DNA of 64,000 nucleotides, taken from Alkalilacustris brevis. GTDB taxonomy: Bacteria > Pseudomonadota > Alphaproteobacteria > Rhodobacterales > Rhodobacteraceae. Position 1 is the stretch's first letter, and every line of letters begins with the position of its first letter. The position numbers and the translations under genes were made by a program. The notes under the pieces were generated by a model that saw only the letters and a program-made list of their open reading frames with translations, was not told the DNA's origin and ran no database searches. This document shows positions 1 through 64,000 of this stretch, in pieces. The stretch lies in assembly GCF_003350345.1 (NCBI RefSeq), contig NZ_QNVJ01000064.1, forward strand, positions 1 through 64,000. The letters are read 5' to 3'.

Positions 1-94
1 CTATGATCACCGCGCCATAAACGGCGCAGACGCCGCCAAATTCCTCGCAAAAATAACCCAATATATCAAAAATCCACTGAAATTGATGATGTGA
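1..94 (+). CDS. 2-oxoacid dehydrogenase E2 (acyltransferase), C-terminal end only
   Basis: Reading from base 2 gives 30 codons and a TGA at 92-94. The peptide begins YDHRAINGADAAKFL and ends in KLMM. The DHRxxxGAxAAxFL pattern is the catalytic-histidine motif that closes the acyltransferase domain of dihydrolipoamide acyltransferases (E2 of pyruvate, 2-oxoglutarate or branched-chain dehydrogenases). The rest of the gene lies outside the window, so the substrate class cannot be told. Codon use is less GC-rich than in the genes that follow. The motif match is strong despite the short length. Confidence 0.82.
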   Translation, partial: YDHRAINGADAAKFLAKITQYIKNPLKLMM

Positions 95-420
95 GAAGGC
101 GGTAAAAGCTTTGGGAAACACGAACTGGGGCGCAAGATCGCGCCATGGCTGTCTGATGACGCCAGGTTCAGCCTGCACGAAGCCGGAAACTTCATCCGGT
201 GCGACATAAAATCCGAAAAACCATGTTGATTTGTGCGCTTCAATGTGTAGGCCTTAGAGAACGCAATCGTTTGCGTGAAAGAGGGGGGAATCCGAAGACA
301 GGCACTCCGAGGGACTGGCCGGCGATACGGGGGGAGGCCCGCGGTCGCAACGCCGAACAGAGCCCGTCAGGAGGAGCGCCCGAACGGGTTTTGCCCCTGT
401 GCAACGAAGGGAGATGGACT
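95..420. other. Intergenic region upstream of TAXI transporter operon
   Basis: About 325 bases with no convincing gene. The first half is relatively AT-rich. It holds the inverted repeat listed at 261-276, and a GAAGGGAGAT ribosome-binding site just before the ATG at 421. A short reverse-strand reading frame at 7-243 overlaps the E2 tail and has no family features. Confidence 0.6.
261..276. promoter_or_regulatory. Palindrome, candidate operator (ACGCAA-N4-TTGCGT)
   Basis: Perfect 6-bp arms, ACGCAA and TTGCGT, around TCGT, 145 bases before the TAXI binding-protein start. The same half-sites form a 15-bp palindrome in front of the GntR gene at 7255-7269 (7-bp arms, spacing 1 instead of 4). The shared half-sites are seen directly; joint control by the GntR protein is inferred. 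Confidence 0.45.
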
Positions 421-1455
421 ATGAGATTTTCAACGGTTTCCAAGCTGGCGCTGACCGTCGCGGGCTGCTCGGTGGCGATGCTGGCTCCGGCGCCGGCCGA
501 CGCGCAGGATCGCCAGTCGATCCGCTGGGCCACGTCGAACACGGGTTCGTATGGCTACATGATCGGCAACGTGATGGGCAACATCCTGGAAGAAGCCATG
601 GACGGCCAGGTGGTTGTGACGATCAACCCCTACCCCAACACGACGGCGGCCATGAAGGCCGCAATGGATGGTGAGGCCGAAGTCGGCTACACCGCCGATG
701 TCGGCATGCGCGGCCTCTATGACGGCGGCACCGGGTTCGAGGGCTATCAGCCCGGCATGGGGCTGCTGGTGCACACCTGGTATGCCTATCCGATGGAAAG
801 CTTCATGGCGGTTTCCACCGACATTGCCGACCAGTTCGAATGCTGGAGCTCCTTCTCGGGCGAGCCGGTGTTCTACACCACGGCGGGCTTCATGAACTGG
901 CACAACTTCCGCCGGATTCACGACGCGCTCGGCTATGAATTCAACCATGTCGAGATCGACCCCTCGACCCAGGCTGACGCGCTTGCCGGCGGTTCGATCC
1001 GCGGCGCCACCGCCTACACCACCGCGGGCCGCTCGCTGGCCAGCTACTGGCGCGAGACCGAGCTGCGCGCCGACGTGACGGTGATCAACCCCTGTGAAGA
1101 CGAGATCGCGACGCTGACCGAAGCCGGCCTCGCGCCGCTCGAGATCGACCCGACCATCGCCTTCAGCCAGGATGTGGGCGTCGATGTGGTTTACGGTGTG
1201 CCGATCTACTTCGCCTACAACGTGCGCCCCGACATGGATGAAGAGCTGGTCTACACCATGATCAGCGCCTTCTATGACGCGCGCGAGAGACTGGTCGACG
1301 CCGACCCGGGCTTCACCCCGCTGGCCAATGACTTCATCGGCACCCAGGTGGGCGGCATCGGCGCCAACCCGGATATCCCGGTGCATCCGGGCCTGGCGCG
1401 GTTCCTGAAGGAGCATGACGCCTGGAACGACGCCTGGACGATCGCCGAGAACTGA
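421..1455 (+). CDS. TAXI-family TRAP transporter solute-binding protein
   Basis: Periplasmic receptor of a TRAP transporter, 344 aa. The ATG at 421 follows a good Shine-Dalgarno (GAAGGGAGAT) and is followed by a Sec signal peptide ending near residue 28 (ADA/QD); the longer upstream frame is not needed. The mature start, IRWATSNTGSYGYMIGNVMGN, followed by a conserved Asn/Tyr/Gly-rich segment, is typical of TAXI (TRAP-associated extracytoplasmic immunogenic) proteins. It binds the substrate and hands it to the fused permease encoded 135 bases downstream. The strong hairpin after its stop probably keeps its level above that of the permease. The neighbouring Tcu enzymes suggest a tricarboxylate ligand (inference). 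Confidence 0.9.
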   Translation: MRFSTVSKLALTVAGCSVAMLAPAPADAQDRQSIRWATSNTGSYGYMIGNVMGNILEEAMDGQVVVTINPYPNTTAAMKAAMDGEAEVGYTADVGMRGLYDGGTGFEGYQPGMGLLVHTWYAYPMESFMAVSTDIADQFECWSSFSGEPVFYTTAGFMNWHNFRRIHDALGYEFNHVEIDPSTQADALAGGSIRGATAYTTAGRSLASYWRETELRADVTVINPCEDEIATLTEAGLAPLEIDPTIAFSQDVGVDVVYGVPIYFAYNVRPDMDEELVYTMISAFYDARERLVDADPGFTPLANDFIGTQVGGIGANPDIPVHPGLARFLKEHDAWNDAWTIAEN

Positions 1456-1470
1456 TCAACCCGGCAAGGG

Positions 1471-1504
1471 GGCGCACGCGGCACAAGGCCGCGTGCGCCT
1501 TTTT
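1471..1504 (+). terminator. Hairpin plus T-run between binding protein and permease
   Basis: A 12-bp perfect stem (GGCGCACGCGGC / GCCGCGTGCGCC), 5-base loop and five Ts. By structure it is an intrinsic terminator, but it sits inside a transporter operon, so it probably acts as partial terminator or 3'-end stabiliser that raises binding-protein mRNA over permease mRNA. Confidence 0.85.
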
Positions 1505-1590
1505 CACTTGAAACATGGCGGCACGCCAAAGGCATGTCAGCCACGGTGCCCGGCGCAAGGCCGCCCCCAAAACAACACAGGATTCCGCAC

Positions 1591-3555
1591 ATGATGGGCC
1601 GTGTCTCCAGCCTGTTCACCCTGCGCAACGCGACCTTCCTGCTCGCGTTGTTCATGTTTGGTTGGCTTCTTAACTATTTCAACACAGGAGCCGGCGGAGC
1701 ACGCAATCTGGCGGCGCTCATGGTGCCGGTCGCCATCGCGCTGCATATTCTCTATTTCTATCAGGAGAACTGGCTGTATCCGCGCCTGCCCGCGCTCTTC
1801 AATCACGCGGCGTTGCTCGTGTATCTGGGGATCTGCGCCTACACGTTCTATTACTTCTACTTCAACTTCCAGGCGGTGGCGATCTTCCGCATGGGCTCCT
1901 ACACCCAGCACGATTTCATCGTCGGGCTGCTGATGGTGCTGCTGGTGATGGAGCTGTCGCGCCTCATGCACCCGGTGCTGTTCTGGGTGAATGTGGTGAT
2001 GATCGTCTACACGATCTGGGGCTATCTCAGCCCTGTCGATTTCTTCTGGCATCCGGGCACGACCTTCTACCGGCTGATCACATCCAGCTCGGTCGAGTTC
2101 GCAACCGGGGTGTTCGGCCTCTATGCCCAGCTTGCACTGACGCTGATCGCGGCCTTCCTGATGCTGGCGGCGGTCGCGGCCGGGTTCGACGCGCAGAACG
2201 CGCTGGTCAACGTGATGCGCCGGCTTGCGGGCCGCTCGCGCCATACCATCCCGCAAACGGCGGTGCTGTCGTCGGTATCGGTGGGCATGGTCAGCGGCTC
2301 GGGCGCGGCCAACACGGCGGTGACAGGGTCTTTCACCATCCCGCTGATGAAACGCTACGGCATTCCGCCGGTCTTCGCCGGCGCGGTCGAGACCTCGGCC
2401 TCGATGGGCGGGCTGATCATGCCGCCGCTGATGGGGGTTGCCGGCTTTCTCATGGCCGAGTTCCTCAGCGTACCTTACTGGGATGTCGTGGTGCGCGGCT
2501 TTGCCGTGGCCTTCGTTTATTTCTGCTCGCTGACGCTGGCAGTCTATCTGCTCAGCGTGCGGCTGCTGCCCAATGACCCGATTGCCACCCCCAGTGTGCC
2601 GGGGTATCAACAGGTCAAGACAGCGGTCTTTTTCGGCGGCATCGCGTTTCTGGTGCTGCTTATGGGCTACTGGGGCTTTGGCGCGATGCGCGCGGCCCTC
2701 TGGACATCGGGCTTCATGTTCATCGGGCTGCTGGCGGCGTTCCTCTTCTTCAAGCATGTGCTCGATGACGACCAGGTGCGCGACGAGACGCTGTTCGGCA
2801 ACCTGCGCAAGATCGTCGAGACCCATGCCGAGATGACCTCCTACATCGTGCTGCTGATGGCCACGCTGGGCATCATGATCGGGTTGTTCACGGTGACGGG
2901 CTTCATCCTGCGCATGGGCGCGATGCTGGTGCAGTTGGGCGACTGGCACATCATGGCAACCATCCTGCTGGCCTTCGCCTTCGGCTGGCTGGCGGGCACC
3001 GGGCTGCCGCCCACTGCCACCTATATCATCGTGGCGATCATCATCGTTCCGCCGCTGCGCGAACTGGGCGTTGATCCGTGGGTTGCGCATTTCTTCGCCT
3101 TCCTGCTGGCGATCTGGGGCGAGCTTTCGCCGCCCACCTCGCTGACGGCGGCGGTGGCCTCGCGAATCGCCGGGGCATCGTTCATGCGAACCATGATGGT
3201 GGCGCTCAAGATCTGCTTCCCGATCACCATCATGTCGTTCGCGATCTTCACGCGGCCCGAGATGGTGACGACACCGGGATGGGGGCAGATCTATCATACG
3301 CTCCTTGTCGCGGTGGGCACGACATCCGTCACCTTCGCCACTTTCGGGACCTACACCCGAAGTTGGATGTCGAACATGGCGGCCAAGCTGTCGCTGGCGC
3401 TGGCGGCGGCTGTGGTTCTCTTCCACCCGAACGAGACGCTGGCGGTGATCGTTGCCCTTGCTGCTCTGGCAGCCACGCTGTACGGGGTCTCGCGGCATCG
3501 TCAGTATGGCCAGACACACCCCCCCTCGCCCAGCGCCCAGGCTGCTGAGCTCTGA
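1591..3555 (+). CDS. TRAP transporter fused permease (4TM-12TM, TAXI type)
   Basis: Polytopic inner-membrane protein of 654 aa, in which the small (DctQ-like) and large (DctM-like) TRAP subunits are one chain, the usual form for TAXI systems. Hydrophobic segments run through the whole length. The stretch with SVGMVSGSGAANTAVTGS and the later GTGLPPTATY are conserved DctM-type ion/substrate-site motifs. The ATG at 1591 (MMGRVSS) is preceded by CACAGGA; an in-frame ATG at 1534 would add 19 Pro-rich residues without a ribosome site. It should drive sodium- or proton-coupled uptake of the ligand bound by the upstream protein. A hairpin at 3571-3598 ends the pair. Confidence 0.92.
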   Translation: MMGRVSSLFTLRNATFLLALFMFGWLLNYFNTGAGGARNLAALMVPVAIALHILYFYQENWLYPRLPALFNHAALLVYLGICAYTFYYFYFNFQAVAIFRMGSYTQHDFIVGLLMVLLVMELSRLMHPVLFWVNVVMIVYTIWGYLSPVDFFWHPGTTFYRLITSSSVEFATGVFGLYAQLALTLIAAFLMLAAVAAGFDAQNALVNVMRRLAGRSRHTIPQTAVLSSVSVGMVSGSGAANTAVTGSFTIPLMKRYGIPPVFAGAVETSASMGGLIMPPLMGVAGFLMAEFLSVPYWDVVVRGFAVAFVYFCSLTLAVYLLSVRLLPNDPIATPSVPGYQQVKTAVFFGGIAFLVLLMGYWGFGAMRAALWTSGFMFIGLLAAFLFFKHVLDDDQVRDETLFGNLRKIVETHAEMTSYIVLLMATLGIMIGLFTVTGFILRMGAMLVQLGDWHIMATILLAFAFGWLAGTGLPPTATYIIVAIIIVPPLRELGVDPWVAHFFAFLLAIWGELSPPTSLTAAVASRIAGASFMRTMMVALKICFPITIMSFAIFTRPEMVTTPGWGQIYHTLLVAVGTTSVTFATFGTYTRSWMSNMAAKLSLALAAAVVLFHPNETLAVIVALAALAATLYGVSRHRQYGQTHPPSPSAQAAEL

Positions 3556-3570
3556 GAGGCTCAAGAACTG

Positions 3571-3598
3571 CCATGAGCGGGCCCGTTCCCGCTCATGG
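3571..3598. terminator. Hairpin after TRAP permease
   Basis: An 11-bp perfect inverted repeat (CCATGAGCGGG / CCCGCTCATGG) with a 6-base loop, 15 bases after the permease stop. There is no T-run, so it is a factor-dependent terminator or mRNA-stabilising hairpin. Confidence 0.6.
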
Positions 3599-3690
3599 CC
3601 CCACCCCCCGGAAGGCCGGGAGGCGTTAAGCTCCCTTTAGCCTGTGGTGCCTAGGCTGCGCAAATCCCTGACGCAGCGCGAGGCACGACC

Positions 3691-5898
3691 ATGCTCGAAA
3701 ACACCCGTATCAGCACCCGCATTCGCGGCGGCTTTGGCATCATCATCGCATTGCTTATCGGCCTTGCGGTCTTCGCCTATACCTCGACTTCCGGGATGGG
3801 GCGGATCTTCGGCAACTTCCATGATGCCGTGGACGTCGATCTGCAGACCGTAAAGGTGCGCGAATCGATGATGCTCGCACAACAGGCCGTGGCCACGTTC
3901 GAGGCTGAGCCAAGCACCGAAAACGCCGAGGCACTGACCGAACGCGTGGCCGACCTGCGGCAGCTCGGCGCCGACTTCGCGGCCGGCGCCGAAACCGATA
4001 CCCGCCCCTATGCCGAGGCTGTCGCCGCCGCGACCGAGGCCTTCGCCCAAAGCGCACTGTCTTTCCTCGACGCCTCGCTGGTGCGCGAAGATGGTGTGCG
4101 GCAGGTGCTCGATCTCGGCATCACCCACCGCCGCGGCATCGGTGCCCTGCACAAGGCACTGGATGAACGCGGCGCGGTCACCCTCGCCTATCAGGTTCTC
4201 GGCGCAAGCGAGGCGTTCCTCGTCGCGCGCGTCCGGATCGACAGGTTCCTCGGCGGTATGCCCCTCTCGGAGTTCGAAACCGCAACCGCACCCATGGAGA
4301 CGACGCTCGAAATCCTCGGGGCGATCCCGCGCACCCTCCTCAACGGCGACGAACCCGAGATGGTTTCCCACGCCCGGCGTGGTGTGACGGCCTTCCGGCA
4401 GGCAGCCAATGTGGCTCGCGGTGCCGAACTTGCTCGCCGCGATGCCTTGCAGGACATGCGCGCGGCCGCGCCCTTGCTCACCTCCGCCGTCGATGAGGCC
4501 CGCGCCTGGGCCGATGCCGAAATGTATGCCTTGGGGTCCGAGGCGGACGCACGCCTCTCAAGCACGCTGTTCACCATTATCTCGGTCAGCCTGGGTATCC
4601 TGCTTATCGGCGCTGTTGCAGCCTGGACCATCGGAAACTGGATCTCGCGCGCGATCAGCCGCATGGCGGGAACCATGCAGCAAGTGGCCGAAGGCAAACT
4701 CGATATCGAGATCACCGGCGCCGACGCTCAGACCGAGCTGGGCGACATGGCCCGTTCGCTCGATGTGTTCCGGAGCAACGGACTCGAAGCGCGCAAGGCC
4801 GAAGACATCAAGCGCCTGGCCCGCGCCGAGCAGGGCCGCGTCGTCAGCGAACTGACCTCCGGACTGGAACGGCTGGCGAAAGGCGACCTGTCCGCCGAAA
4901 TCGAAAGCCCGGCCGACAACCCCTTCCCGGCCGAGTATGACTCCCTGCGCCAAAGCTTCAACCAGGTGCTGCAACAACTCAGCGAGATGGTCACGCAATC
5001 GCGCAACAGCGCCGATTCGGTGCGCAACAGCGCGCATGAAATCAGCCAGGTTGCGCAGGATCTCTCGTCGCGCGCCGAAACACAGGCCGCCACGGTCGAG
5101 CAATCCGCCGCTGCACTTACGGAACTGACGGAAAGCGTGCAATCCACCGCGCACAAGGCCTCCGAGGCGGAGCAGGCCACACGCGCCAATCACCGCGAGG
5201 CCGAAAATGGCGGCACCGTGGTGCGCGACGCGGTGGAAGCCATGCGCCAGATCGAGAAATCCTCGGAACAGATCACCCGCATCATCGGCGTGATCAACGA
5301 CATCAGCTTCCAGACGAACCTGCTGGCGCTGAACGCCGGGGTCGAAGCCGCCCGCGCCGGCGAAGCTGGCCGCGGCTTTGCCGTGGTAGCATCGGAAGTC
5401 CGCGCGCTGGCGCAGCGGGCCTCCGAATCCGCGGTCGAGATCAAGACGCTGATTTCCGAAAGCTCGGACCAGGTACGCCAGGGCAGCGAGCTCGTTCACA
5501 AGACGGGGGCGAGCCTCGAAGGTATCCTGACCCGCGTTTCGCAGGTCTCAGAGCTGGTGGCCGATATCGCCAATGCCGCCGACGAGCAGGCGCGTGGCCT
5601 GGCGGAAATCAACGTGGGTGTGACCCAGATCGACACGGTAACGCAACAGAATGCCGCCGTCTCCGAGGAATCCACCGCCGCGGCGCAAAACCTCCTGCAG
5701 GAGGCCGAGGCCCTGGCCGAAGCGCTTTCGGGCTTCCGAGTGCGCCATGGCCCTGCGTCCGAAAACGAGGCGGGCGCGCGGGTCACACAGCTTCCCGCAC
5801 CCGCCCGGCGCAGCCCCGAGGCCGCGCCACAGGAAAGCGCCCCCACACCGCCGGCCCGCGCTCTCGCCGCGGCAGGCGGCGGCTGGCAGGATTTCTGA
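3691..5898 (+). CDS. Methyl-accepting chemotaxis protein
   Basis: Transmembrane chemoreceptor, 735 aa. TM1 is near residues 12-33, then a roughly 255-residue, mostly helical periplasmic sensor, TM2 near 291-316, HAMP, and a long coiled coil. The conserved signalling hairpin lies near residues 528-590 ([19 protein letters not shown], then [15 protein letters not shown]). The very end, GGGWQDF, fits the xWxxF tether that docks CheR/CheB in some receptors. Lying between the TAXI transporter and the Tcu genes, it may sense the same tricarboxylate (inference). It begins 135 bases after the permease, beyond a hairpin, so it is probably transcribed separately. Confidence 0.95.
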
Positions 5899-5913
5899 AC
5901 CCTCCCACAACGG

Positions 5914-5943
5914 CCGCATCCTGTCCGGCAGGACGGGATGCGG
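5914..5943. terminator. Hairpin between convergent MCP and GalD/PrpF genes
   Basis: A 13-bp stem with one G-T wobble (CCGCATCCTGTCC / GGACGGGATGCGG) and a GGCA loop, just after the chemoreceptor stop. No T-run. It lies between convergent genes and could serve both. Confidence 0.6.
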
Positions 5944-6083
5944 CGCAAGGATCGTGAACGCCCTGCCCGGCACGGGTGGGGCGTTCTCCGCATGAAACCC
6001 CCAAAGCCTGCCGGGCGCGGGCATGGGTGCGGGCGCGGATCATCGGGGCCCGGCCGGAGGAAACACCACCGGTGTGCGCCTGC

Positions 6084-7139
6084 TCAGGGAAAGACCAGCC
6101 CATCGAAAAGCTTGCGCGCGGTGCGCAGAACGCCGGCCGACTGCACCTCGCCCGCCGCATCGAGCCGCGCGAGCACGGTGAATTCTCCGGTTGGGTGCTC
6201 GACTGACATCTGTTTTTCCGCGCCCTCCGGCACATTTGCCAGCGCCGCCGCCGGCCCTTCTGGCAGCAGGCAGGCGGTCGCCACGCTGACCGCGCCGAGC
6301 ACGCCGATCGCCTTGTGGCAACGGTGCGGAATGAAGGTGCGCGTCGCGATGCAGCCGTCCTGCCGCGGCGCGCTCACCATCGTCATCTTGGGCACGGATT
6401 TCTCGGCCACGTCGCCCAGGTTCATCATCGGCCCGGCCTTTAGACGGATCGCCTCGAGCCTTGCGCGCAGTTCCGCGTCGGCCTCCAGCTCGGCGGGTGG
6501 TTCATCGCCGCGGATGCCCATGTCGGCCGCCGCCAGCACCACGCAGGGCATGCCGTTGTCGATCAGCGTCACCTTCACCCCGTCGATCACGTCCACCGCG
6601 TTGCCCGTGGGCAGCAGCGCACCGCAGGTCGAGCCAGCCGTATCCTGGAACACGATCCCCACCGGCGCCGAACTGCCCGGCACCCCGTCGATGCGGGCCA
6701 TGCCCTCGTAATTCACCTTGCCGCCGGGGGTTTCCACCGTGGCGATGGCCACTTGCGCCGTATTCTCCATGAAGATGCGCACCTCGGTGCGCCCGTCCTG
6801 CGCCTTGACCAGCCCGCGCTCGATCGCGAAGGGGCCGACACCGGCAAGGATATTGCCGCAATTCTGCCCGTCCGACACGATCGCCTGGTCGACGAAAACC
6901 TGCAGGAACAGGTAATCCACATCCACGCCCGGCCGCTGCGAGGGCGCCACCACCGCCACTTTCGAGGTCAGCGGGTCCGCACCGCCCATGCCGTCGATCT
7001 GCCGCGGATCAGGCGAGCCCATCACCCGCAGCAGCACCGCATCGCGCGCCGCCAGGTCCAAGGGCAGGTCGCCCGCGATGAAATAGCCGCCCTTGGATGT
7101 GCCCCCGCGCATCCACATGGCCCTGATCCCTTGCGACAT
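6084..7139 (-). CDS. PrpF/GalD-family isomerase (4-oxalomesaconate tautomerase or aconitate isomerase)
   Basis: Cytosolic isomerase of the PrpF superfamily (diaminopimelate-epimerase fold), 351 aa. It starts MSQGIRAMWMRGGTSKG; the RGGTSKG motif, a conserved Lys at 60 (PLTSKVAVV) and Cys at 94 (GQNCGN) match the family. The GSPDPRQIDGMGGADPLTSK segment is closest to GalD/LigU-type tautomerases as I remember them. The frame is open upstream, but 7139 is the natural start. Beside tricarballylate genes it may move the double bond of aconitate, the TcuA product; a gallate/protocatechuate 4,5-cleavage role is the alternative. Divergent from the GntR gene across a 177-base control region. Confidence 0.85.
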   Translation of the reverse strand: MSQGIRAMWMRGGTSKGGYFIAGDLPLDLAARDAVLLRVMGSPDPRQIDGMGGADPLTSKVAVVAPSQRPGVDVDYLFLQVFVDQAIVSDGQNCGNILAGVGPFAIERGLVKAQDGRTEVRIFMENTAQVAIATVETPGGKVNYEGMARIDGVPGSSAPVGIVFQDTAGSTCGALLPTGNAVDVIDGVKVTLIDNGMPCVVLAAADMGIRGDEPPAELEADAELRARLEAIRLKAGPMMNLGDVAEKSVPKMTMVSAPRQDGCIATRTFIPHRCHKAIGVLGAVSVATACLLPEGPAAALANVPEGAEKQMSVEHPTGEFTVLARLDAAGEVQSAGVLRTARKLFDGLVFP

Positions 7140-7252
7140 TGCTTCCCCCTGGCCTGCGGCGCACGGCTCGTTGCGCGAGTCTTGGCACGAGCCTGGCACC
7201 GGGGTCCAGAAATTCCCCTGCACATCCCCCTTCGAAACCTGCAGCCGGGTGG

Positions 7253-7293
7253 TTGACGCAAATTGCGTCCCTGCGTATACCACAGGATGCAAT
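7253..7293 (+). promoter_or_regulatory. Promoter of GntR gene with overlapping palindromic operators
   Basis: -35 TTGACG (7253-7258), 17-base spacer, -10 TATACC (7276-7281). Two palindromes overlap it: GACGCAA-A-TTGCGTC (7255-7269, perfect), and a 32-bp imperfect one centred on GTATAC (7262-7293, 11 of 16 pairs match, outer arms ATTGC/GCAAT). GTATAC is the kind of core bound by FadR/VanR-type GntR proteins. Autoregulation is inferred. Confidence 0.6.
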
Positions 7294-7316
7294 CCTCGCG
7301 GACCAGATGCCAGCCG

Positions 7317-7997
7317 ATGCAGCAGCAAGCGCCAGACCACGAAGGCAACCCCCAGGGCACGACCGCCTATCATCGTCTGCTTGACGAGATCAGGCTGGGT
7401 GCGCTGCCGCCGGGCACCCGCCTGCGCGAGCACGAGCTTGCGCAACGCTTCGGCGTCAGCCGCACCCCCATCCGCGAGGCTATCCGCCAACTCGAGGCCG
7501 ACGGGCTGGTCACCCATGTGCCGCGCGTCGGCGCGGCGGTGCGCAGCCTCGACCATGCCGAGGTGATGGAGCTTTACGAGATGCGCGCCGTACTCGAAGG
7601 CACCGCCGCCCGGCTGGCCGCGCGCGCCGCCGCCGATCTGGAACTGGCCGAGCTGGAATCGCTCAACGACGCCATGCGCGCAGCCGGCGATGACGCGGCT
7701 CGGCAATACCGGCTGAACCAGCAGTTTCACCGCGCGTTGATGGATGCTGCGCGCAACCGCTTTCTTTCGGCCTCGATGGCGGCACTGGGGCGCACCATGC
7801 TGATCCTCGGCCCCTCGACCCTGGGCGCGCGGGCGCGCGCAGACGAGGCCGTGGCCGAACACGCCGAGATCCTCGAGGCACTCAAGCGGCGCGACGCCGA
7901 TGCCGCCGAACAGCACATGCGCGCCCATATCGAGGCCGCGCATCGCGAGCGGCTGCGCCAGTTGCGCGACCGCACCACACCTGAATTCGAAATCTAA
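7317..7997 (+). CDS. GntR-family (FadR/FCD type) transcriptional regulator
   Basis: DNA-binding regulator, 226 aa from the ATG at 7317. N-terminal winged helix (residues ~15-75) contains the GntR signature RLREHELAQRFGVSRTPIREAI. The C-terminal FCD all-helical ligand domain (from ~85) has the metal-site pattern with His in QQFHRAL and HAEILEAL near residues 135-190. The promoter at 7253-7281 makes the TTG at 7263 unlikely as a start; an ATG at 7287 would be almost leaderless. It sits 25 bases before tcuA on the same strand and is divergent from the GalD/PrpF gene, so it probably controls the cluster. Salmonella tcu genes use a LysR protein (TcuR) instead. Confidence 0.9.
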   Translation: MQQQAPDHEGNPQGTTAYHRLLDEIRLGALPPGTRLREHELAQRFGVSRTPIREAIRQLEADGLVTHVPRVGAAVRSLDHAEVMELYEMRAVLEGTAARLAARAAADLELAELESLNDAMRAAGDDAARQYRLNQQFHRALMDAARNRFLSASMAALGRTMLILGPSTLGARARADEAVAEHAEILEALKRRDADAAEQHMRAHIEAAHRERLRQLRDRTTPEFEI

Positions 7998-8021
7998 CGG
8001 GCTGCAAGAACGGATAGGACC

Positions 8022-9428
8022 ATGTCACAAACCAATGCCGCCGCCCTCCAGGGGCCATGGGATATCATCGTCGTCGGCGGGGGGAATGCCGCGCTCTGCG
8101 CTGCGATCACCGCCACCGAGCAAGGCAAGCGCGTGCTCATCCTCGAAAGCGCGCCCAAGCACATGCGCGGGGGCAATTCGCGGCACACGCGCAATTTCCG
8201 CTGCATGCATCACGGCCCGCTTTCGGTGCTGATCGACAGCTATGAGGAGGATGAGTATTTCGACGATCTCATGCGCGTGACCGACGGCAAGACCGACGAA
8301 AACCTCGCCCGCATGACGATCCGCGAATCCGAGGCCTGCCTGCCCTGGATGGAGGCCCATGGCGTGCGCTTCCAGCCGTCTCTGTCGGGCACGCTGTCGC
8401 TGTCACGCACCAATGCGTTTTTCCTGGGCGGGGGCAAGGCGCTGGTGAACGCCTATTACGCCACCGCCGAGGATCTGGGCATCGGCATCTTCTATGACGC
8501 CGAAGTCACCCATGTGAACATTGAGGGCAGCCGCTTCACCCATGTCGATGTCACCATTGACGGCCAGTCGCACCGTGTCGAGGGGCGCGCGGTGGTGCTG
8601 GCTTCGGGCGGGTTCCAGGCCGATCTGGAATGGCTGACCCGCGCCTGGGGCCCATCGGCGGCCAACTTCCTGATCCGCGGAACACCGTATAACCGCGGCG
8701 TGGTGCTCAAGGATATGCTGGATCAGGACGCGCAAACGGTGGGCGACCCGACCCAATGCCACGCGGTGGCCATCGACGGACGCGCACCCAAGTTCGACGG
8801 CGGTATCGCCACGCGGCTTGACTGCGTGCCTTTCTCGGTGGTCGTCAACCGCGATGGCGACCGCTTCTATGACGAGGGCGAGGATGTCTGGCCCAAACGC
8901 TATGCCATCTGGGGCCGTCTGGTGGCGGCACAGCCCGATCAGGTTGGCTATTCGATCATCGATTCAAAAAGCATTAACCTGTTCATGCCTTCGGTCTTTC
9001 CGCCTGTCGTTGCCGACACGCTGGAGGAACTGGCCGAGAAGCTGGGCATCGACGGCGCCAAGCTCAAGGCCACCGTCGAAGCGTTCAACGCCGCCTGCCG
9101 GCCCGGTGACTTTCACCCCACCGAGCTTGATGGCCTGGCCACCGAAGGCATCGAGCCGCAGAAAACCAACTGGGCGCGGCCGATCGACACTCCGCCCTAC
9201 TATGGCTACAGCCTGCGCCCCGGCGTGACCTTCACTTATCTCGGGCTGAAAGTCTCGGAAACCGCGCAAGTCAGCGGGCCGGACGGGCCGCTTGAAAACG
9301 TCTGGGCCGCGGGCGAGATCATGGCCGGCTCGATCCTGGGCCAGGGCTATCTCGCCGGGTTCGGCATGACCATCGGAACAGTATTCGGACGCATCGCAGG
9401 ACGGGAGGCAGCCGCCCATGTCAACTGA
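8022..9428 (+). CDS. tcuA: FAD-dependent tricarballylate dehydrogenase
   Basis: Flavoprotein of the succinate dehydrogenase/fumarate reductase flavoprotein superfamily, 468 aa, the usual TcuA length. The dinucleotide-binding motif IIVVGGGNAALCAAITA is at residues ~14-32, followed by the RGGNSRHTRNFRC segment. Near the C-terminus, NVWAAGEIMAGSILGQGYLAGFGMTIGTVFGRIAG is the second FAD-contact region. It oxidises tricarballylate to cis-aconitate, passing electrons to TcuB. The downstream gene overlaps it by 11 bases, so the two are translationally coupled. Related 3-ketosteroid or fumarate-reductase-like dehydrogenases are the alternative, but the TcuB partner makes TcuA the best call. Confidence 0.9.
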   Translation: MSQTNAAALQGPWDIIVVGGGNAALCAAITATEQGKRVLILESAPKHMRGGNSRHTRNFRCMHHGPLSVLIDSYEEDEYFDDLMRVTDGKTDENLARMTIRESEACLPWMEAHGVRFQPSLSGTLSLSRTNAFFLGGGKALVNAYYATAEDLGIGIFYDAEVTHVNIEGSRFTHVDVTIDGQSHRVEGRAVVLASGGFQADLEWLTRAWGPSAANFLIRGTPYNRGVVLKDMLDQDAQTVGDPTQCHAVAIDGRAPKFDGGIATRLDCVPFSVVVNRDGDRFYDEGEDVWPKRYAIWGRLVAAQPDQVGYSIIDSKSINLFMPSVFPPVVADTLEELAEKLGIDGAKLKATVEAFNAACRPGDFHPTELDGLATEGIEPQKTNWARPIDTPPYYGYSLRPGVTFTYLGLKVSETAQVSGPDGPLENVWAAGEIMAGSILGQGYLAGFGMTIGTVFGRIAGREAAAHVN

Positions 9429-10479
9429 AATCATCCAGGAGGCCCGCCGCCAGGTGGAGATCTGCAACGCCTGCCGCTATTGCGAAGGCTACTGTCAGGT
9501 ATTCCCGGCGATCACGCGCGAACGCGCCTTCGCCGACGGCGACATCACGCAACTGGCAAATCTGTGCCACAACTGCCGCGGCTGCTATTACGCCTGCCAG
9601 TATGCCCCGCCGCACGAGTTCGGCATCAACCTGCCTGCGGCCCTTGCCGAGGTGCGCGCCGACAGTTGGGAGCGCCTGTCCTGGCCCGGCGGGCTGGCAC
9701 GCACCTTCCAGCAAAGTGGCGTGGCGCTGGCCGCGGCGCTGACCGTGGGGTTTGCAGTGATCTTCGCCACCATGCAGGCGCTGCGCCCCGAAGATGGCGA
9801 AGGGTTCTATGCCTACATGTCGCACACGCTGATGGTGGCTATCTTCGCGCCCGCATTCCTGCTGCCGCTGGCAGCCATCGCGATCAGCCTGCGCGATTAC
9901 TGGCGCGAGATCGGCGGGGAATTTCCGCGCTGGTCGCATCTGGTCGATGCGGTGAAGGCGGCGGGCCGTATGCGCAACCTCGATGGCGGCCAGGGCCAGG
10001 GCTGCAACTTCGAGCAGGAGGACCGTTTCTCGAACAAGCGGCGCGCCTATCACCAGATGGTGCTTTACGGCTTCCTTCTGGCCTTCGCCTCGACATCAAC
10101 CGGCACCATCCTGCATTATGGTTTCGGGATGGAGGCGCCTTACGGGCTGTTCAGCCTGCCCAAACTGTTCGGCGTACCGGGCGGGATCCTGATGTGCATC
10201 GGCACGGTCGGGCTGGCACACCTGAAGGTGCGTGCCGACAAGAGCCTTGGCGCCGCGCGCGTCTGGGGCGGCGAGATGGGCTTCATCGCGCTGTTGTTCT
10301 TCGTCTCGCTCAGCGGTCTGGTGCTCTACGCCGCAACCGGCACAGCATGGGTGCCCACGTTGCTGGCGCTGCACCTTGGCTCGGTGCTCGCGTTCTTCCT
10401 GCTCATGCCCTACTCGAAGATGGTGCACGGCTTCTACCGCTTCGCGGCCCTTGTGCGGGACGCGCAACTGAAAGCTTGA
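9418..10479 (+). CDS. tcuB: Tricarballylate utilization 4Fe-4S membrane protein
   Basis: Inner-membrane electron carrier, 353 aa, which reoxidises the TcuA flavin and passes electrons to the quinone pool. Two cysteine sets suited to 4Fe-4S clusters are visible: C16/C19/C22/C26 and C50/C53/C56/C60 (CHNCRGCYYAC), followed by QYAPPHEFGINLP, a TcuB/CitB signature. At least five hydrophobic helices follow, with histidines that could ligate heme (HTLMVAIFAP, HYGFGMEAPYG, HLGSVLAFF). No separate MFS carrier like Salmonella TcuC follows; transport is presumably by the TAXI system upstream. Confidence 0.93.
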   Translation: MSTEIIQEARRQVEICNACRYCEGYCQVFPAITRERAFADGDITQLANLCHNCRGCYYACQYAPPHEFGINLPAALAEVRADSWERLSWPGGLARTFQQSGVALAAALTVGFAVIFATMQALRPEDGEGFYAYMSHTLMVAIFAPAFLLPLAAIAISLRDYWREIGGEFPRWSHLVDAVKAAGRMRNLDGGQGQGCNFEQEDRFSNKRRAYHQMVLYGFLLAFASTSTGTILHYGFGMEAPYGLFSLPKLFGVPGGILMCIGTVGLAHLKVRADKSLGAARVWGGEMGFIALLFFVSLSGLVLYAATGTAWVPTLLALHLGSVLAFFLLMPYSKMVHGFYRFAALVRDAQLKA

Positions 10480-10531
10480 CGCGGGGTGCGCGCACCCGGC
10501 ATCGGGCCACGGCAGTGCCCCCAAATGCAGA

Positions 10532-10556
10532 ACGGCCCCGGAATTTCCGGGGCCGT
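10532..10556. terminator. Bidirectional terminator hairpin between convergent tcuB and SDR genes
   Basis: ACGGCCCCGG / CCGGGGCCGT stem (10 bp) around AATTT, followed by CTTG. It lies midway between the two convergent stops. Confidence 0.75.
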
Positions 10557-10610
10557 CTTGCATTCAGGAACGCCATTCGGACTGGCCCTCACAGCCCTGA
10601 GGGTATGCGA

Positions 10611-11330
10611 TCAGACCATGCCGCCGTTGGGCTGAACGATCTGCCCGGCCACCCAGGAGGCCTTGTCAGAGGCTATGAAGCTGACCACTTCGGCCACTTC
10701 CTCGGGCTGGCCCACGCGGTTGAACGGGCTCAGCCCGGCCGAGCGTTTCAGCGCGGCCTCATCCTTGCCGGCGCGGAACAGGTCAGTATCCACCGGCCCC
10801 GGCGCCACAGCGTTGACGCGAATGCCGCGCCCGGCCAGTTCCTTCTGCATGGAGCGCACAAGGCATTCCACCGCGCCCTTGGTGGCGGTGTAGGGCCCGC
10901 CGCCGGGCACACCCACCCGCACCATCGACGTGGTGATCGCGACGATGTTGCCGCCGTCGGCCACGTTGCGCGCCGCCGCCTGCAGGATGTTGAAGGCGCC
11001 GACGATGTTCACCTCGACCACCTTGCGAAAGCTCTCCGGGTCGAAATCGGCGATCGGGCCGGGCGGGATATTGATGCCCGCATTGGCCACCACGCAATCG
11101 GGATTGCCGAAATCCTTTTCCACCCGGGCAAAGACATCGGCCACCGAGGCGGCATCGCGAATGTCACAGGCATAGGCCTTGATGCGGGCGCCCCCCACAT
11201 CGGGCAGGGCCTCGGGCGCGCGGCTGACATAGGTGAATGCCACGTCATACCCATCGCGCGCCAGCGCCTTGACCGTGGCCGCGCCGATCCCGCGCGTTCC
11301 ACCGAATACGATTGCTGTCTTTCTGCTCAT
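10611..11330 (-). CDS. SDR-family oxidoreductase (FabG-like)
   Basis: NAD(P)-dependent short-chain dehydrogenase, 239 aa. Rossmann motif GGTRGIG at residues 10-16, NAG at 83-85, catalytic Ser135, Tyr147 and Lys151 (YTATK). The start at 11330 (MSRKTAIVFGG) follows GGGAGAG; an upstream in-frame extension lacks SDR sequence. It is last in an operon with an aldehyde dehydrogenase and a branched-chain-type ABC importer, so it probably interconverts an alcohol/ketone form of the imported compound. Residues alone do not give the substrate, and FabG proper is unlikely in this context. Confidence 0.9.
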   Translation of the reverse strand: MSRKTAIVFGGTRGIGAATVKALARDGYDVAFTYVSRAPEALPDVGGARIKAYACDIRDAASVADVFARVEKDFGNPDCVVANAGINIPPGPIADFDPESFRKVVEVNIVGAFNILQAAARNVADGGNIVAITTSMVRVGVPGGGPYTATKGAVECLVRSMQKELAGRGIRVNAVAPGPVDTDLFRAGKDEAALKRSAGLSPFNRVGQPEEVAEVVSFIASDKASWVAGQIVQPNGGMV

Positions 11331-11371
11331 GCTCTGCTCTCCCTTGTCTGTCTCATTCTGGCCGCCACCCT

Positions 11372-12832
11372 TCACGCGCGAAAGGTGATGATGCGTTCTT
11401 CCGTCATCTCGCGCACCGCGTAATGCGGCCCTTCGCGGCCGAAACCGCTGTCCTTCGAGCCGCCGTAGGGCATCATGTCAACCCGCGAGCTTGAGGTTTC
11501 GTTCACGTGCACGCCGCCCACCTCGAGCTGCCGCGCGGCGGCAAAGGCCGCATCGAGCCGGTTGGTGAAAATACCCGTGGCCAATCCGAAAGGTGTCGAA
11601 TTCACGCGTGCAATCGCCTCTTCCAGCGCATCGAACGGCTCAAGGCACAGCACCGGGCCGAAGATTTCGCAGTTTGTCACCCGCATCTCCGGCACCACAT
11701 CGGCCAGCAGCGTGGGCGGCACGACGGCGCCCTTGCGTGCACCGCCCACCAGCCGGCGCGCGCCGGCGGCCACGGCCTCGTCGATCCAGGCCTCGACACG
11801 CTCGGCCTCGCGCTCGGAAATCAGCGGGCCAACGACCGTGGCCGCATCATGCGGGTCGCCAAAGGGCAGGTCGCGCGTCATTGCGGCAAGGCGTTCGGTC
11901 ACTTCGGGCAGGATGGCGCGATGCACCAGCAGCCGCTGGACCGAGGTGCAGACCTGCCCGGCCTTGCGATAGGCGGCCGACGCGATCTTGGGCAGCGCCG
12001 CATCCAGGTCGGCATCTTCACACAGCAGCGTGAAGGCGATCGAGCCCAGCTCCATCTGCGTGCGCCGCAACCCCGCCGCGGCCTGGATCAGCTGCCCCAC
12101 CCCGGTCGAGCCGGTGAAGGCGAAATAGCGCACACGTGCGTCATCGATCACCCCGCGCAGCATCTCGCCGCCGCCATGAAGCACCGAAAGCAGCCCCGCG
12201 GGCACGCCGGCCTCGTGCAGGGCATCGGCCAGAAGGCAGGCGGTCAGCGGTGTATTGGAGGACGGCTTGAGTATGGTTGCGTTGCCCGCGGCGAACGCGG
12301 GCGCGATCTTGTGCGTCACCGTGTTCAGCGGCGAATTGAACGGCGTGATCGCCAGCACCACACCCAGCGGCACCCGCATCGTGAACCCCAGCCGCCCGGC
12401 CTGCCCCGGCGCCCCTTCGAGCGGCACCATCTCGCCGGTCAGGCGGCGCGCTTCCTCGGCCGACAGGCGCAGGGTTTCGATGCAGCGGCGCACTTCGCCC
12501 ATGGCATCCTGCGCGGGAAAGCCCGCCTCCACCTGCATCGCCCGCACGAAGGCCGCACTGCGGGCGGCGACCAGCTCGGCCGCGCGTTGCAGGATCGCGC
12601 CGCGTTCATGGGCATTCGGCGGACCGGCACGAAACGCCGCTTCGGCCGCCTCGATCATGGCGGCGGCCTGCGCGGGACTGGCGCCGCGCAGGGTTGTGTG
12701 CGGTGCAAGGCTGAACCTGTCGCGCACCACGATCTCGTCGCCTTCACCGGCGGTCCAGCGCCCCCCGAGCAATAGCGCCCGCGCCTCGAACGATGCCAGG
12801 AAGCTTTCCGCCTCGGGAGCCGGATCTCTCAT
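11372..12832 (-). CDS. NAD(P)-dependent aldehyde dehydrogenase
   Basis: ALDH superfamily enzyme, 486 aa. TPFNSPLN at residues 163-170, FTGSTGVG at 239-246, general base Glu261 (MELGS), nucleophile Cys295 (GQVCTS), and EIFGPVL later. The C-terminal PYGGSKDSGFGREGPHYAV pattern resembles the lactaldehyde/phosphonoacetaldehyde-dehydrogenase-like branch. It would oxidise an aldehyde made from the compound imported by the adjacent ABC system. It sits 24 bases downstream of the fused LivMGF gene and 41 bases before the SDR, in the same operon. Exact substrate unknown. Confidence 0.93.
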   Translation of the reverse strand: MRDPAPEAESFLASFEARALLLGGRWTAGEGDEIVVRDRFSLAPHTTLRGASPAQAAAMIEAAEAAFRAGPPNAHERGAILQRAAELVAARSAAFVRAMQVEAGFPAQDAMGEVRRCIETLRLSAEEARRLTGEMVPLEGAPGQAGRLGFTMRVPLGVVLAITPFNSPLNTVTHKIAPAFAAGNATILKPSSNTPLTACLLADALHEAGVPAGLLSVLHGGGEMLRGVIDDARVRYFAFTGSTGVGQLIQAAAGLRRTQMELGSIAFTLLCEDADLDAALPKIASAAYRKAGQVCTSVQRLLVHRAILPEVTERLAAMTRDLPFGDPHDAATVVGPLISEREAERVEAWIDEAVAAGARRLVGGARKGAVVPPTLLADVVPEMRVTNCEIFGPVLCLEPFDALEEAIARVNSTPFGLATGIFTNRLDAAFAAARQLEVGGVHVNETSSSRVDMMPYGGSKDSGFGREGPHYAVREMTEERIITFRA

Positions 12833-12856
12833 GTTATCAAACCTTTCTACCCTGTT

Positions 12857-15391
12857 TCACAGCCACAGGATCTTCTTGCGATAATCCAGATCGGTCAGCA
12901 ATGCCTCGGCGGGCCCTTCGTGAAAGACCGCGCCATTCTCAAGCGCGAAAACCCGGTCGGCGAGTGCAAGCACGAGGTCGAGGTTGTGCTCGACAATGAT
13001 CATGGGCACCTCCTGACGCAACCGGTCGAACACGGTGAAAAGCTCTTCCACCACCGCCGGCGCCAACCCTTCGAACGGCTCGTCCAGCAATAGCAGGCGC
13101 ACATTGCCTGAAAGCGCGCGCGCAACCGCCAGCATCTGCTGTTCGCCCCCCGACAGGAAATCGGCATGTGAACGATACCGCTGTTTCAGCTTGGGGAACA
13201 TCTCAAGGATCTTTTCCTCGCTCCAGACAACACCGTTGCGGCCATCGGTCGCACGCGCGAGCCGCCCGAGGCTGAGGTTCTCGGCCACGGTCATGCCGTG
13301 GAAAAGCCCCCTGCCCTGCGGCACATAGCCCACGCCCATTCGCGCGACATCGGGCGCGGGTTGCCCAGCCAGTTCGCGATCCTCGAACCGGATCGCCCCG
13401 GAGCGCGCCGGCACCAGCCCGGCAATGGTTTTCAGGAAGGTCGATTTGCCTGCGCCGTTCCGGCCCAGCAGCGCGACGATCTCGCCCTCGCGCACATCGA
13501 TGCGGGCGTCGTTCAGGATGTGGCTTTTCCCATAGAAGGTGTTCAGCCCCTCGGCGCGCAGCACCTCCTTGCCGGTTTTCGCACCGGTAGCGGCGCGTCC
13601 GACGACAGCGGGCGTGCCTGTGCCGGTATAGATCTGCTGCACCTGGGTGTTGGAGCGGATATCCTCGGGCCCGGCGGTGACAAGCACCTTGCCATCGTTC
13701 ATCACGGTGACTTCCTGCGAAAAGCCCAGCACGCGGTCGATGTCATGCTCGACGATCAGCACGGGGATGTTGCTGGCGATCGTCGTGATCAGCCGCGAGA
13801 TACGGTCCCGTTCCGCGGCGGCCAACCCGGCCAGCGGCTCATCGAGCAACAGGACCCTTGGCCGCGAGGCCAGCGCGATGCCCAGATCGACCAGCCGCTG
13901 CCCGCCATAGGAAAGGTCGCCGCCCTTGATGTCCTCCATCCCTTCAAGCCCAAGAAACTTCATCAGCGCGTCAGTGTCGGCGTTGATGTCCTGGTAGCTG
14001 TCGGTATCGTTCCAGAAATCGAACCGCCCGCGATGCCGCGCCTGAGCCGAAAGCCGCAGGTTCTCGTAGATGCTCAGCCCCTCGAACAGATTGGTGATCT
14101 GGAACGAGCGCGCGAGCCCCTGCTGACAGACACGATCAGGCGCGAGACCCTGAATCTCGACCCCGTGCAGGCGCACCTTGCCACCATCGGGCCGGTAGAA
14201 GCCCGAGACCAGGTTGAACAGTGTCGTCTTGCCCGCACCGTTCGGGCCGATCAGCGCGTGTATCTGGCCCGGCTTGACCGAAAGGCTGGCGTCGGTGACG
14301 GCCTTGATGCCGCCGAACCGCTTGGAGACGCCGCTTACCTCCAGAATGTCGCCCTTGGCGGGCGGGGGCCGCAGGAATTCGGGCAGGCCCAGCCCTTCGT
14401 AGATCTTGCGCCGGCTCATCGCGGCGCTTTCCGCGATCTCGGGCACCCAGTTGCGCCGCAGCCGCTGCCAGACCCCGACAAGCCCGCCGGGCGAATACAT
14501 CACGAAAGCCACGAAGATCAGCCCGAAATAGAACATCCAGTCGCTTGTCCACATCGAGAATAGTTCGCGGAACATCAGGTAGAAAACCACGCCGATAGCC
14601 GGCCCCAGCAGGTTGCGCATCCCGCCGATCACCACCATAGCCAAGAGTTCGCCCGACATCTCGATCGAAGTGGATTCAGCCGAGACCATGTAGTGGTGAA
14701 ACCCCGATAGCGCCCCGGCCAGCGCCGTCACCATCGCCGACAGCACGAAAACCGCCAGCTTGTAGCGCTGCACCGAATAGCCCTGGAACTCGGCCCGGGT
14801 CTGATTTTCGCGGATCGCCACCAGAACATGCCCGAAGGGCGAGCGGGTGACGCGAAACAGGAAATAGAGCACCCCGAAACCCACCAGCGCGACAAAGCTG
14901 TAATAGGCCATGGAGCCGCTCAGGCTGATCGGGCCGATGGCTCCGCGTTCCAGCCCGCCCAGGCCATCTTCGCCGCCCGTGACCGCTGTCCAGCGAAACG
15001 CGATGGAAAAGGTCAGCGCCGAAAGCGCAAGCGTCATGAGCGCGAAATAGACCCCACGCCGACGCAACATCAAAAGCCCCAGCGCCGTGGCCAGAACCCC
15101 CACGAAGGCCATGCCGAACAGAAGCGGCAGAACGATCTGCCCGGAAAACCAGTTGAGCTGGGCAAGCCCCGCGGCATAGGCGCCGATGCCGAACCAGGCG
15201 CCATGCCCGAACGAGACGAGCCCCGTGTAGCCCATCATCATGTTCAGCCCCATCGCGGCGATGGTCAGCGTGACGATCATGGTGGCGGTGCTGACCGTCA
15301 GGCCCAGGAGCGGCAGGATATAAGGCAGCGCAACGAGCGCCACCGCACCCACGATCAGCGGGCGGTAATGCGAAAGTGCGGATTGGTTCAT
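12857..15391 (-). CDS. LivM-LivG-LivF triple fusion (ABC permease plus two ATPases)
   Basis: A single 844-aa chain that joins three normally separate subunits of a branched-chain amino-acid-type importer. Residues 1-~320 are a LivM permease (about ten hydrophobic helices, motif NMMMGYTGLVSFGHGAWFGIG). Residues ~348-590 are LivG: Walker A GPNGAGKT 382-389, signature LSYGGQR 493-499, Walker B LLLDEP 514-519, switch His549. Residues ~609-844 are LivF: Walker A GRNGAGKS 643-650, LSGGEQQ 746-752, Walker B LLLLDEP 767-772, switch His802. The linkers are ~28 and ~19 residues. The start overlaps the livH stop (ATGA). No internal stop or frameshift is seen, so the fusion appears real. Confidence 0.92.
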   Translation of the reverse strand: MNQSALSHYRPLIVGAVALVALPYILPLLGLTVSTATMIVTLTIAAMGLNMMMGYTGLVSFGHGAWFGIGAYAAGLAQLNWFSGQIVLPLLFGMAFVGVLATALGLLMLRRRGVYFALMTLALSALTFSIAFRWTAVTGGEDGLGGLERGAIGPISLSGSMAYYSFVALVGFGVLYFLFRVTRSPFGHVLVAIRENQTRAEFQGYSVQRYKLAVFVLSAMVTALAGALSGFHHYMVSAESTSIEMSGELLAMVVIGGMRNLLGPAIGVVFYLMFRELFSMWTSDWMFYFGLIFVAFVMYSPGGLVGVWQRLRRNWVPEIAESAAMSRRKIYEGLGLPEFLRPPPAKGDILEVSGVSKRFGGIKAVTDASLSVKPGQIHALIGPNGAGKTTLFNLVSGFYRPDGGKVRLHGVEIQGLAPDRVCQQGLARSFQITNLFEGLSIYENLRLSAQARHRGRFDFWNDTDSYQDINADTDALMKFLGLEGMEDIKGGDLSYGGQRLVDLGIALASRPRVLLLDEPLAGLAAAERDRISRLITTIASNIPVLIVEHDIDRVLGFSQEVTVMNDGKVLVTAGPEDIRSNTQVQQIYTGTGTPAVVGRAATGAKTGKEVLRAEGLNTFYGKSHILNDARIDVREGEIVALLGRNGAGKSTFLKTIAGLVPARSGAIRFEDRELAGQPAPDVARMGVGYVPQGRGLFHGMTVAENLSLGRLARATDGRNGVVWSEEKILEMFPKLKQRYRSHADFLSGGEQQMLAVARALSGNVRLLLLDEPFEGLAPAVVEELFTVFDRLRQEVPMIIVEHNLDLVLALADRVFALENGAVFHEGPAEALLTDLDYRKKILWL

Positions 15392-16266
15392 TTTTCGAAC
15401 TTCTCGATCGACTCGCCAAGCAGGCCGCGCGGGCGCAGCAGCAGGACGAGGAACATCAGGACATACATCGAGGCCTCGCTGGCCGCGGGCACGAAATGCA
15501 CGGTGACGCCGCGCACCACGCCCACCAGAAGCGCGGCGCAGACGACACCCCAGAAGCTGCCCAGCCCCCCGATGATGACGACAACGAAAGCAATGGTCAG
15601 GATCTCGAGCCCCATTGCCGGGTGCACCGTGGTGATCGGCGCGAACAAGGCGCCACCCAGCGCGGCAAGCCCCACGCCCAGCATCACCACTGCCGTCATG
15701 TAGGGTTGCAGCCGGATGCCCAGCGCCGCCACCATGTCAGGCTGCTGGATACCCGCGCGCACCACCCGGCCGAAGGATGTCTTTTTCAGCAAGAGCCAGA
15801 GCCCAAGCAGGATGGTTGCCACCACCGCAAGCATCAGCAGCCGGTAGCGCGAAAACAGGAAGTCGCCCACGATCACCGGCCCGCGGATCTCGGAGGGCAG
15901 CGACCAGGCAAGCGGCGCCGAGCCCCAGATCATCCGCAGCGCCTGTTCGGCGATCAACGCAAGGCCGAAGGTGACAAGCAGGCTCAGGATCGGGTCTTCG
16001 CGGTAAAACCGGCGCAGGATGAAGCGCTCGAACAGGATGCCGAGCATCGCCACCAGCACCGGCGAGACCACCAGCGAAGGCCAGAACCCTACCCTTCTGC
16101 CGATCTCGACCGACACATAGGCGCCCAGCGCGTAGAACGCCCCGTGCGCAAGATTGACGATGCCGCCGACGCTGAAGATCAGCGAAAGCCCCAGCGCGAT
16201 CAGAAGGTAATACCCCCCCAGCACCAGCCCGTTGACGATCTGCTCGATCAGGAAAATGGTCTGCAT
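15388..16266 (-). CDS. Branched-chain-type ABC transporter permease (LivH family)
   Basis: Integral membrane permease, 292 aa. It opens FLIEQIVNGLVLGGYYLLIALGLSLIFSVGGIVNLAHGAFYALGAY, the classic LivH N-terminus. It pairs with the LivM half of the downstream fusion to form the channel. Its TGA overlaps the fusion's ATG by four bases. Upstream is the binding-protein gene, separated by a 121-base spacer with a very strong hairpin. Similar operons import amino acids, short-chain amides or aromatic acids; the neighbouring dehydrogenases suggest a catabolic substrate. Confidence 0.95.
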   Translation of the reverse strand: MQTIFLIEQIVNGLVLGGYYLLIALGLSLIFSVGGIVNLAHGAFYALGAYVSVEIGRRVGFWPSLVVSPVLVAMLGILFERFILRRFYREDPILSLLVTFGLALIAEQALRMIWGSAPLAWSLPSEIRGPVIVGDFLFSRYRLLMLAVVATILLGLWLLLKKTSFGRVVRAGIQQPDMVAALGIRLQPYMTAVVMLGVGLAALGGALFAPITTVHPAMGLEILTIAFVVVIIGGLGSFWGVVCAALLVGVVRGVTVHFVPAASEASMYVLMFLVLLLRPRGLLGESIEKFEK

Positions 16267-16297
16267 GGCTTTTCCATGTCTGCAAGAGACGCGGCAG

Positions 16298-16331
16298 CTT
16301 CCGGCCCGGCCCGATACGGCCGGGCCGGAAG
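16298..16331. terminator. 14-bp perfect hairpin between binding protein and permease
   Basis: CTTCCGGCCCGGCC and GGCCGGGCCGGAAG flank a six-base loop. There is no T-run on either side. Inside the operon, right after the binding-protein gene, it is best read as an mRNA 3'-end stabiliser or attenuator. Confidence 0.7.
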
Positions 16332-16387
16332 GCCCTGTCTGGCTTTGTGAATACGCGGAGCGGGATCACCCCCGCGCCACGCGCGAA

Positions 16388-17665
16388 TCACGCGCGGAAC
16401 GTGCAGCTGTTGCGGTCGGCCGACGGATAGATCGACTCGAGCGGCTGGCCCGCCACCGGCACCGACGCCCCAAGCTCAAGCATCTCATAAGGGCTGTCAT
16501 AGGTGCCGTCGGGCTTGACCGTGAACGCATAGGCATTCTGGATCAACTGGTGGTCCCAGTCGCGGAAATAGGCCGGCTGATCCTTGAGAATGTCAAACTC
16601 CGCCCCCGACTCCAGATAGGCGATCAGGTCCTCCGTGCCGACCGACTGTGTCTCGTCCATCGCCTGCGCCATGATCTTGAGCGCGATGTAGGAGATCCAG
16701 GCGTGGTTCTCCGGCATCCGATTGTATTTCGCCTGGAACGCCTGAACAAAGGCCTGCGTGCCGGGGTTGTCGATCGTGTGCAGCCAGACCGTGGGCCAGG
16801 TGCCGCCGAGGTTGCCCTCGCCCGCGGCCCAGGCATCGGCGGTATTGAGGTTGAACCCCACCAGCGGATAGGGCAGCCCGAACTCGGCATATTGCTTGAC
16901 GAAGTTCGTCACCTGGTTGCCTGCCAGATTCAGGCAGACGATATCGGGCTGCGACTGCCGCACCTTCAGAATCAGCGCGCTAAAATCGGTGATGTCGGTC
17001 GGCACCAACTCGTCGCTGAGGTGGATGGCGTTGTTCGCGTCGAAGAAGTTGCGCGCCGCCGCCAGCAGGTCATGGCCGAAGATGTAATCGGCGGTCAGCG
17101 TGATGAATCGCTTGCCCTCGACCATGCCCTCGTTCTGCAGTGCCGCGCCGACGGCATTGACCATCACCGTGTTGGGAATGTCGGTGCAGAACATGTAGCG
17201 CGAGCAGCGTTCCCCTCGCAGCACGTCCGAACGCGGCCCCACCGCCATGAAGAGCCGCTGGTTGCGCTCGGCCACTTCCGAGATGGCCAGCGCGGTGGCC
17301 GAGCTGATCTCGCCCATCAGGAATTCGGCATTGTCGCGCTCCAGCATCCGCTGGGCCTTGGTCGCGCCGTTTTCGGGGTTGATCGAATCCTCCGACATCA
17401 CGTCGAGCGTCCGGCCATTCACGCCGCCTGCTGCGTTTATCTCATCGGCGGCCATCTGGATCCCCTGCACGGCATACTCGCCCAGCGTGCCCAGAAAGCC
17501 GGTCATCGGTGTCAGATGCCCGATGCGGATCGGCCCGGATTGCGCCCGGAGAATCGCGGGCATCCCCAGTGTCGATGCCGCAGCAAGCCCGACGCCAAGT
17601 TTGAGCGCAGTGCGCCGCCGCATCACCCCGCGCCCCGGCGCGGTTTGGTTTTCTTGAAGTTTCAT
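16388..17665 (-). CDS. ABC transporter substrate-binding protein (LivK-like)
   Basis: Periplasmic binding protein, 425 aa. The ATG at 17665 follows an excellent GGGAGGAG site. The N-terminus has MRRRTALKLGVGLAAAS, a twin-arginine-like signal ending near ILRAQS. The mature part, GPIRIGHLTPMTGFLGTLGEYAVQGIQMAADEIN, is the type I periplasmic fold of LivK/amide-binding proteins. First gene of the operon with LivH, LivMGF, ALDH and SDR. Tat export would mean folding before export, known for a minority of such proteins. Ligand unknown. Confidence 0.93.
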   Translation of the reverse strand: MKLQENQTAPGRGVMRRRTALKLGVGLAAASTLGMPAILRAQSGPIRIGHLTPMTGFLGTLGEYAVQGIQMAADEINAAGGVNGRTLDVMSEDSINPENGATKAQRMLERDNAEFLMGEISSATALAISEVAERNQRLFMAVGPRSDVLRGERCSRYMFCTDIPNTVMVNAVGAALQNEGMVEGKRFITLTADYIFGHDLLAAARNFFDANNAIHLSDELVPTDITDFSALILKVRQSQPDIVCLNLAGNQVTNFVKQYAEFGLPYPLVGFNLNTADAWAAGEGNLGGTWPTVWLHTIDNPGTQAFVQAFQAKYNRMPENHAWISYIALKIMAQAMDETQSVGTEDLIAYLESGAEFDILKDQPAYFRDWDHQLIQNAYAFTVKPDGTYDSPYEMLELGASVPVAGQPLESIYPSADRNSCTFRA

Positions 17666-17878
17666 GTTCACTCCTCCCAAAATGACCGCAATGTGCCCGC
17701 GCGTGGTGCGAATGAAATCAAGACCGCGTCCGGGCGAAATCTGCCAGCCATGTCGCAAGCCTATTCCCCGGCCAGGCGGCGCGAAAATACGAAATTCTTT
17801 AGGGGGGTATACGCTGGACTTATGGCCCATATCGTGGCATTCGAAACCACATCGCCCACAGAACCAGGCCGAAGCACC
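17666..17878. promoter_or_regulatory. Divergent control region, ABC operon / LysR gene
   Basis: 213 bases between two divergent genes, where a LysR protein would be expected to bind. The most AT-rich stretch, around 17785-17830 (ATTCTTTA, GTATAC), is the likely promoter area. I could not pick out a convincing T-N11-A operator. Confidence 0.4.
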
Positions 17879-18886
17879 ATGGATATCAGGCAGCTGAGAT
17901 ATTTCGTGCAGATCGTCGAAAGCGGCAGCCTGTCGAAGGCCTCCAAGATGCTGCACATCGCCCAGCCCGCACTGACCCAGCAGCTGCGCAAGCTTGAAGA
18001 CCTGATCGGCAAACCTCTACTCACCCGCTCGTCAAAAGGAGTCACGCCCACTGATAACGGGCTGGCGCTCTATCATCATGCGCGGTTCATGATCCGGCAG
18101 TTCGACCAGGCGCTCTCCATCGCGCGCAGCGAGGCCGGCGCGCTGCACGGGATGATCTCGGTCGGGCTGCCCGCAACCACGGTTTCGGCCATCGGGCTGC
18201 CGCTGGTGCGCCGTATCCGCGAACGCTATCCCCATATCCTGCTGAATGTCGTCGAGGGCATGAGCGGGCATATCGCCGATCTGATGCGGCTCGGACAGCT
18301 TGACCTTGCCGTGCTGTTCAACGCCGATCTGTCCCAGGACCATTCGGTCGAGCCGCTGCTGACGGAGGAGTTGTTCCTGATCGTCGCGGATGAATCGCCC
18401 CTGGTCCCGCGCGCGCAAACGACAATCACCATTGCCGAGGTTGCGAAAATCCCCCTGATCCTGCCGACCGTGTCGCACGGGCTGCGCCAGCGCATCGCCG
18501 TCGAGTTCGAAAACCGCGACCTGAACATGAACGTCGTAGCCGAGATCGATTCGCTCGCGCTGCTGATGAACTGCGTGCATGAAGATATCGGCGCCACCAT
18601 CAAGCCGATGGGCGCGATCATGCACGAAGGGCCGCGCGGGCGGAAATGGCGGCACCTTCCCATCGCCGATGCCCGGCTGCGCCGGCGCAATTACCTCTAT
18701 ATGCCACCGCATGACGAGCAACCCACGGCCGCCGCGGTGGTCGCCGCCGAACTGAAGGAAACCGCCCGCCAGTTGATCGACAATCCGGTATGGCCCGGCT
18801 TTGAACGTCTCGGCGGCACCGCAGGCGAAGCCCCGCGCAAGACCGCCGATTTCGCCGATGGCATCTCGGCCGCCCGCATCATCTGA
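17879..18886 (+). CDS. LysR-family transcriptional regulator
   Basis: DNA-binding regulator, 335 aa. The ATG at 17879 gives MDIRQLRYFVQIVESGSLSK, the canonical LysR start; the longer open frame upstream is antisense to the ABC operon. The winged helix is at residues 1-60 (SKMLHIAQPALTQQLRKLED), and the effector domain follows from ~90. The overall look resembles the Nac/Cbl-like group. Divergent from the binding-protein gene, so it probably controls the operon in response to its substrate. The C-terminal ~40 residues are Ala/Arg-rich and longer than usual. Confidence 0.92.
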   Translation: MDIRQLRYFVQIVESGSLSKASKMLHIAQPALTQQLRKLEDLIGKPLLTRSSKGVTPTDNGLALYHHARFMIRQFDQALSIARSEAGALHGMISVGLPATTVSAIGLPLVRRIRERYPHILLNVVEGMSGHIADLMRLGQLDLAVLFNADLSQDHSVEPLLTEELFLIVADESPLVPRAQTTITIAEVAKIPLILPTVSHGLRQRIAVEFENRDLNMNVVAEIDSLALLMNCVHEDIGATIKPMGAIMHEGPRGRKWRHLPIADARLRRRNYLYMPPHDEQPTAAAVVAAELKETARQLIDNPVWPGFERLGGTAGEAPRKTADFADGISAARII

Positions 18887-18973
18887 GTCTGCGCACGAAA
18901 AAGCGGTCCCCGCTGCCGCGCGGCCTTGAACGTCAGCCGCAGATACCGTATCGCATGTGGGCTGCGACCGGAT

Positions 18974-19047
18974 GGCGAGTTGGCGGAGTGGTTACGCAGC
19001 GGACTGCAAATCCGTGTACACCGGTTCGATTCCGGTACTCGCCTCCA
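18974..19047 (+). tRNA. tRNA-Cys (GCA)
   Basis: Acceptor GGCGAGT pairs with ACTCGCC; discriminator T, and CCA encoded at 19045-19047. The anticodon loop CTGCAAA gives GCA. T-arm CCGGTTCGATTCCGG. The last 17 bases of the gene form part of the 20-bp repeat that marks the left end of an integrative element. Confidence 0.95.
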
Positions 19048-19050
19048 TTT
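19031..19050 (+). repeat. Left attachment repeat in tRNA-Cys
   Basis: TCCGGTACTCGCCTCCATTT, overlapping the tRNA-Cys T-stem, acceptor strand, CCA and three following bases. Identical to 25054-25073. Confidence 0.93.
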
Positions 19051-19085
19051 CATTCTAAATCAGTGACTTAGCTTCATAGCTCTCA

Positions 19086-19110
19086 GGTGTGACACAAAGT
19101 GGGACACACC
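19086..19110. promoter_or_regulatory. Inverted repeat before integrase (possible arm site/operator)
   Basis: GGTGTG and CACACC flank a 13-base centre. TGTGACACA and TGGGACACA within it are also near-direct repeats. It is five bases before the integrase ATG, suited to an integrase arm-binding site or autoregulatory operator. Similar GACAC words occur near the right end (around 24990). Confidence 0.35.
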
Positions 19111-19114
19111 ACCT

Positions 19115-20686
19115 ATGATGCTGTCATCCTACCTAAGCCCCTCCAGGCACGGAATTTACTACTTTCGCTGGCCCCTTCCCCGCACGGAAAACCGGAAGCG
19201 AGCCACTATCCGGATATCCCTCAGAACCCGTTGCCCGGATCGTGCTGGAGATTTGGCCCGTTATCTTGCATCATGCGGACGGTTAATACGGGATAACAGC
19301 ACCTTGGCAGGACTACGACAGGCTGAGATACGAGAGAAGGTCCAGACCTACTTCAAAGAACAACTGAGCCAGTACGATGACTGGCTAGACCGGCGCGTCC
19401 TGTCACGTAACGCCCTAGATCACGTTCGGGAAGAGATACAGGACCATGAGAGTTTTTTAGGACTGGACAGCGCGCATACTCAGTGGCTTCCTGTGGCCCG
19501 CTTCAAGCGGAAGATGGCCGTTTCCGATGCTGAGTGGGATTCCAGCCTACCCCGGATCGCGATTGAGCTTCGCAAGGGCCGACGCGATATGCTCAGAGCC
19601 GTTCTGGAGGCCGCTGAGAGCCGTGAGCGATATTCCTACGCCCAGACTCCCGCCGCACATCCTGCGCCCTCTCCGGTCGCCTCAGCGCCTCTGGGGCGGG
19701 CTATCGAAGATTTCATGGACGAGCATTCTCGCCAATGGCCTCAGAAGACCTCGAAACAGTTCCGAGCCTATCTCAACATCTTGATCGAGTACTTCGGTGA
19801 AGATCGGCTGCTGGGAACTATCACCAAGCAGGATGCCAGCGAGGTCAAGAAGGTGTTGCAAGCCTTGCCTTCCAGCCGGAAGACGAAACCCGCTCTCAAA
19901 GACTTGCCTATCACTGAGGTCATCAAGGTCCGTGGGCACAGCACGATCACACCCAAGACCATCAACAGCCACATAGATGCCTTTCGCCGATTCTTTGATT
20001 GGGCAGAGCGACACGCACATGCTCCGCACAGGTTGTTTGAGGGTATGAAAGTACCTAAAGCAAAGGACGGAGTGACCGAGCGCAAGCCCTACACGAAAGA
20101 ACAGACAAGCTTGATATTCTCGGTGTTGACGAGGAACCCATCCGGCCTTGTGCGCAGTGATAGCCACAGGTGGGGAACGCTTCTGGGCATGTTTACCGGA
20201 GCGCGGTTGAACGAGATTTGCCAGCTAGAAATTGCCGACATCAAACAGGACGGAGACATCTGGTTCTTAGACATAACCGATGAGGGTGACGATACCAAAC
20301 GACTGAAGGCTAAGGCAAGCAAGCGTAAGGTACCTATTCATTCCGGATTGATCCAACTGGGCTTCCTTGATTTTGTTAAAAGCCGTGAGAAACAGCAACG
20401 CCTTTTCCATGACTATAGCTACAACCGCAACGGTGGCTATGGCCGCAATCTAGGCCGTTGGTACAATGAAAGCTTTCTGCCAAAGCTGGGCATCAAGGAA
20501 CCAGCGTTGGTTTTCCACAGCCTACGGCACACAATGATAACCCGACTTGCGCAGGCAGGTGTTCCTGAACCAATCATCCAGTCTATCGTGGGCCATGCCC
20601 GAGCAGGAGTGACGCAGGAAGTATATATGCGAGAAGGATACACCCTTCATCAGTTGCATCAGGCGATAGAGAAGTTTCAGCTGTGA
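19115..20686 (+). CDS. Site-specific tyrosine integrase
   Basis: Tyrosine recombinase, 523 aa, which would insert and excise the element at tRNA-Cys. An N-terminal region of ~170 residues precedes a SAM-like core-binding domain (~195-300) and the catalytic domain (~320-510). Visible active-site boxes: GARLNEICQL (first Arg, ~363), Lys in SKRKVPIH, HSLRHT (~468-473), GHAR (~493), and the nucleophile Tyr in VYMREGY (~505). All catalytic residues appear present, so it is probably active. Two ATGs are adjacent at 19115 and 19118. Base composition is lower in GC than host genes, as for the rest of the element. Confidence 0.93.
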   Translation: MMLSSYLSPSRHGIYYFRWPLPRTENRKRATIRISLRTRCPDRAGDLARYLASCGRLIRDNSTLAGLRQAEIREKVQTYFKEQLSQYDDWLDRRVLSRNALDHVREEIQDHESFLGLDSAHTQWLPVARFKRKMAVSDAEWDSSLPRIAIELRKGRRDMLRAVLEAAESRERYSYAQTPAAHPAPSPVASAPLGRAIEDFMDEHSRQWPQKTSKQFRAYLNILIEYFGEDRLLGTITKQDASEVKKVLQALPSSRKTKPALKDLPITEVIKVRGHSTITPKTINSHIDAFRRFFDWAERHAHAPHRLFEGMKVPKAKDGVTERKPYTKEQTSLIFSVLTRNPSGLVRSDSHRWGTLLGMFTGARLNEICQLEIADIKQDGDIWFLDITDEGDDTKRLKAKASKRKVPIHSGLIQLGFLDFVKSREKQQRLFHDYSYNRNGGYGRNLGRWYNESFLPKLGIKEPALVFHSLRHTMITRLAQAGVPEPIIQSIVGHARAGVTQEVYMREGYTLHQLHQAIEKFQL

Positions 20687-20689
20687 GAC

Positions 20690-21240
20690 AGGAACAGTCT
20701 TGTTCGAACATGTTAGCTGAACCGGAGTAATGTGTCGCGTACTGTATACTGGGTATCTGTCGAAGCAGACATGAACTTAATATATTAAATATTATACATA
20801 TCACTGTATAATAATATTTATACCCGGTGAGCACTCAACTGAGTACATACCCGCTGCACTAAGGTAGTTACCAGATACATATTTATATTTATATTTGTAT
20901 ATTTAATATCTATCTAGACACCTAACTTCGGATCATCATACAAAGTATATATGAATGCTATCACATACTGTTGTGTATCACTTCAGATATAACATCTTTT
21001 GTATTATTATTATCAATAACCTATCATCTGTTACTGATACATCTGACAGATATCAGTAGCGGTGTTTCTTTCCATAAACGGGGGCAAAAAACAAGGCGTC
21101 CATTAACTTATTGACATTAATGTATATTTAGAGGTCATAGCATCAACTGACACACTCGGCGGAAGATCGAGCAAGCATACCTGAAACGACACCCCGGATG
21201 ACCTGGCGCAAGAATTTACTGATTGTATAGGCTGAGAGCC
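20690..21240. other. AT-rich non-coding block of the tRNA-Cys element
   Basis: About 550 bases, the most AT-rich sequence in the window, with long runs of A/T words (TATATTAAATATTATACATAT; ATTTATATTTATATTTGTATA) and no coding frame of useful length on either strand. It includes a hairpin at 21032-21058 (arms TACTGAT/ATCAGTA, inner ATCT/AGAT, loop GAC) and a 10-bp palindrome ACATTAATGT at 21114-21123 overlapping a TTGACA box. Candidates: control region, small RNA or origin; none proved. Confidence 0.6.
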
Positions 21241-21403
21241 TCCCTATCTGGCAGCGCCAAGCATCCTAACCAGCCATTCCGGTTTGCTCGTCAAACACAC
21301 AAGCAGCCTACCCCCACCCGTCCACTGCGTCCAATTCCGGGCCTTAACCTGAGCAGTTTGACCGGCACCCCGGCATAGAGCCGCTGAGCCGCCCACTGAG
21401 AGC

Positions 21404-22066
21404 CTATCCAGCCTCCAGCCTGTCGAGCACGCGTTTGACCTGCGAAGCCTGCCAGCGCCCACCTCTGGCGCTCTGAACGCCTGCCCGATTTAGATGGTCT
21501 GCAATTTCTCGCAAGGGCTTCCCAGCCTCTCGCAAAGGCAGCACGATTCCCGCGACCTTGTTCGCCCTCGCAATCGCATTCTCCTTGATCGCAGCATTGC
21601 GGCGCATAGTCTTATCTCGAAGTCCACCAAGCTGTTTGCCACGCGCTTTCGCCTCTGCAAGTGCCGCCTTGGTCCGCGCCGAAATGAACTGCCGCTCTTG
21701 CTCTGCCAGCGCCGCGTAGATGTGCAGTTGAAAGTTATCCGCATGAGGCATCTGAGCAACGCGAAAAGTCACGCGCTTGTCCTCCATTAGAGAAGCAATG
21801 GCCGAGACCTTCCGAGACAACCTATCGAGCTTACTGACCAGCAGCGTAGCCCCTGCCTGACGGCACATGTCGAGCGCAGCGATAAGGTTGGGCCTCTCCG
21901 TGCTCGCCCCGCTCAGAACATCTGTGAACGTTGCCAAGACACGATAGGGCTCAGTGTTAAAGCTCTCCAGGAACAAAGCAATATCGCGATCCTGCGCTTC
22001 CAGACCTAACCCACTACGCCCCTGCTCTTTGGTGCTGACTCGCCTATAGATAACATACGCTTGCAT
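21404..22066 (-). CDS. Serine recombinase (resolvase/invertase family)
   Basis: Small serine recombinase, 220 aa. The start at 22066 ([25 protein letters not shown]) follows GAAGGTCG. The catalytic domain (1-~135) has YRRVSTKEQ with the nucleophile Ser, then [12 protein letters not shown] and [21 protein letters not shown]. The C-terminal Hin-type DNA-binding helix-turn-helix is at ~160-215 ([12 protein letters not shown]). It could resolve element multimers, invert a segment or act in transposition. Palindromes CAACGTTG and GGTTGT-N7-ACAACC at 22129-22154, 63 bases upstream of the start, could be its target or operator. Confidence 0.9.
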
Positions 22067-22355
22067 CAAAACGACCTTCACTTGCCCACCCCGTGTCTGA
22101 GCAGCATCCAACCGTATGTTGCAAATGTCAACGTTGGTTGTGCTCGTTACAACCGATAGATGTGCTACTACCTGGTGGGCTATGGGGACTTCTGAGCACT
22201 GGTCAGATTATGATACCGCCTTGGAAATCTGTGCCGAAAAATGGCGCTAGTGTTCGCCACCTGACGAAAGATATGATAACTAACCCTCGAGTGGGAAGCG
22301 TCTCCGACGCAGCGGACGCCAGTGCTATGATAAGATAGGATTTTATAGGTGCCAC

Positions 22356-22712
22356 TTGAGCTTTGATCGCGTGCTGAGGGTAGTCCTGGGTGTCATTGGC
22401 TTGGCAGGGTCTCGTTCTTTACGGGGGGCATATTACAACACCCGCAGGATTTCCCGAGCAATTAAGACCCCTTCAAAAACTCATCGCCAACACCGACCAA
22501 GAAACGACTTGGCAACTGAAGCGGGAACTCATGATGACCTCCGCTTAATGGCTGCTTGGTTGACTGAGAACGTCGTCGATCAGCTCAACCCTAAACAACG
22601 CAGCTTTGTAGAAAATATGGACGCCGGGTTGAAGAGTGGCAGAAGGCCTTCCCCGAAACAAGAAAAATGGCTACGATCAATTTATAGCAAGTACAGTACA
22701 ACAAAAATATAG
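22356..22712 (+). CDS. Hypothetical small protein (doubtful)
   Basis: Open frame of 118 codons from a TTG. The C-terminal half reads LNPKQRSFVENMDAGLKSG followed by SPKQEKWLRSIYSKY, which looks like a real helical protein and resembles small proteins I recall from alphaproteobacterial islands. The N-terminal half looks random, so the true start may be the ATG at 22548 (54 aa). No clear ribosome site for either. It ends eight bases before the SNase-like gene. Confidence 0.33.
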   Translation: MSFDRVLRVVLGVIGLAGSRSLRGAYYNTRRISRAIKTPSKTHRQHRPRNDLATEAGTHDDLRLMAAWLTENVVDQLNPKQRSFVENMDAGLKSGRRPSPKQEKWLRSIYSKYSTTKI

Positions 22713-22719
22713 GGTAACG

Positions 22720-23199
22720 ATGCGAATTTTTGTCTATCAGGTCTTCATTGCCATACTTACGCTTACTGGTCTCCCGTCGATTTTGAGCGCTCAAGTACCG
22801 GTCGTTCCGCATGGGCAATCATTCTCTTGCACCCCTACTCATGTCTGGGATGGCGATGGTCCGGTATGGTGCGAAGAGGGGCCGCGTGTCAGGCTCGCCG
22901 GTATTGCAGCTCGTGAACTGGATGGAAGCTGCTCTCCGGGACATCCTTGCCCAGCATCAAGCGGCATTGCCGCACGCGATGCGCTGGTGGCGTTTTTGGG
23001 AACACCCACTGGAGTAGGCCGACATGGACATATTCTTATAACTGGACCTGTCCTGAGATGCCGGTCAGACGGTTCGGCTGGAGGCAATCGTACTGCCGCG
23101 TGGTGTGTCTCCCCAGTACATGGCGACATTAGTTGTGCGATGGTTCGCGGAGGTTGGGCGCTACGCTGGGACCGATATTGGGGACAGCATAGGTGCTAG
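22720..23199 (+). CDS. Secreted SNase-like (thermonuclease family) protein
   Basis: Exported protein, 159 aa. The ATG at 22720 has AGGGTAACG before it and gives a signal peptide (residues 1-~24, cleavage near LSA). An OB-fold SNase segment follows: VWDGDGPVW with Asp44 and Asp46, then RLAGIAARE. Arg58 and Glu66 fall at the spacing of staphylococcal nuclease Arg35/Glu43. The usual Asp-Ala/Thr after GI (a calcium ligand) is Ala-Ala here, so catalysis is uncertain. Six or more cysteines suggest disulfides and a periplasmic location. Similar proteins are common in Rhodobacterales; the role in this element is unknown. Confidence 0.75.
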   Translation: MRIFVYQVFIAILTLTGLPSILSAQVPVVPHGQSFSCTPTHVWDGDGPVWCEEGPRVRLAGIAARELDGSCSPGHPCPASSGIAARDALVAFLGTPTGVGRHGHILITGPVLRCRSDGSAGGNRTAAWCVSPVHGDISCAMVRGGWALRWDRYWGQHRC

Positions 23200-23405
23200 T
23201 ATTCGCTACTAGACACATGATTCCCGATTGAATCGAGGTTTGGGACATGCACCCAGCATCACCAACGAAACGGCCATATGACGGCTTGGAGCCCTTTGCG
23301 GACCTTCAGGCTTGATTGATCAAAACGTGAGGCGCTGCTACTCTTGCTGGAGACAACCCGACGAAACCTAAGGCGAATAGTATTCGTCGCCATGGAACAG
23401 AGCAT

Positions 23406-24605
23406 TTGGACAACGAAATTTGGCAAGCCGTAACTGAACTGTTCTTCTTATTGGAGCAGCCGGACCTTCCTGAAGAAGAGTATCAGCTGTTCTTTGAAAG
23501 AAATCCGTGTGTTTTTGATGTCCTTGGCTTCGACTGCTTTGCTCCGTTTGATATCAAGTCAGGAAACAAGCTTCCGTTCGATGAAGAGCGTGGTTTCACA
23601 CCGATGCCAGATTTCATATGTGGTAAGCGCGATGTTGAGGAAGCTGTCGTGTTTGAAATAAAGAGGCCAGATGAAACACGGGCAGTTACAGCCAGGGCAG
23701 ATGGAAATCGAGCGAAACTGCGGGCCAATATTGAAGGCTATGTGAGTCAGACATGTGAATATGTTAAATCTATACGTGGCAACTCAGATGCACGAAAGGC
23801 GGTATGCCAGATTCTGGAAATGAACAGGATTAGATCGACCTCTGGATTACTATTGTGCGGGATGTCTGATGATAACGATGCACCAGTAGTGGCTGAGCTA
23901 ATCTCAGAAAGGGAGCCAAGAATACAGTATATGTATTACGACAAGCTTTACGATAAAATGTGTGACGCATATGCGCGAAATCGTAAACAGTATGCGAAAG
24001 TAGAAAGAGTGTATGAAGGCTTAGAGGGCGTGCATTTGACTGTGATGGCCAGCATTTCGCCAGAGCAGTTGCATGGACGCGCCTATTTGATTGATATCGG
24101 GGAAGCCAGAAGAAATAGAGTCTCACTCTATGTCACGGACACTGCTTATATTCATCTCTTAGACGCTGACGGCCATCCTCTTGAAGTCAAGATTGACGTT
24201 GAATTTGGCGTTCCTCAGATTTTCCAAATTGAGTTCTCAAATGATCCAATAGTCGGCTTTCTCTCAATTTTACACAACAATAAGGAGATAATAAATATGC
24301 AGCGTCAAGATGGATATCAGAATTCCCTAAGCATGGAGAATATGGTAATTGGATCTGACCGCGATGGCCAGCTTGGCGCTTGTTGTATTATTGGCACGAC
24401 TCTGCTCAGGTACAGAGTACTGGGAATTAAAGAGAAGCTAGATTTTCTTGGCTGGCTCATTAATGAGTCCGAAACAGGGTATGGCTTAGAGCATAATGGC
24501 ACACAGTACATGCGCAGAAATGTGGATGGTAATTTCATTCAGGAGTCAGGGGAGGCAAGGCCGATATTACGAGAAACTTTGCATTACAGTAGAACAAAAA
24601 AGTGA
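23406..24605 (+). CDS. Shedu-like PD-(D/E)xK protein, candidate anti-phage nuclease
   Basis: Protein of 399 aa from a TTG start (no in-frame ATG upstream before a stop). The N-terminal part has EEEYQLFFERNPCVF, then MPDFICGKRDVEEAVVFEIKRP. Asp69, Glu84 and Lys86 fit the PD-(D/E)xK nuclease core, and the pattern of LFFERNP + DF + ExKRP resembles DUF4263/Shedu (SduA) proteins. A helical segment with EGYVSQTCEYVKSIRGN follows, then a beta-rich C-terminal half (~200-395) I do not recognise. No transmembrane segment. Lower GC than the host. Alone in its transcription unit at the right end of the element, as cargo defence genes often are. The family match is from memory and tentative. Confidence 0.6.
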   Translation: MDNEIWQAVTELFFLLEQPDLPEEEYQLFFERNPCVFDVLGFDCFAPFDIKSGNKLPFDEERGFTPMPDFICGKRDVEEAVVFEIKRPDETRAVTARADGNRAKLRANIEGYVSQTCEYVKSIRGNSDARKAVCQILEMNRIRSTSGLLLCGMSDDNDAPVVAELISEREPRIQYMYYDKLYDKMCDAYARNRKQYAKVERVYEGLEGVHLTVMASISPEQLHGRAYLIDIGEARRNRVSLYVTDTAYIHLLDADGHPLEVKIDVEFGVPQIFQIEFSNDPIVGFLSILHNNKEIINMQRQDGYQNSLSMENMVIGSDRDGQLGACCIIGTTLLRYRVLGIKEKLDFLGWLINESETGYGLEHNGTQYMRRNVDGNFIQESGEARPILRETLHYSRTKK

Positions 24606-25053
24606 GTGCTTTGTGTCGACCTAAATAGACCCGTTTCTTTCTTCGCTGCGCGCCCAGCACAGAGTCTCACGACGGCTACGAATGAAAATAGAAATGTTGA
24701 AGCGAACGTCCGCAAGGTCCCGCATAGCCGCGTTGAAGCCAACAAGGTTCCATCGCGCTGTCAAGCTTTGGTGTCAGTGCAAATTCTCACCCATCGAAAA
24801 CCGGGAATCGCGCTTGGGAGCGACACGTCGCACTGAGCACACAAGTTGGCACTCTGGAGTTATAAAAGCGACGAGAGGGCGAGATTTGTTCTCTCTGTGC
24901 TCTCAACCCAACGCGCTCGAAAGCCAAATGCGATAGCCTGCTATTGACAAGTATTCTGACCTGAAACAAGAGTGTGCCTCACAATGAGACACGCTGCGAA
25001 ACCTCAAGCCTGACGGCTCAGCTAACTCAAAGACTTAGAAAATTGGTAGCGGG
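24606..25053. other. Right-end non-coding segment of tRNA-Cys element
   Basis: About 450 bases after the Shedu-like gene with no convincing coding frame or recognisable gene remnant. GTGCCTCACAATGAGACACGC near 24975-24996 repeats GACAC words present beside the integrase and could be a right arm-binding site. Confidence 0.45.
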
Positions 25054-25073
25054 TCCGGTACTCGCCTCCATTT
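25054..25073 (+). repeat. Right attachment repeat
   Basis: Exact second copy of the 20-bp tRNA-Cys 3' sequence. The bases before it (GCGGG) do not continue the tRNA T-arm, so this copy is not part of a tRNA. Host-like GC-rich sequence resumes at once after it. Confidence 0.93.
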
Positions 25074-25264
25074 TCAATCTCGACAACCTGTTCGGGACGC
25101 ACCGGCGATAGGCGCCAGTTTGGCACGCCAGGACCAACTGGACAATGCCACCGGCACGCCCGCGAGGCCCCCGCCACCGGCCTGCCGCGCCCTTTCTCGG
25201 CCAGTTGCCGGCGCCGGGGCTTTCAAATACCGTGGGGCGGATCATTTTTCAGGGGAGGCCCATC

Positions 25265-26557
25265 ATGACCGACGAACAGAATCTCGGCTTCGACACCAAG
25301 CTGATCCATGCCGGGGCCAGCCCCGACCCCGCCACCGGTGCGCGGCAGGTGCCGATCTATCAGACCACGTCCTATGTGTTCCGCGATGCCGACCATGCGG
25401 CGGCGCTCTTCAACCTTCAGGAGGTGGGCTACATCTATTCGCGGCTGACCAACCCCACGGTGGCAGCCCTGCAGGCCCGCATGGCCGCGCTTGAGGGCGG
25501 GGCGGGCGCAGTCTGCTGCTCGTCGGGTCATGCGGCGCAGATTCTCGCGCTGTTTCCGCTGATGCGGCCGGGCTGCAACGTGGTGTCGGCAAACCGGCTC
25601 TATGGTGGCACGGTGACGCAGTTCTCGCAGACCTTCAAACGGTTCGGCTGGGAGGCGCGCTTTGTCGACACCGACGATCTTGACGCGGTCGAGGCGGCGA
25701 TTGACGAAAACACACGCGCAATCTTCTGCGAAAGCATCGCCAACCCGGGCGGCTATGTCACCGACATCCCGGCGCTGGCGGCGATCGCTGATCGTGCGGG
25801 CATTCCGCTGATCGTCGACAACACCACCGCCACCCCCTATCTGTGCCGCCCGATCGAACAGGGCGCCACGCTGGTGGTGCATTCGATGACCAAATACCTC
25901 ACCGGCAACGGCACCGTGACCGGCGGGGTGCTGATCGATTCGGGCACGTTCGACTGGTCGGCCAGCGACAAGTTCCCCTCGCTCAGCGCGCCCGAGCCGG
26001 CCTATCACGGGCTGAAATTCCACGAGACCTTCGGCGCCATGGCCTTCACCTTCCACGGCATCGCCATCGGGCTGCGTGACCTGGGCATGACGCTCAACCC
26101 GCAGGCCGCGCATTACACGCTGATGGGAATCGAGACGCTGAGCCTGCGGATGCAGCGCCATTGCGAGAATGCCGTCAAGGTCGCCAGTTGGCTTGAGCAG
26201 GATCCGCGCGTAGCCTACGTCACCTATGCCGGGCTGCCCTCTTCGCCTTATTACGAGCGGGCCAAGCGCATCTGCCCCAAGGGCGCGTCGTCACTGTTCA
26301 CCTTCTCGCTCAAGGCCGGGTATGAGGCCTGCATCAAGCTGATCGACAATGTGGAAATCTTCAGCCATGTGGCCAATCTGGGCGACACGCGCTCGCTGAT
26401 CATCCACTCGGCCTCGACCACGCACCGGCAGTTGACCGAGGCGCAGCAGATCGCCGCCGGCGCCGCGCCCGACGTGGTGCGCCTGTCGATCGGCATCGAG
26501 GACGCCGATGACCTGATCGCCGATCTCGACCAGGCGCTGACCAAGGCGGGGGCGTAA
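25265..26557 (+). CDS. metY: O-acetylhomoserine sulfhydrylase (Cys/Met metabolism PLP enzyme)
   Basis: Cytosolic PLP enzyme, 430 aa, which would make homocysteine from O-acetylhomoserine and sulfide. The ATG at 25265 follows AGGGGAGG. Family features: TKLIHAG at the start, YSRLTNPT, the CSSGHAAQ active-site loop, VDNTTATPYLCRPIEQGA, and the PLP lysine at 210 (HSMTKYLTGNG). C-terminal HSASTTHRQLT and VRLSIGIED are typical. MetY runs to ~425-430 residues, longer than cystathionine synthases (~390), which favours this call. First host gene after the tRNA-Cys element. I looked for a SAM riboswitch in the 190-base leader and saw none. Confidence 0.92.
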   Translation: MTDEQNLGFDTKLIHAGASPDPATGARQVPIYQTTSYVFRDADHAAALFNLQEVGYIYSRLTNPTVAALQARMAALEGGAGAVCCSSGHAAQILALFPLMRPGCNVVSANRLYGGTVTQFSQTFKRFGWEARFVDTDDLDAVEAAIDENTRAIFCESIANPGGYVTDIPALAAIADRAGIPLIVDNTTATPYLCRPIEQGATLVVHSMTKYLTGNGTVTGGVLIDSGTFDWSASDKFPSLSAPEPAYHGLKFHETFGAMAFTFHGIAIGLRDLGMTLNPQAAHYTLMGIETLSLRMQRHCENAVKVASWLEQDPRVAYVTYAGLPSSPYYERAKRICPKGASSLFTFSLKAGYEACIKLIDNVEIFSHVANLGDTRSLIIHSASTTHRQLTEAQQIAAGAAPDVVRLSIGIEDADDLIADLDQALTKAGA

Positions 26558-26634
26558 CAGCCGGCCGGAACGCGGCCAGACATAATGCCAGGCGCACCGG
26601 GGTATTGGGTGCTGCGTTTGATCGGTTTCATTCC

Positions 26635-26658
26635 GCCCGGGCCACTTGTGGCCCGGGC
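26635..26658. terminator. Hairpin between convergent metY and SIMPL genes
   Basis: GCCCGGGCCA / TGGCCCGGGC, 10 bp around CTTG. No T-run. Midway between the two stops. Confidence 0.6.
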
Positions 26659-26754
26659 ATGCGCCCGCCCGCCCCCCAGGCGGCCGCATGCCCTCTGGTC
26701 GGGGCTGACGAGTACAATTTAACGCAACACGTAATACCCCGGCGCGCCCTCCGT

Positions 26755-27462
26755 TCACTCACCGATGCCGAACACCATGTTCACCCGCGCGGTGATTTCC
26801 ATCTCGCCGGGGGCGACGGGCACACCTGAATCCATCGCCATCTCGGCGCGCAGCATCGGCGCGGGCGGCTGGCTGCCGCTTCCGGGCTCTTCAATTCGCA
26901 GGACCGGGCCCAGCATCACCCCGGCCGCCCCGGCCAGTTCGCGCGCGCGGCCCATGGCATCCCCCACCGCCGCCGCGCGGGCCTGGGCACGCAGCGACTC
27001 GGGCGCCGCCACGCCAAAACCGAGCCCGCCGAAACTGTTGGCACCGCTGCCGACCGTGGCCTCCAGCACATCGCCCAGTAGCGCAAGGTCACGCACGCGC
27101 ACGGTGACGGAATTCACCGCCATGTAGCCGGTGATGCGCGGCCCCTGATCGCGGCTGGGGCGGTGATCCCATTGCGGGTTCAGTGTCAGGCCCGAAGTCT
27201 GCACGTCGCGCGGCTCGATTCCCGCGGCGGCCAGTTCGTCCAGCATCGCGCGCGCCGCCTCGGACGCGGCGGCCAGTGCGTCGGCGGCGCTTTCGGCCTC
27301 GCGGCTCACACCGATCTGGACAGTCGCCATGTCGGGCACCGCCATAACGCGCCCCTCGCCCGACACCGAAATCTGGCGCGGAGAGTCGGCCAGCGCAGGC
27401 AGCGCAAGGGCCAGCGCGGCCACAAGGCCCAGCGCGGCGATCAAATGTTTCTGCTTCATCAT
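26755..27462 (-). CDS. SIMPL domain (DUF541) periplasmic protein
   Basis: Exported protein, 235 aa, of the SIMPL/YggE group (oxidative-stress-linked periplasmic or outer-membrane proteins of unclear biochemical role). Adjacent ATGs at 27462 and 27459 follow AGGAG; the signal peptide ends at ALADS. The mature start, PRQISVSGEGRVMAVPDMATVQIGVSREAESA, is the family signature. Repeated Ala-rich helices and the closing ITARVNMVFGIGE also fit. It is divergent from the large Pro/Ala-rich gene at 27623. Confidence 0.9.
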   Translation of the reverse strand: MMKQKHLIAALGLVAALALALPALADSPRQISVSGEGRVMAVPDMATVQIGVSREAESAADALAAASEAARAMLDELAAAGIEPRDVQTSGLTLNPQWDHRPSRDQGPRITGYMAVNSVTVRVRDLALLGDVLEATVGSGANSFGGLGFGVAAPESLRAQARAAAVGDAMGRARELAGAAGVMLGPVLRIEEPGSGSQPPAPMLRAEMAMDSGVPVAPGEMEITARVNMVFGIGE

Positions 27463-27622
27463 CCTGCTCCTGAAGTGAATGGCCACCGCCCCGGCGCGGC
27501 CTCACGATCTCGGGAAGGCGCGCAACCGGGGCAGCGCTTCCCCTCGGCAGATTCCTGCTGTAGTCTCGCCGCGCTGGCAAGGGGACTCCCGGCGCTGAAA
27601 GTGATTGTGATAGACCCGTGAA

Positions 27623-30600
27623 ATGAAACCAGGTTTTGCCCTATCGCTCGCCCGGACGGGTGTCAGCCTTCTGCAACGCAGCCCGCGCGGCTGGCTGCTG
27701 GTTGGCGAGGCCGCGCTGGACGATCCGGCCTTTGACAGCGTGCTTTCCGGTCTGCGCGCCCGTGCCCTGAGCCTTGCGCCCGAAGGGGTCACGGCCAAGC
27801 TGATCATCCCCGAGAGTGAACTGCTTTACACCACGGTCGAAACCTCCAGCCCTGACCCGGAAGCCCGCCGCGCGGCTGTTCGCGCCGCGCTCGAAGGCGC
27901 CACGCCGTATCCCGTGGATGATCTGGTGTTCGACTGTTCGGGCAGCGGCGGCGCGCTTAATGTCGCCGTGGTGGCCCGCGAAACCCTGGATGAGGCCGAG
28001 GCCTTCGCCAGGCAACAGGGCTTCAACCCGGTCTCTTTCGTGGCAAAGCCGACCGACGGCAGCTTTATCGGCGAGCCCTTCTTCGGTGAAACAAGCTGCG
28101 CGGCAGAGGTGCTCGGCCGTGGCGAGAAGGTCGAGCGCGACCTGATCCCGGTTTCGGTGGTAGGCACGGCAGAGCCACCCGAGAGCGAAACGCGCGCGCT
28201 TTTCTCGGGTACAAGCCCGATCGGGCAGGCACCCGCAGCGCCTGATGCGCCCGCGCCCGCTGCCCCCGCAGCAGAAGACCCGGAGGCAGCCCCCCACACA
28301 CCAGAAGGCCCGGCAGCCGAAACGACGGCTGAAGAATCCGCCACCCCCGGGACGAGGGAAGACCCCGCGCCAAAGACAGCGCCAAAGGCGAAGCGGAAGC
28401 CCCCGGCAAGCAGTGATCGGCCCAAAAAGCGTGGTGATGCCGGCGATGGCGCCCTACCCCCGCCCCCGGCGCCGCCCGCCGCCGTGGGCGTATCCGGCGA
28501 AGAGCCGCCCGACCAGGACGCCGCGCAAGAACAGCCCCGCGCCAGCGAAGCCGCCCCAGAACAGCGCGCGGACCCTGGCCAGGGTGATGAACCCGCCGCC
28601 GAAGGCCCGGCCACGGGCGCGCGCGCAACTGACGCCCCCGAGCCCCCCGCCCAAGACCCTGCGAAAACAGCAGAAACCGCGCCCGCAAGCTTTGCCTCGC
28701 GCCGCAAGCCGGGCCACGCCCCGCCCGCCGACGGCAAGACACCAGAGCCGATTTCAGGCCGTGCGCGGCTGAGCTTTGGCGCAGCGCGCGCGCCCGATGG
28801 CCCACCTGCAGCGCCGGCACCCACGACGACAACCCAGCGCAGCGCGGCACCGGTCGGGACATCTCCCGGCACAGGCACCGACACAGCCCTTGCTGCAAGG
28901 CTGGGCGCGGGGCTAAAGAACATGGCCGCGCGCGCAGGCAGCGGTGTCGCCAGGGCTGCGCGCCATGCACGCGCCCCGCTCGATGCCGGGAAAGCTGCGC
29001 TCGGGCGGGCCGGGGCGGGGCTCAAGGCCCGCCGCCCAACCCCTGCCGCGCAGCCCGGATCGTCCGACCCGTTCTCGGGCCGCAAGGGCAAGGGGCCGAC
29101 CACAAGTGCCGCTGCCAGCAGCGCCGCAGCGCCAAAGCCCGCACCCTCTGACAGCGCCGCTGGCACCATCACCAGCGCCCCGGCCACCAAGCCGCACGCG
29201 CTGAACGGCCCCGAAACCCTGCGCACACAGACCCGGCAGCCGCTTGCCATCGACAAAGGCGTGACCGAGGCCGAGGCAATGACCGTGTTCGGCGCGCGGC
29301 GGCGCGAACCGTCGCACCCGCTGGCAGGGCGGGGGCCCCTGCTTATGGGTGCGGTGGCCGTGCTGCTGGTTTCGGGTGTGGCGATCTGGGCCGCCTATTT
29401 CACCTTTGCGCCCGGCTCCGCCCCGCAAGAAACCGCCAGCGCCCCGGCAGATGCGCCGGTTGCCGCGCCGCAACCCGTGGCTCCGGATACCTTCGCCCCG
29501 GCCCCGCTGCCCGAGGCGGTGCCGGAAGCCGATACCGCGCTTGCCCCCGAGGCCGCGCCCGCCCCCGCGCCGCCGCTCGACCCCGAGGCCGAGGGCTTTG
29601 CCCCCTTCAACGTGGACGAGGCGATCGCCGACGCGCTGGAAAGCCTCGGCCCGGCGGAAGACCTGGCAGCGCCTCCTCCTCCCCCGCCCGCAACAGAGGA
29701 ATCGCAGCAAGACGCCACCGCGCCGCTGGAACTGATGGCGCCGCCCGCATTGCCCGAAGCCGCGCCATCGCCCGAAACCGCAGCGGAAGACAGCGCGACA
29801 ACCAGCCCCGACGCCCCGCAAGCGGCACAGCCCGCCCCTGTCGCCCCCTCGGCAACGCCGATGAGCGACGCTGAACTCGCCGCCGCCTACGAAGACACCG
29901 GCATCTGGCCCTTCGCCCCCGACGTGGGCGCGCAGCCGGGCACCGGCACGCTGGGCGACATCGATCCGCCGCAAGCCGATGCGCCCCTGTCCACGCCAGC
30001 GCCCGAGTTGCCCACCCCCGGTGCCGGAGGCCTGCTGGCCGATGCCGCGCCCCTTGCCCCGGCGCCACCGCAGGCTTTCGCCGAACAGGCCGATGCCCTG
30101 TCAGGAGGTGCCGCAGCCGTGGAACTGACACCCGATGTCAGTTTTGTTACTGGCGCGCCCCCCATCGAGCCGCCGGCGCGCCGCACGGTCGCGCCGCGGC
30201 TGCTGCTGATCCAGGGCAATGCGCCCCTGCCCGATGACCCCACGCCGCAGCCGCGCCCCGAAGGCCTGGTGCCGCAGCAAGGCAGCACCCCCGAGGCCGC
30301 ACCCGCACCCGAGTCGGGTGCCGGAACCACGGGCGAAGCCACTCCAGACGATCAGGCCGGGCTGATGCCCCCGCCTGCCGCGACTCAGGCCGCCCAAGCC
30401 ACCACGCCTGTGTCGGCAGCGGACCCTGCCGAAAGCCCGGACGCCACGCCGCGAGCGGCCATCGCGATCCTGCCCGAGGTCGCGGTGGAGATTGTCGATG
30501 CGAGCCTTGCACCGCTTGCCCCGGCACCGGCACAGCGCCCGGCAGCCCCTGCAGGGGCGCAGGGGCCGGGCCCGGACGACAGTGCGGCGGAGGAACCTGT

Positions 30601-31207
30601 GGAAACCGCAAGCGAGGCAGCGGCAGCCGAGGTGCCGGAGGCCGCCGCGCCCGGCGCAATCAGCCTTGCCGCGCTGCGCCCGCCCAGCCCGCGGCCCGAT
30701 GCGCTTGCCGCCGAGGCCGCCGCGCGCCTGGCCGAAGAAGCCGCCCGCGCCGAAGCCATCGCCAATGCCAGCCCGCTGGCGGTTGCGCAATCGCCGATGC
30801 CAGCCACGCGGCCGCGGAATTTCAGCGCGATCGTCGCGCGCAGCCAGGCGGCCAGCAGCCCGCCCGCCCCGGCACAGGCGGCAGCCCCGTCCGAGCCTGC
30901 CGCAACACCTGCGCCGGCTCCGGCGACCGTCCCGGCCCCATCGGCGCAACCGTCAATTCCCACGCGGGCCTCGGTGGCGCAGCAGGCCACGACGGACAGT
31001 GCGATCAACCTGCGCCAGATCAACCTGATCGGTGTCTTCGGCACACCGAACCAGCGCCGCGCCCTTGTACGGATGCCAAATGGCCAGATCGTCGCCGTCA
31101 GGGTGGGCGACCAGCTTGACGGCGGGCAGGTCGCCGCCATCGGCGATGGCGAGCTGCGCTATGTCAAGAACGGGCGCAATAACGTGCTGCGCGTGGGGGA
31201 AAGCTGA
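27623..31207 (+). CDS. Giant Pro/Ala-rich membrane protein with GspC/PilP-like C-terminus
   Basis: 1194 aa. Residues 1-~195 are a folded, PilM/GspL-like domain (MKPGFALSLARTGVSLLQRS, then LIIPESELLYTTVE). Residues ~200-570 and 595-1120 are extremely rich in Pro and Ala with acidic residues, probably disordered. One transmembrane helix is at ~571-594 (PLLMGAVAVLLVSGVAIWAA). The last ~65 residues, starting INLIGVFGTPNQRRALVRMPNGQIVAV, look like the HR/PilP-type beta domain of type II secretion/type IV pilus assembly proteins. Topology would be cytoplasmic N-domain, one helix, long periplasmic linker, periplasmic C-domain. Such proteins are sometimes mis-labelled as translation initiation factor 2 because of the repeats. 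The C-domain call is moderate. Confidence 0.75.
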   Translation: MKPGFALSLARTGVSLLQRSPRGWLLVGEAALDDPAFDSVLSGLRARALSLAPEGVTAKLIIPESELLYTTVETSSPDPEARRAAVRAALEGATPYPVDDLVFDCSGSGGALNVAVVARETLDEAEAFARQQGFNPVSFVAKPTDGSFIGEPFFGETSCAAEVLGRGEKVERDLIPVSVVGTAEPPESETRALFSGTSPIGQAPAAPDAPAPAAPAAEDPEAAPHTPEGPAAETTAEESATPGTREDPAPKTAPKAKRKPPASSDRPKKRGDAGDGALPPPPAPPAAVGVSGEEPPDQDAAQEQPRASEAAPEQRADPGQGDEPAAEGPATGARATDAPEPPAQDPAKTAETAPASFASRRKPGHAPPADGKTPEPISGRARLSFGAARAPDGPPAAPAPTTTTQRSAAPVGTSPGTGTDTALAARLGAGLKNMAARAGSGVARAARHARAPLDAGKAALGRAGAGLKARRPTPAAQPGSSDPFSGRKGKGPTTSAAASSAAAPKPAPSDSAAGTITSAPATKPHALNGPETLRTQTRQPLAIDKGVTEAEAMTVFGARRREPSHPLAGRGPLLMGAVAVLLVSGVAIWAAYFTFAPGSAPQETASAPADAPVAAPQPVAPDTFAPAPLPEAVPEADTALAPEAAPAPAPPLDPEAEGFAPFNVDEAIADALESLGPAEDLAAPPPPPPATEESQQDATAPLELMAPPALPEAAPSPETAAEDSATTSPDAPQAAQPAPVAPSATPMSDAELAAAYEDTGIWPFAPDVGAQPGTGTLGDIDPPQADAPLSTPAPELPTPGAGGLLADAAPLAPAPPQAFAEQADALSGGAAAVELTPDVSFVTGAPPIEPPARRTVAPRLLLIQGNAPLPDDPTPQPRPEGLVPQQGSTPEAAPAPESGAGTTGEATPDDQAGLMPPPAATQAAQATTPVSAADPAESPDATPRAAIAILPEVAVEIVDASLAPLAPAPAQRPAAPAGAQGPGPDDSAAEEPVETASEAAAAEVPEAAAPGAISLAALRPPSPRPDALAAEAAARLAEEAARAEAIANASPLAVAQSPMPATRPRNFSAIVARSQAASSPPAPAQAAAPSEPAATPAPAPATVPAPSAQPSIPTRASVAQQATTDSAINLRQINLIGVFGTPNQRRALVRMPNGQIVAVRVGDQLDGGQVAAIGDGELRYVKNGRNNVLRVGES

Positions 31208-31234
31208 CCCCGGCAGGCCCGGTGCACATGAAAA

Positions 31235-31264
31235 CGGGGCCGTGCCATGCCGGCAGCGGCCCCG
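31235..31264. terminator. Two-tier hairpin between convergent genes
   Basis: CGGGGCC / GGCCCCG outer stem with an inner TGCC / GGCA stem, between the 1194-aa gene and carD. AAAA precedes it, giving a T-run for the reverse (carD) strand. Confidence 0.7.
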
Positions 31265-31288
31265 CAAAGGTCAAACGTCAGATCGGCT

Positions 31289-31798
31289 TCAGGCTGCGCG
31301 CGACAACAGCACTTCATCGACCTGCTTTTGCGCGCCGACCTCGTCGGTGCCGCTGACAGCGGCAACCTCGCGGGTCAGCCGCTCGAGCGCGGCCTCGTAG
31401 AGCTGGCGCTCGGAATAGCTTTGTTCGCGCTGATCGTCGGTGCGGTGCAGGTCGCGCACCACCTCGGCGATCGACAGCAGGTCGCCCGAGTTGATCTTCT
31501 GTTCGTATTCCTGCGCCCGGCGCGACCACATCGCGCGCTTGACGCGGGCCTTGCCCTTGAGCGTGTCCAGCGCCTTGTTGACGATGTCGGGCGTCGAGAG
31601 CGAGCGCATCCCCACCTCGGTGGCCTTGTTCGTCGGCACGCGCAGGGTCATCTTGTCCTTCTCGAACGAGATCACGAACAGTTCAAGTTCGAGACCGGCG
31701 ATCTCCTGCTCTTCGATCGAGATGATCTTGCCGACCCCATGCGCGGGGTATACGACAAAATCGTTCGGGCGGAATTCCGGCTTTTTCGTCTTGGTCAT
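31289..31798 (-). CDS. carD: CarD-family transcriptional regulator
   Basis: RNA polymerase-binding regulator, 169 aa, of the CarD/CdnL type, which stabilises open complexes at many promoters. The N-terminal RNAP-interacting Tudor-like domain begins RPNDFVVYPAHGVGKIISIEEQEI. The C-terminal helical DNA-contacting part has KARVKRAMWSRRAQEYEQKINSGDL, including the Trp typical of the family. Monocistronic. Homologues are near-universal in Alphaproteobacteria. Confidence 0.95.
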   Translation of the reverse strand: MTKTKKPEFRPNDFVVYPAHGVGKIISIEEQEIAGLELELFVISFEKDKMTLRVPTNKATEVGMRSLSTPDIVNKALDTLKGKARVKRAMWSRRAQEYEQKINSGDLLSIAEVVRDLHRTDDQREQSYSERQLYEAALERLTREVAAVSGTDEVGAQKQVDEVLLSRAA

Positions 31799-32055
31799 TC
31801 AGTTGTTTCCTCAAAAGGCACCCATACGGCCATCCACCCGCGAAACCGGCCCCCACAGGGAAAGATGACCCCGTGCTGCCGGTCGTCTGTCGCTAAAAAA
31901 ACACCACACAGGCGGGCAGCTCTGTGGATGCTGGTCAGGTTTCAGGCCGTTTACGGACCCTTCATACCACAGAATCGATCAAATTCAAAGCATGGCAGAT
32001 GGCCGGGCGGTGTAAGGGTGCCGAAACGAGGGCCGGCGCAGGTAAATCCTGCGTG
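31799..32055. other. carD upstream region
   Basis: 257 bases before carD and after the DUF2484 stop, without a gene. It contains a poly-A run (CTAAAAAAACACCAC around 31893-31907). No defined promoter motif could be chosen with confidence. Confidence 0.4.
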
Positions 32056-32304
32056 TCACCCCTCGCGCGATAGCCGCCCGCGCAGCCAGCGGCCCATGTA
32101 GAACACGGGCCAGCGCAAGACCGAAACACCTGCGGCCAGCGCAAGCATTCCCGCCAGCGGGCCGGATTGCCAGGTGATCAGCCCGACAAGGGGAATACCC
32201 GTGGCGATCAGCAGATAGGCCCCCGCCCAGTGCCGCCGGCGCGGCAGCATGGCGATCGAGGCCGCCGCAACAACCCAGAGGCAGCCAAGGACAAGACCGG
32301 TCAT
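32056..32304 (-). CDS. DUF2484 small membrane protein
   Basis: 82 aa, two to three hydrophobic helices ([55 protein letters not shown]) and a basic C-terminus. Its ATG overlaps the murC stop by four bases (ATGA), so translation is coupled. DUF2484 proteins are known in Rhodobacterales beside mur genes; function unknown, probably envelope/division-related by position. The next gene expected in this lineage, murB, does not follow here. Confidence 0.85.
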
Positions 32305-33770
32305 CGCCCCGGCCCGGCTGTTGGGTGCGCGGCCTCCGACCCTGGACTGTCGCCGGTGGCCGCTGCCGCCGCCAGTCTGTCCGGCAGGTTCTGCGCCCAG
32401 GCCGAAATGGTGCCTGCCCCCAGGCAGACCACCATATCGCCCGGCCGCGCCTCGGCCCGCACCAGACGTTCCAGATCGTCCTCGGTGCTCAGCGCGTGGG
32501 CATTGCGGTGGCCGTGGCGGATCAGCCCGGCCACGAGATCGTCCCGCGAGGCCCCGGGGATCGGATCTTCGCCGGCGGCGTACACCTCGCCGATGGCCAC
32601 GACATCGGCCTCGTTGAAACACGAGCAGAAATCATCGAACAACGAGGCGAGGCGTGAATAACGGTGCGGCTGATGCACAGCGATGATCCGCCCGCCACCC
32701 GGCCCGATAGACTGTCGTGCGGCCTTGAGCACGGCGGCAATCTCGACCGGATGGTGGCCGTAATCGTCGATCACGGTGATGCCGTTCACCTCGCCCACAC
32801 GGGTGAAGCGGCGGTTGACCCCGCCGAAGGCGGCCAGCGCCGTGCGGATCTCGTCCCGCCGCATCCCCAGATGCCGCGCCACCGCCACCGCCGCCAGCGC
32901 GTTCGAGACGTTGTGATCACCCGGCATCGGCAGGGTGCAGCCCTCGATCCGCGTGCCCTCAAGCTGCAGCGCAACGTCGAAATGCGCCGCGCCCGCCTCG
33001 TAACGCAGGTTCACCGCGCGCACATCGGCCTGGGCGTTGAAGCCAAAAGTCACCACACGGCGGTCGGTCAGCCGCCCGACCAGTGCCTGCACCTCGGCGT
33101 GATCGGTGCAGCACACCGCCAGCCCGTAGAACGGAATGTTCGAAACGAAATCGAAAAAGCCCTGGCGCAGCGCATCGAAGCTGCCCCAGTGCTCCATGTG
33201 TTCGGGGTCGATATTGGTGACGATGGCGATGGTGGCGGGCAACCGGTTGAAGCTGCCGTCGCTCTCGTCGGCCTCCACCACCATCCATTCGCCTGCCCCC
33301 GCGCGCGCGTTCGAGCCATAGGCATGAATTACACCGCCATTGATCACCGTGGGGTCGAAGCCGCCGGCATCCATCAGCGTGGCCACCATGGTAGTGGTCG
33401 TCGTCTTGCCATGGGTGCCGGCCACGGCGACGTTGGATTTCAGGCGCATCAGTTCGGCCAGCATCTCGGCCCGGCGCACCACCGGCAGGCCGCGGCGGCG
33501 GGCCTCTTCGAGTTCGGGGTTGCCGGGACGGATCGCGGTGGAGACGACGACGACCTGCGCGCCCTCCAGGTTCTCGGCGCGCTGCCCGGTAAAAACCCTT
33601 GCGCCCAGTTCGGACAATCGCTTGGTGATCGCGCTTTCCTTGAGGTCCGAGCCCTGCACATCATAGCCCAGCGTGAGCAGAACCTCGGCAATACCCGACA
33701 TGCCGATACCCCCGATCCCGACAAAATGGATCGGCCCCACATCCACCGGCAGCTTTGTCGCCGCGTTCAT
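32301..33770 (-). CDS. murC: UDP-N-acetylmuramate--L-alanine ligase
   Basis: Cytosolic peptidoglycan precursor enzyme, 489 aa, adding L-Ala to UDP-MurNAc with ATP. N-terminal Rossmann domain [21 protein letters not shown] loop [11 protein letters not shown], central [10 protein letters not shown], and the C-terminal domain with [10 protein letters not shown] and HQPHRYSR are all family signatures. Its start overlaps the murG stop by four bases. Part of a tightly packed ftsW-murG-murC-DUF2484 run. Confidence 0.97.
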
Positions 33771-34870
33771 CGCCCTGCCCCTTTTGCCACCTGGTATTCG
33801 ACAAGATCGGCCAGCCGCACGGCCGCATCGGGCACCGCACAGGCCAGCGCGCGCGCCGCCATCTGCGTTGCCGCCTCCGGATCGCCCAGCACCAGAGAAA
33901 GGTGCTCGGCCAGCCCCTGGGGGTCAAATCGCGATTCTGGCATCATGACCGCCGCGCCGGCCTCGACCAGCGCGCGGGCATTGGCCGTCTGGTGATCGGC
34001 CGCGGCGGCGGCGAAAGGCACCAGGATGGCCGGGCGCCCGATCACCGTGATATCCGCCAGCGAAGAGGCCCCGGCCCGGCTGATCACCAGTTGCGCCTCG
34101 GAAAGCCGCGCGGGGATATCCTCGAAGAAGGGGCGCACCTCGGCGGTGACGCCCGCATCGGCATAGGCCCGTTCGACGCGCGCCACGTCCTCGGGCCGCG
34201 CCTGCTGGGCCACGCGCAGCCGAGCGCGCAGCGGCTCGGGCAATGCCGCCACCGCCGCAGGCACCACATCCGACAGGATCCGCGCCCCCTGGCTGCCGCC
34301 AATAGCCAGCAGGCTCATCGGATAGTCGCCCGGCGGGATATAGCCCGCGCCCTGCCGCGCCAGCACCGCCGCGCGCACCGGGTTGCCGGTGTGCACGCCC
34401 TCGACGCCCTTGGGCAGGTCGGTAGGCCAGGTGCCGCAGGCCACTGCATCGACACGGGGCGCGAAGATCCGGTTCACCCGGCCCAGCACCCCGTTTTGTT
34501 CATGCAGCACGCGCGGCAGCCGCAGCAAGCTGGCCGCCGCCAGCGCCGGAATGCTGGGATAGCCGCCAAAACCCACCACCACCGAAGGCCGGTCGCGCCG
34601 CATCTGCCACAAGGCGCGCGTCACACCGCTGACAAGGCGCAAGGGCACCGCCAGCTTGGCCAGCACGCCACCCCGCGCGAAGGTTGCCGCGCTGACCTGC
34701 CGCAACGCGACCTCACGCGGGAAGCCGCCCGCATAGCGCGCCCCGCGCGCATCCGTCGAAAGCATCACGCGCCAGCCACGCGCCAGCAGTTCCTCGGCCA
34801 GCGCCTGCGCGGGAAACATATGGCCGCCGGTTCCTCCGGCAGCGATCATGGCAAGCGGCCCTTCGGCCAT
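33767..34870 (-). CDS. murG: UDP-GlcNAc:lipid-intermediate glycosyltransferase
   Basis: Membrane-associated glycosyltransferase, 367 aa, converting lipid I to lipid II. It opens [28 protein letters not shown] (the GGTGGH diphosphate loop). [24 protein letters not shown] and [13 protein letters not shown] are the MurG-specific donor-site motifs. The ATG shares one base with the ftsW TGA. Confidence 0.97.
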
Positions 34871-36036
34871 CAGCGCCCCCGTCCAAGCAGAATTTCACCA
34901 ATCTCGCCTTGTGGGCGGGTCCGGGTAAAGGCCAGCAGCATCCCCATCGCCGCCCCCGCCGCAATCAGCGACGACCCGCCATAGGAGACGAACGGCAACG
35001 TCATCCCCTTGGCCGGCAGCAGCCGCACCGCCACGCCCATGTTGATGAGCGCCTGCACTGCAAAGATGCTGACCATCCCGGTGCCCGCAAGCCGGATGAA
35101 GGTATCGCGCTCGCGCATCAGCCGAAAGAGGGCACGCAGGGTGATCGTGGCGTAAAGCGCGATCACGAAAAGGACAAGGACAAGCCCGTACTCCTCGGCT
35201 GCGACTGCGATGATGAAATCGGTATGGGCATCGGGAAGCAGGCGCTTGACCTCGCCTTCGCCGACGCCGACGCCCCAGAAGCCGCCCTCCTGAATGGCGT
35301 TGGCGGCATAATAGAGCTGGGTGCGCGGGTCCACGTCGGGGGCAAGAAAGCCGTCGATGCGGCGGGCGAAATGCTCGGACCCGTTATAGGCCAGCACCCC
35401 CGCGCCCACCACCAGCCCCGCCGCCAGCAGCAACAGCACGATCGGCGCGCCGGCCACGAAATACATCACCCCCCAGCCGAAGACGATCAGCGCCGCCTGG
35501 CCGAAATCGGGCTGCATCGCCAGAAGGCCGGCCACCACCCCGGTAAAGGCCAGCGAGATCGTCACCCCCGGCGGGCCTTGCAGATCGCGACTGGCGGCCA
35601 TCAGCCAGGCGACTACCACCACGAAAGCGGGTTTGAGAAACTCGGACGGCTGCACGCTGGCAAACCCCAGCGAATACCAGCGCACTGCCCCCTTTCCGAA
35701 ATCGGTGCCCAGGAACGGCAGCGCCGCCAGCGCGACCAGCGCGATCAGAAAGCCCAGCACACCAAGCCGGCGCAGCGTGTCGGGCGACAGCATCGAGGTG
35801 AACAGCATCACCACCACCGCCATGCCACCGAAGAAGGCCTGCCGCTCGACGTAATAGAAGGCAGGAAGCCCGTTACGCTCGGCCAGTGGCGGCGACGCCG
35901 CAAGCCCCAGCAAAAGCCCGGCCCCCAGCAAGAGCAGGACGCTCGACAGGGTCCATTTGTCAACCGTGCGCCACCATCGTGGCAGAATCGGCTCCCCTGC
36001 CGCGATGGGCATGGTGCCGTGTGCCATTTCCGTCAT
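34870..36036 (-). CDS. ftsW: Septal peptidoglycan polymerase (SEDS family)
   Basis: Inner-membrane protein, 388 aa, with about ten helices; polymerises lipid II at the septum with a class B PBP. SEDS signatures: [28 protein letters not shown] (with the conserved QPSE), [11 protein letters not shown], and the C-terminal [17 protein letters not shown]. First gene of the local division/cell-wall run on this strand; 162 bases separate it from the divergent hydrolase gene. Confidence 0.97.
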
Positions 36037-36198
36037 GTGAGACTGCCTCGACTGCCTCTTTTACGCCCGGTTTTCCGGATCTGATCGCAACTGTAACGGG
36101 TTTTCGGCAATCGCGCCAGCCCTTGCTACAGGTGCAGCATCCTGGCGCATCCCCTCATTTTCGCTTGCATGGCCGGAAAAATTCCCCATCTCTGAGGC

Positions 36199-37023
36199 AT
36201 GTCCGAAAAGCGACCAACATATGGCGTCGATGCCAGTTCCGATGCCCCCGACGACCTGATGCCCCCCGACGCGCTGCTCGTTGCCTCCTACAACGTGCAC
36301 AAATGTGTGGGCCTGGACATGCGGCGCGATCCGGCGCGCACCGCCCGTGTCATCGGAGAAATCGGGGCCGATGTGATTGCGCTGCAGGAGGCCGACAGGC
36401 GATTCGGCTCGCGCGCAGGGTATCTGGACCTTGAGGCGCTGAGCGAGGTTTCGGGCCTGACCAGCGTCCCGCTGGAGCGCAAGGGCCCCGCGCATGGCTG
36501 GCACGGCAACGTGCTGCTGACCCGCAATGTCGAGATCGAGGATGTGCGCCCGCTGCGCCTGCCCGGACTGGAGCCGCGCGGCGCGCTGGTGGTTGACATG
36601 AAACGCGAGGGCGTGCCGCTTCGGGTCATTGCCGCGCATCTGGGGCTTTTGCGCAGCTCGCGGCTGCAACAGGCCCAGGCGCTGGTCGCTGCGCTGGGCA
36701 CTGAGGACGAGGAACGCACCACCCTGCTGATGGGCGACCTGAACGAATGGCGGCTGCGCCGGCGCTCTTCGCTCGAGCCCTTGGCCCAGCGCAAGGCGCC
36801 GGGGGTCTCGGTGCCCAGCTTTCCCGCGCGGTTTCCGCTGTTCGCACTTGATCGGATCATGACCAGCCCCTGCGCCGAGGTGCTCAAGATCGAGCGCCAC
36901 GACAGCCCGCTTGCGCGGATTGCGTCGGATCACCTGCCAATCAAGGCATGGCTGCGCCTGCCGCGTAACCCGCGCGAGGCCGAGGACACCCTACGAAGGG
37001 CCGCCGCGTCGGAGCGTCGTTGA
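36199..37023 (+). CDS. Endonuclease/exonuclease/phosphatase family protein
   Basis: EEP-fold metal-dependent phosphoesterase, 274 aa. SYNVHKCVG (Asn metal ligand), VIALQEAD (Glu), GLLRSSRLQQAQ, LLMGDLNEWR (Asp/Asn), and SDHLPIKAWLRL at the end (catalytic Asp-His) are the family motifs in order. No signal peptide. It precedes the phospholipase D-type gene by 39 bases on the same strand; similar pairs act in membrane lipid remodelling, but the substrate is not evident. Confidence 0.9.
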   Translation: MSEKRPTYGVDASSDAPDDLMPPDALLVASYNVHKCVGLDMRRDPARTARVIGEIGADVIALQEADRRFGSRAGYLDLEALSEVSGLTSVPLERKGPAHGWHGNVLLTRNVEIEDVRPLRLPGLEPRGALVVDMKREGVPLRVIAAHLGLLRSSRLQQAQALVAALGTEDEERTTLLMGDLNEWRLRRRSSLEPLAQRKAPGVSVPSFPARFPLFALDRIMTSPCAEVLKIERHDSPLARIASDHLPIKAWLRLPRNPREAEDTLRRAAASERR

Positions 37024-37062
37024 TGCACCGCGCCGCTACCCTTCTCAGCCAGGCCGCCTGAT

Positions 37063-38607
37063 ATGGCATTTTTCCTTTGGTTTCTGGCCTTTGTGGCGGT
37101 TTTCGCGGTCGGGTCGGTTCTCGCGATCTATTCCTATGGCCGCTTCGCCCGCAAGGCGCGCGGCGCGGCATCGTATTGCCTGCCCAAAGCCGAAGACCAA
37201 ACCCCGCTCGACCGGATTGTAGCCCCGCTTGAGGCCGCCCATCCCGGCCAGACCGGGCTGGCGCTGGGCTTCGACAACCGCGAGTCCTTTCTTCTGCGCC
37301 TGCAATCGGCGCGGCTGGCCCGGCGCAGCCTCGATCTGGTCTATTACATCTGGCGCGACGACATGACAGGGCGGCTGCTGGCGCGCGAGCTGATGGCTGC
37401 GGCGGATCGCGGGGTGCGGGTGCGGCTGCTGCTCGATGACGTGAACGCCCAGGGGCTGGACCCGAAGTTTCGCGCGCTGAACGGGCATCCGGGCATCGAG
37501 GTGCGGCTGTTCAATCCGATTCGCAACCGCGGCAATGCACTGCGCCGGGGGCTGGAAATCCTGCTGAGTTGGGTGCGGTTCAACCGCCGGATGCACGCCA
37601 AGTTCTGGATTGCCGACGGGCGGCTGGCGATCACGGGCGGGCGCAATATCGGCAACGACTATTTCGACGCGCCCACTGATTTCGGGCGCCGCCCCAACCG
37701 CGATGCCGATATCCTGATGCTCGGGCCGTTGGTGGACGAAGCGGGCACCCTGTTCGACAGCTACTGGAACAGCAGCGAGGCGCTGCCGATCGCGGCCTTC
37801 TGGCGCGATTACGAGGCCGGGCTTGAGCGTTTTCGCCGTCGCCTCGCCGTCAACGCCCAGCGCCCCGCGACACGCCGGTATCTGGAAAGCCTCAAGCGGC
37901 TGGACGACACGCTTGTGGACGGCTGCCTGCCCGGGAACCTGCAGTGGGACAAGGGCGCGCGGCTGGTGGCCGATCCGCCCGAAAAGGCCCTGGGCCTGGG
38001 GCAGCAGCACTGGAGTCCCGGCCAGCTTGTCCCGGTCATGCAGAGCGCACAAGAGCGGCTCAGGGTGATGACCCCGTATTTTGTACCAGGCCGCGCAGGC
38101 ATGGCGCAGCTTGTCGGGCTTGCCCGCAAGGGTGTCCGGATCGAAGTGCTGACCAACGCGCTTTCCGCGACCAACCATGTGGTCGTTCACGGGGCCTATC
38201 GGAGTTATCGGCACGGGTTGCTTTCTGCCGGGGTCCGCCTGCGCGAATTCGCCGCCCACGACAGTGGTGAAATGCTGCACAGCAAGGGGTTTTCGGTAGA
38301 TGGGCGCCAGGCCTTCGTCGGGTCGTTCAATTTCGACCTGCGCTCGGCCTTCCTGAATATCGAGGCCGGGGTGTTGTTCGAGGCACCGGCCCTGGTGGCG
38401 GAATTCGATGCCGAGTTCGACCGCTGCGCGGCCCCCGATCAGGCCTATTCCCTGGCGCTGGGCCACAAGGCGCGCGTGACCTGGACGCTTTGCCGCGGGA
38501 ACGAGGGCAGGCAGACGATCCTGCTGGCCCATGAACCAGAGGCCCCGGCGCTGCGGCGCGGGGCCTCCTGGCTGATCGGCATGTTGCCGATCCATTCATA
38601 TCTCTGA
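37063..38607 (+). CDS. Phospholipase D/cardiolipin synthase-like protein
   Basis: Membrane-anchored HKD enzyme, 514 aa, with one N-terminal helix (residues 3-24). The first HxK(x)4D motif, HAKFWIADGRLAITGGRN, is near residue 178; the second, HSKGFSVDGRQAFVGSFNFD, near 406. The twin catalytic histidines are present, so it should make or exchange phosphatidyl linkages (cardiolipin synthase ClsC-like) or hydrolyse phospholipids. Only one predicted helix, unlike the two of ClsA. Likely co-transcribed with the EEP protein upstream. Confidence 0.9.
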   Translation: MAFFLWFLAFVAVFAVGSVLAIYSYGRFARKARGAASYCLPKAEDQTPLDRIVAPLEAAHPGQTGLALGFDNRESFLLRLQSARLARRSLDLVYYIWRDDMTGRLLARELMAAADRGVRVRLLLDDVNAQGLDPKFRALNGHPGIEVRLFNPIRNRGNALRRGLEILLSWVRFNRRMHAKFWIADGRLAITGGRNIGNDYFDAPTDFGRRPNRDADILMLGPLVDEAGTLFDSYWNSSEALPIAAFWRDYEAGLERFRRRLAVNAQRPATRRYLESLKRLDDTLVDGCLPGNLQWDKGARLVADPPEKALGLGQQHWSPGQLVPVMQSAQERLRVMTPYFVPGRAGMAQLVGLARKGVRIEVLTNALSATNHVVVHGAYRSYRHGLLSAGVRLREFAAHDSGEMLHSKGFSVDGRQAFVGSFNFDLRSAFLNIEAGVLFEAPALVAEFDAEFDRCAAPDQAYSLALGHKARVTWTLCRGNEGRQTILLAHEPEAPALRRGASWLIGMLPIHSYL

Positions 38608-38670
38608 AGCGGGCAGCGGCCGTGGGGGCCCTTGTCGGGCCGACACGCCGCCGCGCCGGGTCAGACTGGC

Positions 38671-38877
38671 TCAGGCCAGGGCGATGTTGGCCGCCGATTC
38701 ACGACCGTCGCGGCCGGTTTCCAGATCGAAGGTCACTTTCTGACCATCGTCCAGACCGCGCAGGCCTGCGCGCTCAACGGCGCTGATATGCACGAACACG
38801 TCGCGCGAACCGCCATCGGGCTGGATAAAGCCGAAACCTTTGGTGGAATTGAACCATTTCACGGTGCCATTAGCCAT
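38671..38877 (-). CDS. Cold-shock protein (CspA family)
   Basis: Single-strand nucleic-acid chaperone, 68 aa. NGTVKWFNSTKGFGFIQPD (RNP1) and [14 protein letters not shown] (RNP2) are complete. The ATG at 38877 follows AGGAGA; an in-frame ATG 18 bases upstream is less likely. A long gene-free leader (about 390 bases to the divergent gene) would allow the structured 5' UTR typical of csp genes. Confidence 0.95.
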   Translation of the reverse strand: MANGTVKWFNSTKGFGFIQPDGGSRDVFVHISAVERAGLRGLDDGQKVTFDLETGRDGRESAANIALA

Positions 38878-38895
38878 CGTGATGTCTCCTGTCAT

Positions 38896-39293
38896 GTATG
38901 CTACCCGCGGAAGTGCGGCAGCTTGGCTCAGTCAGTCCATAATCGAGTGACTGTGGCCGTAGACGGAGAACAGTGGTCGATAGTGAGTAACGTCGCATCC
39001 CTCAGATAAGCCATTCCCCGCCCCGTTACAAGGGAAATCCAAAGCGCTGCCCAGAAAATCGCAAGCAAGCCCCGAATTCACGCGCCCCGCATACCGGCAA
39101 TAATTTGCCTGTTTTTTCAATGAGGTTAGCGGCGATCCGCCGGGCGCTTCCAAAGCCAGCTCGCAGTCCTTGCCAAGCGGTTGAACATAGGACGTGGGCT
39201 GTTAGGTGCAGAAAGACCCGGCTCAAGGTCTGCTTTCGGTGCTGTTGCAACCGTGTCCGAGCGCCGGGCTGGCAAATGCACAAAGGAGCAGTC
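38896..39293. other. Divergent intergenic region, csp / DUF4168 genes
   Basis: About 400 bases without a convincing gene. It must contain both promoters and probably the csp 5' UTR. GCCTGTTTTTTC near 39108 and an AAAGGAG ribosome site at 39282-39288 are the only clear landmarks. Confidence 0.45.
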
Positions 39294-39692
39294 ATGCAGT
39301 TCAGAAAACCCCTCACCGCGATTGCAATCATCCTGGGCTTCGGCGCGGGCGCGGCCCTGCCGGCAATGGCCCAGACCGGCGATATGCCCGCGGCCCCTGC
39401 CCCCACCGCCCCTGCCACCGACTTCTCGGAAGAGCAGCTGATGGCCTTCGCCGAAGTTGCGGTCGAAGTGTCGGAAATCCACGAACACTACGCGGTGCAG
39501 CTTGACGCCGCCGATTCCGACGCCGAACGCGAAGGGCTGATCGAGGAAGGCAACGCCGCAATGCTGGCCGCGGTCGAAGAGGCGCCGCAGATCACTGTAG
39601 AGGAATACCTCGAAGTCGGCGAGGCCGCCGCGGTAGACCCGGAGCTTGGCCAGCGGATCTCGATGATCATCCAGGAGATGACAGCGCAGTGA
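39294..39692 (+). CDS. Secreted DUF4168-like protein
   Basis: Exported small acidic protein, 132 aa. The ATG at 39294 has AAAGGAG seven bases ahead and a Sec signal ending at AMAQT. A Pro/Ala/Thr linker leads to a helical domain (SEEQLMAFAEVAVEVSEIHEHY, then QITVEEYLEVGEAAAVDPEL) that matches the DUF4168 pattern. Function unknown; periplasmic by its signal. Confidence 0.8.
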   Translation: MQFRKPLTAIAIILGFGAGAALPAMAQTGDMPAAPAPTAPATDFSEEQLMAFAEVAVEVSEIHEHYAVQLDAADSDAEREGLIEEGNAAMLAAVEEAPQITVEEYLEVGEAAAVDPELGQRISMIIQEMTAQ

Positions 39693-39723
39693 CATCACGC
39701 GCACCCGGCGCCGCCACACGAAT

Positions 39724-40719
39724 TCAGGTGCTGGCGCCGGGTTTCCCGACCACAAGGCGCAGATAATTCAGGCTGCCGCCTTCCGGGGCTATCAGATAGG
39801 GCATCAAGAGGCCCGCCACCGCATTGCGCAACAGGTATTGCGGAAGGAACGCGCGCGCCAAAGCCGGTGTCAGCCCCTCCATGAAGAATTTCGTGGCCAG
39901 CCGCTGCAGGCGCTGCGTGGTTGGCCTGACCTGCGGTGTCAGGTCTCCGGTGGCCAGCCGTTTCAACCCCGCGCCTGCCAGGGCGGTATCCCACGCCGGC
40001 AACGGGCGAAAGCCGTCGGCCACGACCATGGCAACCTCGGTCAGCCGGGTTGCGGTGGCGATATCGTCCGGCAGCGCCTCAAGCGGGGCAGTGCGGTATC
40101 CATCGTAGACGATCAGCCGCCCGCCAGGACGCAGGACACCCGCAACCGAGTGCGCCAGCGCGTCAAGATCACGCGCGTGGCACAGGCACTCCACCGCGAA
40201 GACCAGATCAAATTGCGCGCCCGCCTCGGGGGCGAGCGCCTCGAAACTGCCTTGCCGGAACGTGATGTTGCCCATCCCGCGCGCGGCCTGCCGGGCCTCG
40301 GTCACATGCCGTTTCAGCAGGTCCAGCCCGACGAATTCGACATCGGGCATCGCGCGCGCCAGATGAAGGCTGTTGAACCCGACACCGCAACCCAGTTCCA
40401 GCACGCGGCCCGCGCCGGTCGCCGCAATTTCCGCCGCCACGCTGTCGGCCTGCCCGAGATACCCCGCCCGATCAAACTGCCCATCGGGATTCAGGGCCAT
40501 GTGCATACACCCGTCGCGCGAATGCACCTGCCGGAAACCGAACGCCGCCTGACGGTAGTATTCCGTCACCAGATCGCGCCCTTCATCCCCTAGCACACGC
40601 GCAATGCCAAACCGGGTATCGACAAGCCCCAGCGCCCGCGCCAGCGGCATGGGCTGGGCAGAGACTGCGCGCAGGGGCGACGCCGCGCTTGCAGGATGAC
40701 GGACAACTGACAAATCCAT
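39724..40719 (-). CDS. Class I SAM-dependent methyltransferase
   Basis: 331 aa. The start at 40719 (MDLSVVRHPAS) follows GCGGAGAA. SAM-binding motif I is VLELGCGVGFNSLHLA, preceded by FDRAGYLGQADSVA; motif II is VEFVGLDLL; QFDLVFAVECLCHARDLD and LRPGGRLIVYDGY follow. The C-terminal ~100 residues (FFMEGLTPALARAFLPQYLLRNAVAGLLMP) may bind lipid or membrane, as in sterol or ubiquinone-type methyltransferases. Substrate unknown. Confidence 0.88.
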   Translation of the reverse strand: MDLSVVRHPASAASPLRAVSAQPMPLARALGLVDTRFGIARVLGDEGRDLVTEYYRQAAFGFRQVHSRDGCMHMALNPDGQFDRAGYLGQADSVAAEIAATGAGRVLELGCGVGFNSLHLARAMPDVEFVGLDLLKRHVTEARQAARGMGNITFRQGSFEALAPEAGAQFDLVFAVECLCHARDLDALAHSVAGVLRPGGRLIVYDGYRTAPLEALPDDIATATRLTEVAMVVADGFRPLPAWDTALAGAGLKRLATGDLTPQVRPTTQRLQRLATKFFMEGLTPALARAFLPQYLLRNAVAGLLMPYLIAPEGGSLNYLRLVVGKPGAST

Positions 40720-40945
40720 TTCTCCGCTTGAAACTCTTACCTGCGAAAAACACGTTAGAGAGGCAGCACCCCACACCATATCGTGCCAAGGTTGTTATGC
40801 CACCTAAAAATGCCGAAGACGGATTTTCCACCAGCCTCTGCAGCACAGGAAAGCCGACTGCGCGCGCGCCTGATAAAAGATGCACCTTCGGCGCGGAAAC
40901 GGGCACTTTCGGCGCAATTGAAACCCAATCTGACGGGAGGGCGAA

Positions 40946-42427
40946 ATGCAGGCGAGGCAACGAAAAGCCACAGCACCGGGCGACAGTGTCAAGCTCGCCG
41001 ACGAGGCGCTTTTCCGGCAACAGGCCTATGTCAATGCCGAATGGGTCGGCCAGCCGCAGCTTGATGTCACCGACCCCGCCACGGGCGCGGTGATCGGGGC
41101 GGTTCCCGCGCAAAGCGCCGCCGAAGCGCGCGCAGCGGTCGATGCGGCCCATGCCGCGTTTCGGCCTTGGGCCGGGCTTCTGCCACAGGAACGCGGGGCG
41201 CTGTTGCGCCGCTGGTTCCGCCTGATCGAAGACGCGCGCGAGGATCTGGCGCGGCTGATGGTACGCGAACAGGGCAAGCCAATTTCCGAGGCACGCGGCG
41301 AAATCGACTATGGCGCCTCTTTCGTCGAGTTCTACGCCGAAGAGGCCCGGCGCCCGAATATCGAGGGGATTACCTCGCACCTGCCCGATGCCGAGGTCGA
41401 GCTGTGGCGCGAACCCGTGGGCGTGGCCGCGCTGATCACGCCGTGGAACTTCCCTTGCGCGATGATTACCCGCAAGGCCGCCGCGGCCCTAGCGATCGGC
41501 TGCCCGGTGGTGGTGCATCCTTCTAGCGAGACACCGTTTTCAGCGCTGGCGCTGGCGGAACTGGCTGCGCGCGCCGGGCTTCCTGCGGGCGTGTTCAACG
41601 TGGTCACCGGCGCACCGCAGGAGATCGTCGGCGAATGGTGCGCGGACCCTCGGGTGCGGGCGCTGTCCTTCACCGGCTCCACGGAAATCGGGCGGCTGCT
41701 TTACAAACAGTCGGCGGCCAACATCAAGCGGCTGGTGATGGAGTTGGGCGGGCACGCGCCCTTCATCGTCTTTGCCGACGCCAATCTGGATCAGGCTGTG
41801 GAAGAGGCGGTTAAGGCCAAGTTCGCCACCTCGGGGCAGGATTGTCTGGGCGCCAACCGCTTTTACGTCGAGGCCACGGTTTACGACGAGTTTGTCGCCC
41901 GCTTCACCGCCGCCAGCCAGGCATTGTCGATCGGGCCGGGCATGGAGGACCCTGACATCGGCCCGCTGATCAATGCCCGTGCCGTCGCCAAGCAGGAAGA
42001 GCATGTCAAGGACGCGCTGGAACGCGGCGCGCGGCAGATGTGCGGCGGCCCGCGCCCCGATCTCGGACCGCTCTACTTCGCGCCGACCGTGCTGGCCGAT
42101 GTGCCCGACGAGGCGCTGATCATGCACGAGGAAACCTTCGGCCCGGTCGCGCCCATCGCGCGCTTCACCGACGAGGCGGACGTGATCGCACGCGCCAACG
42201 CCACCGAATACGGGCTGACCGCCTATCTGCACAGCCAGAACCCGCGGCGCATCTACCGCATGAGCCGCGCGCTGGAGTTCGGGATGGTCGCTGTGAACCG
42301 CACCAAGATCACCGGCGCGCCGATCCCCTTTGGCGGGATGAAGCAGTCGGGCCTGGGCCGCGAAGGCGCCCGGCAGGGGATGGAGGCCTTTTCCGAGGTC
42401 AAATACGTCTGCCGCGACTGGCGCTGA
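40946..42427 (+). CDS. NAD(P)-dependent aldehyde dehydrogenase, succinate-semialdehyde type
   Basis: ALDH of 493 aa in the SSADH (GabD-like) branch, which would oxidise succinate semialdehyde to succinate. TPWNFPCAMITRK at 165-177, FTGSTEIG at 242-249, general base Glu267 (MELGGH), nucleophile Cys300 (SGQDCLGANR), and the C-terminal PIPFGGMKQSGLGREG. Oddity: the cofactor-binding Lys of the usual VVVKPAEQTP motif is His191 here (VVVHPSSETP). The ATG has GGGAGG ahead. Monocistronic, ending in a strong terminator. Confidence 0.9.
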   Translation: MQARQRKATAPGDSVKLADEALFRQQAYVNAEWVGQPQLDVTDPATGAVIGAVPAQSAAEARAAVDAAHAAFRPWAGLLPQERGALLRRWFRLIEDAREDLARLMVREQGKPISEARGEIDYGASFVEFYAEEARRPNIEGITSHLPDAEVELWREPVGVAALITPWNFPCAMITRKAAAALAIGCPVVVHPSSETPFSALALAELAARAGLPAGVFNVVTGAPQEIVGEWCADPRVRALSFTGSTEIGRLLYKQSAANIKRLVMELGGHAPFIVFADANLDQAVEEAVKAKFATSGQDCLGANRFYVEATVYDEFVARFTAASQALSIGPGMEDPDIGPLINARAVAKQEEHVKDALERGARQMCGGPRPDLGPLYFAPTVLADVPDEALIMHEETFGPVAPIARFTDEADVIARANATEYGLTAYLHSQNPRRIYRMSRALEFGMVAVNRTKITGAPIPFGGMKQSGLGREGARQGMEAFSEVKYVCRDWR

Positions 42428-42433
42428 ACGCGA

Positions 42434-42476
42434 GCCCCCCCGGCGGCGGCCCTGCAGCGCCGCCGGGGGGCATTTT
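42434..42476. terminator. Strong bidirectional terminator
   Basis: GCCCCCCCGGCGGCG (42434-42448) pairs with CGCCGCCGGGGGGC (42458-42471), one bulged C, then ATTTT. It serves the SSADH-type gene on the plus strand and the 30-aa gene on the minus strand. Confidence 0.85.
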
Positions 42477-42478
42477 CA

Positions 42479-42571
42479 TCAGATCGGGTGCAGGATCATT
42501 GTGGCCACCGTATAGATAAGGACAGCCACGAAGAATGCCGTGATGCCCCACAGTTGAAGTTTTTCGCGCAT
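42479..42571 (-). CDS. 30-residue single-pass membrane protein
   Basis: Reads MREKLQLWGITAFFV then AVLIYTVATMILHPI and stop. One hydrophobic helix (~9-26) with a basic N-terminus, so N-in orientation is likely. AAGGG lies 9 bases before the ATG at 42571, and a terminator follows directly. The gene-like layout (ribosome site, start, helix, stop, terminator) in an otherwise empty gap supports it. Function unknown. Confidence 0.6.
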   Translation of the reverse strand: MREKLQLWGITAFFVAVLIYTVATMILHPI

Positions 42572-42710
42572 GGAAGTTGCCCTTGAAGCACCCTCCGGAA
42601 AAAGCTGACGCGCCTTTTCGGTTCGGAGATGCGTAAACCCGGGAACTGCCGCGTCTTGCCTGTTTCAGCGAAAGACCGAAACACGGCAGGCGAGACAGTG
42701 AAAACGTCGT

Positions 42711-43070
42711 TCAGGTTGTCACGCCGGGCGGGCCGCGCGCGCCGGGCAGCAGGGGTTTTGTGCCGGTGGCCCCTCTGCGCCCGCCATGGCCCGGCGGCAG
42801 AGCGCCGCGCACCAAGATGGCGCCGGCCACATCCGCCAGCGCAGTTTCACCGGTTTCCGCATTGTCCTGGGCTTCGGCGGGCAAGGCCATGGCGGGCGGC
42901 AGCACCGCCGCCGGCAGCGTTTCGGGAAGCACCGACTTGCCGTGCGGCGTTTCGGCTTCCGCCTGCCGGGCCTGGGCCGATGGCTCGCCCGACACGGCCG
43001 GCAGGGTCAACGCCAGCAACAGGGCCGCCGTGAGAGCGCCGCATATTCGGGTGAGCAGGGTCAAGCGCAT
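42711..43070 (-). CDS. Hypothetical secreted protein
   Basis: 119 aa with a good signal peptide (MRLTLLTRICGALTAALLLALTLPAVSGEP). The mature part is Ala/Pro/Gly-rich with no recognised domain. Ribosome site not clear. GC-rich DNA opens frames on both strands here, so the call rests mainly on the signal peptide. Confidence 0.45.
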   Translation of the reverse strand: MRLTLLTRICGALTAALLLALTLPAVSGEPSAQARQAEAETPHGKSVLPETLPAAVLPPAMALPAEAQDNAETGETALADVAGAILVRGALPPGHGGRRGATGTKPLLPGARGPPGVTT

Positions 43071-43224
43071 GTGTCCATGAAAGCGGTGCGATGCCCCTTA
43101 TCTGGCCCTTCGCCCGCCACGGCACAAGTGCACTGGCGCAGATACGGCCAGATCAGTCGCCTGCGCATCCATCACCTGCTGGCGCGCGGGCCGAACCGCA
43201 CGCCAGCGTCATGTTGCTGACCGC

Positions 43225-43431
43225 TCAGAGCAGCTTCAGATCACCCGCCGAAGAGCGCCCGTCGCGCCCGGCCTGAAGCTCGTAGCTGACCTTCTGGTTG
43301 TCGGCCAGGCCGGTAAGGCCCGCACGCTCGACCGCCGAGATATGGACGAAAACATCCTTGCCGCCATCATCAGGTGCGATGAAGCCGAACCCTTTCGAGG
43401 CGTTGAACCATTTTACGGTGCCGGTAGGCAT
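43225..43431 (-). CDS. Cold-shock protein (CspA family)
   Basis: 68 aa, second csp gene of the window and clearly related to the one at 38671-38877. [21 protein letters not shown] (RNP1) and [14 protein letters not shown] (RNP2) are intact. Upstream, on its 5' side, CCCGCAGC/GCTGCGGG (43456-43477) can form a leader hairpin. An AGGAGA site precedes the ATG. Confidence 0.95.
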
Positions 43432-43704
43432 TCCGTGTCTCCTGTTTCAGTTTTCCCGCAGCGGTATTGCTGCGGGTCGTGCAGCCAGGTCTTCCTTATC
43501 CGGCTGCCTGGAGTACAGGAGGCGGTCTTGCGAAAGTCTGTTGTCACAGGGGCGAGTTTGCCTGATCCACGCAAAAAATCAATATCCGCGTTCGCAGCAC
43601 CACTGCCCTGCCCTTTCATTCATGCACAGGCGCTGTGCCCTCCGCCCCTTTCCCCCGCGGCCGCGATGCTCTATCTGAGGCGCGAACGCTAAAGGTGAAT
43701 CCCC

Positions 43705-44823
43705 ATGAGCTACGAAAATCCGGGTCCGGTCGAGGAAAACTGGCGCGATGCCATCTCGCCGATCGAGGAAATCATCGAAGATGCCCGCAATGGCCGCATG
43801 TTCATCCTCGTCGATCATGAAGACCGGGAAAACGAGGGCGATCTGGTCATTCCCGCCCAGATGGCCACGCCCGAGGCGGTGAATTTCATGGCCACCCACG
43901 GGCGCGGGCTGATCTGCCTGTCGCTGCCGGGGGCGCGCATCGACGCGCTGGGCCTGCAGCTGATGTCGACCAAGAATTCCTCGCGCCACGAAACGGCCTT
44001 CACCATCTCGATCGAGGCGCGCGAGGGGGTGACAACCGGCATCTCGGCGCATGACCGCGCGCGCACCATCGCCGTGGCGATCGACCCGACCCGCGGCGCG
44101 GCCGATATCGCCACGCCCGGCCATGTCTTTCCGCTGCGCGCGCGCGAAGGCGGCGTGCTGGTGCGCGCGGGCCATACCGAAGCCGCCGTCGATGTGGCGC
44201 GGCTGGCGGGGTTGAACCCCTCGGGCGTGATCTGCGAGATCATGAACGAGGACGGCTCCATGGCCCGCCTGCCCGATCTTGTCGGGTTCGCCCAGAAGCA
44301 TGGCCTCAAGATCGGCACGATCTCGGACCTGATCGCCTATCGCCGGCGCCATGACAATCTGGTCAACGAAAAACTGGTCAAGCCCGTCAATTCGGCCTAT
44401 GGCGGCGACTGGCTGATGCGTGTCTTCGCCGACGAGACCCAGGGCGCCGAACATATCGTGCTGACCAAGGGCGACATCACCACCTCTGATCCGGTGCTGG
44501 TGCGGATGCACGCGCTCAACCCGCTGGAGGATGTGCTGGGCATCGACCCCACCCATGCGGGCGAGCTGCAATCGGCCATGCGCGTGATTGCCGCCGAGGG
44601 GCGCGGCGTGGTGGTGCTGCTGCGCGATACGGCAATGCAGCTTGCGATGGAGGGCGCGCATTCGCCGCATACGCTGCGGCAATACGGGCTGGGCGCGCAG
44701 ATCCTTGCCGCGCTGGGGCTGGGCCGGATCGAGCTGGTCACCAACTCGGGCGTGCCGAAGGTGGTCGGGCTTGAGGCATACGGCCTTTCGATCAAGGGCA
44801 CACGCCCCATCCCCAAGGAGTGA
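43705..44823 (+). CDS. ribB: 3,4-dihydroxy-2-butanone-4-phosphate synthase with degenerate GTP cyclohydrolase II domain
   Basis: Riboflavin pathway enzyme, 372 aa. Residues 1-~210 are RibB: IEDARNGRMFILVDHEDRENEGDLVIPAQ holds the catalytic acidic residues; HTEAAVDVARLAGL and the EIMNEDGSMAR motif follow. The C-terminal half (~215-372) is RibA-shaped but lacks the zinc-binding cysteines of GTP cyclohydrolase II: where HSECxTGD...RCDCG is expected it reads HALNPLEDVLGID. So it is probably RibB-active only, and GTP cyclohydrolase must come from another gene. Seven bases before ribH. No FMN riboswitch seen upstream. Confidence 0.93.
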   Translation: MSYENPGPVEENWRDAISPIEEIIEDARNGRMFILVDHEDRENEGDLVIPAQMATPEAVNFMATHGRGLICLSLPGARIDALGLQLMSTKNSSRHETAFTISIEAREGVTTGISAHDRARTIAVAIDPTRGAADIATPGHVFPLRAREGGVLVRAGHTEAAVDVARLAGLNPSGVICEIMNEDGSMARLPDLVGFAQKHGLKIGTISDLIAYRRRHDNLVNEKLVKPVNSAYGGDWLMRVFADETQGAEHIVLTKGDITTSDPVLVRMHALNPLEDVLGIDPTHAGELQSAMRVIAAEGRGVVVLLRDTAMQLAMEGAHSPHTLRQYGLGAQILAALGLGRIELVTNSGVPKVVGLEAYGLSIKGTRPIPKE

Positions 44824-44830
44824 CAGTCTG

Positions 44831-45379
44831 ATGGCCGGTTCCGAAACCCATCACATCCTCGACCTGCCCGCATTCGACCAGCCGGTGAAGCTGCTGGTCG
44901 TCGTCGCCCCCTATTACCGCGACATCGCCGATGCGCTGATCAAGGGGGCCGAGGCCACGCTGCGCAAGGCCGGCGCCACCTGGGAGATGGTCGAAGTGCC
45001 CGGCGCGCTCGAGGTTCCCACCGCCATTGCCCTGGCCCATGAGCGCGCCAATTTCGACGGATATGTCGCTCTGGGCTGCGTGATCCGCGGCGAGACGACC
45101 CATTACGAGACAGTGTGTAACGATTCCTCGCGCGCGCTGACGCTGCTGGGGCTGCATGGCGCCTGCATCGGCAATGGCATCCTGACGGTGGAAAACCGCG
45201 ATCAGGCCGTCGTGCGCGCCGACCCTAAGGGCCAGAACAAGGGCGGGGGCGCCGCATCGGCGGCGCTGCACCTGATCGCGCTGGGGCGCAAATGGAGCGC
45301 GCCACGCGGCAACGTGGGGTTCCGCAGCAACGAAAGCTTCCGCATCGCCGGTGACAGCGAAGGATCACAAAGCGCATGA
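44831..45379 (+). CDS. ribH: 6,7-dimethyl-8-ribityllumazine synthase
   Basis: Penultimate riboflavin enzyme, 182 aa, forming large oligomers. VVVAPYYRDIADALIKGAEATL, VEVPGALEVPTAIALA, and GCVIRGETTHYETVCND (with the catalytic His) are diagnostic. The C-terminal ~25 residues beyond the core (SAPRGNVGFRSNESFRIAG) extend past the usual end. Follows ribB by 7 bases and overlaps nusB by four. Confidence 0.96.
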   Translation: MAGSETHHILDLPAFDQPVKLLVVVAPYYRDIADALIKGAEATLRKAGATWEMVEVPGALEVPTAIALAHERANFDGYVALGCVIRGETTHYETVCNDSSRALTLLGLHGACIGNGILTVENRDQAVVRADPKGQNKGGGAASAALHLIALGRKWSAPRGNVGFRSNESFRIAGDSEGSQSA

Positions 45380-45843
45380 CCAGCAAGGAAGATCGCCAGC
45401 GCGCGCGCTCGGCCGCGCGGCTTTACGCCGTGCAGGCGCTGTTCCAGATGGAGGCCGCAGGCCAAACCGTCGAAGCCGTGCGCCGCGAGTTCGAGGATTA
45501 CCGCATCGCCGCCCCGCAAGAGGACGAAGGCGAAAGCCCCGACGCGCATATAGGGCTGTTTCGCAGGCTGCTTGACGATGCCGTCAACTGGCAGGCCAGC
45601 ATCGACCAGCTGACCGACCGCGCGCTTGTCGCCAAATGGCCCATCGCCCGGATCGACCCGACCCTGCGCGCATTGTTTCGCGCCGCCGGCGCCGAGATGA
45701 CGCAATCCGACACGCCGCCGCGCGTGGTCATCAACGAATATGTCGACGTCGCCCGCGCCTTTTTTCCCGAAGGCCGCGAGGCAAAATTCGTCAATGCCGT
45801 GCTCGACCACATGGCGCGCGAGGCCCGGCCCGAAGCGTTCTGA
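45376..45843 (+). CDS. nusB: Transcription antitermination factor NusB
   Basis: RNA-binding antitermination factor, 155 aa. SARLYAVQALFQMEAAG at the start; LVAKWPIARIDPTLRALFRAAGAEM and PPRVVINEYVDVARAF in the second half are the standard NusB signatures, and AKFVNAVLDHMAREARP closes it. ATGA overlap with ribH, the usual ribH-nusB linkage. Confidence 0.96.
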   Translation: MTSKEDRQRARSAARLYAVQALFQMEAAGQTVEAVRREFEDYRIAAPQEDEGESPDAHIGLFRRLLDDAVNWQASIDQLTDRALVAKWPIARIDPTLRALFRAAGAEMTQSDTPPRVVINEYVDVARAFFPEGREAKFVNAVLDHMAREARPEAF

Positions 45844-45989
45844 GGGGACTTTTGAAAATTCGCGCGGCGCCCCCCGCACCGGCGGCTTTTTGCCGCCCGC
45901 GTCAGCCCGCCGCAGGCCAGCATCTTGCCGACCGGCGCTCGGACGTTACCTTTCAGAGGGAACGTAACGCCAGGTCCGCGAGGTCGCCC

Positions 45990-46337
45990 ATGCCCGAACT
46001 GCCCCAGCTTGTCCGCCTTTACATCCGGCAGGTCGCCATCGGCTTCGCCATTGCTGCGGGCTTTGTCGCGATGCTGCTTGTGTTCAATGTCGCGAATCTG
46101 CAGCACCTGATCTTCAACACGCAGGGCGGCTGGCTTGCCCTGTTCCTGCTGTTCTTCTTCAACGGGCTGGTCTTTGCCGGGGTGCAGTTCGGCATCGCAG
46201 TGATGAGCATGGCCGAAAAGCCGCGCCCCGGCGGCGGCCACAAGCAGCCCTTGCCCATGGCCGATGCCTTCAGCCCGCAGCCCGTGCGCATTCCGCGGCC
46301 GAGCGAGGCCGCACCTGGGCGCCGCCCCGAAGGCTGA
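45990..46337 (+). CDS. Conserved hypothetical two-helix membrane protein
   Basis: 115 aa from the ATG at 45990 (MPELPQLVRLYIRQVAIGFAI). Two hydrophobic helices (~16-38 and ~45-70) and a Pro-rich cytoplasmic tail. I recall similar proteins downstream of nusB in Rhodobacterales, with no known function. Last gene of the ribB-ribH-nusB run, 146 bases after nusB. Confidence 0.7.
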   Translation: MPELPQLVRLYIRQVAIGFAIAAGFVAMLLVFNVANLQHLIFNTQGGWLALFLLFFFNGLVFAGVQFGIAVMSMAEKPRPGGGHKQPLPMADAFSPQPVRIPRPSEAAPGRRPEG

Positions 46338-46380
46338 TCGCATTGGTCGAAAGGAATGGGCGGCGGGCCCGCAGCATCCG

Positions 46381-46523
46381 TGGAGGCGTGAATTTCCCGA
46401 GAGCCTGAACATTCAGGTGGGCGCCAGGTAACGAGGCCAGGACCCCGACAGAGCCAGCCCCCTCGGAAAAACTTATCGGCCACTGGAAAAGGGCCTCTCA
46501 CGAAACGAGCAGAACCCGCCATC
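46381..46523 (-). ncRNA. ssrS: Candidate 6S RNA
   Basis: On the minus strand about 143 bases fold into one long interrupted hairpin: 5' GGATGGCG with 3' CGCCTCC, then GAGAG with CTCTC. Inside are GGCCGATAAG, like the 6S GAGCCGATA element, TCTGTCGGGGTCC, like the 6S CUCGGUCC strand, and a CCTGAATGTTCAGG stem-loop at the place where 6S has its CCUUGAAC hairpin. A promoter fits the 5' end. Order and length match alphaproteobacterial 6S, a mimic of open promoters that binds RNA polymerase. Recognised by eye only. Confidence 0.55.
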
Positions 46524-46527
46524 CACA

Positions 46528-46556
46528 GAGATAGGCCCAGCCGGGCGCCACTGCAA
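46528..46556 (-). promoter_or_regulatory. Promoter of candidate 6S RNA
   Basis: On the minus strand: -35 TTGCAG (46556-46551), 17-base spacer, -10 TATCTC (46533-46528). The predicted start, about 46521-46523, coincides with the first base of the RNA's closing stem. Confidence 0.5.
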
Positions 46557-46594
46557 GGGTTGCCTTGTGTTCATGACTTGTTCATATTTTCCCC

Positions 46595-47050
46595 ATGCCG
46601 CAGGATAACCTACAACTCGCCCCCGGTCAGCGCATCGCGCGCGGCGTCTGCCGGCATCTGGCGGGCCACGGTTTTGCTTGCGTGGAAGAGTTGGCGCCCG
46701 CAACCGGGCTGCGCGTCGATGTCATGGCGCTGGGGCCAAAAGGCGACATCTGGATCGTCGAGTGCAAGTCCGGTCCGGCCGATTTTCGCGCTGACAGGAA
46801 ATGGATGCACTACCTGCCCTGGTGTGATCGCTTCTTCTGGGCCGTGGATGCCGATTTCCCGACCGAGCTTCTGCCAGCCGACAGCGGCCTGATGCTGGCC
46901 GACGCCTTCGATGCGGAGATCCTGCGCCACGGCGCCGAGGCGCGGCTGGCCCCGGCGCGGCGCAAGGTGCTGGTACAAGCCTTCGCACGACACGCCGCGC
47001 GCCGGCTTCAGGCGCTGCGTGACCCTGGCGTCAGGGCTTTTTCGCCTTAG
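46595..47050 (+). CDS. mmcB: MmcB-family DNA repair protein
   Basis: 151 aa, PD-(D/E)xK-like fold of the MmcB group (named for mitomycin C sensitivity in Caulobacter). RVDVMALGPKGDIWIVECKSG contains the Asp/Glu-x-Lys core, and DFRADRKWMHYLPWCDRFFWAV follows. Start MPQDNLQLAPGQRIARGV. Its end overlaps the convergent DUF6324 gene by 20 bases. Confidence 0.88.
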   Translation: MPQDNLQLAPGQRIARGVCRHLAGHGFACVEELAPATGLRVDVMALGPKGDIWIVECKSGPADFRADRKWMHYLPWCDRFFWAVDADFPTELLPADSGLMLADAFDAEILRHGAEARLAPARRKVLVQAFARHAARRLQALRDPGVRAFSP

Positions 47051-47267
47051 CCGAACGCGGCTTCCTGGCAGGCTCGGGTTTGGACGTGACGGCCCGCGCG
47101 CGTTCGGCCGCGCCGATCAGTTCCTGGGCAATTTCCTCGGCCTCGTCAGGGTCGAAATCCAGCGGCAGATCGATACCGTCGCCGGTGACGAAGATTCGCA
47201 CCATTCCCAGCGTGGTCGGCCCGATCTGAAGCCCCGCTGCCACGTCGCTTTCGCTGTCGATGCCCAT
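47031..47267 (-). CDS. DUF6324-type small protein
   Basis: 78 aa from 47267 (MGIDSESDVAAGLQIGPTTLGMV), with GGAGAG ahead. An acidic middle (DFDPDEAEEIAQELIGAAERARA) and a Lys/Arg/Pro-rich tail. It matches, from memory, a small conserved protein of Rhodobacterales; function unknown. Convergent with mmcB, and 119 bases from tRNA-His. Confidence 0.8.
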   Translation of the reverse strand: MGIDSESDVAAGLQIGPTTLGMVRIFVTGDGIDLPLDFDPDEAEEIAQELIGAAERARAVTSKPEPARKPRSAKAKKP

Positions 47268-47385
47268 ATCGCTCTCCGCCTGTGGCCCATGCCTGTCACG
47301 ACAGCCGCAGTTACGCCCCTTCGCCGCCGTTTTCAAGCGCGCGCCCCTTGCATTCAGCCGGACCCGGCGATAAATCACCGCCAGT

Positions 47386-47462
47386 GCCGCCTTAGCTCAG
47401 TTGGTTAGAGCACCAGATTGTGGATCTGGGGGTCGCCCGTTCGAGCCGGGCAGGCGGTACCA
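47386..47462 (+). tRNA. tRNA-His (GTG)
   Basis: GCCGCCT pairs with AGGCGGT; anticodon loop TTGTGGA gives GTG. Discriminator A, CCA encoded. The end pair is G1-U72 with A73, and no G-1 is encoded opposite a C73; this is the known alphaproteobacterial exception for tRNA-His. T-stem GCCCG/CGGGC. The 3' half is the left end of the 10.2-kb integrative element. Confidence 0.95.
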
Positions 47463-48599
47463 TCCAACATCTTGAGTTCCTTTCGGTTTTGTTATCGCGG
47501 CGCGATCCGCAACTGGTGTGGTTTGCAGGCGGTTTGCAAAAGCCGCGCTGGGCGAGGCCTCGAAAGCCCGCATCGCCGCCACAGCTGCGGCCTTGGTGCG
47601 CTTGCGGTATCGTTCGAGAATCGAGTGCGCGCTTTTCAAAGTGTGGCCCGTAATCGCGCATATGTGGCCTATCTCGCAGCCTTCGGCCTCGAACAGGAGC
47701 GTAACTGTCGTCCCGCGCAGATCACGCAGCTGCAGCCGCTCGGCTGGATCGGCACGCCAGAGACCGGCCACCTTCATGTGCGCCGCCCAGGCTTTCGAGA
47801 GCGCCTTGTCATTGCCATCGGTGAACCACGGGCGGCCGTCGGCCCTGGTCAGTATGTAGGGGCCGGATCGCGGCATAGCTTCGAGCATTTGGCGCAGCGC
47901 TCTGGTACAGGGAATTTCGACAGGCTCACCCGTCTTGCGTTGGGTCAGTCGGATCACCTCGCCGTCGTAGTCTGCCCAGCGCATGCGGATCACGTCACCG
48001 TAGCGCTGGCCCGTATGCATGAACAAAATCATGGCCCGCTGCAGTTCGACCGGAGCCCCGTCCATGAACCGCGTCACGTCCGCCTCGGTCCAGATCACAT
48101 CCGAGCGATCGCCATGGTGCTGTCGTTCGAAACCTTCCGAAAGCGGGTTGACCCGGATACGGCCACGCCTCTTGGCGCGCTTCAGGATCATGGATAGCAG
48201 TTGCATGGCATTGTCTGCCTCGCGCGGCGTGTCGAGCCCCTGCTCTTCGTGCCAGTCGAGGAACACGCCGGCAGCCTTTGGCGAGTCGAGCGCCCGCAAT
48301 GGCATGTCTCCGAAGGCCGACTCGAGCTTACCGCAAAGGCGGCTATACTCTCGCTGTGTGCTGGGCGCCTTCTTGGCGAAATGCGCGCTGCGCAGATACT
48401 CAGCAAGTTCATTTGCCAGCGTTGCGGCCCGCTTAGGGCGCAAGGCCTCCGCCTCTGCATAGGCACGCAGAAACTCGGGGCTGCCCGGCTCACCCGGCAA
48501 TGCCGTTTTGGTTCCACGGTGATAGCGATAAACGCGGATCTCGCCACTCGCGAGCCTCTTCTTGGTCGTGTTGATGCCACCAACCTTAATCCGCACCAC
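47397..48599 (-). CDS. Tyrosine integrase of the tRNA-His element
   Basis: About 400 aa from a GTG at 48599 (or 48596), preceded by GAGG; starts VVRIKVGGINTTKKRLASG. Core-binding domain ~70-165, catalytic domain from ~180: first Arg in HTGQRYGDVIRMRW, HxxR box written RDLRGTT (its first His is Arg), GH in AITGHTL, and Tyr in ILERYRKR. The last ~20 residues (PGSNGRPPDPQSGALTN) are antisense tRNA-His, so the gene crosses the attachment core, and its stop lies in the tRNA D-arm. In the circular form the end would change from GALTN to DPED. Confidence 0.9.
   Translation of the reverse strand: MVRIKVGGINTTKKRLASGEIRVYRYHRGTKTALPGEPGSPEFLRAYAEAEALRPKRAATLANELAEYLRSAHFAKKAPSTQREYSRLCGKLESAFGDMPLRALDSPKAAGVFLDWHEEQGLDTPREADNAMQLLSMILKRAKRRGRIRVNPLSEGFERQHHGDRSDVIWTEADVTRFMDGAPVELQRAMILFMHTGQRYGDVIRMRWADYDGEVIRLTQRKTGEPVEIPCTRALRQMLEAMPRSGPYILTRADGRPWFTDGNDKALSKAWAAHMKVAGLWRADPAERLQLRDLRGTTVTLLFEAEGCEIGHICAITGHTLKSAHSILERYRKRTKAAAVAAMRAFEASPSAAFANRLQTTPVADRAAITKPKGTQDVGWYRLPGSNGRPPDPQSGALTN
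47414..47463 (+). repeat. Left attachment repeat (functional tRNA-His 3' half)
   Basis: Runs from the anticodon stem to just past CCA. It differs from 57587-57636 only at 47435 (G vs C) and 47451 (C vs G), which pair with each other in the T-stem. Confidence 0.92.
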
Positions 48600-48807
48600 G
48601 CCGTCCTCTTTGCCATCGGTCCAGTGCCGCGTCAGCTTCCGATTCGACCGCACCAGCGAATTGCACCTTAATGATCTTTCCCGGCTCGATCGTGAAGCCA
48701 GAGATGGGTAGACCAGTACGACGAGCCGTTTCGAGGACGCGCTCGATTTCCTGCCGGGTCGCCAGACCGACATTCTTCGCTCGCTTTCTCTTCGCGCCCT
48801 CGGTCAT
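48586..48807 (-). CDS. Small hypothetical protein upstream of integrase
   Basis: 73 aa, MTEGAKRKRAKNVGLATRQ..., with AGAGG before the ATG. A basic N-terminus followed by an alpha/beta segment (ISGFTIEPGKIIKVQFAG). It overlaps the integrase start by 14 bases, so the two are co-translated. The position suits an excisionase or directionality factor, but no winged-helix motif is evident. Confidence 0.65.
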   Translation of the reverse strand: MTEGAKRKRAKNVGLATRQEIERVLETARRTGLPISGFTIEPGKIIKVQFAGAVESEADAALDRWQRGRRGAD

Positions 48808-48817
48808 TTGTTACCTC

Positions 48818-49081
48818 TTACGCGCGCCCCGCCACTGGCGCAGCGGCCAGGCGGCAATCGTCATGGCTCGGCAAGTGCTCGACCTTGTCGGCCGACTCCC
48901 TGGCGCATTGCGTGGCCACGTCTCCGCCATGCGAGGTGGCGATCAGCGCCAAAGCCGAGGAATGCAGCCCGGCGAGCACTAGGTCGGGGTGGAGGCCACG
49001 AACCATGATAAGCTGCGCGGCCAGGTCATCGAGTGCGGCGGAAACCAGCTTCGCGGCTTGATCCTGCTGCTTGTCATCCAT
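48818..49081 (-). CDS. Small hypothetical helical protein
   Basis: 87 aa, MDDKQQDQAAKLVSAALDD..., with CGGAG before the ATG at 49081. Largely helical and acidic at the start. Lies between the capsid fusion and the integrase in the same direction. No family recognised. Confidence 0.6.
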   Translation of the reverse strand: MDDKQQDQAAKLVSAALDDLAAQLIMVRGLHPDLVLAGLHSSALALIATSHGGDVATQCARESADKVEHLPSHDDCRLAAAPVAGRA

Positions 49082-49231
49082 CGTCTCTACTCCGTTACAC
49101 CCCCGGCCACCGGCGCGGCGGCCGGGGTCTGTGATGCCTCACGCCGAGGAGGCTGACGCGGCACCTGCGGGTGTTTTTCGCCACCGCCCGCCGGGCGGCC
49201 GGCCCACGAAGGCCGGCATGCCATTCATGCA

Positions 49232-51181
49232 TCAGGCTCCTGGGTTCATGACCCAGCCGCGCCAGTCGACGAAACCGGCGGCGAAATCGATCCGCCCTTT
49301 GACCTCCATGCCGTCGACCTCGAAGCCCATCCGCGTCTCGATCTGGGGCCCGCGCTGGCCGCGCAGGTAGCCATGGATCAGCGCTTCCGGGCGCCCCGGC
49401 TCGGCGGCCAGATACCAGCGCGTCTCGCTCGCAAGGCGCGGCTCGACGATCACCTCGAGCCGGCGCGCAAAGGGGTTCACGTTCTGGACCTCGGCCGCGT
49501 AGAGCTGCGAGGTGGCCTGCAGCGCCTCGGTTTCCTTCTCCGGGCTGACAATGATGTAGCGCGGCACCACCGCGATCACCTCGCCGCCCATGCCGCGCTG
49601 GCGGCGCAGGATCACCATCGCCTCGGAGAGCGCGTCGATATCGATCACGGAAGCCTGGCCGATGTTGACCCGATCCTCGTGGAAGACCGGCAGGGTATCG
49701 GAAAGCGTCGGGCCGGTCCCGGCGTTGTCCTCGAACAGGCCCACCAGCAGGCCGGCCTCGGTTTCCGCCGCGCCGGTGCCGAGAATGCTCGTGATCTTGT
49801 CGAAGGCCCCCTCGGCATCGTTGACCAGCGCCTGGCGCGTCAGCGCGAAGATGCGCCCATAGGTCGCCAGCCGCGTCTTCTCGCCGCTGTCTTCGAGCGT
49901 GCCATACTTGAACTCGCCGCTCTCGAGCGTCTTCTCGAAGGTCATGCTGCCCTGCAACCGGGCGCTGGTCACCTCGCGGAAGTCGTCGAAGGTGCGCTCG
50001 CGGCTCACCCGCTTGAAACCCGAGGCCGCGGCCTCGTAGTGATCGAGCACCCGTAGGTTCGCGACATTGGCAAGGATAGCCGGGAAGTCGCTGGTGGAAT
50101 GGTAGCCCACCCCCGAACGCATCTGCAGAGCGATCTGCAGCGCCTTGGCCGGCCCGCCCTGCACCCTGATATCGTGGATGCGGCAGAACTCGGCCGCCAT
50201 CTCGGGCACCGTCATGCCGGCGAAGTCGCGCGCGTCCTGCGAGCACTCGTGCCGCGCGGGATCGAGCCGGTGCAGCATGGCTCCGCTCATGGCGCGGGCC
50301 AGCAGGCCGTCCCGGTTGTTGCCGGTGATGGAAGGCTCATGCGAGCGGCCCTGCATCGGATCGCGGTCGGCCAGCTTGTCGAGGATTTCGTGGCGGGCCT
50401 CGGACTCGCTCAGGCCGCGCCCGATAAGGTCTTCGGCCAGGTCGTCTCCGAAGTTGTGGTGCGCCACCAAGGCGCGGATCGTGGACGCCGCGCTGGGCAC
50501 GGTGTTGGCGCCGGCATCCGGCGTGGTCGTTGCATGTTTCATCGGTTTCTTTCCCTGCTCGAGAATTTCCGGCGCCTCGCCGGCATGGTCGCCGCGGATC
50601 CCTGCGGCCGGGTCGGCGCCAATTGCGACGGCCGAAATTTCCAGCGGCTCCCAATCGACAGCCCGGTAGAGCGCTCGCTCGCCCCCGTCGTTCCGGTCAG
50701 CCTTGGCGACACGCTCAAACTTGTGCACGCGGTAGCCTACGCTCACGCGCCGGATGATCCCGGCCTTGATGTCGCGCCAGAGCGACTCGACCTCGTCCCG
50801 ATCCGACAGCCGGATCGTGGCGTAGCCCTTGCCGGACTCGATGCGAACGCTGCCTTCGACAACTACCCCCAGCACCGCGCCGAGGTCATGGGCGCGATGC
50901 GTTTCCAGAAACGGGGCGCCGCTGTTGAGCGCCTCGAGGCGCAGCGCCTTGTCATCGACGACCAGTTCCTCGTCGTATTCCTCGTCGCGCATCCACGAAT
51001 AGCGCCGCACCATGGCGCCGGTGGTCCAGACCACCTCGAAGGTGCGCTGGGCATCATTGACCGTGGCCGGCGCTACGGCCGCCGCCCGGGTAGCGATCGC
51101 GCCCGTAAGCTGCGGTCGACCTACGAGCTGCTCGTTCATTGTCTGCCTCCAATGATCGTCCATTGTTTCGCTGATCGTCAT
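49232..51181 (-). CDS. Prohead protease / major capsid protein fusion
   Basis: 649 aa. Residues ~45-215 are an HK97-type prohead protease (S78-like): His95 in FLETHRAHDLGAVLG and Ser147 in IIRRVSVGYRVHKF are the likely catalytic pair. Residues ~216-649 are the major capsid protein: a helical delta-like segment, then LQGSMTFEKTLESGEFKYGTLEDSGEKTRLATYGRIFALTRQALVNDA and the closing FVDWRGWVMNPGA. The ATG at 51181 overlaps the upstream stop (ATGA) and has GGGAGG; a second start at 51139 also has GGAGG. The protease would cut itself away during head assembly. Such fusions are known in phages and alphaproteobacterial islands. Confidence 0.88.
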   Translation of the reverse strand: MTISETMDDHWRQTMNEQLVGRPQLTGAIATRAAAVAPATVNDAQRTFEVVWTTGAMVRRYSWMRDEEYDEELVVDDKALRLEALNSGAPFLETHRAHDLGAVLGVVVEGSVRIESGKGYATIRLSDRDEVESLWRDIKAGIIRRVSVGYRVHKFERVAKADRNDGGERALYRAVDWEPLEISAVAIGADPAAGIRGDHAGEAPEILEQGKKPMKHATTTPDAGANTVPSAASTIRALVAHHNFGDDLAEDLIGRGLSESEARHEILDKLADRDPMQGRSHEPSITGNNRDGLLARAMSGAMLHRLDPARHECSQDARDFAGMTVPEMAAEFCRIHDIRVQGGPAKALQIALQMRSGVGYHSTSDFPAILANVANLRVLDHYEAAASGFKRVSRERTFDDFREVTSARLQGSMTFEKTLESGEFKYGTLEDSGEKTRLATYGRIFALTRQALVNDAEGAFDKITSILGTGAAETEAGLLVGLFEDNAGTGPTLSDTLPVFHEDRVNIGQASVIDIDALSEAMVILRRQRGMGGEVIAVVPRYIIVSPEKETEALQATSQLYAAEVQNVNPFARRLEVIVEPRLASETRWYLAAEPGRPEALIHGYLRGQRGPQIETRMGFEVDGMEVKGRIDFAAGFVDWRGWVMNPGA

Positions 51182-51708
51182 GACTGCGCCTCCCCGCGAT
51201 CGAGGCCCAGCTCATCCGCGCGGGCGAGCACCGTCAGAGCCGCCGCGGTGACGTTTACCAGCGCCAGCACTTTCACCGGATGCGCATTGCGCAGGGCCTC
51301 CGAGGTCGGGTCGGCCAACTGCGCAGCGATGAAATCCTGCAGTTCCGCCACCGGTCCTGCGAACCACCCCATCCATCGCTCGACTTCACCGTGGCGATCC
51401 GTGCCGGCAAATTCGATGGCCCCTATCCATGCCGCGACCTCGAGACCCACCACGTCGTTCGGGTGCGTGCCGTATCGCGTGCTGAGATAGCCCCACGCGT
51501 TGGAAACCATTCCGGCCGCATCATCGGGCCCGATTCCCCCGCTGGGTCCGTTTATCGCCGCGTCCTGTATGCGCAGCCGCCACGCGTGGCTGATGTCGAG
51601 CTCTGCGCGAAACCCCGGATTCGGGTAAGGCAGCTGCGCCCGATCACGGAGCTGGTGCAGCCGTTTCGTCGTGATCCCGGCGCAAAGCGCCACCGCTGCT
51701 GGTTTCAT
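51178..51708 (-). CDS. Hypothetical protein with N-terminal HTH-like motif
   Basis: 176 aa from 51708 (MKPAAVALCAGITTKRLHQLRD), with GGAGG ahead. The first ~40 residues resemble a MerR/excisionase-like helix-turn-helix. The rest (YLSTRYGTHPNDVVGLEVAAWIGAIEF) is unrecognised. Coupled to the capsid fusion by ATGA. It could be a packaging (small-terminase-like) or regulatory protein; neither is shown. Confidence 0.6.
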   Translation of the reverse strand: MKPAAVALCAGITTKRLHQLRDRAQLPYPNPGFRAELDISHAWRLRIQDAAINGPSGGIGPDDAAGMVSNAWGYLSTRYGTHPNDVVGLEVAAWIGAIEFAGTDRHGEVERWMGWFAGPVAELQDFIAAQLADPTSEALRNAHPVKVLALVNVTAAALTVLARADELGLDRGEAQS

Positions 51709-51750
51709 GGCCGCCTCCATTTGCTGGATAGCATCTCGCAAGCATCCCAC

Positions 51751-52380
51751 CCGGTCAATACCCCAACTGAGGACAAGCCGTGGCAGTGCTCCAAAGCTCC
51801 GGTATGCTCAGGTTTTCAATTGCTTGCATTACTAGGAAGCCTTGCGCAAATATCATTGGCCGCCCATGGAGCGTGACCTTTCTTGTCGGCCCCGAGGCAC
51901 CGCCAGGCCGGCGCGCAGAACCATAATGGTCAAGGATCGGAGCGAGCGCAGCGCGCGGCACGCAGGGAAAAATGCTGTGGAAATGGCTTGCACCCCCCTG
52001 CCCTCCCCGCTTGGGTCCTTCCTGGCGCGCGACGTATGCGGGGGGCAGAGGCGCTATAAGCCGCTAGCGGCAAACGAAAATTCTGGGTTCGCACTTTGGG
52101 TTCGCAGGTTCGCACCTACCACGCACCACCAGAAAACGAGGATGGACTGTGGGGCGCTTGAGACCGCAGCCCTTCCCCTGGGGCGGCTTCTTCTGGGCGA
52201 GCATCTTGTTGCAGAAAAGGACATTGAGATGACCTGCGGCGAAGTCGACGTCGTGGCGCGAGCCATCCAGGCCGTGCCCAAACGACTTTGACGAGGCACA
52301 CACGAGGCGCATCAATTTTCTTCCCGACGGCCTTTCGGTCGCCAAGCTCCTTGCAATGGAACAGCGGTGAGTCAACACTG
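51751..52380. other. Non-coding left edge of cargo zone, with GGTTCGCA repeats
   Basis: 630 bases without a recognisable gene. Three copies of GGTTCGCA at 52086-52093, 52099-52106 and 52107-52114. Several short frames read through but none has a ribosome site or family look. Possibly a decayed gene; it separates the capsid block from the cargo. Confidence 0.4.
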
Positions 52381-52422
52381 ATGCTCAGAACCACAGAACT
52401 ACGACACGGATGTCACCTAAGC

Positions 52423-53346
52423 ATGCTCCAAAGACTCTTCACGGCGCTCACGACGACACTGTTTCTCGCCCCGCTAGCCACACCGGCGCTGGGAAACATC
52501 CCACAGCCTGTGATCGAGCAATGCAATGCGACTGCGACAGCGTCGAGCCTGCCAGATTGCCTGAAGGATGGTGCCATCGCATATGAAATGCTTGAACTTG
52601 TGCGCTCTGAAGATTTCTACGGATCCGCCGCGGCGCCCGTCATCTCGGAATGCGAAGACCGCAACGAGACCTTCTCGACAACGTGGTCGTGCTTTCAGCG
52701 CGCCGCTGACAATGCGGCTGAAACCCGAGGCCTCATCGGTGTCGACAACATCGCCGATCGCTGCATCGCAGGCATCTCGGACGAAGCACTCGCACCCCGG
52801 ATCCGCGAGATCTACCGGGAGCGACGGAGACAACTCTATCCCAACGGAGGGTTCTACTCCGGCAATATGTTCTACCCCTTCCAGGGCTGCCCGGAACCCG
52901 TGGAGCCCGAGGGTTCTGCTTCGGCCGACACCGTACCTGAACCAGACGAGACGGCCAGTATCGGCCCAGATGGCTGTGCCGCCCTTAATGAAATCGAGGC
53001 GATCATCGCATCGCGATCGGCCGGGAAGCTTCGAGAGCTCAGCGCGGAACTGCGGGACATTGGTGATCCCGACGCGCGCGAGCTTGGCGCGGCAACTGGG
53101 CTTTCAGAGGGTGCGGCGGACTACGTCCTGAGCGGCGATGATGATCGCGGCTGGACAATCGCCGCAACATTGGGTGTGTTTCTTCGGGCTCACCATCCCG
53201 AGCTTCTCATGGAGTTCTTCCAACAACACGAAACCACATCACCACATCCTGGCGCTGACATGGGCGATGCGATGGCCCAGGCCTTCGTGACAATGATCAT
53301 CGACGCCGCTGACGATCGGTTTAGGAGTGAATGCGGCGCGAGCTAG
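52423..53346 (+). CDS. Hypothetical exported protein (cargo)
   Basis: 307 aa from the ATG at 52423, which gives a clean signal peptide (MLQRLFTALTTTLFLAPLATPALG); an in-frame ATG at 52381 would add 14 residues and has GGTGAG before it. The mature protein is Cys-containing (VIEQCNATATASSLPDCLKDGAIAYEM, later RNETFSTTWSCFQRAA), acidic and helical, with a Pro/Glu/Thr linker near 165-185 and a second helical domain after it. No family recognised. It is on the opposite strand to the element backbone, as cargo often is. Confidence 0.65.
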   Translation: MLQRLFTALTTTLFLAPLATPALGNIPQPVIEQCNATATASSLPDCLKDGAIAYEMLELVRSEDFYGSAAAPVISECEDRNETFSTTWSCFQRAADNAAETRGLIGVDNIADRCIAGISDEALAPRIREIYRERRRQLYPNGGFYSGNMFYPFQGCPEPVEPEGSASADTVPEPDETASIGPDGCAALNEIEAIIASRSAGKLRELSAELRDIGDPDARELGAATGLSEGAADYVLSGDDDRGWTIAATLGVFLRAHHPELLMEFFQQHETTSPHPGADMGDAMAQAFVTMIIDAADDRFRSECGAS

Positions 53347-53478
53347 GGCGGACTCCGGACCTTCTCTGCGAGTGCGAGCTAACAAAGCCCGCGCACAGAA
53401 AGCCGACATTCAGAAGAGGCCGAACTCAAACAGTGGACTGCCGTGCCGCAAGACGGCGACGTGACCACCGCGGACGGT

Positions 53479-53706
53479 TCAGGCCACAGTGCGCTTGGAG
53501 TTGGTCAAGTAGGTCTCTTCAGAAAAGACCCCTTTATAGAGGCTTTCCTCCAGGAAGCTGAGGACCGTTTTTAGGTCGCGCTTGACGGAGGGTAGAACAA
53601 CGCGACCACCGTCTTCGTCAAGCGTAAGCCCTACGGTATTTGCACGGGCGATCTCTGCGGCATCATAGTCTACCAAGATTCCCGATTTATGGATTCCCCG
53701 CATCAA
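53479..53706 (-). pseudogene. C-terminal fragment of a DUF4868/KwaB-like protein
   Basis: 75 codons without a proper N-terminus. The end, RVVLPSVKRDLKTVLSFLEESLYKG followed by YLTNSKRTVA, resembles from memory the conserved C-terminus of DUF4868 proteins such as KwaB of the Kiwa anti-phage system. The upstream part of the gene is missing (the region 53707-53790 is non-coding). Most likely a decayed defence gene. Family identity is tentative. Confidence 0.4.
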
Positions 53707-53766
53707 TTTTCAGCAGCGTTCATCCATCTGGTTGTCGAAACCGTCTCGGCTCAATTGATATTACTG

Positions 53767-53797
53767 CGCATTGAGCAACTACCAGCTGCTCAATGCG
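53767..53797. other. 11-bp perfect hairpin in cargo zone
   Basis: CGCATTGAGCA / TGCTCAATGCG with a 9-base loop, between the DUF4868-like fragment and the PIN gene. No T-run. A 31-codon frame starts at 53793 in its right arm (MREIPSIRQALADINEVEKD..., ends 53888) and looks protein-like, but is probably a remnant. Confidence 0.4.
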
Positions 53798-53956
53798 GGA
53801 AATCCCTAGTATCCGCCAGGCGTTAGCTGACATTAATGAGGTCGAAAAAGACTTCTTGACAGGATTTAGGGAATTCAAGCGCCCCTAGATTTAAAAACTG
53901 ATTTCAATCGCCCATTACGCACTCTCATGAACCCAGCGCGAACAGTCAGATCGCCA

Positions 53957-55309
53957 CTACTCTTCAGGCTCATGACGCGAAATCAATTTAGAGATTTCGG
54001 CGAGTCGATATTCTAACATTTCTACGCGCCGACTTGCCGCTACTAGGTCTTGAAACAATTCTTCCCTGTTGTGAGTCGAGGATTGCTCAAACTCTCGCTG
54101 AGCGTACTCTCTCGCTTCCAACGCCGCCGACATCTCCATTCTAAGCTCACGAATCTTTTCTGATCGAAAGGCAGGTCGGCGGCGACCAAAGTCATTAGTC
54201 CTTTCTGCAGAAATGCCGTCTCCGTACCGACCAAGCCTCTCAATGTCTTCGGACGATATCATATGGCTCCGTTCATCGTCGGCTATACGTGCGCCATGAC
54301 TTAAAGCGTTTCTTCTGTATGTCAGGTAACTTTCGCGCTCACGATCATACAGAAAACGTTCACGTTCACTCAGGTCCTCCAACGCATTTCGCCTGCGCCT
54401 ACGGACGGCGTAGCTCGCATGAGCATCCTCGTGTTTGGCGGTCTCAGCTGCTCGAACTTCGTCGATAGCTCCCTCCGATATTTTCCCACCAATGTAGTTG
54501 CTTGCAACTGCCACGAAACTGTCAGGAGTATAAAACTTCACATGCTTGCCGGTGAACCTGTTAAACTCAGCAATCAATTCTGGCCTAGGCGAAATGGTTT
54601 TTCCACTCTTCTCCAACCACCAATCTTCTTTTCGGTCGTCCGTCACGAACACGACATGCTTATCCTCTGCTTTCGCCATTTCCAAAGTCTGACGCCACAG
54701 GACGAAGTCTCCGTAAAGCCGCTGCTTATCGTCTGAGGTCTGTGGGTCTTTCACTTTACCAGCGTCCATATAGCCGGGCGGAACTTTGCGATTGTATCGA
54801 TCTTGACCTTCCTCAAAGAGAGCCTTCATCGTGTCTTCATCGAACTCACCTCCCGACCGCTCATCAAAAATCTTGGCTAGTCGGACCAGCACGTCGTCTT
54901 GCGTCATACGCTGTTCGATTGTCTGACCACTTGCATCGAGTTCCTGCTCAATTTTCGTAATCGTTTCTTCCAGCTTGCTTGCGCTTTCCGCTGAGATGAA
55001 AGGGTGCCCTCGATCAGTCGAGAACTGACGCTTGATGGATGTCAGGGCACGCTTCATGTCGTCGTAAGTTTTCTTCTGGTCCGCAATAACGGAGATGCGA
55101 TTTCGAAAGAACTCGACTCCAGCCTGATGAGGTAGCCAAACCCGCTTTTTGATCCTTTCGAATTGAGAGAACAGCGCATCTCGCGTGGTGTCCGAGTACC
55201 TGTACATATTCAGAAGTGTGTTAGCGTCGAAGACGAACACACCACTGGCCCAAATCTCTTTGACCTGATCATCGTTCAGCTTGAAATGGCCCAAAAACTT
55301 CGATTTCAC
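53957..55309 (-). CDS. PIN-like domain protein, candidate defence nuclease
   Basis: 450 aa. The N-terminal ~270 residues form a PIN-type ribonuclease domain (PIN_8-like): Asp28 in GVFVFDANTLLNMYRYS, Glu66 in HQAGVEFFRNR, Asp201 in YGDFVLWRQTLE, and Asp224 in VVFVTDDRKEDWW fit the acidic active site. The rest is charged coiled coil (RRRRRNALEDLSERERFLYDRERESY, later REYAQREFEQSSTHNREELFQ). No adjacent antitoxin gene, so it is not an ordinary VapC pair. GC is lower than in flanking genes. The position in the cargo zone suggests phage defence or abortive infection (inference). Confidence 0.72.
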   Translation of the reverse strand: MKSKFLGHFKLNDDQVKEIWASGVFVFDANTLLNMYRYSDTTRDALFSQFERIKKRVWLPHQAGVEFFRNRISVIADQKKTYDDMKRALTSIKRQFSTDRGHPFISAESASKLEETITKIEQELDASGQTIEQRMTQDDVLVRLAKIFDERSGGEFDEDTMKALFEEGQDRYNRKVPPGYMDAGKVKDPQTSDDKQRLYGDFVLWRQTLEMAKAEDKHVVFVTDDRKEDWWLEKSGKTISPRPELIAEFNRFTGKHVKFYTPDSFVAVASNYIGGKISEGAIDEVRAAETAKHEDAHASYAVRRRRRNALEDLSERERFLYDRERESYLTYRRNALSHGARIADDERSHMISSEDIERLGRYGDGISAERTNDFGRRRPAFRSEKIRELRMEMSAALEAREYAQREFEQSSTHNREELFQDLVAASRRVEMLEYRLAEISKLISRHEPEE

Positions 55310-55429
55310 ACTTCACCTCATTTTCGATGGCTATCTATCAAGCCGCCACGATCTAATCACCAGAAGCGGCTTCTTGGCAACCGTCACTGAGGTCATGTAT
55401 CGACCCAGTGAAAACCTGCTCATGCTACA

Positions 55430-55561
55430 AGGGAGGCCGATGCTCTGCCCCAGGGTGGCCTCCGCGGTTTCGTCGGGGACCCGGATGGCCACATCTAGGA
55501 GATCGCATGGAACCCCGCCTTGCCGGTCAACGAGCACGGTCACGTCGTCTTCGGAGTGTGA
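55430..55561 (+). pseudogene. Remnant of a VOC (glyoxalase-like) protein with in-frame amber stop
   Basis: Reads GGLRGFVGDPDGHI, then TAG at 55496-55498, then EIAWNPALPVNEHGHVVFGV and TGA. DPDGHxWEIAWNP is the C-terminal metal-site signature of VOC-superfamily proteins; the stop stands exactly where Trp (TGG) is expected. The N-terminal part is not recognisable. A dead gene in the element, with host-like composition. Confidence 0.6.
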
Positions 55562-55846
55562 TGCCGCGCGGGCTGGTCGGAATGACTTGAACAGTTTCGG
55601 CCAGCTCCTGAAAGCGTGAAGGGGAAGTCCCCCCGTGGTGCCGGAGGTCAGATTCGTCCCGCGCTGCTGGTGTTTGCGTGCCTGATGAAGCTGCCCGGGG
55701 TCGTGAACTACCGGTTCGGGGAAGCTGCATCGTAGCGATAGCCGATCCGGCGAACGGCTGCTATGGGCCGCGAGTGTCACCCCCGCCACGCTTGCCGCAT
55801 CCAGCGCCATCTGGTCCGTCTCAGTCATGACAGCACCATCCGCCCC
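55562..55846. other. Degraded segment; possible truncated phage gene start
   Basis: After the VOC remnant. On the minus strand an ATG at 55828, 19 bases after the next gene's stop, gives MTETDQMALDAASVAGVTL and then loses protein character. It may be the 5' stump of a backbone gene cut off when cargo was inserted. Confidence 0.3.
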
Positions 55847-56473
55847 TTACGCCGGCCCAAACACCTCACGCATGATCCGCTGAGCAGCGGCGCGGCGCTG
55901 CGCAGTGGTCTGAGGGTCCGGGCGCTGTGCCTCACTGAATCGGCGCACCGCCCCGGCATCGGTGCGCAGCTGCAGCGCAAGTAGCTTGCGCGGCGCGGCG
56001 AGTTCCTGGCACGCGTCCTCGAGTTCGGCGAGCGCTGGGAAAAACCGCCAGCGCCGATGCAGGATCGCCTCGTGTACGCAATCCGCCGGCCATTCCGCAA
56101 GACGCTGGACATAGATCTTGATCGCAGCGCCTGCCTCGGCCGGGTCGCTTTCTCGGTGCGCGGTGATCAGCCGCAGCGCGGCCAGCCACTGCGCGATCTG
56201 CCGTTGGGGCGCCGGCTGAAGAGATTGCTCGACCAGTGCCCGGGCGCCCTCGATATCGGCACCCTCGGCAATCTCGATCCTCTGCTCGGCGCGGCCGCCC
56301 ATTGCCGCGTTGCGCTCACGGACCATGGTTACCCCCATCCGGCCAATCTCGTGCAGCAGCCACCCAAGGGTCGCCGACGGCCTTTCGATTTCCGTGCCGG
56401 TGCGCGGCGTGACGGTTGCGGTGGAATGGCACGACGCGGTCGCCGTGGCTTTGATTCCGAGTTGCATGGTCAT
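55847..56473 (-). CDS. Phage/island replication-associated hypothetical protein
   Basis: 208 aa from 56473 (MTMQLGIKATATASCH), with GAGGGA seven bases ahead. The recognisable part is near the C-terminus: VHEAILHRRWRFFPALAELEDACQEL, a pattern I associate with small proteins beside phage replication initiators. Overlaps the preceding HTH gene by 158 bases in another frame. Function unproven. Confidence 0.6.
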   Translation of the reverse strand: MTMQLGIKATATASCHSTATVTPRTGTEIERPSATLGWLLHEIGRMGVTMVRERNAAMGGRAEQRIEIAEGADIEGARALVEQSLQPAPQRQIAQWLAALRLITAHRESDPAEAGAAIKIYVQRLAEWPADCVHEAILHRRWRFFPALAELEDACQELAAPRKLLALQLRTDAGAVRRFSEAQRPDPQTTAQRRAAAQRIMREVFGPA

Positions 56474-57287
56474 GGTGTTGTCCCTCGTCGATTTCCAGTT
56501 TCGGCGCCCGCTTCGCTGCAGCAAGCCGCTGCATCGGGTCGCGAAAATACCGAAGCGTTCGCGGCGGGCCGTCGCGTCTGGCTGCCATCACCTCGAGGAT
56601 CACCTCGAGGATCTCCACACGGCTGAGGCCGAGGTCGCGCTCCCAGCGCTGGGCCTCGTGCATGTCGGCCTGGTCGATCAGCACGCGGCCGGTGGCGGTT
56701 ACGCCCGGCGGCTCCACGCCCAGCGCCTCGAGCAGTTCCTCACGCCACGTCTGCCTGGCGCAGTCCTGTTTCTCAGGATCGGCGGTCGGCTGTGGCTCGC
56801 TCGGCGAACCGTCGCGTTCGACCGACGGCGGCTCGTCGATCTTCCGCTCTCGAAAATCAGCATTGAGCGCGCGCGCTCCACCACCATCACCAAAGGGTTC
56901 TAAGGGTTCGGGGGAACCGCCGTTCCGGTTTTCTTGCACCCCCGTTCCGGTTTTCTGACTTTCGTCGGCGCTTAACCGGTCCCCCGTTCCGGTTTTCTCG
57001 TTCCGGTCCTCGGGCTCTTTCCGGGTGAGCAGGATGACCCTGTAGCGGCTCCGGTTGCCGCGTCCACGTGCCACCTCGACCTCGAGCCAACCGTCCGTCT
57101 CGAGGCGCCGCACGATCTTCCTGGCGCCCCGTTGCGTGAACCCGCATCTCTCGGCGATATCGGCCATGGAAGGGTCGCAGCATCCCGTTCGCGCGTCAGC
57201 CCGATCAGCGATCGCCAGCAGCACCATCCGCTCCGCAGTCTTGCGCGGGCCATGTTTGAAGACGTGGTTGATGTGGTGATTACTCAT
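56316..57287 (-). CDS. Helix-turn-helix protein, probable replication initiator-like
   Basis: 323 aa from 57287 (MSNHHINHVFKHGPRKTAERMVLLAIADRAD). The N-terminal winged helix (~20-85: PSMADIAERCGFTQRGARKIVRRLETDGWLEV) is the domain found in phage and plasmid replication initiators. A low-complexity linker carries repeated ENRNG/KTGTG units (~95-130). The C-terminal ~60 residues, rich in His/Arg, overlap the next gene in another frame and look like read-through, so the original stop may have been lost. Its ATG overlaps a short upstream frame (ATGA). Confidence 0.7.
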   Translation of the reverse strand: MSNHHINHVFKHGPRKTAERMVLLAIADRADARTGCCDPSMADIAERCGFTQRGARKIVRRLETDGWLEVEVARGRGNRSRYRVILLTRKEPEDRNEKTGTGDRLSADESQKTGTGVQENRNGGSPEPLEPFGDGGGARALNADFRERKIDEPPSVERDGSPSEPQPTADPEKQDCARQTWREELLEALGVEPPGVTATGRVLIDQADMHEAQRWERDLGLSRVEILEVILEVMAARRDGPPRTLRYFRDPMQRLAAAKRAPKLEIDEGQHHDHATRNQSHGDRVVPFHRNRHAAHRHGNRKAVGDPWVAAARDWPDGGNHGP

Positions 57288-57355
57288 CCCACCATCCCCC
57301 ACGCGAGGCTGGCGACGGTAGACGCGATCGACCTCGGAAGCCCAAAGCGGCGCAT
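57284..57355 (-). CDS. Short leader-like frame before HTH gene (doubtful)
   Basis: MRRFGLPRSIASTVASLAWGM..., 23 codons from 57355, ending in a TGA that overlaps the HTH gene's ATG. The upstream in-frame extension (YHDDLRAATL) also looks protein-like, but no start codon or ribosome site is clear. Might be a small real gene with translational coupling. Confidence 0.3.
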   Translation of the reverse strand: MRRFGLPRSIASTVASLAWGMVG

Positions 57356-57586
57356 CAGCGTTGCGGCGCGCAGATCGTCGTGATACTTTCCTCTGTGACG
57401 ATTTGCGCTTTCGTCAGGATACCCTACAGCCCCGGTCGCGCCCGCCAGCGCGGCCGGGGTTTCTCGTTCCGGTGGCGCGCGGCGGTGGCCAGCGGCGGTT
57501 TGCACCCGCCTGATAACCCGTTGATCGAAAAGGCCCGCTTTGAGCGCCGGTTTGAAAAAAAGCCCTTTGGAATCAATCCTCGGGGT

Positions 57587-57636
57587 CAGATTGTGGATCT
57601 GGGGGTCCCCCGTTCGAGCCGGGGAGGCGGTACCAT
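57587..57636 (+). repeat. Right attachment repeat (tRNA-His 3' half copy)
   Basis: Copy of the tRNA-His 3' half from the anticodon stem to CCAT. T-stem CCCCG/CGGGG in place of GCCCG/CGGGC. No 5' half precedes it, so it is not a working tRNA gene. Confidence 0.92.
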
Positions 57637-57831
57637 TCAATTCCCCTCGATATTTCCGACCGCGTCTTCGGCAACTATACGCCTGTGCCGTGAGGTTCTG
57701 CAGTTCACGCAACCTGCCTTCCGCGATAGGCTGCACCTGCCGGTATGGAACGCGCGGCGGCCAGGTCCCTTTCGTTTTGCAGGGGCGGGATCATCGCGCA
57801 GCTTGCGAAGCGCGAGGGGGAGGATAATCCA

Positions 57832-58812
57832 TTGCAACGCGTCATCGACGTTCACGCTCATGTGGTGAACCGGCAGGTCTATTCGGAAACATCGCCCCAC
57901 AGCATTTTCACGCGCCTGCCCTCCGATGTCTCCGACGAGTTGCGGCAGGCGGCAGCGGCCCGCGGCGAACGCGTGATTGCCGAGATGGCCGACTACACCG
58001 ACCGGATCGCGGCCATGGACCGGATGGGCGTGGACATGCAGATCCTCAGCCCGAGCCTCGTTCATCAGAACACCGATTTCGCGGACCCGAAGGCAGCCCT
58101 CGCGCTCTGCCGCAGGACAAACGACTCACTCGCCGCCGGGGTCGAAACGGCCCCCGACAGGTTCCGGGGTCTTGGAATGGTTCCGCTCCACGCGCCAGAC
58201 ATTGCTGCCGAAGAACTGACCCGCTGCGTCAACGATCTCGGCCTCTCAGGTGTCACGATCTCGACCCGCGCGGGCGCGCGCGAGATCGGAGAAAATGCGC
58301 TCCGCCCCTTCTGGGCCGCGGCCGAGGCAACAGGTGCCGTCGTCTACATCCACCCCGCGGGCAACCACGACCCGCGCTTCGCCCGCTACATGCTGTGGAA
58401 CAGCCTGGGCCAGTGCATGGAAGAAACCTTCGCAATCGCGTCCCTGTTCTACGAAGGCATTCTCGACGCCTTCCCGGACTTGAAGATATGTATCTCGCAC
58501 GGGGGCGGCTACATGCCTTTCAATACCGGGCGCATTGACCGCAACTATATCGAGAAGCCCGCAACGCGGGTGAACATGTCCAAGGCGCCCGGTGATTACC
58601 TGCGGATGCTGCACTATGACACCTGCCTCTACGACCCGGTGACGCTGGAGCACCTGATCGACAAGGTAGGCGCCGACCGGGTGCTCCTCGGCTCGGATTA
58701 TCCGGTCGGCGAGCCGGACCCGGTCGGCTTTGTCGGCCAGACCTCGATCGGGGAAGCCGACCGCGCCGCCATTCTCGGCGGCAACGCGGCGCGCCTGTTC
58801 GGCATCCGGTGA
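57832..58812 (+). CDS. Amidohydrolase family 2 protein (ACMSD-like decarboxylase)
   Basis: 326 aa from the TTG at 57832, chosen because GAGGGGGGAGG lies 8-9 bases ahead and the family's first strand, VIDVHAHVVN, starts at once. TIM-barrel metal ligands visible: HxH (His8, His10), His in YIHPAGNHD, His in ISHGGGYMPF, and Asp in LLGSDYPVGE. The ACMSD/gamma-resorcylate/orsellinate decarboxylase branch of amidohydrolases fits. It is the first host gene after the element and converges on the quiC operon; a role in aromatic acid breakdown is plausible, substrate unknown. Confidence 0.87.
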   Translation: MQRVIDVHAHVVNRQVYSETSPHSIFTRLPSDVSDELRQAAAARGERVIAEMADYTDRIAAMDRMGVDMQILSPSLVHQNTDFADPKAALALCRRTNDSLAAGVETAPDRFRGLGMVPLHAPDIAAEELTRCVNDLGLSGVTISTRAGAREIGENALRPFWAAAEATGAVVYIHPAGNHDPRFARYMLWNSLGQCMEETFAIASLFYEGILDAFPDLKICISHGGGYMPFNTGRIDRNYIEKPATRVNMSKAPGDYLRMLHYDTCLYDPVTLEHLIDKVGADRVLLGSDYPVGEPDPVGFVGQTSIGEADRAAILGGNAARLFGIR

Positions 58813-59079
58813 TCCGCGTTCCGGTGCGATCGGCGCAGCGACTGCCTGCGGCGTCACTGGCGCAGGCGCCGCAGCAAACCTCGCCCGCCGCCCTCAGACA
58901 GACGCGACATGCCCCCCGGGCGCGCCGCCCCGATCTCGTCACGCCGGATTCGCGGCCACACGCCAGACGCCCTGGAAATCCGGGGGCTCCACTTTCAGCA
59001 CGCGCGCGCAGTTCGGGGGAATAGCTGTTCGTGGTCTTGCTCATTTGGAGCCCCCGGCAAACCCGGCTTGGTTCAGTGC
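58813..59079. other. Intergenic region between convergent amidohydrolase and quiC genes
   Basis: 267 bases, GC-rich, containing the IS3-like scrap listed separately. No gene otherwise. Confidence 0.5.
58980..59057 (-). mobile_element. IS3-family-like transposase scrap between 12-bp inverted repeats
   Basis: The ATG at 59044 on the minus strand begins MSKTTNSYSPELRARA, like the start of IS3-family OrfA proteins; homology stops after ~16 codons. It lies between perfect 12-bp inverted repeats, CCGGGGGCTCCA (58980-58991) and TGGAGCCCCCGG (59046-59057). Looks like an internally deleted or truncated insertion sequence. Confidence 0.45.
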
Positions 59080-60972
59080 TCAGCGCCGGGGCATTCCGGC
59101 CGGGCCGCGGGCGCGCTGTTGCGCCGCGACGCGAAACGCCGCATTGGCGGCCCCATAGCCGCGATACCCGCCGCGGCGCTCCACGATCTCGAAGAAGAAC
59201 CCTTCGCCAAGGACGGGGCTGTAGATCTGGAAATACTCTCCGCCCGCGTCGCGGTCGTAAAGAATGTTGTGCGCGCGCAGCCGGTCGGTCAACGCCTGCG
59301 GAAGGTCAAGCCGGGCCTCCAGGTCATCGTAGTAGTTCGGCGAAATACCCAGCGGGGCGAAGCCGTTCTCCGCGAGTGCGGCCGCCGCGGCAAAGATATC
59401 TTCGCAGGCCAGGGCCACATGCTGGACCGACGGGCCGTAGCTTTCCGCCAGAAAGCGCCCTGCCAAAGTGCGGCTGTTGTCGGCACCGTTGAGCGTGATG
59501 CGCAGCGCGCCATCGGGTGCCTCGACCGCCTGCGAACGCACCAGGCCCGACGGATCGATCACATCGACAAGCGGGGCCTTCTGCATCTCGAAAAGCGACA
59601 GGTGAAACAGCACCCAGCTTTGCATCTCTTCGAAATTCATCGTCTGCGCCACATGATCGACATGGGTGACACCGGCCGGGCGTGCCGCGTCCGGATCGGG
59701 GGCGTCGGCGAAGTCGATCTCCCACAAGCGGTCGAGCCCGGTGCCGGCATCTATGAAATGCCACAAGCCCCCACCCGAGCCACGGATCGCGGGGATGCGC
59801 AACTCGCCGGGGCCGATGGGCTGCTCGATCACCTCGGCGCCCAGGCATTGCGCCCGCGCAACTGTCGCGGCGGCATCGGCCACCCGCAGCCCGACATCGC
59901 ACACGGTGGTGCCGCGCAGCAGATAGAGCGAGTGGGCAAAGCCCTCTTCGGAGGTGTTGATCAGGATATGCGCCCGCCCCTGCCGCCAATGCGCAACCTG
60001 CTTGGACAGGTGCTGTCCCACCCGCGCGAAACCCAGCGTATGCAGCACCCGCCCGAGCGCCGCCGCCTCGGCCGGATCGGTCGCGAATTCGATGAACTCC
60101 ACCCCCTCGGCCCGGATGCGCGCGGGCATTTCAGGCGGGGTGATGCGGATGTCGGGCTCCTGCCGCGCCACATCGTCCATCAGCCAGCGCAGGCTGCGCT
60201 GCCCGTCAAGCGCGATGCTGCGCGGGGCGGCGCCGCGAAACTGGTCGTTGAATATCTCGAGGCTCAGATAGTCGTGATAGCCGGTGGCGGCGACCGCCCG
60301 CATAAAGGCGGTAACATCGAGATCCCCCTGCCCCGGCATGTTGCGGAAATGGCGCGACCAGTAGAGCAGGTCCATCTCGATGCGCGGCGCATCGGCCAGT
60401 TGCACGAAAAATATCCTGTCGCCGGGAATGGCGCGGATGCTGTCGCAGTCGATCCCGCGGGCGAGCGTGTGAAAGCTGTCGAGGATCAGGCCGACATTCG
60501 CATGATCGGCGCGGCGCACGATTTCCCAGGCGTCGCGGTGGTCATTGACATGGCGCCCCCAGGCAAGCGCCTCATACCCCAGCCGCAAGCCACGCCCGGC
60601 AGCGATTTCGCCCAGCGCATGCAGGTCGGCCGCGGCGCGGTCGATCCCGCCCAGCGCCTCGGGGTGGGTGTTGGAGCAGATCAGCATGAGATTGGTGCCC
60701 AGTTCGGCCATGAGATCGAACTTGCGCTCTGCGCGGTCGAACGCCCGCTGCCGCAACCCGCCGGGCAGCCCCTCAAGGTCGCGGAACGGCTGATAGAGCG
60801 CGATCTCCAGGCCATGGTCGCGCACCATGCGGCCAACCTCGCGCGGGGGGGCATCGAAGGTCAGGAAGTCATTCTCGAATATCTCGATCCCCTGAAATCC
60901 CGCCGCGGCGATGGCGGCCAGTTTCTCGGGCAGGTCCCCGGAAAGGCAGACGGTTGCGATGGCGGTCTTCAT
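59080..60972 (-). CDS. quiC: 3-dehydroshikimate dehydratase (QuiC type, two-domain)
   Basis: Cytosolic enzyme, 630 aa, converting 3-dehydroshikimate to protocatechuate. Residues 1-~270 are a sugar-isomerase TIM barrel with metal ligands Glu134 (GYEALAWG), Asp165 (LILDSFHT), Gln191 (FFVQLADA) and Glu239 (YLSLEIFND); I recall the same numbers for Pseudomonas QuiC1. Residues ~280-615 are a 4-hydroxyphenylpyruvate dioxygenase-like VOC region (HVDHVAQTM, SVQHVALACEDI, FFFEIVERRGGY). Last gene of the TRAP operon, one base after dctM. The C-terminal AAQQRARGPAGMPRR tail is unstructured. Confidence 0.9.
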   Translation of the reverse strand: MKTAIATVCLSGDLPEKLAAIAAAGFQGIEIFENDFLTFDAPPREVGRMVRDHGLEIALYQPFRDLEGLPGGLRQRAFDRAERKFDLMAELGTNLMLICSNTHPEALGGIDRAAADLHALGEIAAGRGLRLGYEALAWGRHVNDHRDAWEIVRRADHANVGLILDSFHTLARGIDCDSIRAIPGDRIFFVQLADAPRIEMDLLYWSRHFRNMPGQGDLDVTAFMRAVAATGYHDYLSLEIFNDQFRGAAPRSIALDGQRSLRWLMDDVARQEPDIRITPPEMPARIRAEGVEFIEFATDPAEAAALGRVLHTLGFARVGQHLSKQVAHWRQGRAHILINTSEEGFAHSLYLLRGTTVCDVGLRVADAAATVARAQCLGAEVIEQPIGPGELRIPAIRGSGGGLWHFIDAGTGLDRLWEIDFADAPDPDAARPAGVTHVDHVAQTMNFEEMQSWVLFHLSLFEMQKAPLVDVIDPSGLVRSQAVEAPDGALRITLNGADNSRTLAGRFLAESYGPSVQHVALACEDIFAAAAALAENGFAPLGISPNYYDDLEARLDLPQALTDRLRAHNILYDRDAGGEYFQIYSPVLGEGFFFEIVERRGGYRGYGAANAAFRVAAQQRARGPAGMPRR

Positions 60973-60973
60973 C

Positions 60974-62260
60974 TCAGAACCCCAATAGCCGCGGCAGGGC
61001 GATCACCGTCTCGGGCACGAAGGTGATGAGCACCAGCACCGCCAGTTCGACCAGGAAGAAGGGCATGATCTGGCGCACCAGCCGCGCCATACCGACATTG
61101 GCCACCCCCTCGGCCACGAACAGGCACAGACCCAGCGGCGGGGTGATCAGCCCGATCATCAGGTTGAAGATCACGATGATGCCGAAATGCACCGGATCGA
61201 CGCCAAGGCTCACCGCGATCGGATGCACGATCGGCACCAGCACGAGCATCGCCGCGATACCCTCCAGAAACAGCCCGACGAAAAGAAAGAGCACGATGAT
61301 CAGCAGCAGGAAGACGAACTTGCTGTCGACATTGCCGATCACCCAGTCGGTCAGCATGTTCGGGACGCGGTTGTAGGTCAGCAGCCAGTTGGCCGCCGAT
61401 ACCGCGGCGATGATGATCAGGATGATGGCGCTGTCGCGCATCGAATTGGCAAAGATCGCAGGCAGGTCGCGCAGGCCCACCTCGCGATACAGCACAACCC
61501 CCACGAACAGCGCGTAGACGACCGCGAAGCTTGCCGCTTCGGTCGGGGTGACGACGCCCAGGATGATCGCCCCGACAACGAAGACAGGCATCAGCAGCGG
61601 GATGATCCCGCCCAGCAGCGCCTTGCCCTGGCTGGGAATTTCGGCCAGCGCGGCACGGTCCGACGGGCCGCCCGTCTTTACGCGCCCCACCACGACCATC
61701 ACATAGGCCGACAGGAAGATCGCCAGCAGAAGCCCCGGCACCACGCCCGCCAGAAACAGCGCCGGCACCGACACCCCGCCCACCGTGAGCGCATAGATGA
61801 TCACCGGGATCGAAGGCGGAATGATCGGCCCGATGACCGAGGACGCGGCCGTAAGCGCGGCCGCGAAATCGCGCCGATAGCCCGCGCGCTCCATCTCGGG
61901 GATGAAGACGCGGCCGATGGCCGAGGTATCGGCCACGGCCGAGCCCGACAGCCCGGCAAACACCACGCTGGCCCAGATGTTCACCAGCGCAAGCCCCGCG
62001 CGCAGCCGCCCGACGATGACGATGGAAAAGGCGATGATGCGGCGGGTAATGCCCGAGGCGTTCATCAGCTCGCCCGCCAGCACGAAGAGCGGGATCGCCA
62101 GCAACGGAAAAGAGTTGATCCCGCCGAACATCTCGGTGGCGACGATGCGCGGATGATAGGGCAGCGCGCCGGTCGCCATGAAATAGATCAGCGCGGCGAC
62201 GATGGCGAAGGCCACCGGCACACCGACCAGGAGCGAAATGAAAAGAATGGCATAGACCAT
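60974..62260 (-). CDS. TRAP transporter large permease (DctM family)
   Basis: Twelve-helix ion-coupled permease, 428 aa. It opens ILFISLLVGVPVAFAIVAALIYF; GSAVADTSAIGRVFIPEM, ASSVIGPIIPPSIPVIIYA, and FNLMIGLITPPLGLCLFV are diagnostic DctM motifs. Its start is three bases after the dctQ stop, and quiC follows after one base: a tight operon. Substrate inferred from quiC: quinate, shikimate or 3-dehydroshikimate. Confidence 0.96.
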   Translation of the reverse strand: MVYAILFISLLVGVPVAFAIVAALIYFMATGALPYHPRIVATEMFGGINSFPLLAIPLFVLAGELMNASGITRRIIAFSIVIVGRLRAGLALVNIWASVVFAGLSGSAVADTSAIGRVFIPEMERAGYRRDFAAALTAASSVIGPIIPPSIPVIIYALTVGGVSVPALFLAGVVPGLLLAIFLSAYVMVVVGRVKTGGPSDRAALAEIPSQGKALLGGIIPLLMPVFVVGAIILGVVTPTEAASFAVVYALFVGVVLYREVGLRDLPAIFANSMRDSAIILIIIAAVSAANWLLTYNRVPNMLTDWVIGNVDSKFVFLLLIIVLFLFVGLFLEGIAAMLVLVPIVHPIAVSLGVDPVHFGIIVIFNLMIGLITPPLGLCLFVAEGVANVGMARLVRQIMPFFLVELAVLVLITFVPETVIALPRLLGF

Positions 62261-62263
62261 GGC

Positions 62264-62800
62264 TCAGCCCCTGCTCGTGCGCAGATCGGAAATGCGCCGC
62301 GCCAGCCTCACCGCCGCCGCGAGCGACAGAATGCCGCCACCGAGAACGAAGGAGAACTGCCAGGGCGCCATGCGGCCGAAAATCTCGATCCACTCGATGC
62401 CGGTGTCGCGGGCCAGCCTTCGCGCGGCAGTGACGATGCCCGAGGCCTCGCGCGCGCCGCGGCTGTCGATGAACAGAAGCGCCGAGCGCGCCAGCATCAC
62501 GCCGATCACGACCATCGCCAGATCGACCGCCGCGAACAACCATTCACGCAGCCGCGCCGGCAAATTGTCGGTGAGGATGGTGAAGCGGATGTGGCGATCC
62601 TGCAGATAGGCCATCGCGACGCCGAACATCACCCCGTAGATCGCCAGATAGATCGGCAGTTCCTCGCCCCAGGCCCAGGAGCGGCCAAGGCCGTAGCGGC
62701 GCGAGGAATTGAGGAAGATGATCAGGAAGACGCCCGCCATGCACAGCCCCGCCGCCCAGGCGAACAGCCGGCACAATCCGTCATTGAGGGTCTTGAGCAT
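62264..62800 (-). CDS. TRAP transporter small permease (DctQ family)
   Basis: Four-helix membrane subunit, 178 aa. Conserved NSSRRYGLGRSWAWGEELPIYLAIYGVMFGVAMAY segment (the WxEE motif) and RHIRFTILTDNLP are typical of DctQ. Upstream spacer to dctP contains a strong hairpin. Confidence 0.94.
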   Translation of the reverse strand: MLKTLNDGLCRLFAWAAGLCMAGVFLIIFLNSSRRYGLGRSWAWGEELPIYLAIYGVMFGVAMAYLQDRHIRFTILTDNLPARLREWLFAAVDLAMVVIGVMLARSALLFIDSRGAREASGIVTAARRLARDTGIEWIEIFGRMAPWQFSFVLGGGILSLAAAVRLARRISDLRTSRG

Positions 62801-62928
62801 CGCGTTCTCCTCGGGGCCGGACCTTTGCGACGGGCGAGGCGGGGCCGGATCAGGACCGCGCCCCGGCTATCCGGCAGCGTGCTGGCAAGGCTTCATGCCT
62901 GGGCAATCGGGAAATTCTGTCAATGCGC

Positions 62929-62953
62929 GCGGGGCCGTGCAAGCCCCGCGCAC
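62929..62953. terminator. Hairpin after TRAP binding-protein gene
   Basis: GCGCGGGGC / GCCCCGCGC, 9 bp perfect, 7-base loop, 17 bases after the dctP stop on the minus strand. No T-run. Probably a stabiliser or attenuator between dctP and dctQM. Confidence 0.65.
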
Positions 62954-62969
62954 CTGATCGTTGCCGGCC

Positions 62970-63986
62970 TCAGTTCGAGGCGGCCGTCACGGCGTCGTTC
63001 AGCCGGTCGATCCAATCGGCCTGATCGCCCAGCTCCTCGCGCAGCCAGGATACCACGGCGGGCTGGGCCGCATCGCGGAACATGCCGATTTCCTCTTCGG
63101 TGGGTGCGTAAACCTGCAACCCGGCCTCGGCCACCAGGCGCACGCCCTCGGCAGAGGTAAACTGCTGAATCGCGCGTCCCATCAGCCCGGCGACCTTGGC
63201 CGCACGCGACACCACCGCTTGATCGGCAGGCGACAACGACTGGAAGAACTCTTCGTTGATCAGCAGGAAGTCGGTTGCGTAAACGTGGCCGTCGAGCGTC
63301 ATGTATTCCTGCAACTCGTGCAGGTTATTGCCATAGATCACGCCCACAGGGTTCTCCTGCCCGTCGACGACCCCGGTGGCCAGCGCGTTGGGCACTTCGG
63401 TCCAGGGCACCGGCGTGGGCTCGGCGCCCAGCGCTTCGACCATCTCGACATAGAGCGGGATCGGCTGGACGCGGATGCGCAGCCCTTCCATGTCGGCGGG
63501 GGTGCGGACTTCACGCACCGAGTTGGTGAAATGGCGCACGCCGGTTTCCCCATAGGCGAGCGTGCGCAGGCCGGACTCTTCAAGGCAATGCGCGGCCAGA
63601 TCGCGGCCGAACGGGCCGTCGAGAACCTCCCAGGCGACGGTCGGATAGGAGAAGGTGAAGGGAATATCCAGCACCTGTGCCGCCGCACAGACGCGGCTCA
63701 TGGCGCCCGAGACCATCACCACCTGGGTGAGCCCTTCCTGCGCCTGCTCGACGAGTTCGTTCTCGTTGCCCAGCGAGCCGGCGGGGTAGAGGTCGACCAT
63801 CAGATCGCTTTCCCCCTCGACGATGTTCTTGAAGATCAGCGCCGCGGCCCCTTTCTTGGAGCTTTGCCAATCTTCAGGATCGACATGAGCAAAGCGGATG
63901 GTTTGCGACTGGGCCATGCCCGCCCCAAGCACGAGAGCCAGAGCCGTCAGGCCGCCGACAATTGATCCGGATTTCGTATAACGCAT
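62970..63986 (-). CDS. TRAP transporter solute-binding protein (DctP family)
   Basis: Periplasmic receptor, 338 aa. The ATG at 63986 follows GGGGAGG; signal peptide ends near GMAQSQT. Mature start TIRFAHVDPEDWQSSKKGAAALIFKNIVEG; DMEGLRIRVQPIPLYVEMVEALGAEPTPVPWTEVPNALATGVVDGQENP carries the conserved Arg carboxylate clamp (RIRV) and the GVVDGQEN loop of DctP proteins. The clamp implies a carboxylate ligand, in line with quinate/shikimate. First gene of the operon; its promoter lies beyond the window edge. Confidence 0.95.
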   Translation of the reverse strand: MRYTKSGSIVGGLTALALVLGAGMAQSQTIRFAHVDPEDWQSSKKGAAALIFKNIVEGESDLMVDLYPAGSLGNENELVEQAQEGLTQVVMVSGAMSRVCAAAQVLDIPFTFSYPTVAWEVLDGPFGRDLAAHCLEESGLRTLAYGETGVRHFTNSVREVRTPADMEGLRIRVQPIPLYVEMVEALGAEPTPVPWTEVPNALATGVVDGQENPVGVIYGNNLHELQEYMTLDGHVYATDFLLINEEFFQSLSPADQAVVSRAAKVAGLMGRAIQQFTSAEGVRLVAEAGLQVYAPTEEEIGMFRDAAQPAVVSWLREELGDQADWIDRLNDAVTAASN

Positions 63987-64000
63987 TTGGACCTCCCCAT

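Follow-up and report, generated by a model that had tools for sequence, protein, structure and literature searches.

In the genome of Alkalilacustris brevis, we found an island of 10.17 kb, lying between a tRNA-His gene and a 94% identical distal repeat, which is probably a PICI-type satellite that encodes both its shell and the protease to mature it, while taking the portal, motor and tail from a helper phage. We favour this reading because of the gene content of the island, its ends, the undetected portal, large terminase (TerL) and tail genes, the recurrence of the same gene set and the purifying selection on the capsids of its relatives. The features of the island are given below by their positions in the window, that is, the whole stretch of 64,000 nucleotides analysed.

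47386..47462 (+): intact tRNA-His gene (GTG anticodon; ARAGORN), the integration site
47414..47467 (+): attachment repeat of the integrase end, overlapping tRNA-His (54 nt; identity with the distal copy 94%)
47397..48773 (-): tyrosine integrase (ORF of 458 aa, true start probably later; phrog_1, 2.6e-33)
48586..48807 (-): 73-aa ORF of the capsid-integrase interval, overlapping the long integrase ORF (matches in L080 and L127)
48818..49081 (-): conserved small protein of 87 aa (homologues in L040, L043 and L078)
49232..51181 (-): S78-type prohead protease::HK97 major capsid fusion, 649 aa, intact (Pfam, PHROGs, NCBIfam, model)
51178..51750 (-): p190, a MerR-like winged-helix protein (homologues adjoin capsid genes; predicted model)
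52288..53346 (+): cargo ORF without a family match; a stretch resembling a signal peptide was seen by eye (ORF list, family searches)
53479..53706 (-): decayed cargo gene, a C-terminal fragment of KwaB from the Kiwa anti-phage system (PADLOC KwaB, 1.1e-22)
53957..55309 (-): PIN_8 protein (PIN-like nuclease domain), cargo (PF18476, 9.9e-62)
55847..56524 (-): 225-aa ORF after the replication gene and overlapping it, start uncertain (ORF list)
56316..57302 (-): replication-initiation-type HTH protein, 328 aa (PF13730, 6.1e-9; phrog_391, 3.7e-16)
57587..57640 (+): distal attachment repeat (54 nt, 94% to the integrase-end copy)

The two repeat copies lie 10,173 bp apart and share 94% identity over 54 nt, with 21 nt as the longest exact run, so that the ends, called exact in the preliminary description, are well marked without being exact. 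The right-flank DNA had no match in four other congeneric genomes and hence no empty site was seen, a point against the satellite reading. The integrase and the replication-type HTH gene noted earlier are both present. Besides phrog_1, the integrase matches Pfam PF00589 with 25.9 bits, slightly below the cut-off of 27.1, and it is 51% identical to the integrase of L080, a relative inserted at the same tRNA-His site; the HTH gene also matches phrog_270, a replication-initiation family like phrog_391. For the 225-aa ORF no Pfam or PHROGs family scored better than E 0.02, and none was found for the 87-aa protein, whose homologues are 41% (L040), 38% (L043) and 30% (L078) identical to it. Identity of the 73-aa ORF is 35% across 49 aa in L080 and 43% across 51 aa in L127.

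The fusion of prohead protease and capsid, with both putative catalytic residues, proved to be intact. Pfam places in it the capsid family PF25209 (1.2e-46) and the S78 protease PF04586, while its PHROGs match is phrog_4523 (7.8e-183), annotated 'major head and protease protein'; NCBIfam assigns it to NF045541 (677 bits, cut-off 525). Residues H95 and S147 of the 649, the putative catalytic His and Ser of the protease, do not vary in any of the 27 homologues aligned. The predicted capsid model (pLDDT 72.5) gave HK97-fold matches. Among the residues invariant in the 26 other homologues, the island retains 20 of 22 in the protease part and 39 of 49 in the capsid; for comparison, the number retained out of these 49 is 38-49 in seven more portal-bearing satellites, and 37 and 43 in two capsids of phage type. 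Against the satellite reading, the island has the fewest shared invariant residues among the 27 rows (61 of 75) and a long branch in the capsid tree (0.85 vs a median of 0.15). Only two of five congeneric genomes matched its capsid, namely its own and one other that reached 40% at most, so that the island copy has no close relative among them.

No terminase, portal or tail gene had been recognised at first, and two kinds of search now agree on this. The PHROGs scan covered 10 island ORFs (leaving out those at 51842-52291, 149 aa, and 55331-55828, 165 aa) and returned no portal, terminase, connector or tail family at E <= 0.1. With 18 proteins of relatives as tblastn queries (terminases, portals from six loci, a connector-like 71-aa protein of L080, p190 and a 90-aa protein), the best E in the island was 0.018, falling within the capsid ORF, and the controls recovered TerL in four of four cases and TerS in three of four. 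The connector search thus comprised the PHROGs families in the 10 ORFs and the absent 71-aa protein, and did not query the DUF2190-type protein of relatives by itself. A hidden, divergent portal or terminase appears unsupported by these results and by PHROGs scans of 10 genes each in the portal-less relatives L040, L044, L066 and L125, which found neither portal nor TerL. Since no TerS was found in the island, packaging specificity is left unaccounted for, a point against the satellite reading.

The gene of p190, whose start is probably at 51708 (giving 176 aa), ends in a 4-nt overlap of its stop with the start of the capsid gene, and a stop-start overlap occurs likewise in L044. The predicted p190 model (pLDDT 87) best matches CvkR (Z 10.1, rmsd 4.0, 137 residues); Foldseek searches of PDB and BFVD yielded nothing at E <= 0.001, and tblastn with p190 in phage and plasmid collections was likewise negative. 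We rejected p190 as the small terminase, given that CvkR is a MerR-type regulator and that full-head relatives have a separate TerS. We infer that it is a regulator or a packaging-specificity factor, and it may have a role in packaging.

We surveyed 60 annotated capsid loci. In 34 of them, counting the island, an integrase lies at most 1.2 kb from the capsid match. A portal is present in 28 of the 34, accompanied by TerL in 24, the remaining four being cut by contig ends. A tail match was obtained in just one of the 34 (L069), and the tail proteins of the Rhodobacter phage RcDormio had no match in 27 of the 28 portal-bearing relatives; the homologous islands are thus tail-less and not full prophages. 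Both portal and TerL are absent in six of the 34 (the island, L040, L044, L066, L124 and L125), which occupy five different tRNA/tmRNA genes. The island is therefore not the sole short version, having five counterparts in Rhodobacteraceae, while E. coli and two plasmids carry gene sets like it, and a lone prophage relic was discarded as the leading view. The survey contained ten loci without a portal match, four of which were not counted as shell-only: L119 (truncated capsid, adjoining TerL), L122 (contig end), L123 (phage-type, with a tail match) and L126 (no other gene matched).

Measured from repeat to repeat, the portal-less elements span 9.67 kb (L066), 9.66 kb (L044) and 9.03 kb (L125), and eight of the ten full-head islands tried span 9.85-11.75 kb, sizes close to the 10.17 kb of the island; no attachment repeats were found for L095, L096 and L079. 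The 10-nt repeat of L040 is of the length expected by chance, and L124, with no repeat and a truncated helicase, may have lost its left end. The gene for p190 occurs in five of the six portal-less elements vs six of the 28 portal-bearing ones, L124 being excluded because its survey match is a self-match. It is not a universal hallmark, as the proteins in the same place in L124 and in both plasmids fail to match the profile of p190 (no E better than 0.16). The p190 of the island matches that of L080 through the profile but not pairwise at E <= 1, which again counts against a satellite.

The same gene order at tRNA-His repeats, which the preliminary description proposed to look for, was found in part. 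L080 shares the site and the related integrase, lies between 46-nt repeats 11.03 kb apart and has flanking genes that are alike by eye to those of the island, but its order is TerS-TerL-p190-portal-protease::capsid, a nearly complete head module without a tail match. Portal-bearing and portal-less states thus both occur at one attachment site. Because L080 has TerS, TerL and portal, loss in the island lineage is likely even if function was kept. The main rival explanation, which we consider rather unlikely, starts from this point: the island would be a decaying satellite, formerly with an L080-like full head module, that lost TerS, TerL, portal and connectors and whose capsid is merely not yet broken. 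In fact, parts of the island do decay, as seen in the KwaB fragment, which covers only model positions 214-288 of 289 and tells against the satellite reading. The long branch and few invariant residues of the capsid also favour decay, and the truncated capsid beside TerL in L119 is a pattern expected from it. On the other hand, the fusion is open through all 649 codons with a strong codon-position bias, p190 and capsid remain coupled by their overlap, as in L044, and the reduced set is common to five family elements, E. coli islands and two plasmids, with constraint measured in two groups.

That constraint concerns the portal-less class, in which the intact frames and purifying selection sought for capsid and protease were indeed seen. 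The proteases of the portal-less relatives are of the ClpP type. In L040, L066, L124 and L125, both genes remain intact, with 205-207 aa for the protease and 488-495 aa for the capsid. The L124 and L125 capsids differ by a dN of 0.40 vs a dS of 1.66, and none of 300 neutral simulations retained the open frame at each of three levels. In E. coli islands with the same gene set, capsid dN/dS is 0.07-0.09 in three pairs. The ClpP-type portal-less capsids of L040, L044, L124 and L125 retain only 27-30 of the 49 invariant residues, below every portal-bearing one tested, suggesting an altered or relaxed constraint that would count against the satellite reading. In the capsid tree, four portal-less rows group at 100/100, and all six fall on one side of a branch with 82/56. 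In a second tree, without L044 and with RHOAph added, the value is 68/38, so that the portal-less capsids as a whole group together only weakly. Ten rows were left out of the first tree: L117, L119 and L126 (partial or odd), and L106 with six others (judged near-copies).

Between the decayed prophage and the satellite remaking a helper capsid that were first proposed, the satellite is the better supported, with decay of the island copy still a rival. Judging from their families, the integrase and small proteins would move the island at tRNA-His and the HTH protein would start its replication. Upon helper infection or induction, the island would express p190 and the fusion, which would assemble a shell, probably around the helper portal, to be matured by the fused protease. 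Portal, large terminase, connectors and tail would come from the helper, with the outcome that the satellite is packaged and helper heads are presumably diverted.

It is improbable, in our view, that the capsid mainly poisons or miniaturises helper heads and protects the host together with PIN_8, own spread being secondary or lost. Expression of Ccm, the capsid homologue of SaPIbov5, is described as lowering helper titre 10^3-10^4-fold by itself (PMC5052747), and the cargo region holds the Kiwa remnant and the PIN_8 gene, a possible defence gene although without a PADLOC match; nevertheless, a whole protease::capsid exceeds the needs of a poison, and integrase, replication gene and repeats are retained. 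The capsid model resembles encapsulins as well as phage capsids, which would fit an encapsulin-like compartment holding a cargo protein instead of DNA. This is highly improbable, since fold matches do not discriminate between the two, the maturation protease is retained and the closest homologues that the searches gave belong to satellites and phages.

Beyond Rhodobacteraceae, the same gene set is found on the Rhodovastum plasmid RHOAph and on a 7.8-kb plasmid of Synechococcus elongatus, and 191 E. coli genomes contain the capsid gene over 80% or more of its length (islands and prophages unsorted). A first scan of viral contigs with the island capsid gave no match. In IMG/VR, no portal-less form was seen, where upstream DNA is present, among the top 80 of 580 relatives and the top 80 of 283; of these 160 best matches, classified without the 80 loci found with the ClpP-type protease and L298, 151 have a portal and nine are cut by contig ends. 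Virus catalogues may therefore overlook the portal-less form. We suggest, tentatively, that shell-only satellites are a separate recurrent strategy, in which the element contributes a complete shell protein and the protease that matures it, sometimes with a small terminase, and hijacks portal, motor and tail to build an entire shell on them. Such satellites would derive repeatedly from full head-module satellites, exist also as free plasmids and be kept by selection in E. coli islands. It becomes testable whether the own shell of a satellite accepts the portal and motor of another phage, with the E. coli islands and the Synechococcus plasmid as laboratory systems.

Among known systems, NCBIfam NF045541 and NF045540 are prohead protease/major capsid fusion families; the island belongs to the former, which is silent on the missing portal, and the latter names the ClpP type, assigned to the portal-less relatives by our own matches and not by NCBIfam. 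RcDormio (MW677510.1) has the same fusion type, 38% identical to that of the island, but it is a full phage of 41.6 kb with terminase, portal and tail, genes that define a prophage and were not detected in the island. PICMIs are described by an integrase, AlpA, a DUF3987/DUF5906 primase and a fis site (PMC10803314); the island instead uses tRNA-His, has a capsid and shows no AlpA or such primase in the Pfam matches of 10 ORFs. Like the cf-PICIs, as characterised in PMC10690885, it joins a major capsid and maturation protease to a site-specific integrase and lacks tail genes; L080 has the cf-PICI layout. Unlike them, it has no detected portal, large or small terminase, or head-tail connectors, and it falls outside their definition. 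The initial statement that portal and terminase are normally present in capsid satellites is true of cf-PICIs, but SaPIbov5 with Ccm, PmCI172 and EcCICFT073 are capsid-encoding PICIs already described in the literature without such a set. By description, PmCI172 and EcCICFT073 are Gram-negative PICIs with a capsid-like protein, the latter without TerS, carrying cos sites and with an unproven capsid role (PMC6092414, PMC6893505). The Ccm-type content of capsid homologue, integrase and replication gene, with portal, TerL and tail not detected, is that of the island. In SaPIbov5 and other cos-type SaPIs with Ccm, the satellite likewise has its own HK97-fold capsid protein; as described, Ccm remodels helper heads and sits at pentamers of a mixed shell, the helper portal is present in about a third of procapsids, and no protease is identified (PMC5052747, PMC8569155). 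SaPIbov5, compared here by description, is packaged by its helper with the capsid protein, portal and tail of the latter, whereas the island, known from its genes alone, has a capsid of family NF045541 fused to its own protease, in an alphaproteobacterial host. Capsid-encoding satellites thus take an intermediate place: PICIs steal a complete particle, and cf-PICIs nothing but the tail.

The island at 47414-57640 lies in a draft genome of 3.48 Mb in 103 contigs and is flanked by a 54-nt repeat, whose copies are 94% identical and 10,173 bp apart. One copy overlaps tRNA-His, the gene being intact; integration at this tRNA, proposed in the preliminary description, thus stands, but the ends cannot be called exact. 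In our judgement, the real genes point away from the distal end and towards the integrase, with the exception of one plus-strand ORF. Their order is replication-type HTH, 225-aa ORF, PIN_8, 75-aa ORF, p190 (a MerR-like winged-helix protein whose stop overlaps the capsid start), protease::capsid, two small ORFs and integrase. The cargo region and the plus-strand side contain:

53957-55309, cargo region: PIN_8 gene, adjoining the KwaB fragment
53479-53706, cargo region: 75-aa ORF, C-terminal end of KwaB (Kiwa defence)
52288-53346, plus strand: ORF without family match

The protease::capsid fusion is intact, belongs to NF045541, and its predicted model matches HK97-fold structures. A family scan of 10 ORFs and tblastn detected no portal, terminase, connector or tail gene in the island, confirming the earlier observation of a capsid island without visible packaging or tail genes.

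Capsid matches were found in 112 of 394 sampled family genomes, and p190 matches in 7 of 394 in one search and 6 of 390 in another, the window's genome being counted each time. We annotated 60 capsid loci by tblastn, a chosen subset of all matches that includes the window, and 50 of them had a portal. In 34 of the 60, an integrase match lay no more than 1.2 kb from that of the capsid; a portal was present in 28 of these, and a tail-type match in one (L069), although a diverged tail gene could have escaped notice, RcDormio (MW677510.1) being the sole phage from which tail queries were taken. The portal-bearing integrase-linked loci are cf-PICI-like satellites. Their full-head layout is TerS, TerL, cargo, portal, protease::capsid, small connector-like proteins and integrase, and the TerL-portal interval is likely a cargo or defence hotspot. 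Repeats were sought in ten full-head islands and found in eight, spaced 9.85-11.75 kb, the shortest being 14 and 20 nt. By eye, large variable genes, such as methylase-like and DUF262-like ORFs, occur between TerL and portal in L048, L049 and L078. In an 11-kb element (L064, IMGVR_UViG_3300001202_000082), a p190 homologue adjoins the integrase and the head module differs, comprising by eye TerL, HNH, capsid, separate protease and portal; p190 therefore travels with different capsid types.

Portal and TerL were absent from six of the 34 integrase-linked loci, namely the window and five others:

L040: tmRNA site
L044: tRNA-Arg site
L066 (Cypionkella): tRNA-Phe site
L124: beside tRNA-Cys
L125: tmRNA site

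PHROGs scans of 10 genes each in L040, L044, L066 and L125 revealed no portal or TerL; L040 retains TerS (phrog_57, 1.1e-32). Repeats are spaced 9.03-10.17 kb in four of the six elements, with tentative ones in L044 (16 nt) and L125 (13 nt). A p190 homologue precedes the capsid in five of the six, and the L124 protein at this position does not match the p190 profile. The five relatives have a ClpP-type protease, fused to the capsid in L044 and separate, overlapping the capsid start, in the other four. The window's protease belongs to the S78 type and shares 73% identity, over 143 residues, with the protease of the phage-type locus L046.

The capsids of L124 and L125 differ by a dN of 0.40 and a dS of 1.66, the latter near saturation, and in neutral simulations their frame stayed open in 0 of 300 runs at each of three levels. 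In the capsid tree, L040, L044, L124 and L125 cluster at 100/100, and a branch with 82/56 support has all six portal-less capsids on one side; when L044 was left out, the other five grouped at 68/38. The window and L066 formed a pair (94/40 and 95/59) with long branches, and no close relative of the window's capsid was found. Taking 49 capsid residues invariant in 26 other homologues as reference, the window keeps 39, L066 42, and nine further portal-bearing or phage relatives 37-49. The count of 27-30 in L040, L044, L124 and L125 could reflect constraint that is altered or relaxed where the portal is missing. When the 75 invariant positions of the full-length protein are considered, the window retains 61, the fewest among 27 rows. 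If the four clustered elements had a portal-less ancestor, capsid and protease have long been maintained without a portal. Between the two options initially considered, a capsid-only satellite and a prophage relic, the recurrence of the reduced class favours the first, and the relic no longer serves as the leading view: the island reads better as a shell-only satellite.

An island of another genus (L080) is inserted in the same tRNA-His, between 46-nt repeats 11.03 kb apart, and carries TerS, TerL, p190, portal and protease::capsid. Its neighbours resemble, by eye, the window's left-flank genes, and the two integrases are 51% identical. The p190 of L080 was found through a profile search; it gave no pairwise match to the window's at E <= 1. 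From the shared site, flanks and integrase, the window therefore belongs to the lineage of this island, without the packaging half.

Similar gene sets exist beyond the family. The Rhodovastum atsumiense plasmid RHOAph (NZ_OW485609.1, 10,690 bp) encodes ParA, a toxin-antitoxin, a DUF3987 primase, an S78-type protease::capsid whose start is overlapped by the stop of a gene for a 178-aa protein, and a weak match to a head-closure protein; neither the 10 of 16 genes scanned nor the annotation included a portal or terminase. Its capsid branches apart from the window's, and so reduction may have occurred more than once. Among the best 80 IMG/VR relatives of this capsid, 72 had a portal and 8 were cut by contig ends; for the L125, L124 and L040 capsids, 79 of the best 80 had one, a contig end cutting the other. 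Synechococcus elongatus PCC 7942 has a plasmid of 7,842 bp (NZ_CP130604.1), which by its size we take to be the pANS/pUH24 type; it gave a small-terminase match (phrog_57, 2.9e-17) in a family scan of four of its six annotated genes and also encodes an HK97 protease::capsid fusion:

3470-3985: small-terminase-like gene
6063-7667: protease::capsid

With these two genes, the replicon may represent a phage satellite maintained in plasmid form. The circular Escherichia coli record NZ_CP148328.1 (10,790 bp) is an integrase-bearing element encoding a primase, ClpP::capsid, small terminase (phrog_141, 6.7e-57), a tail-assembly gene and a tail fragment; its annotation lists no portal or TerL. At least 80% of it is present in 52 of 5,426 complete genomes. 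Two chromosomal copies inspected, at different sites, have the integrase-primase-capsid-TerS set without tail genes and with neither portal nor large terminase annotated, between repeats of 18 and 26 nt that are 10.4 and 11.1 kb apart. Three pairwise comparisons of the E. coli island capsid gave dN/dS of 0.07-0.09.

As to a helper, contig C68 of the window's genome encodes a terminase, portal and protease::capsid of phage type, and two contig ends (C24, C96) encode a tail protein 63% identical to that of RcDormio. Phage genes of this type point to a candidate helper type. A further copy (45%) on C81 may belong to a gene transfer agent. The predicted fold of p190 is a MerR-type regulator plus a second domain, and we infer that it would switch on the shell operon.

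In the full-text collection searched, which covers subscription papers thinly, we recognised no work on this group with capsid and without portal or terminase, nor any treating it under Rhodobacterales or alphaproteobacterial satellites. Capsid-encoding satellites without packaging genes are an already known kind; what is new here is the protease::capsid form, its recurrence, and the occurrence of both states at one attachment site. Capsid-like proteins are also encoded by PmCI172 and EcCICFT073, according to PMC6092414 and PMC6893505. In SaPIbov5, as described in PMC8569155 and PMC5052747, Ccm is homologous to the capsid protein of its helper and occupies pentamers, so that prolate heads become small; the helper portal is visible in about one third of procapsids, and no protease is identified there. 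By analogy, the window's element most likely works in general like SaPIbov5. Whereas the latter has Ccm and no identified protease, the former combines a whole capsid and its own protease in one fusion, which suggests that it would build and mature a complete shell itself.
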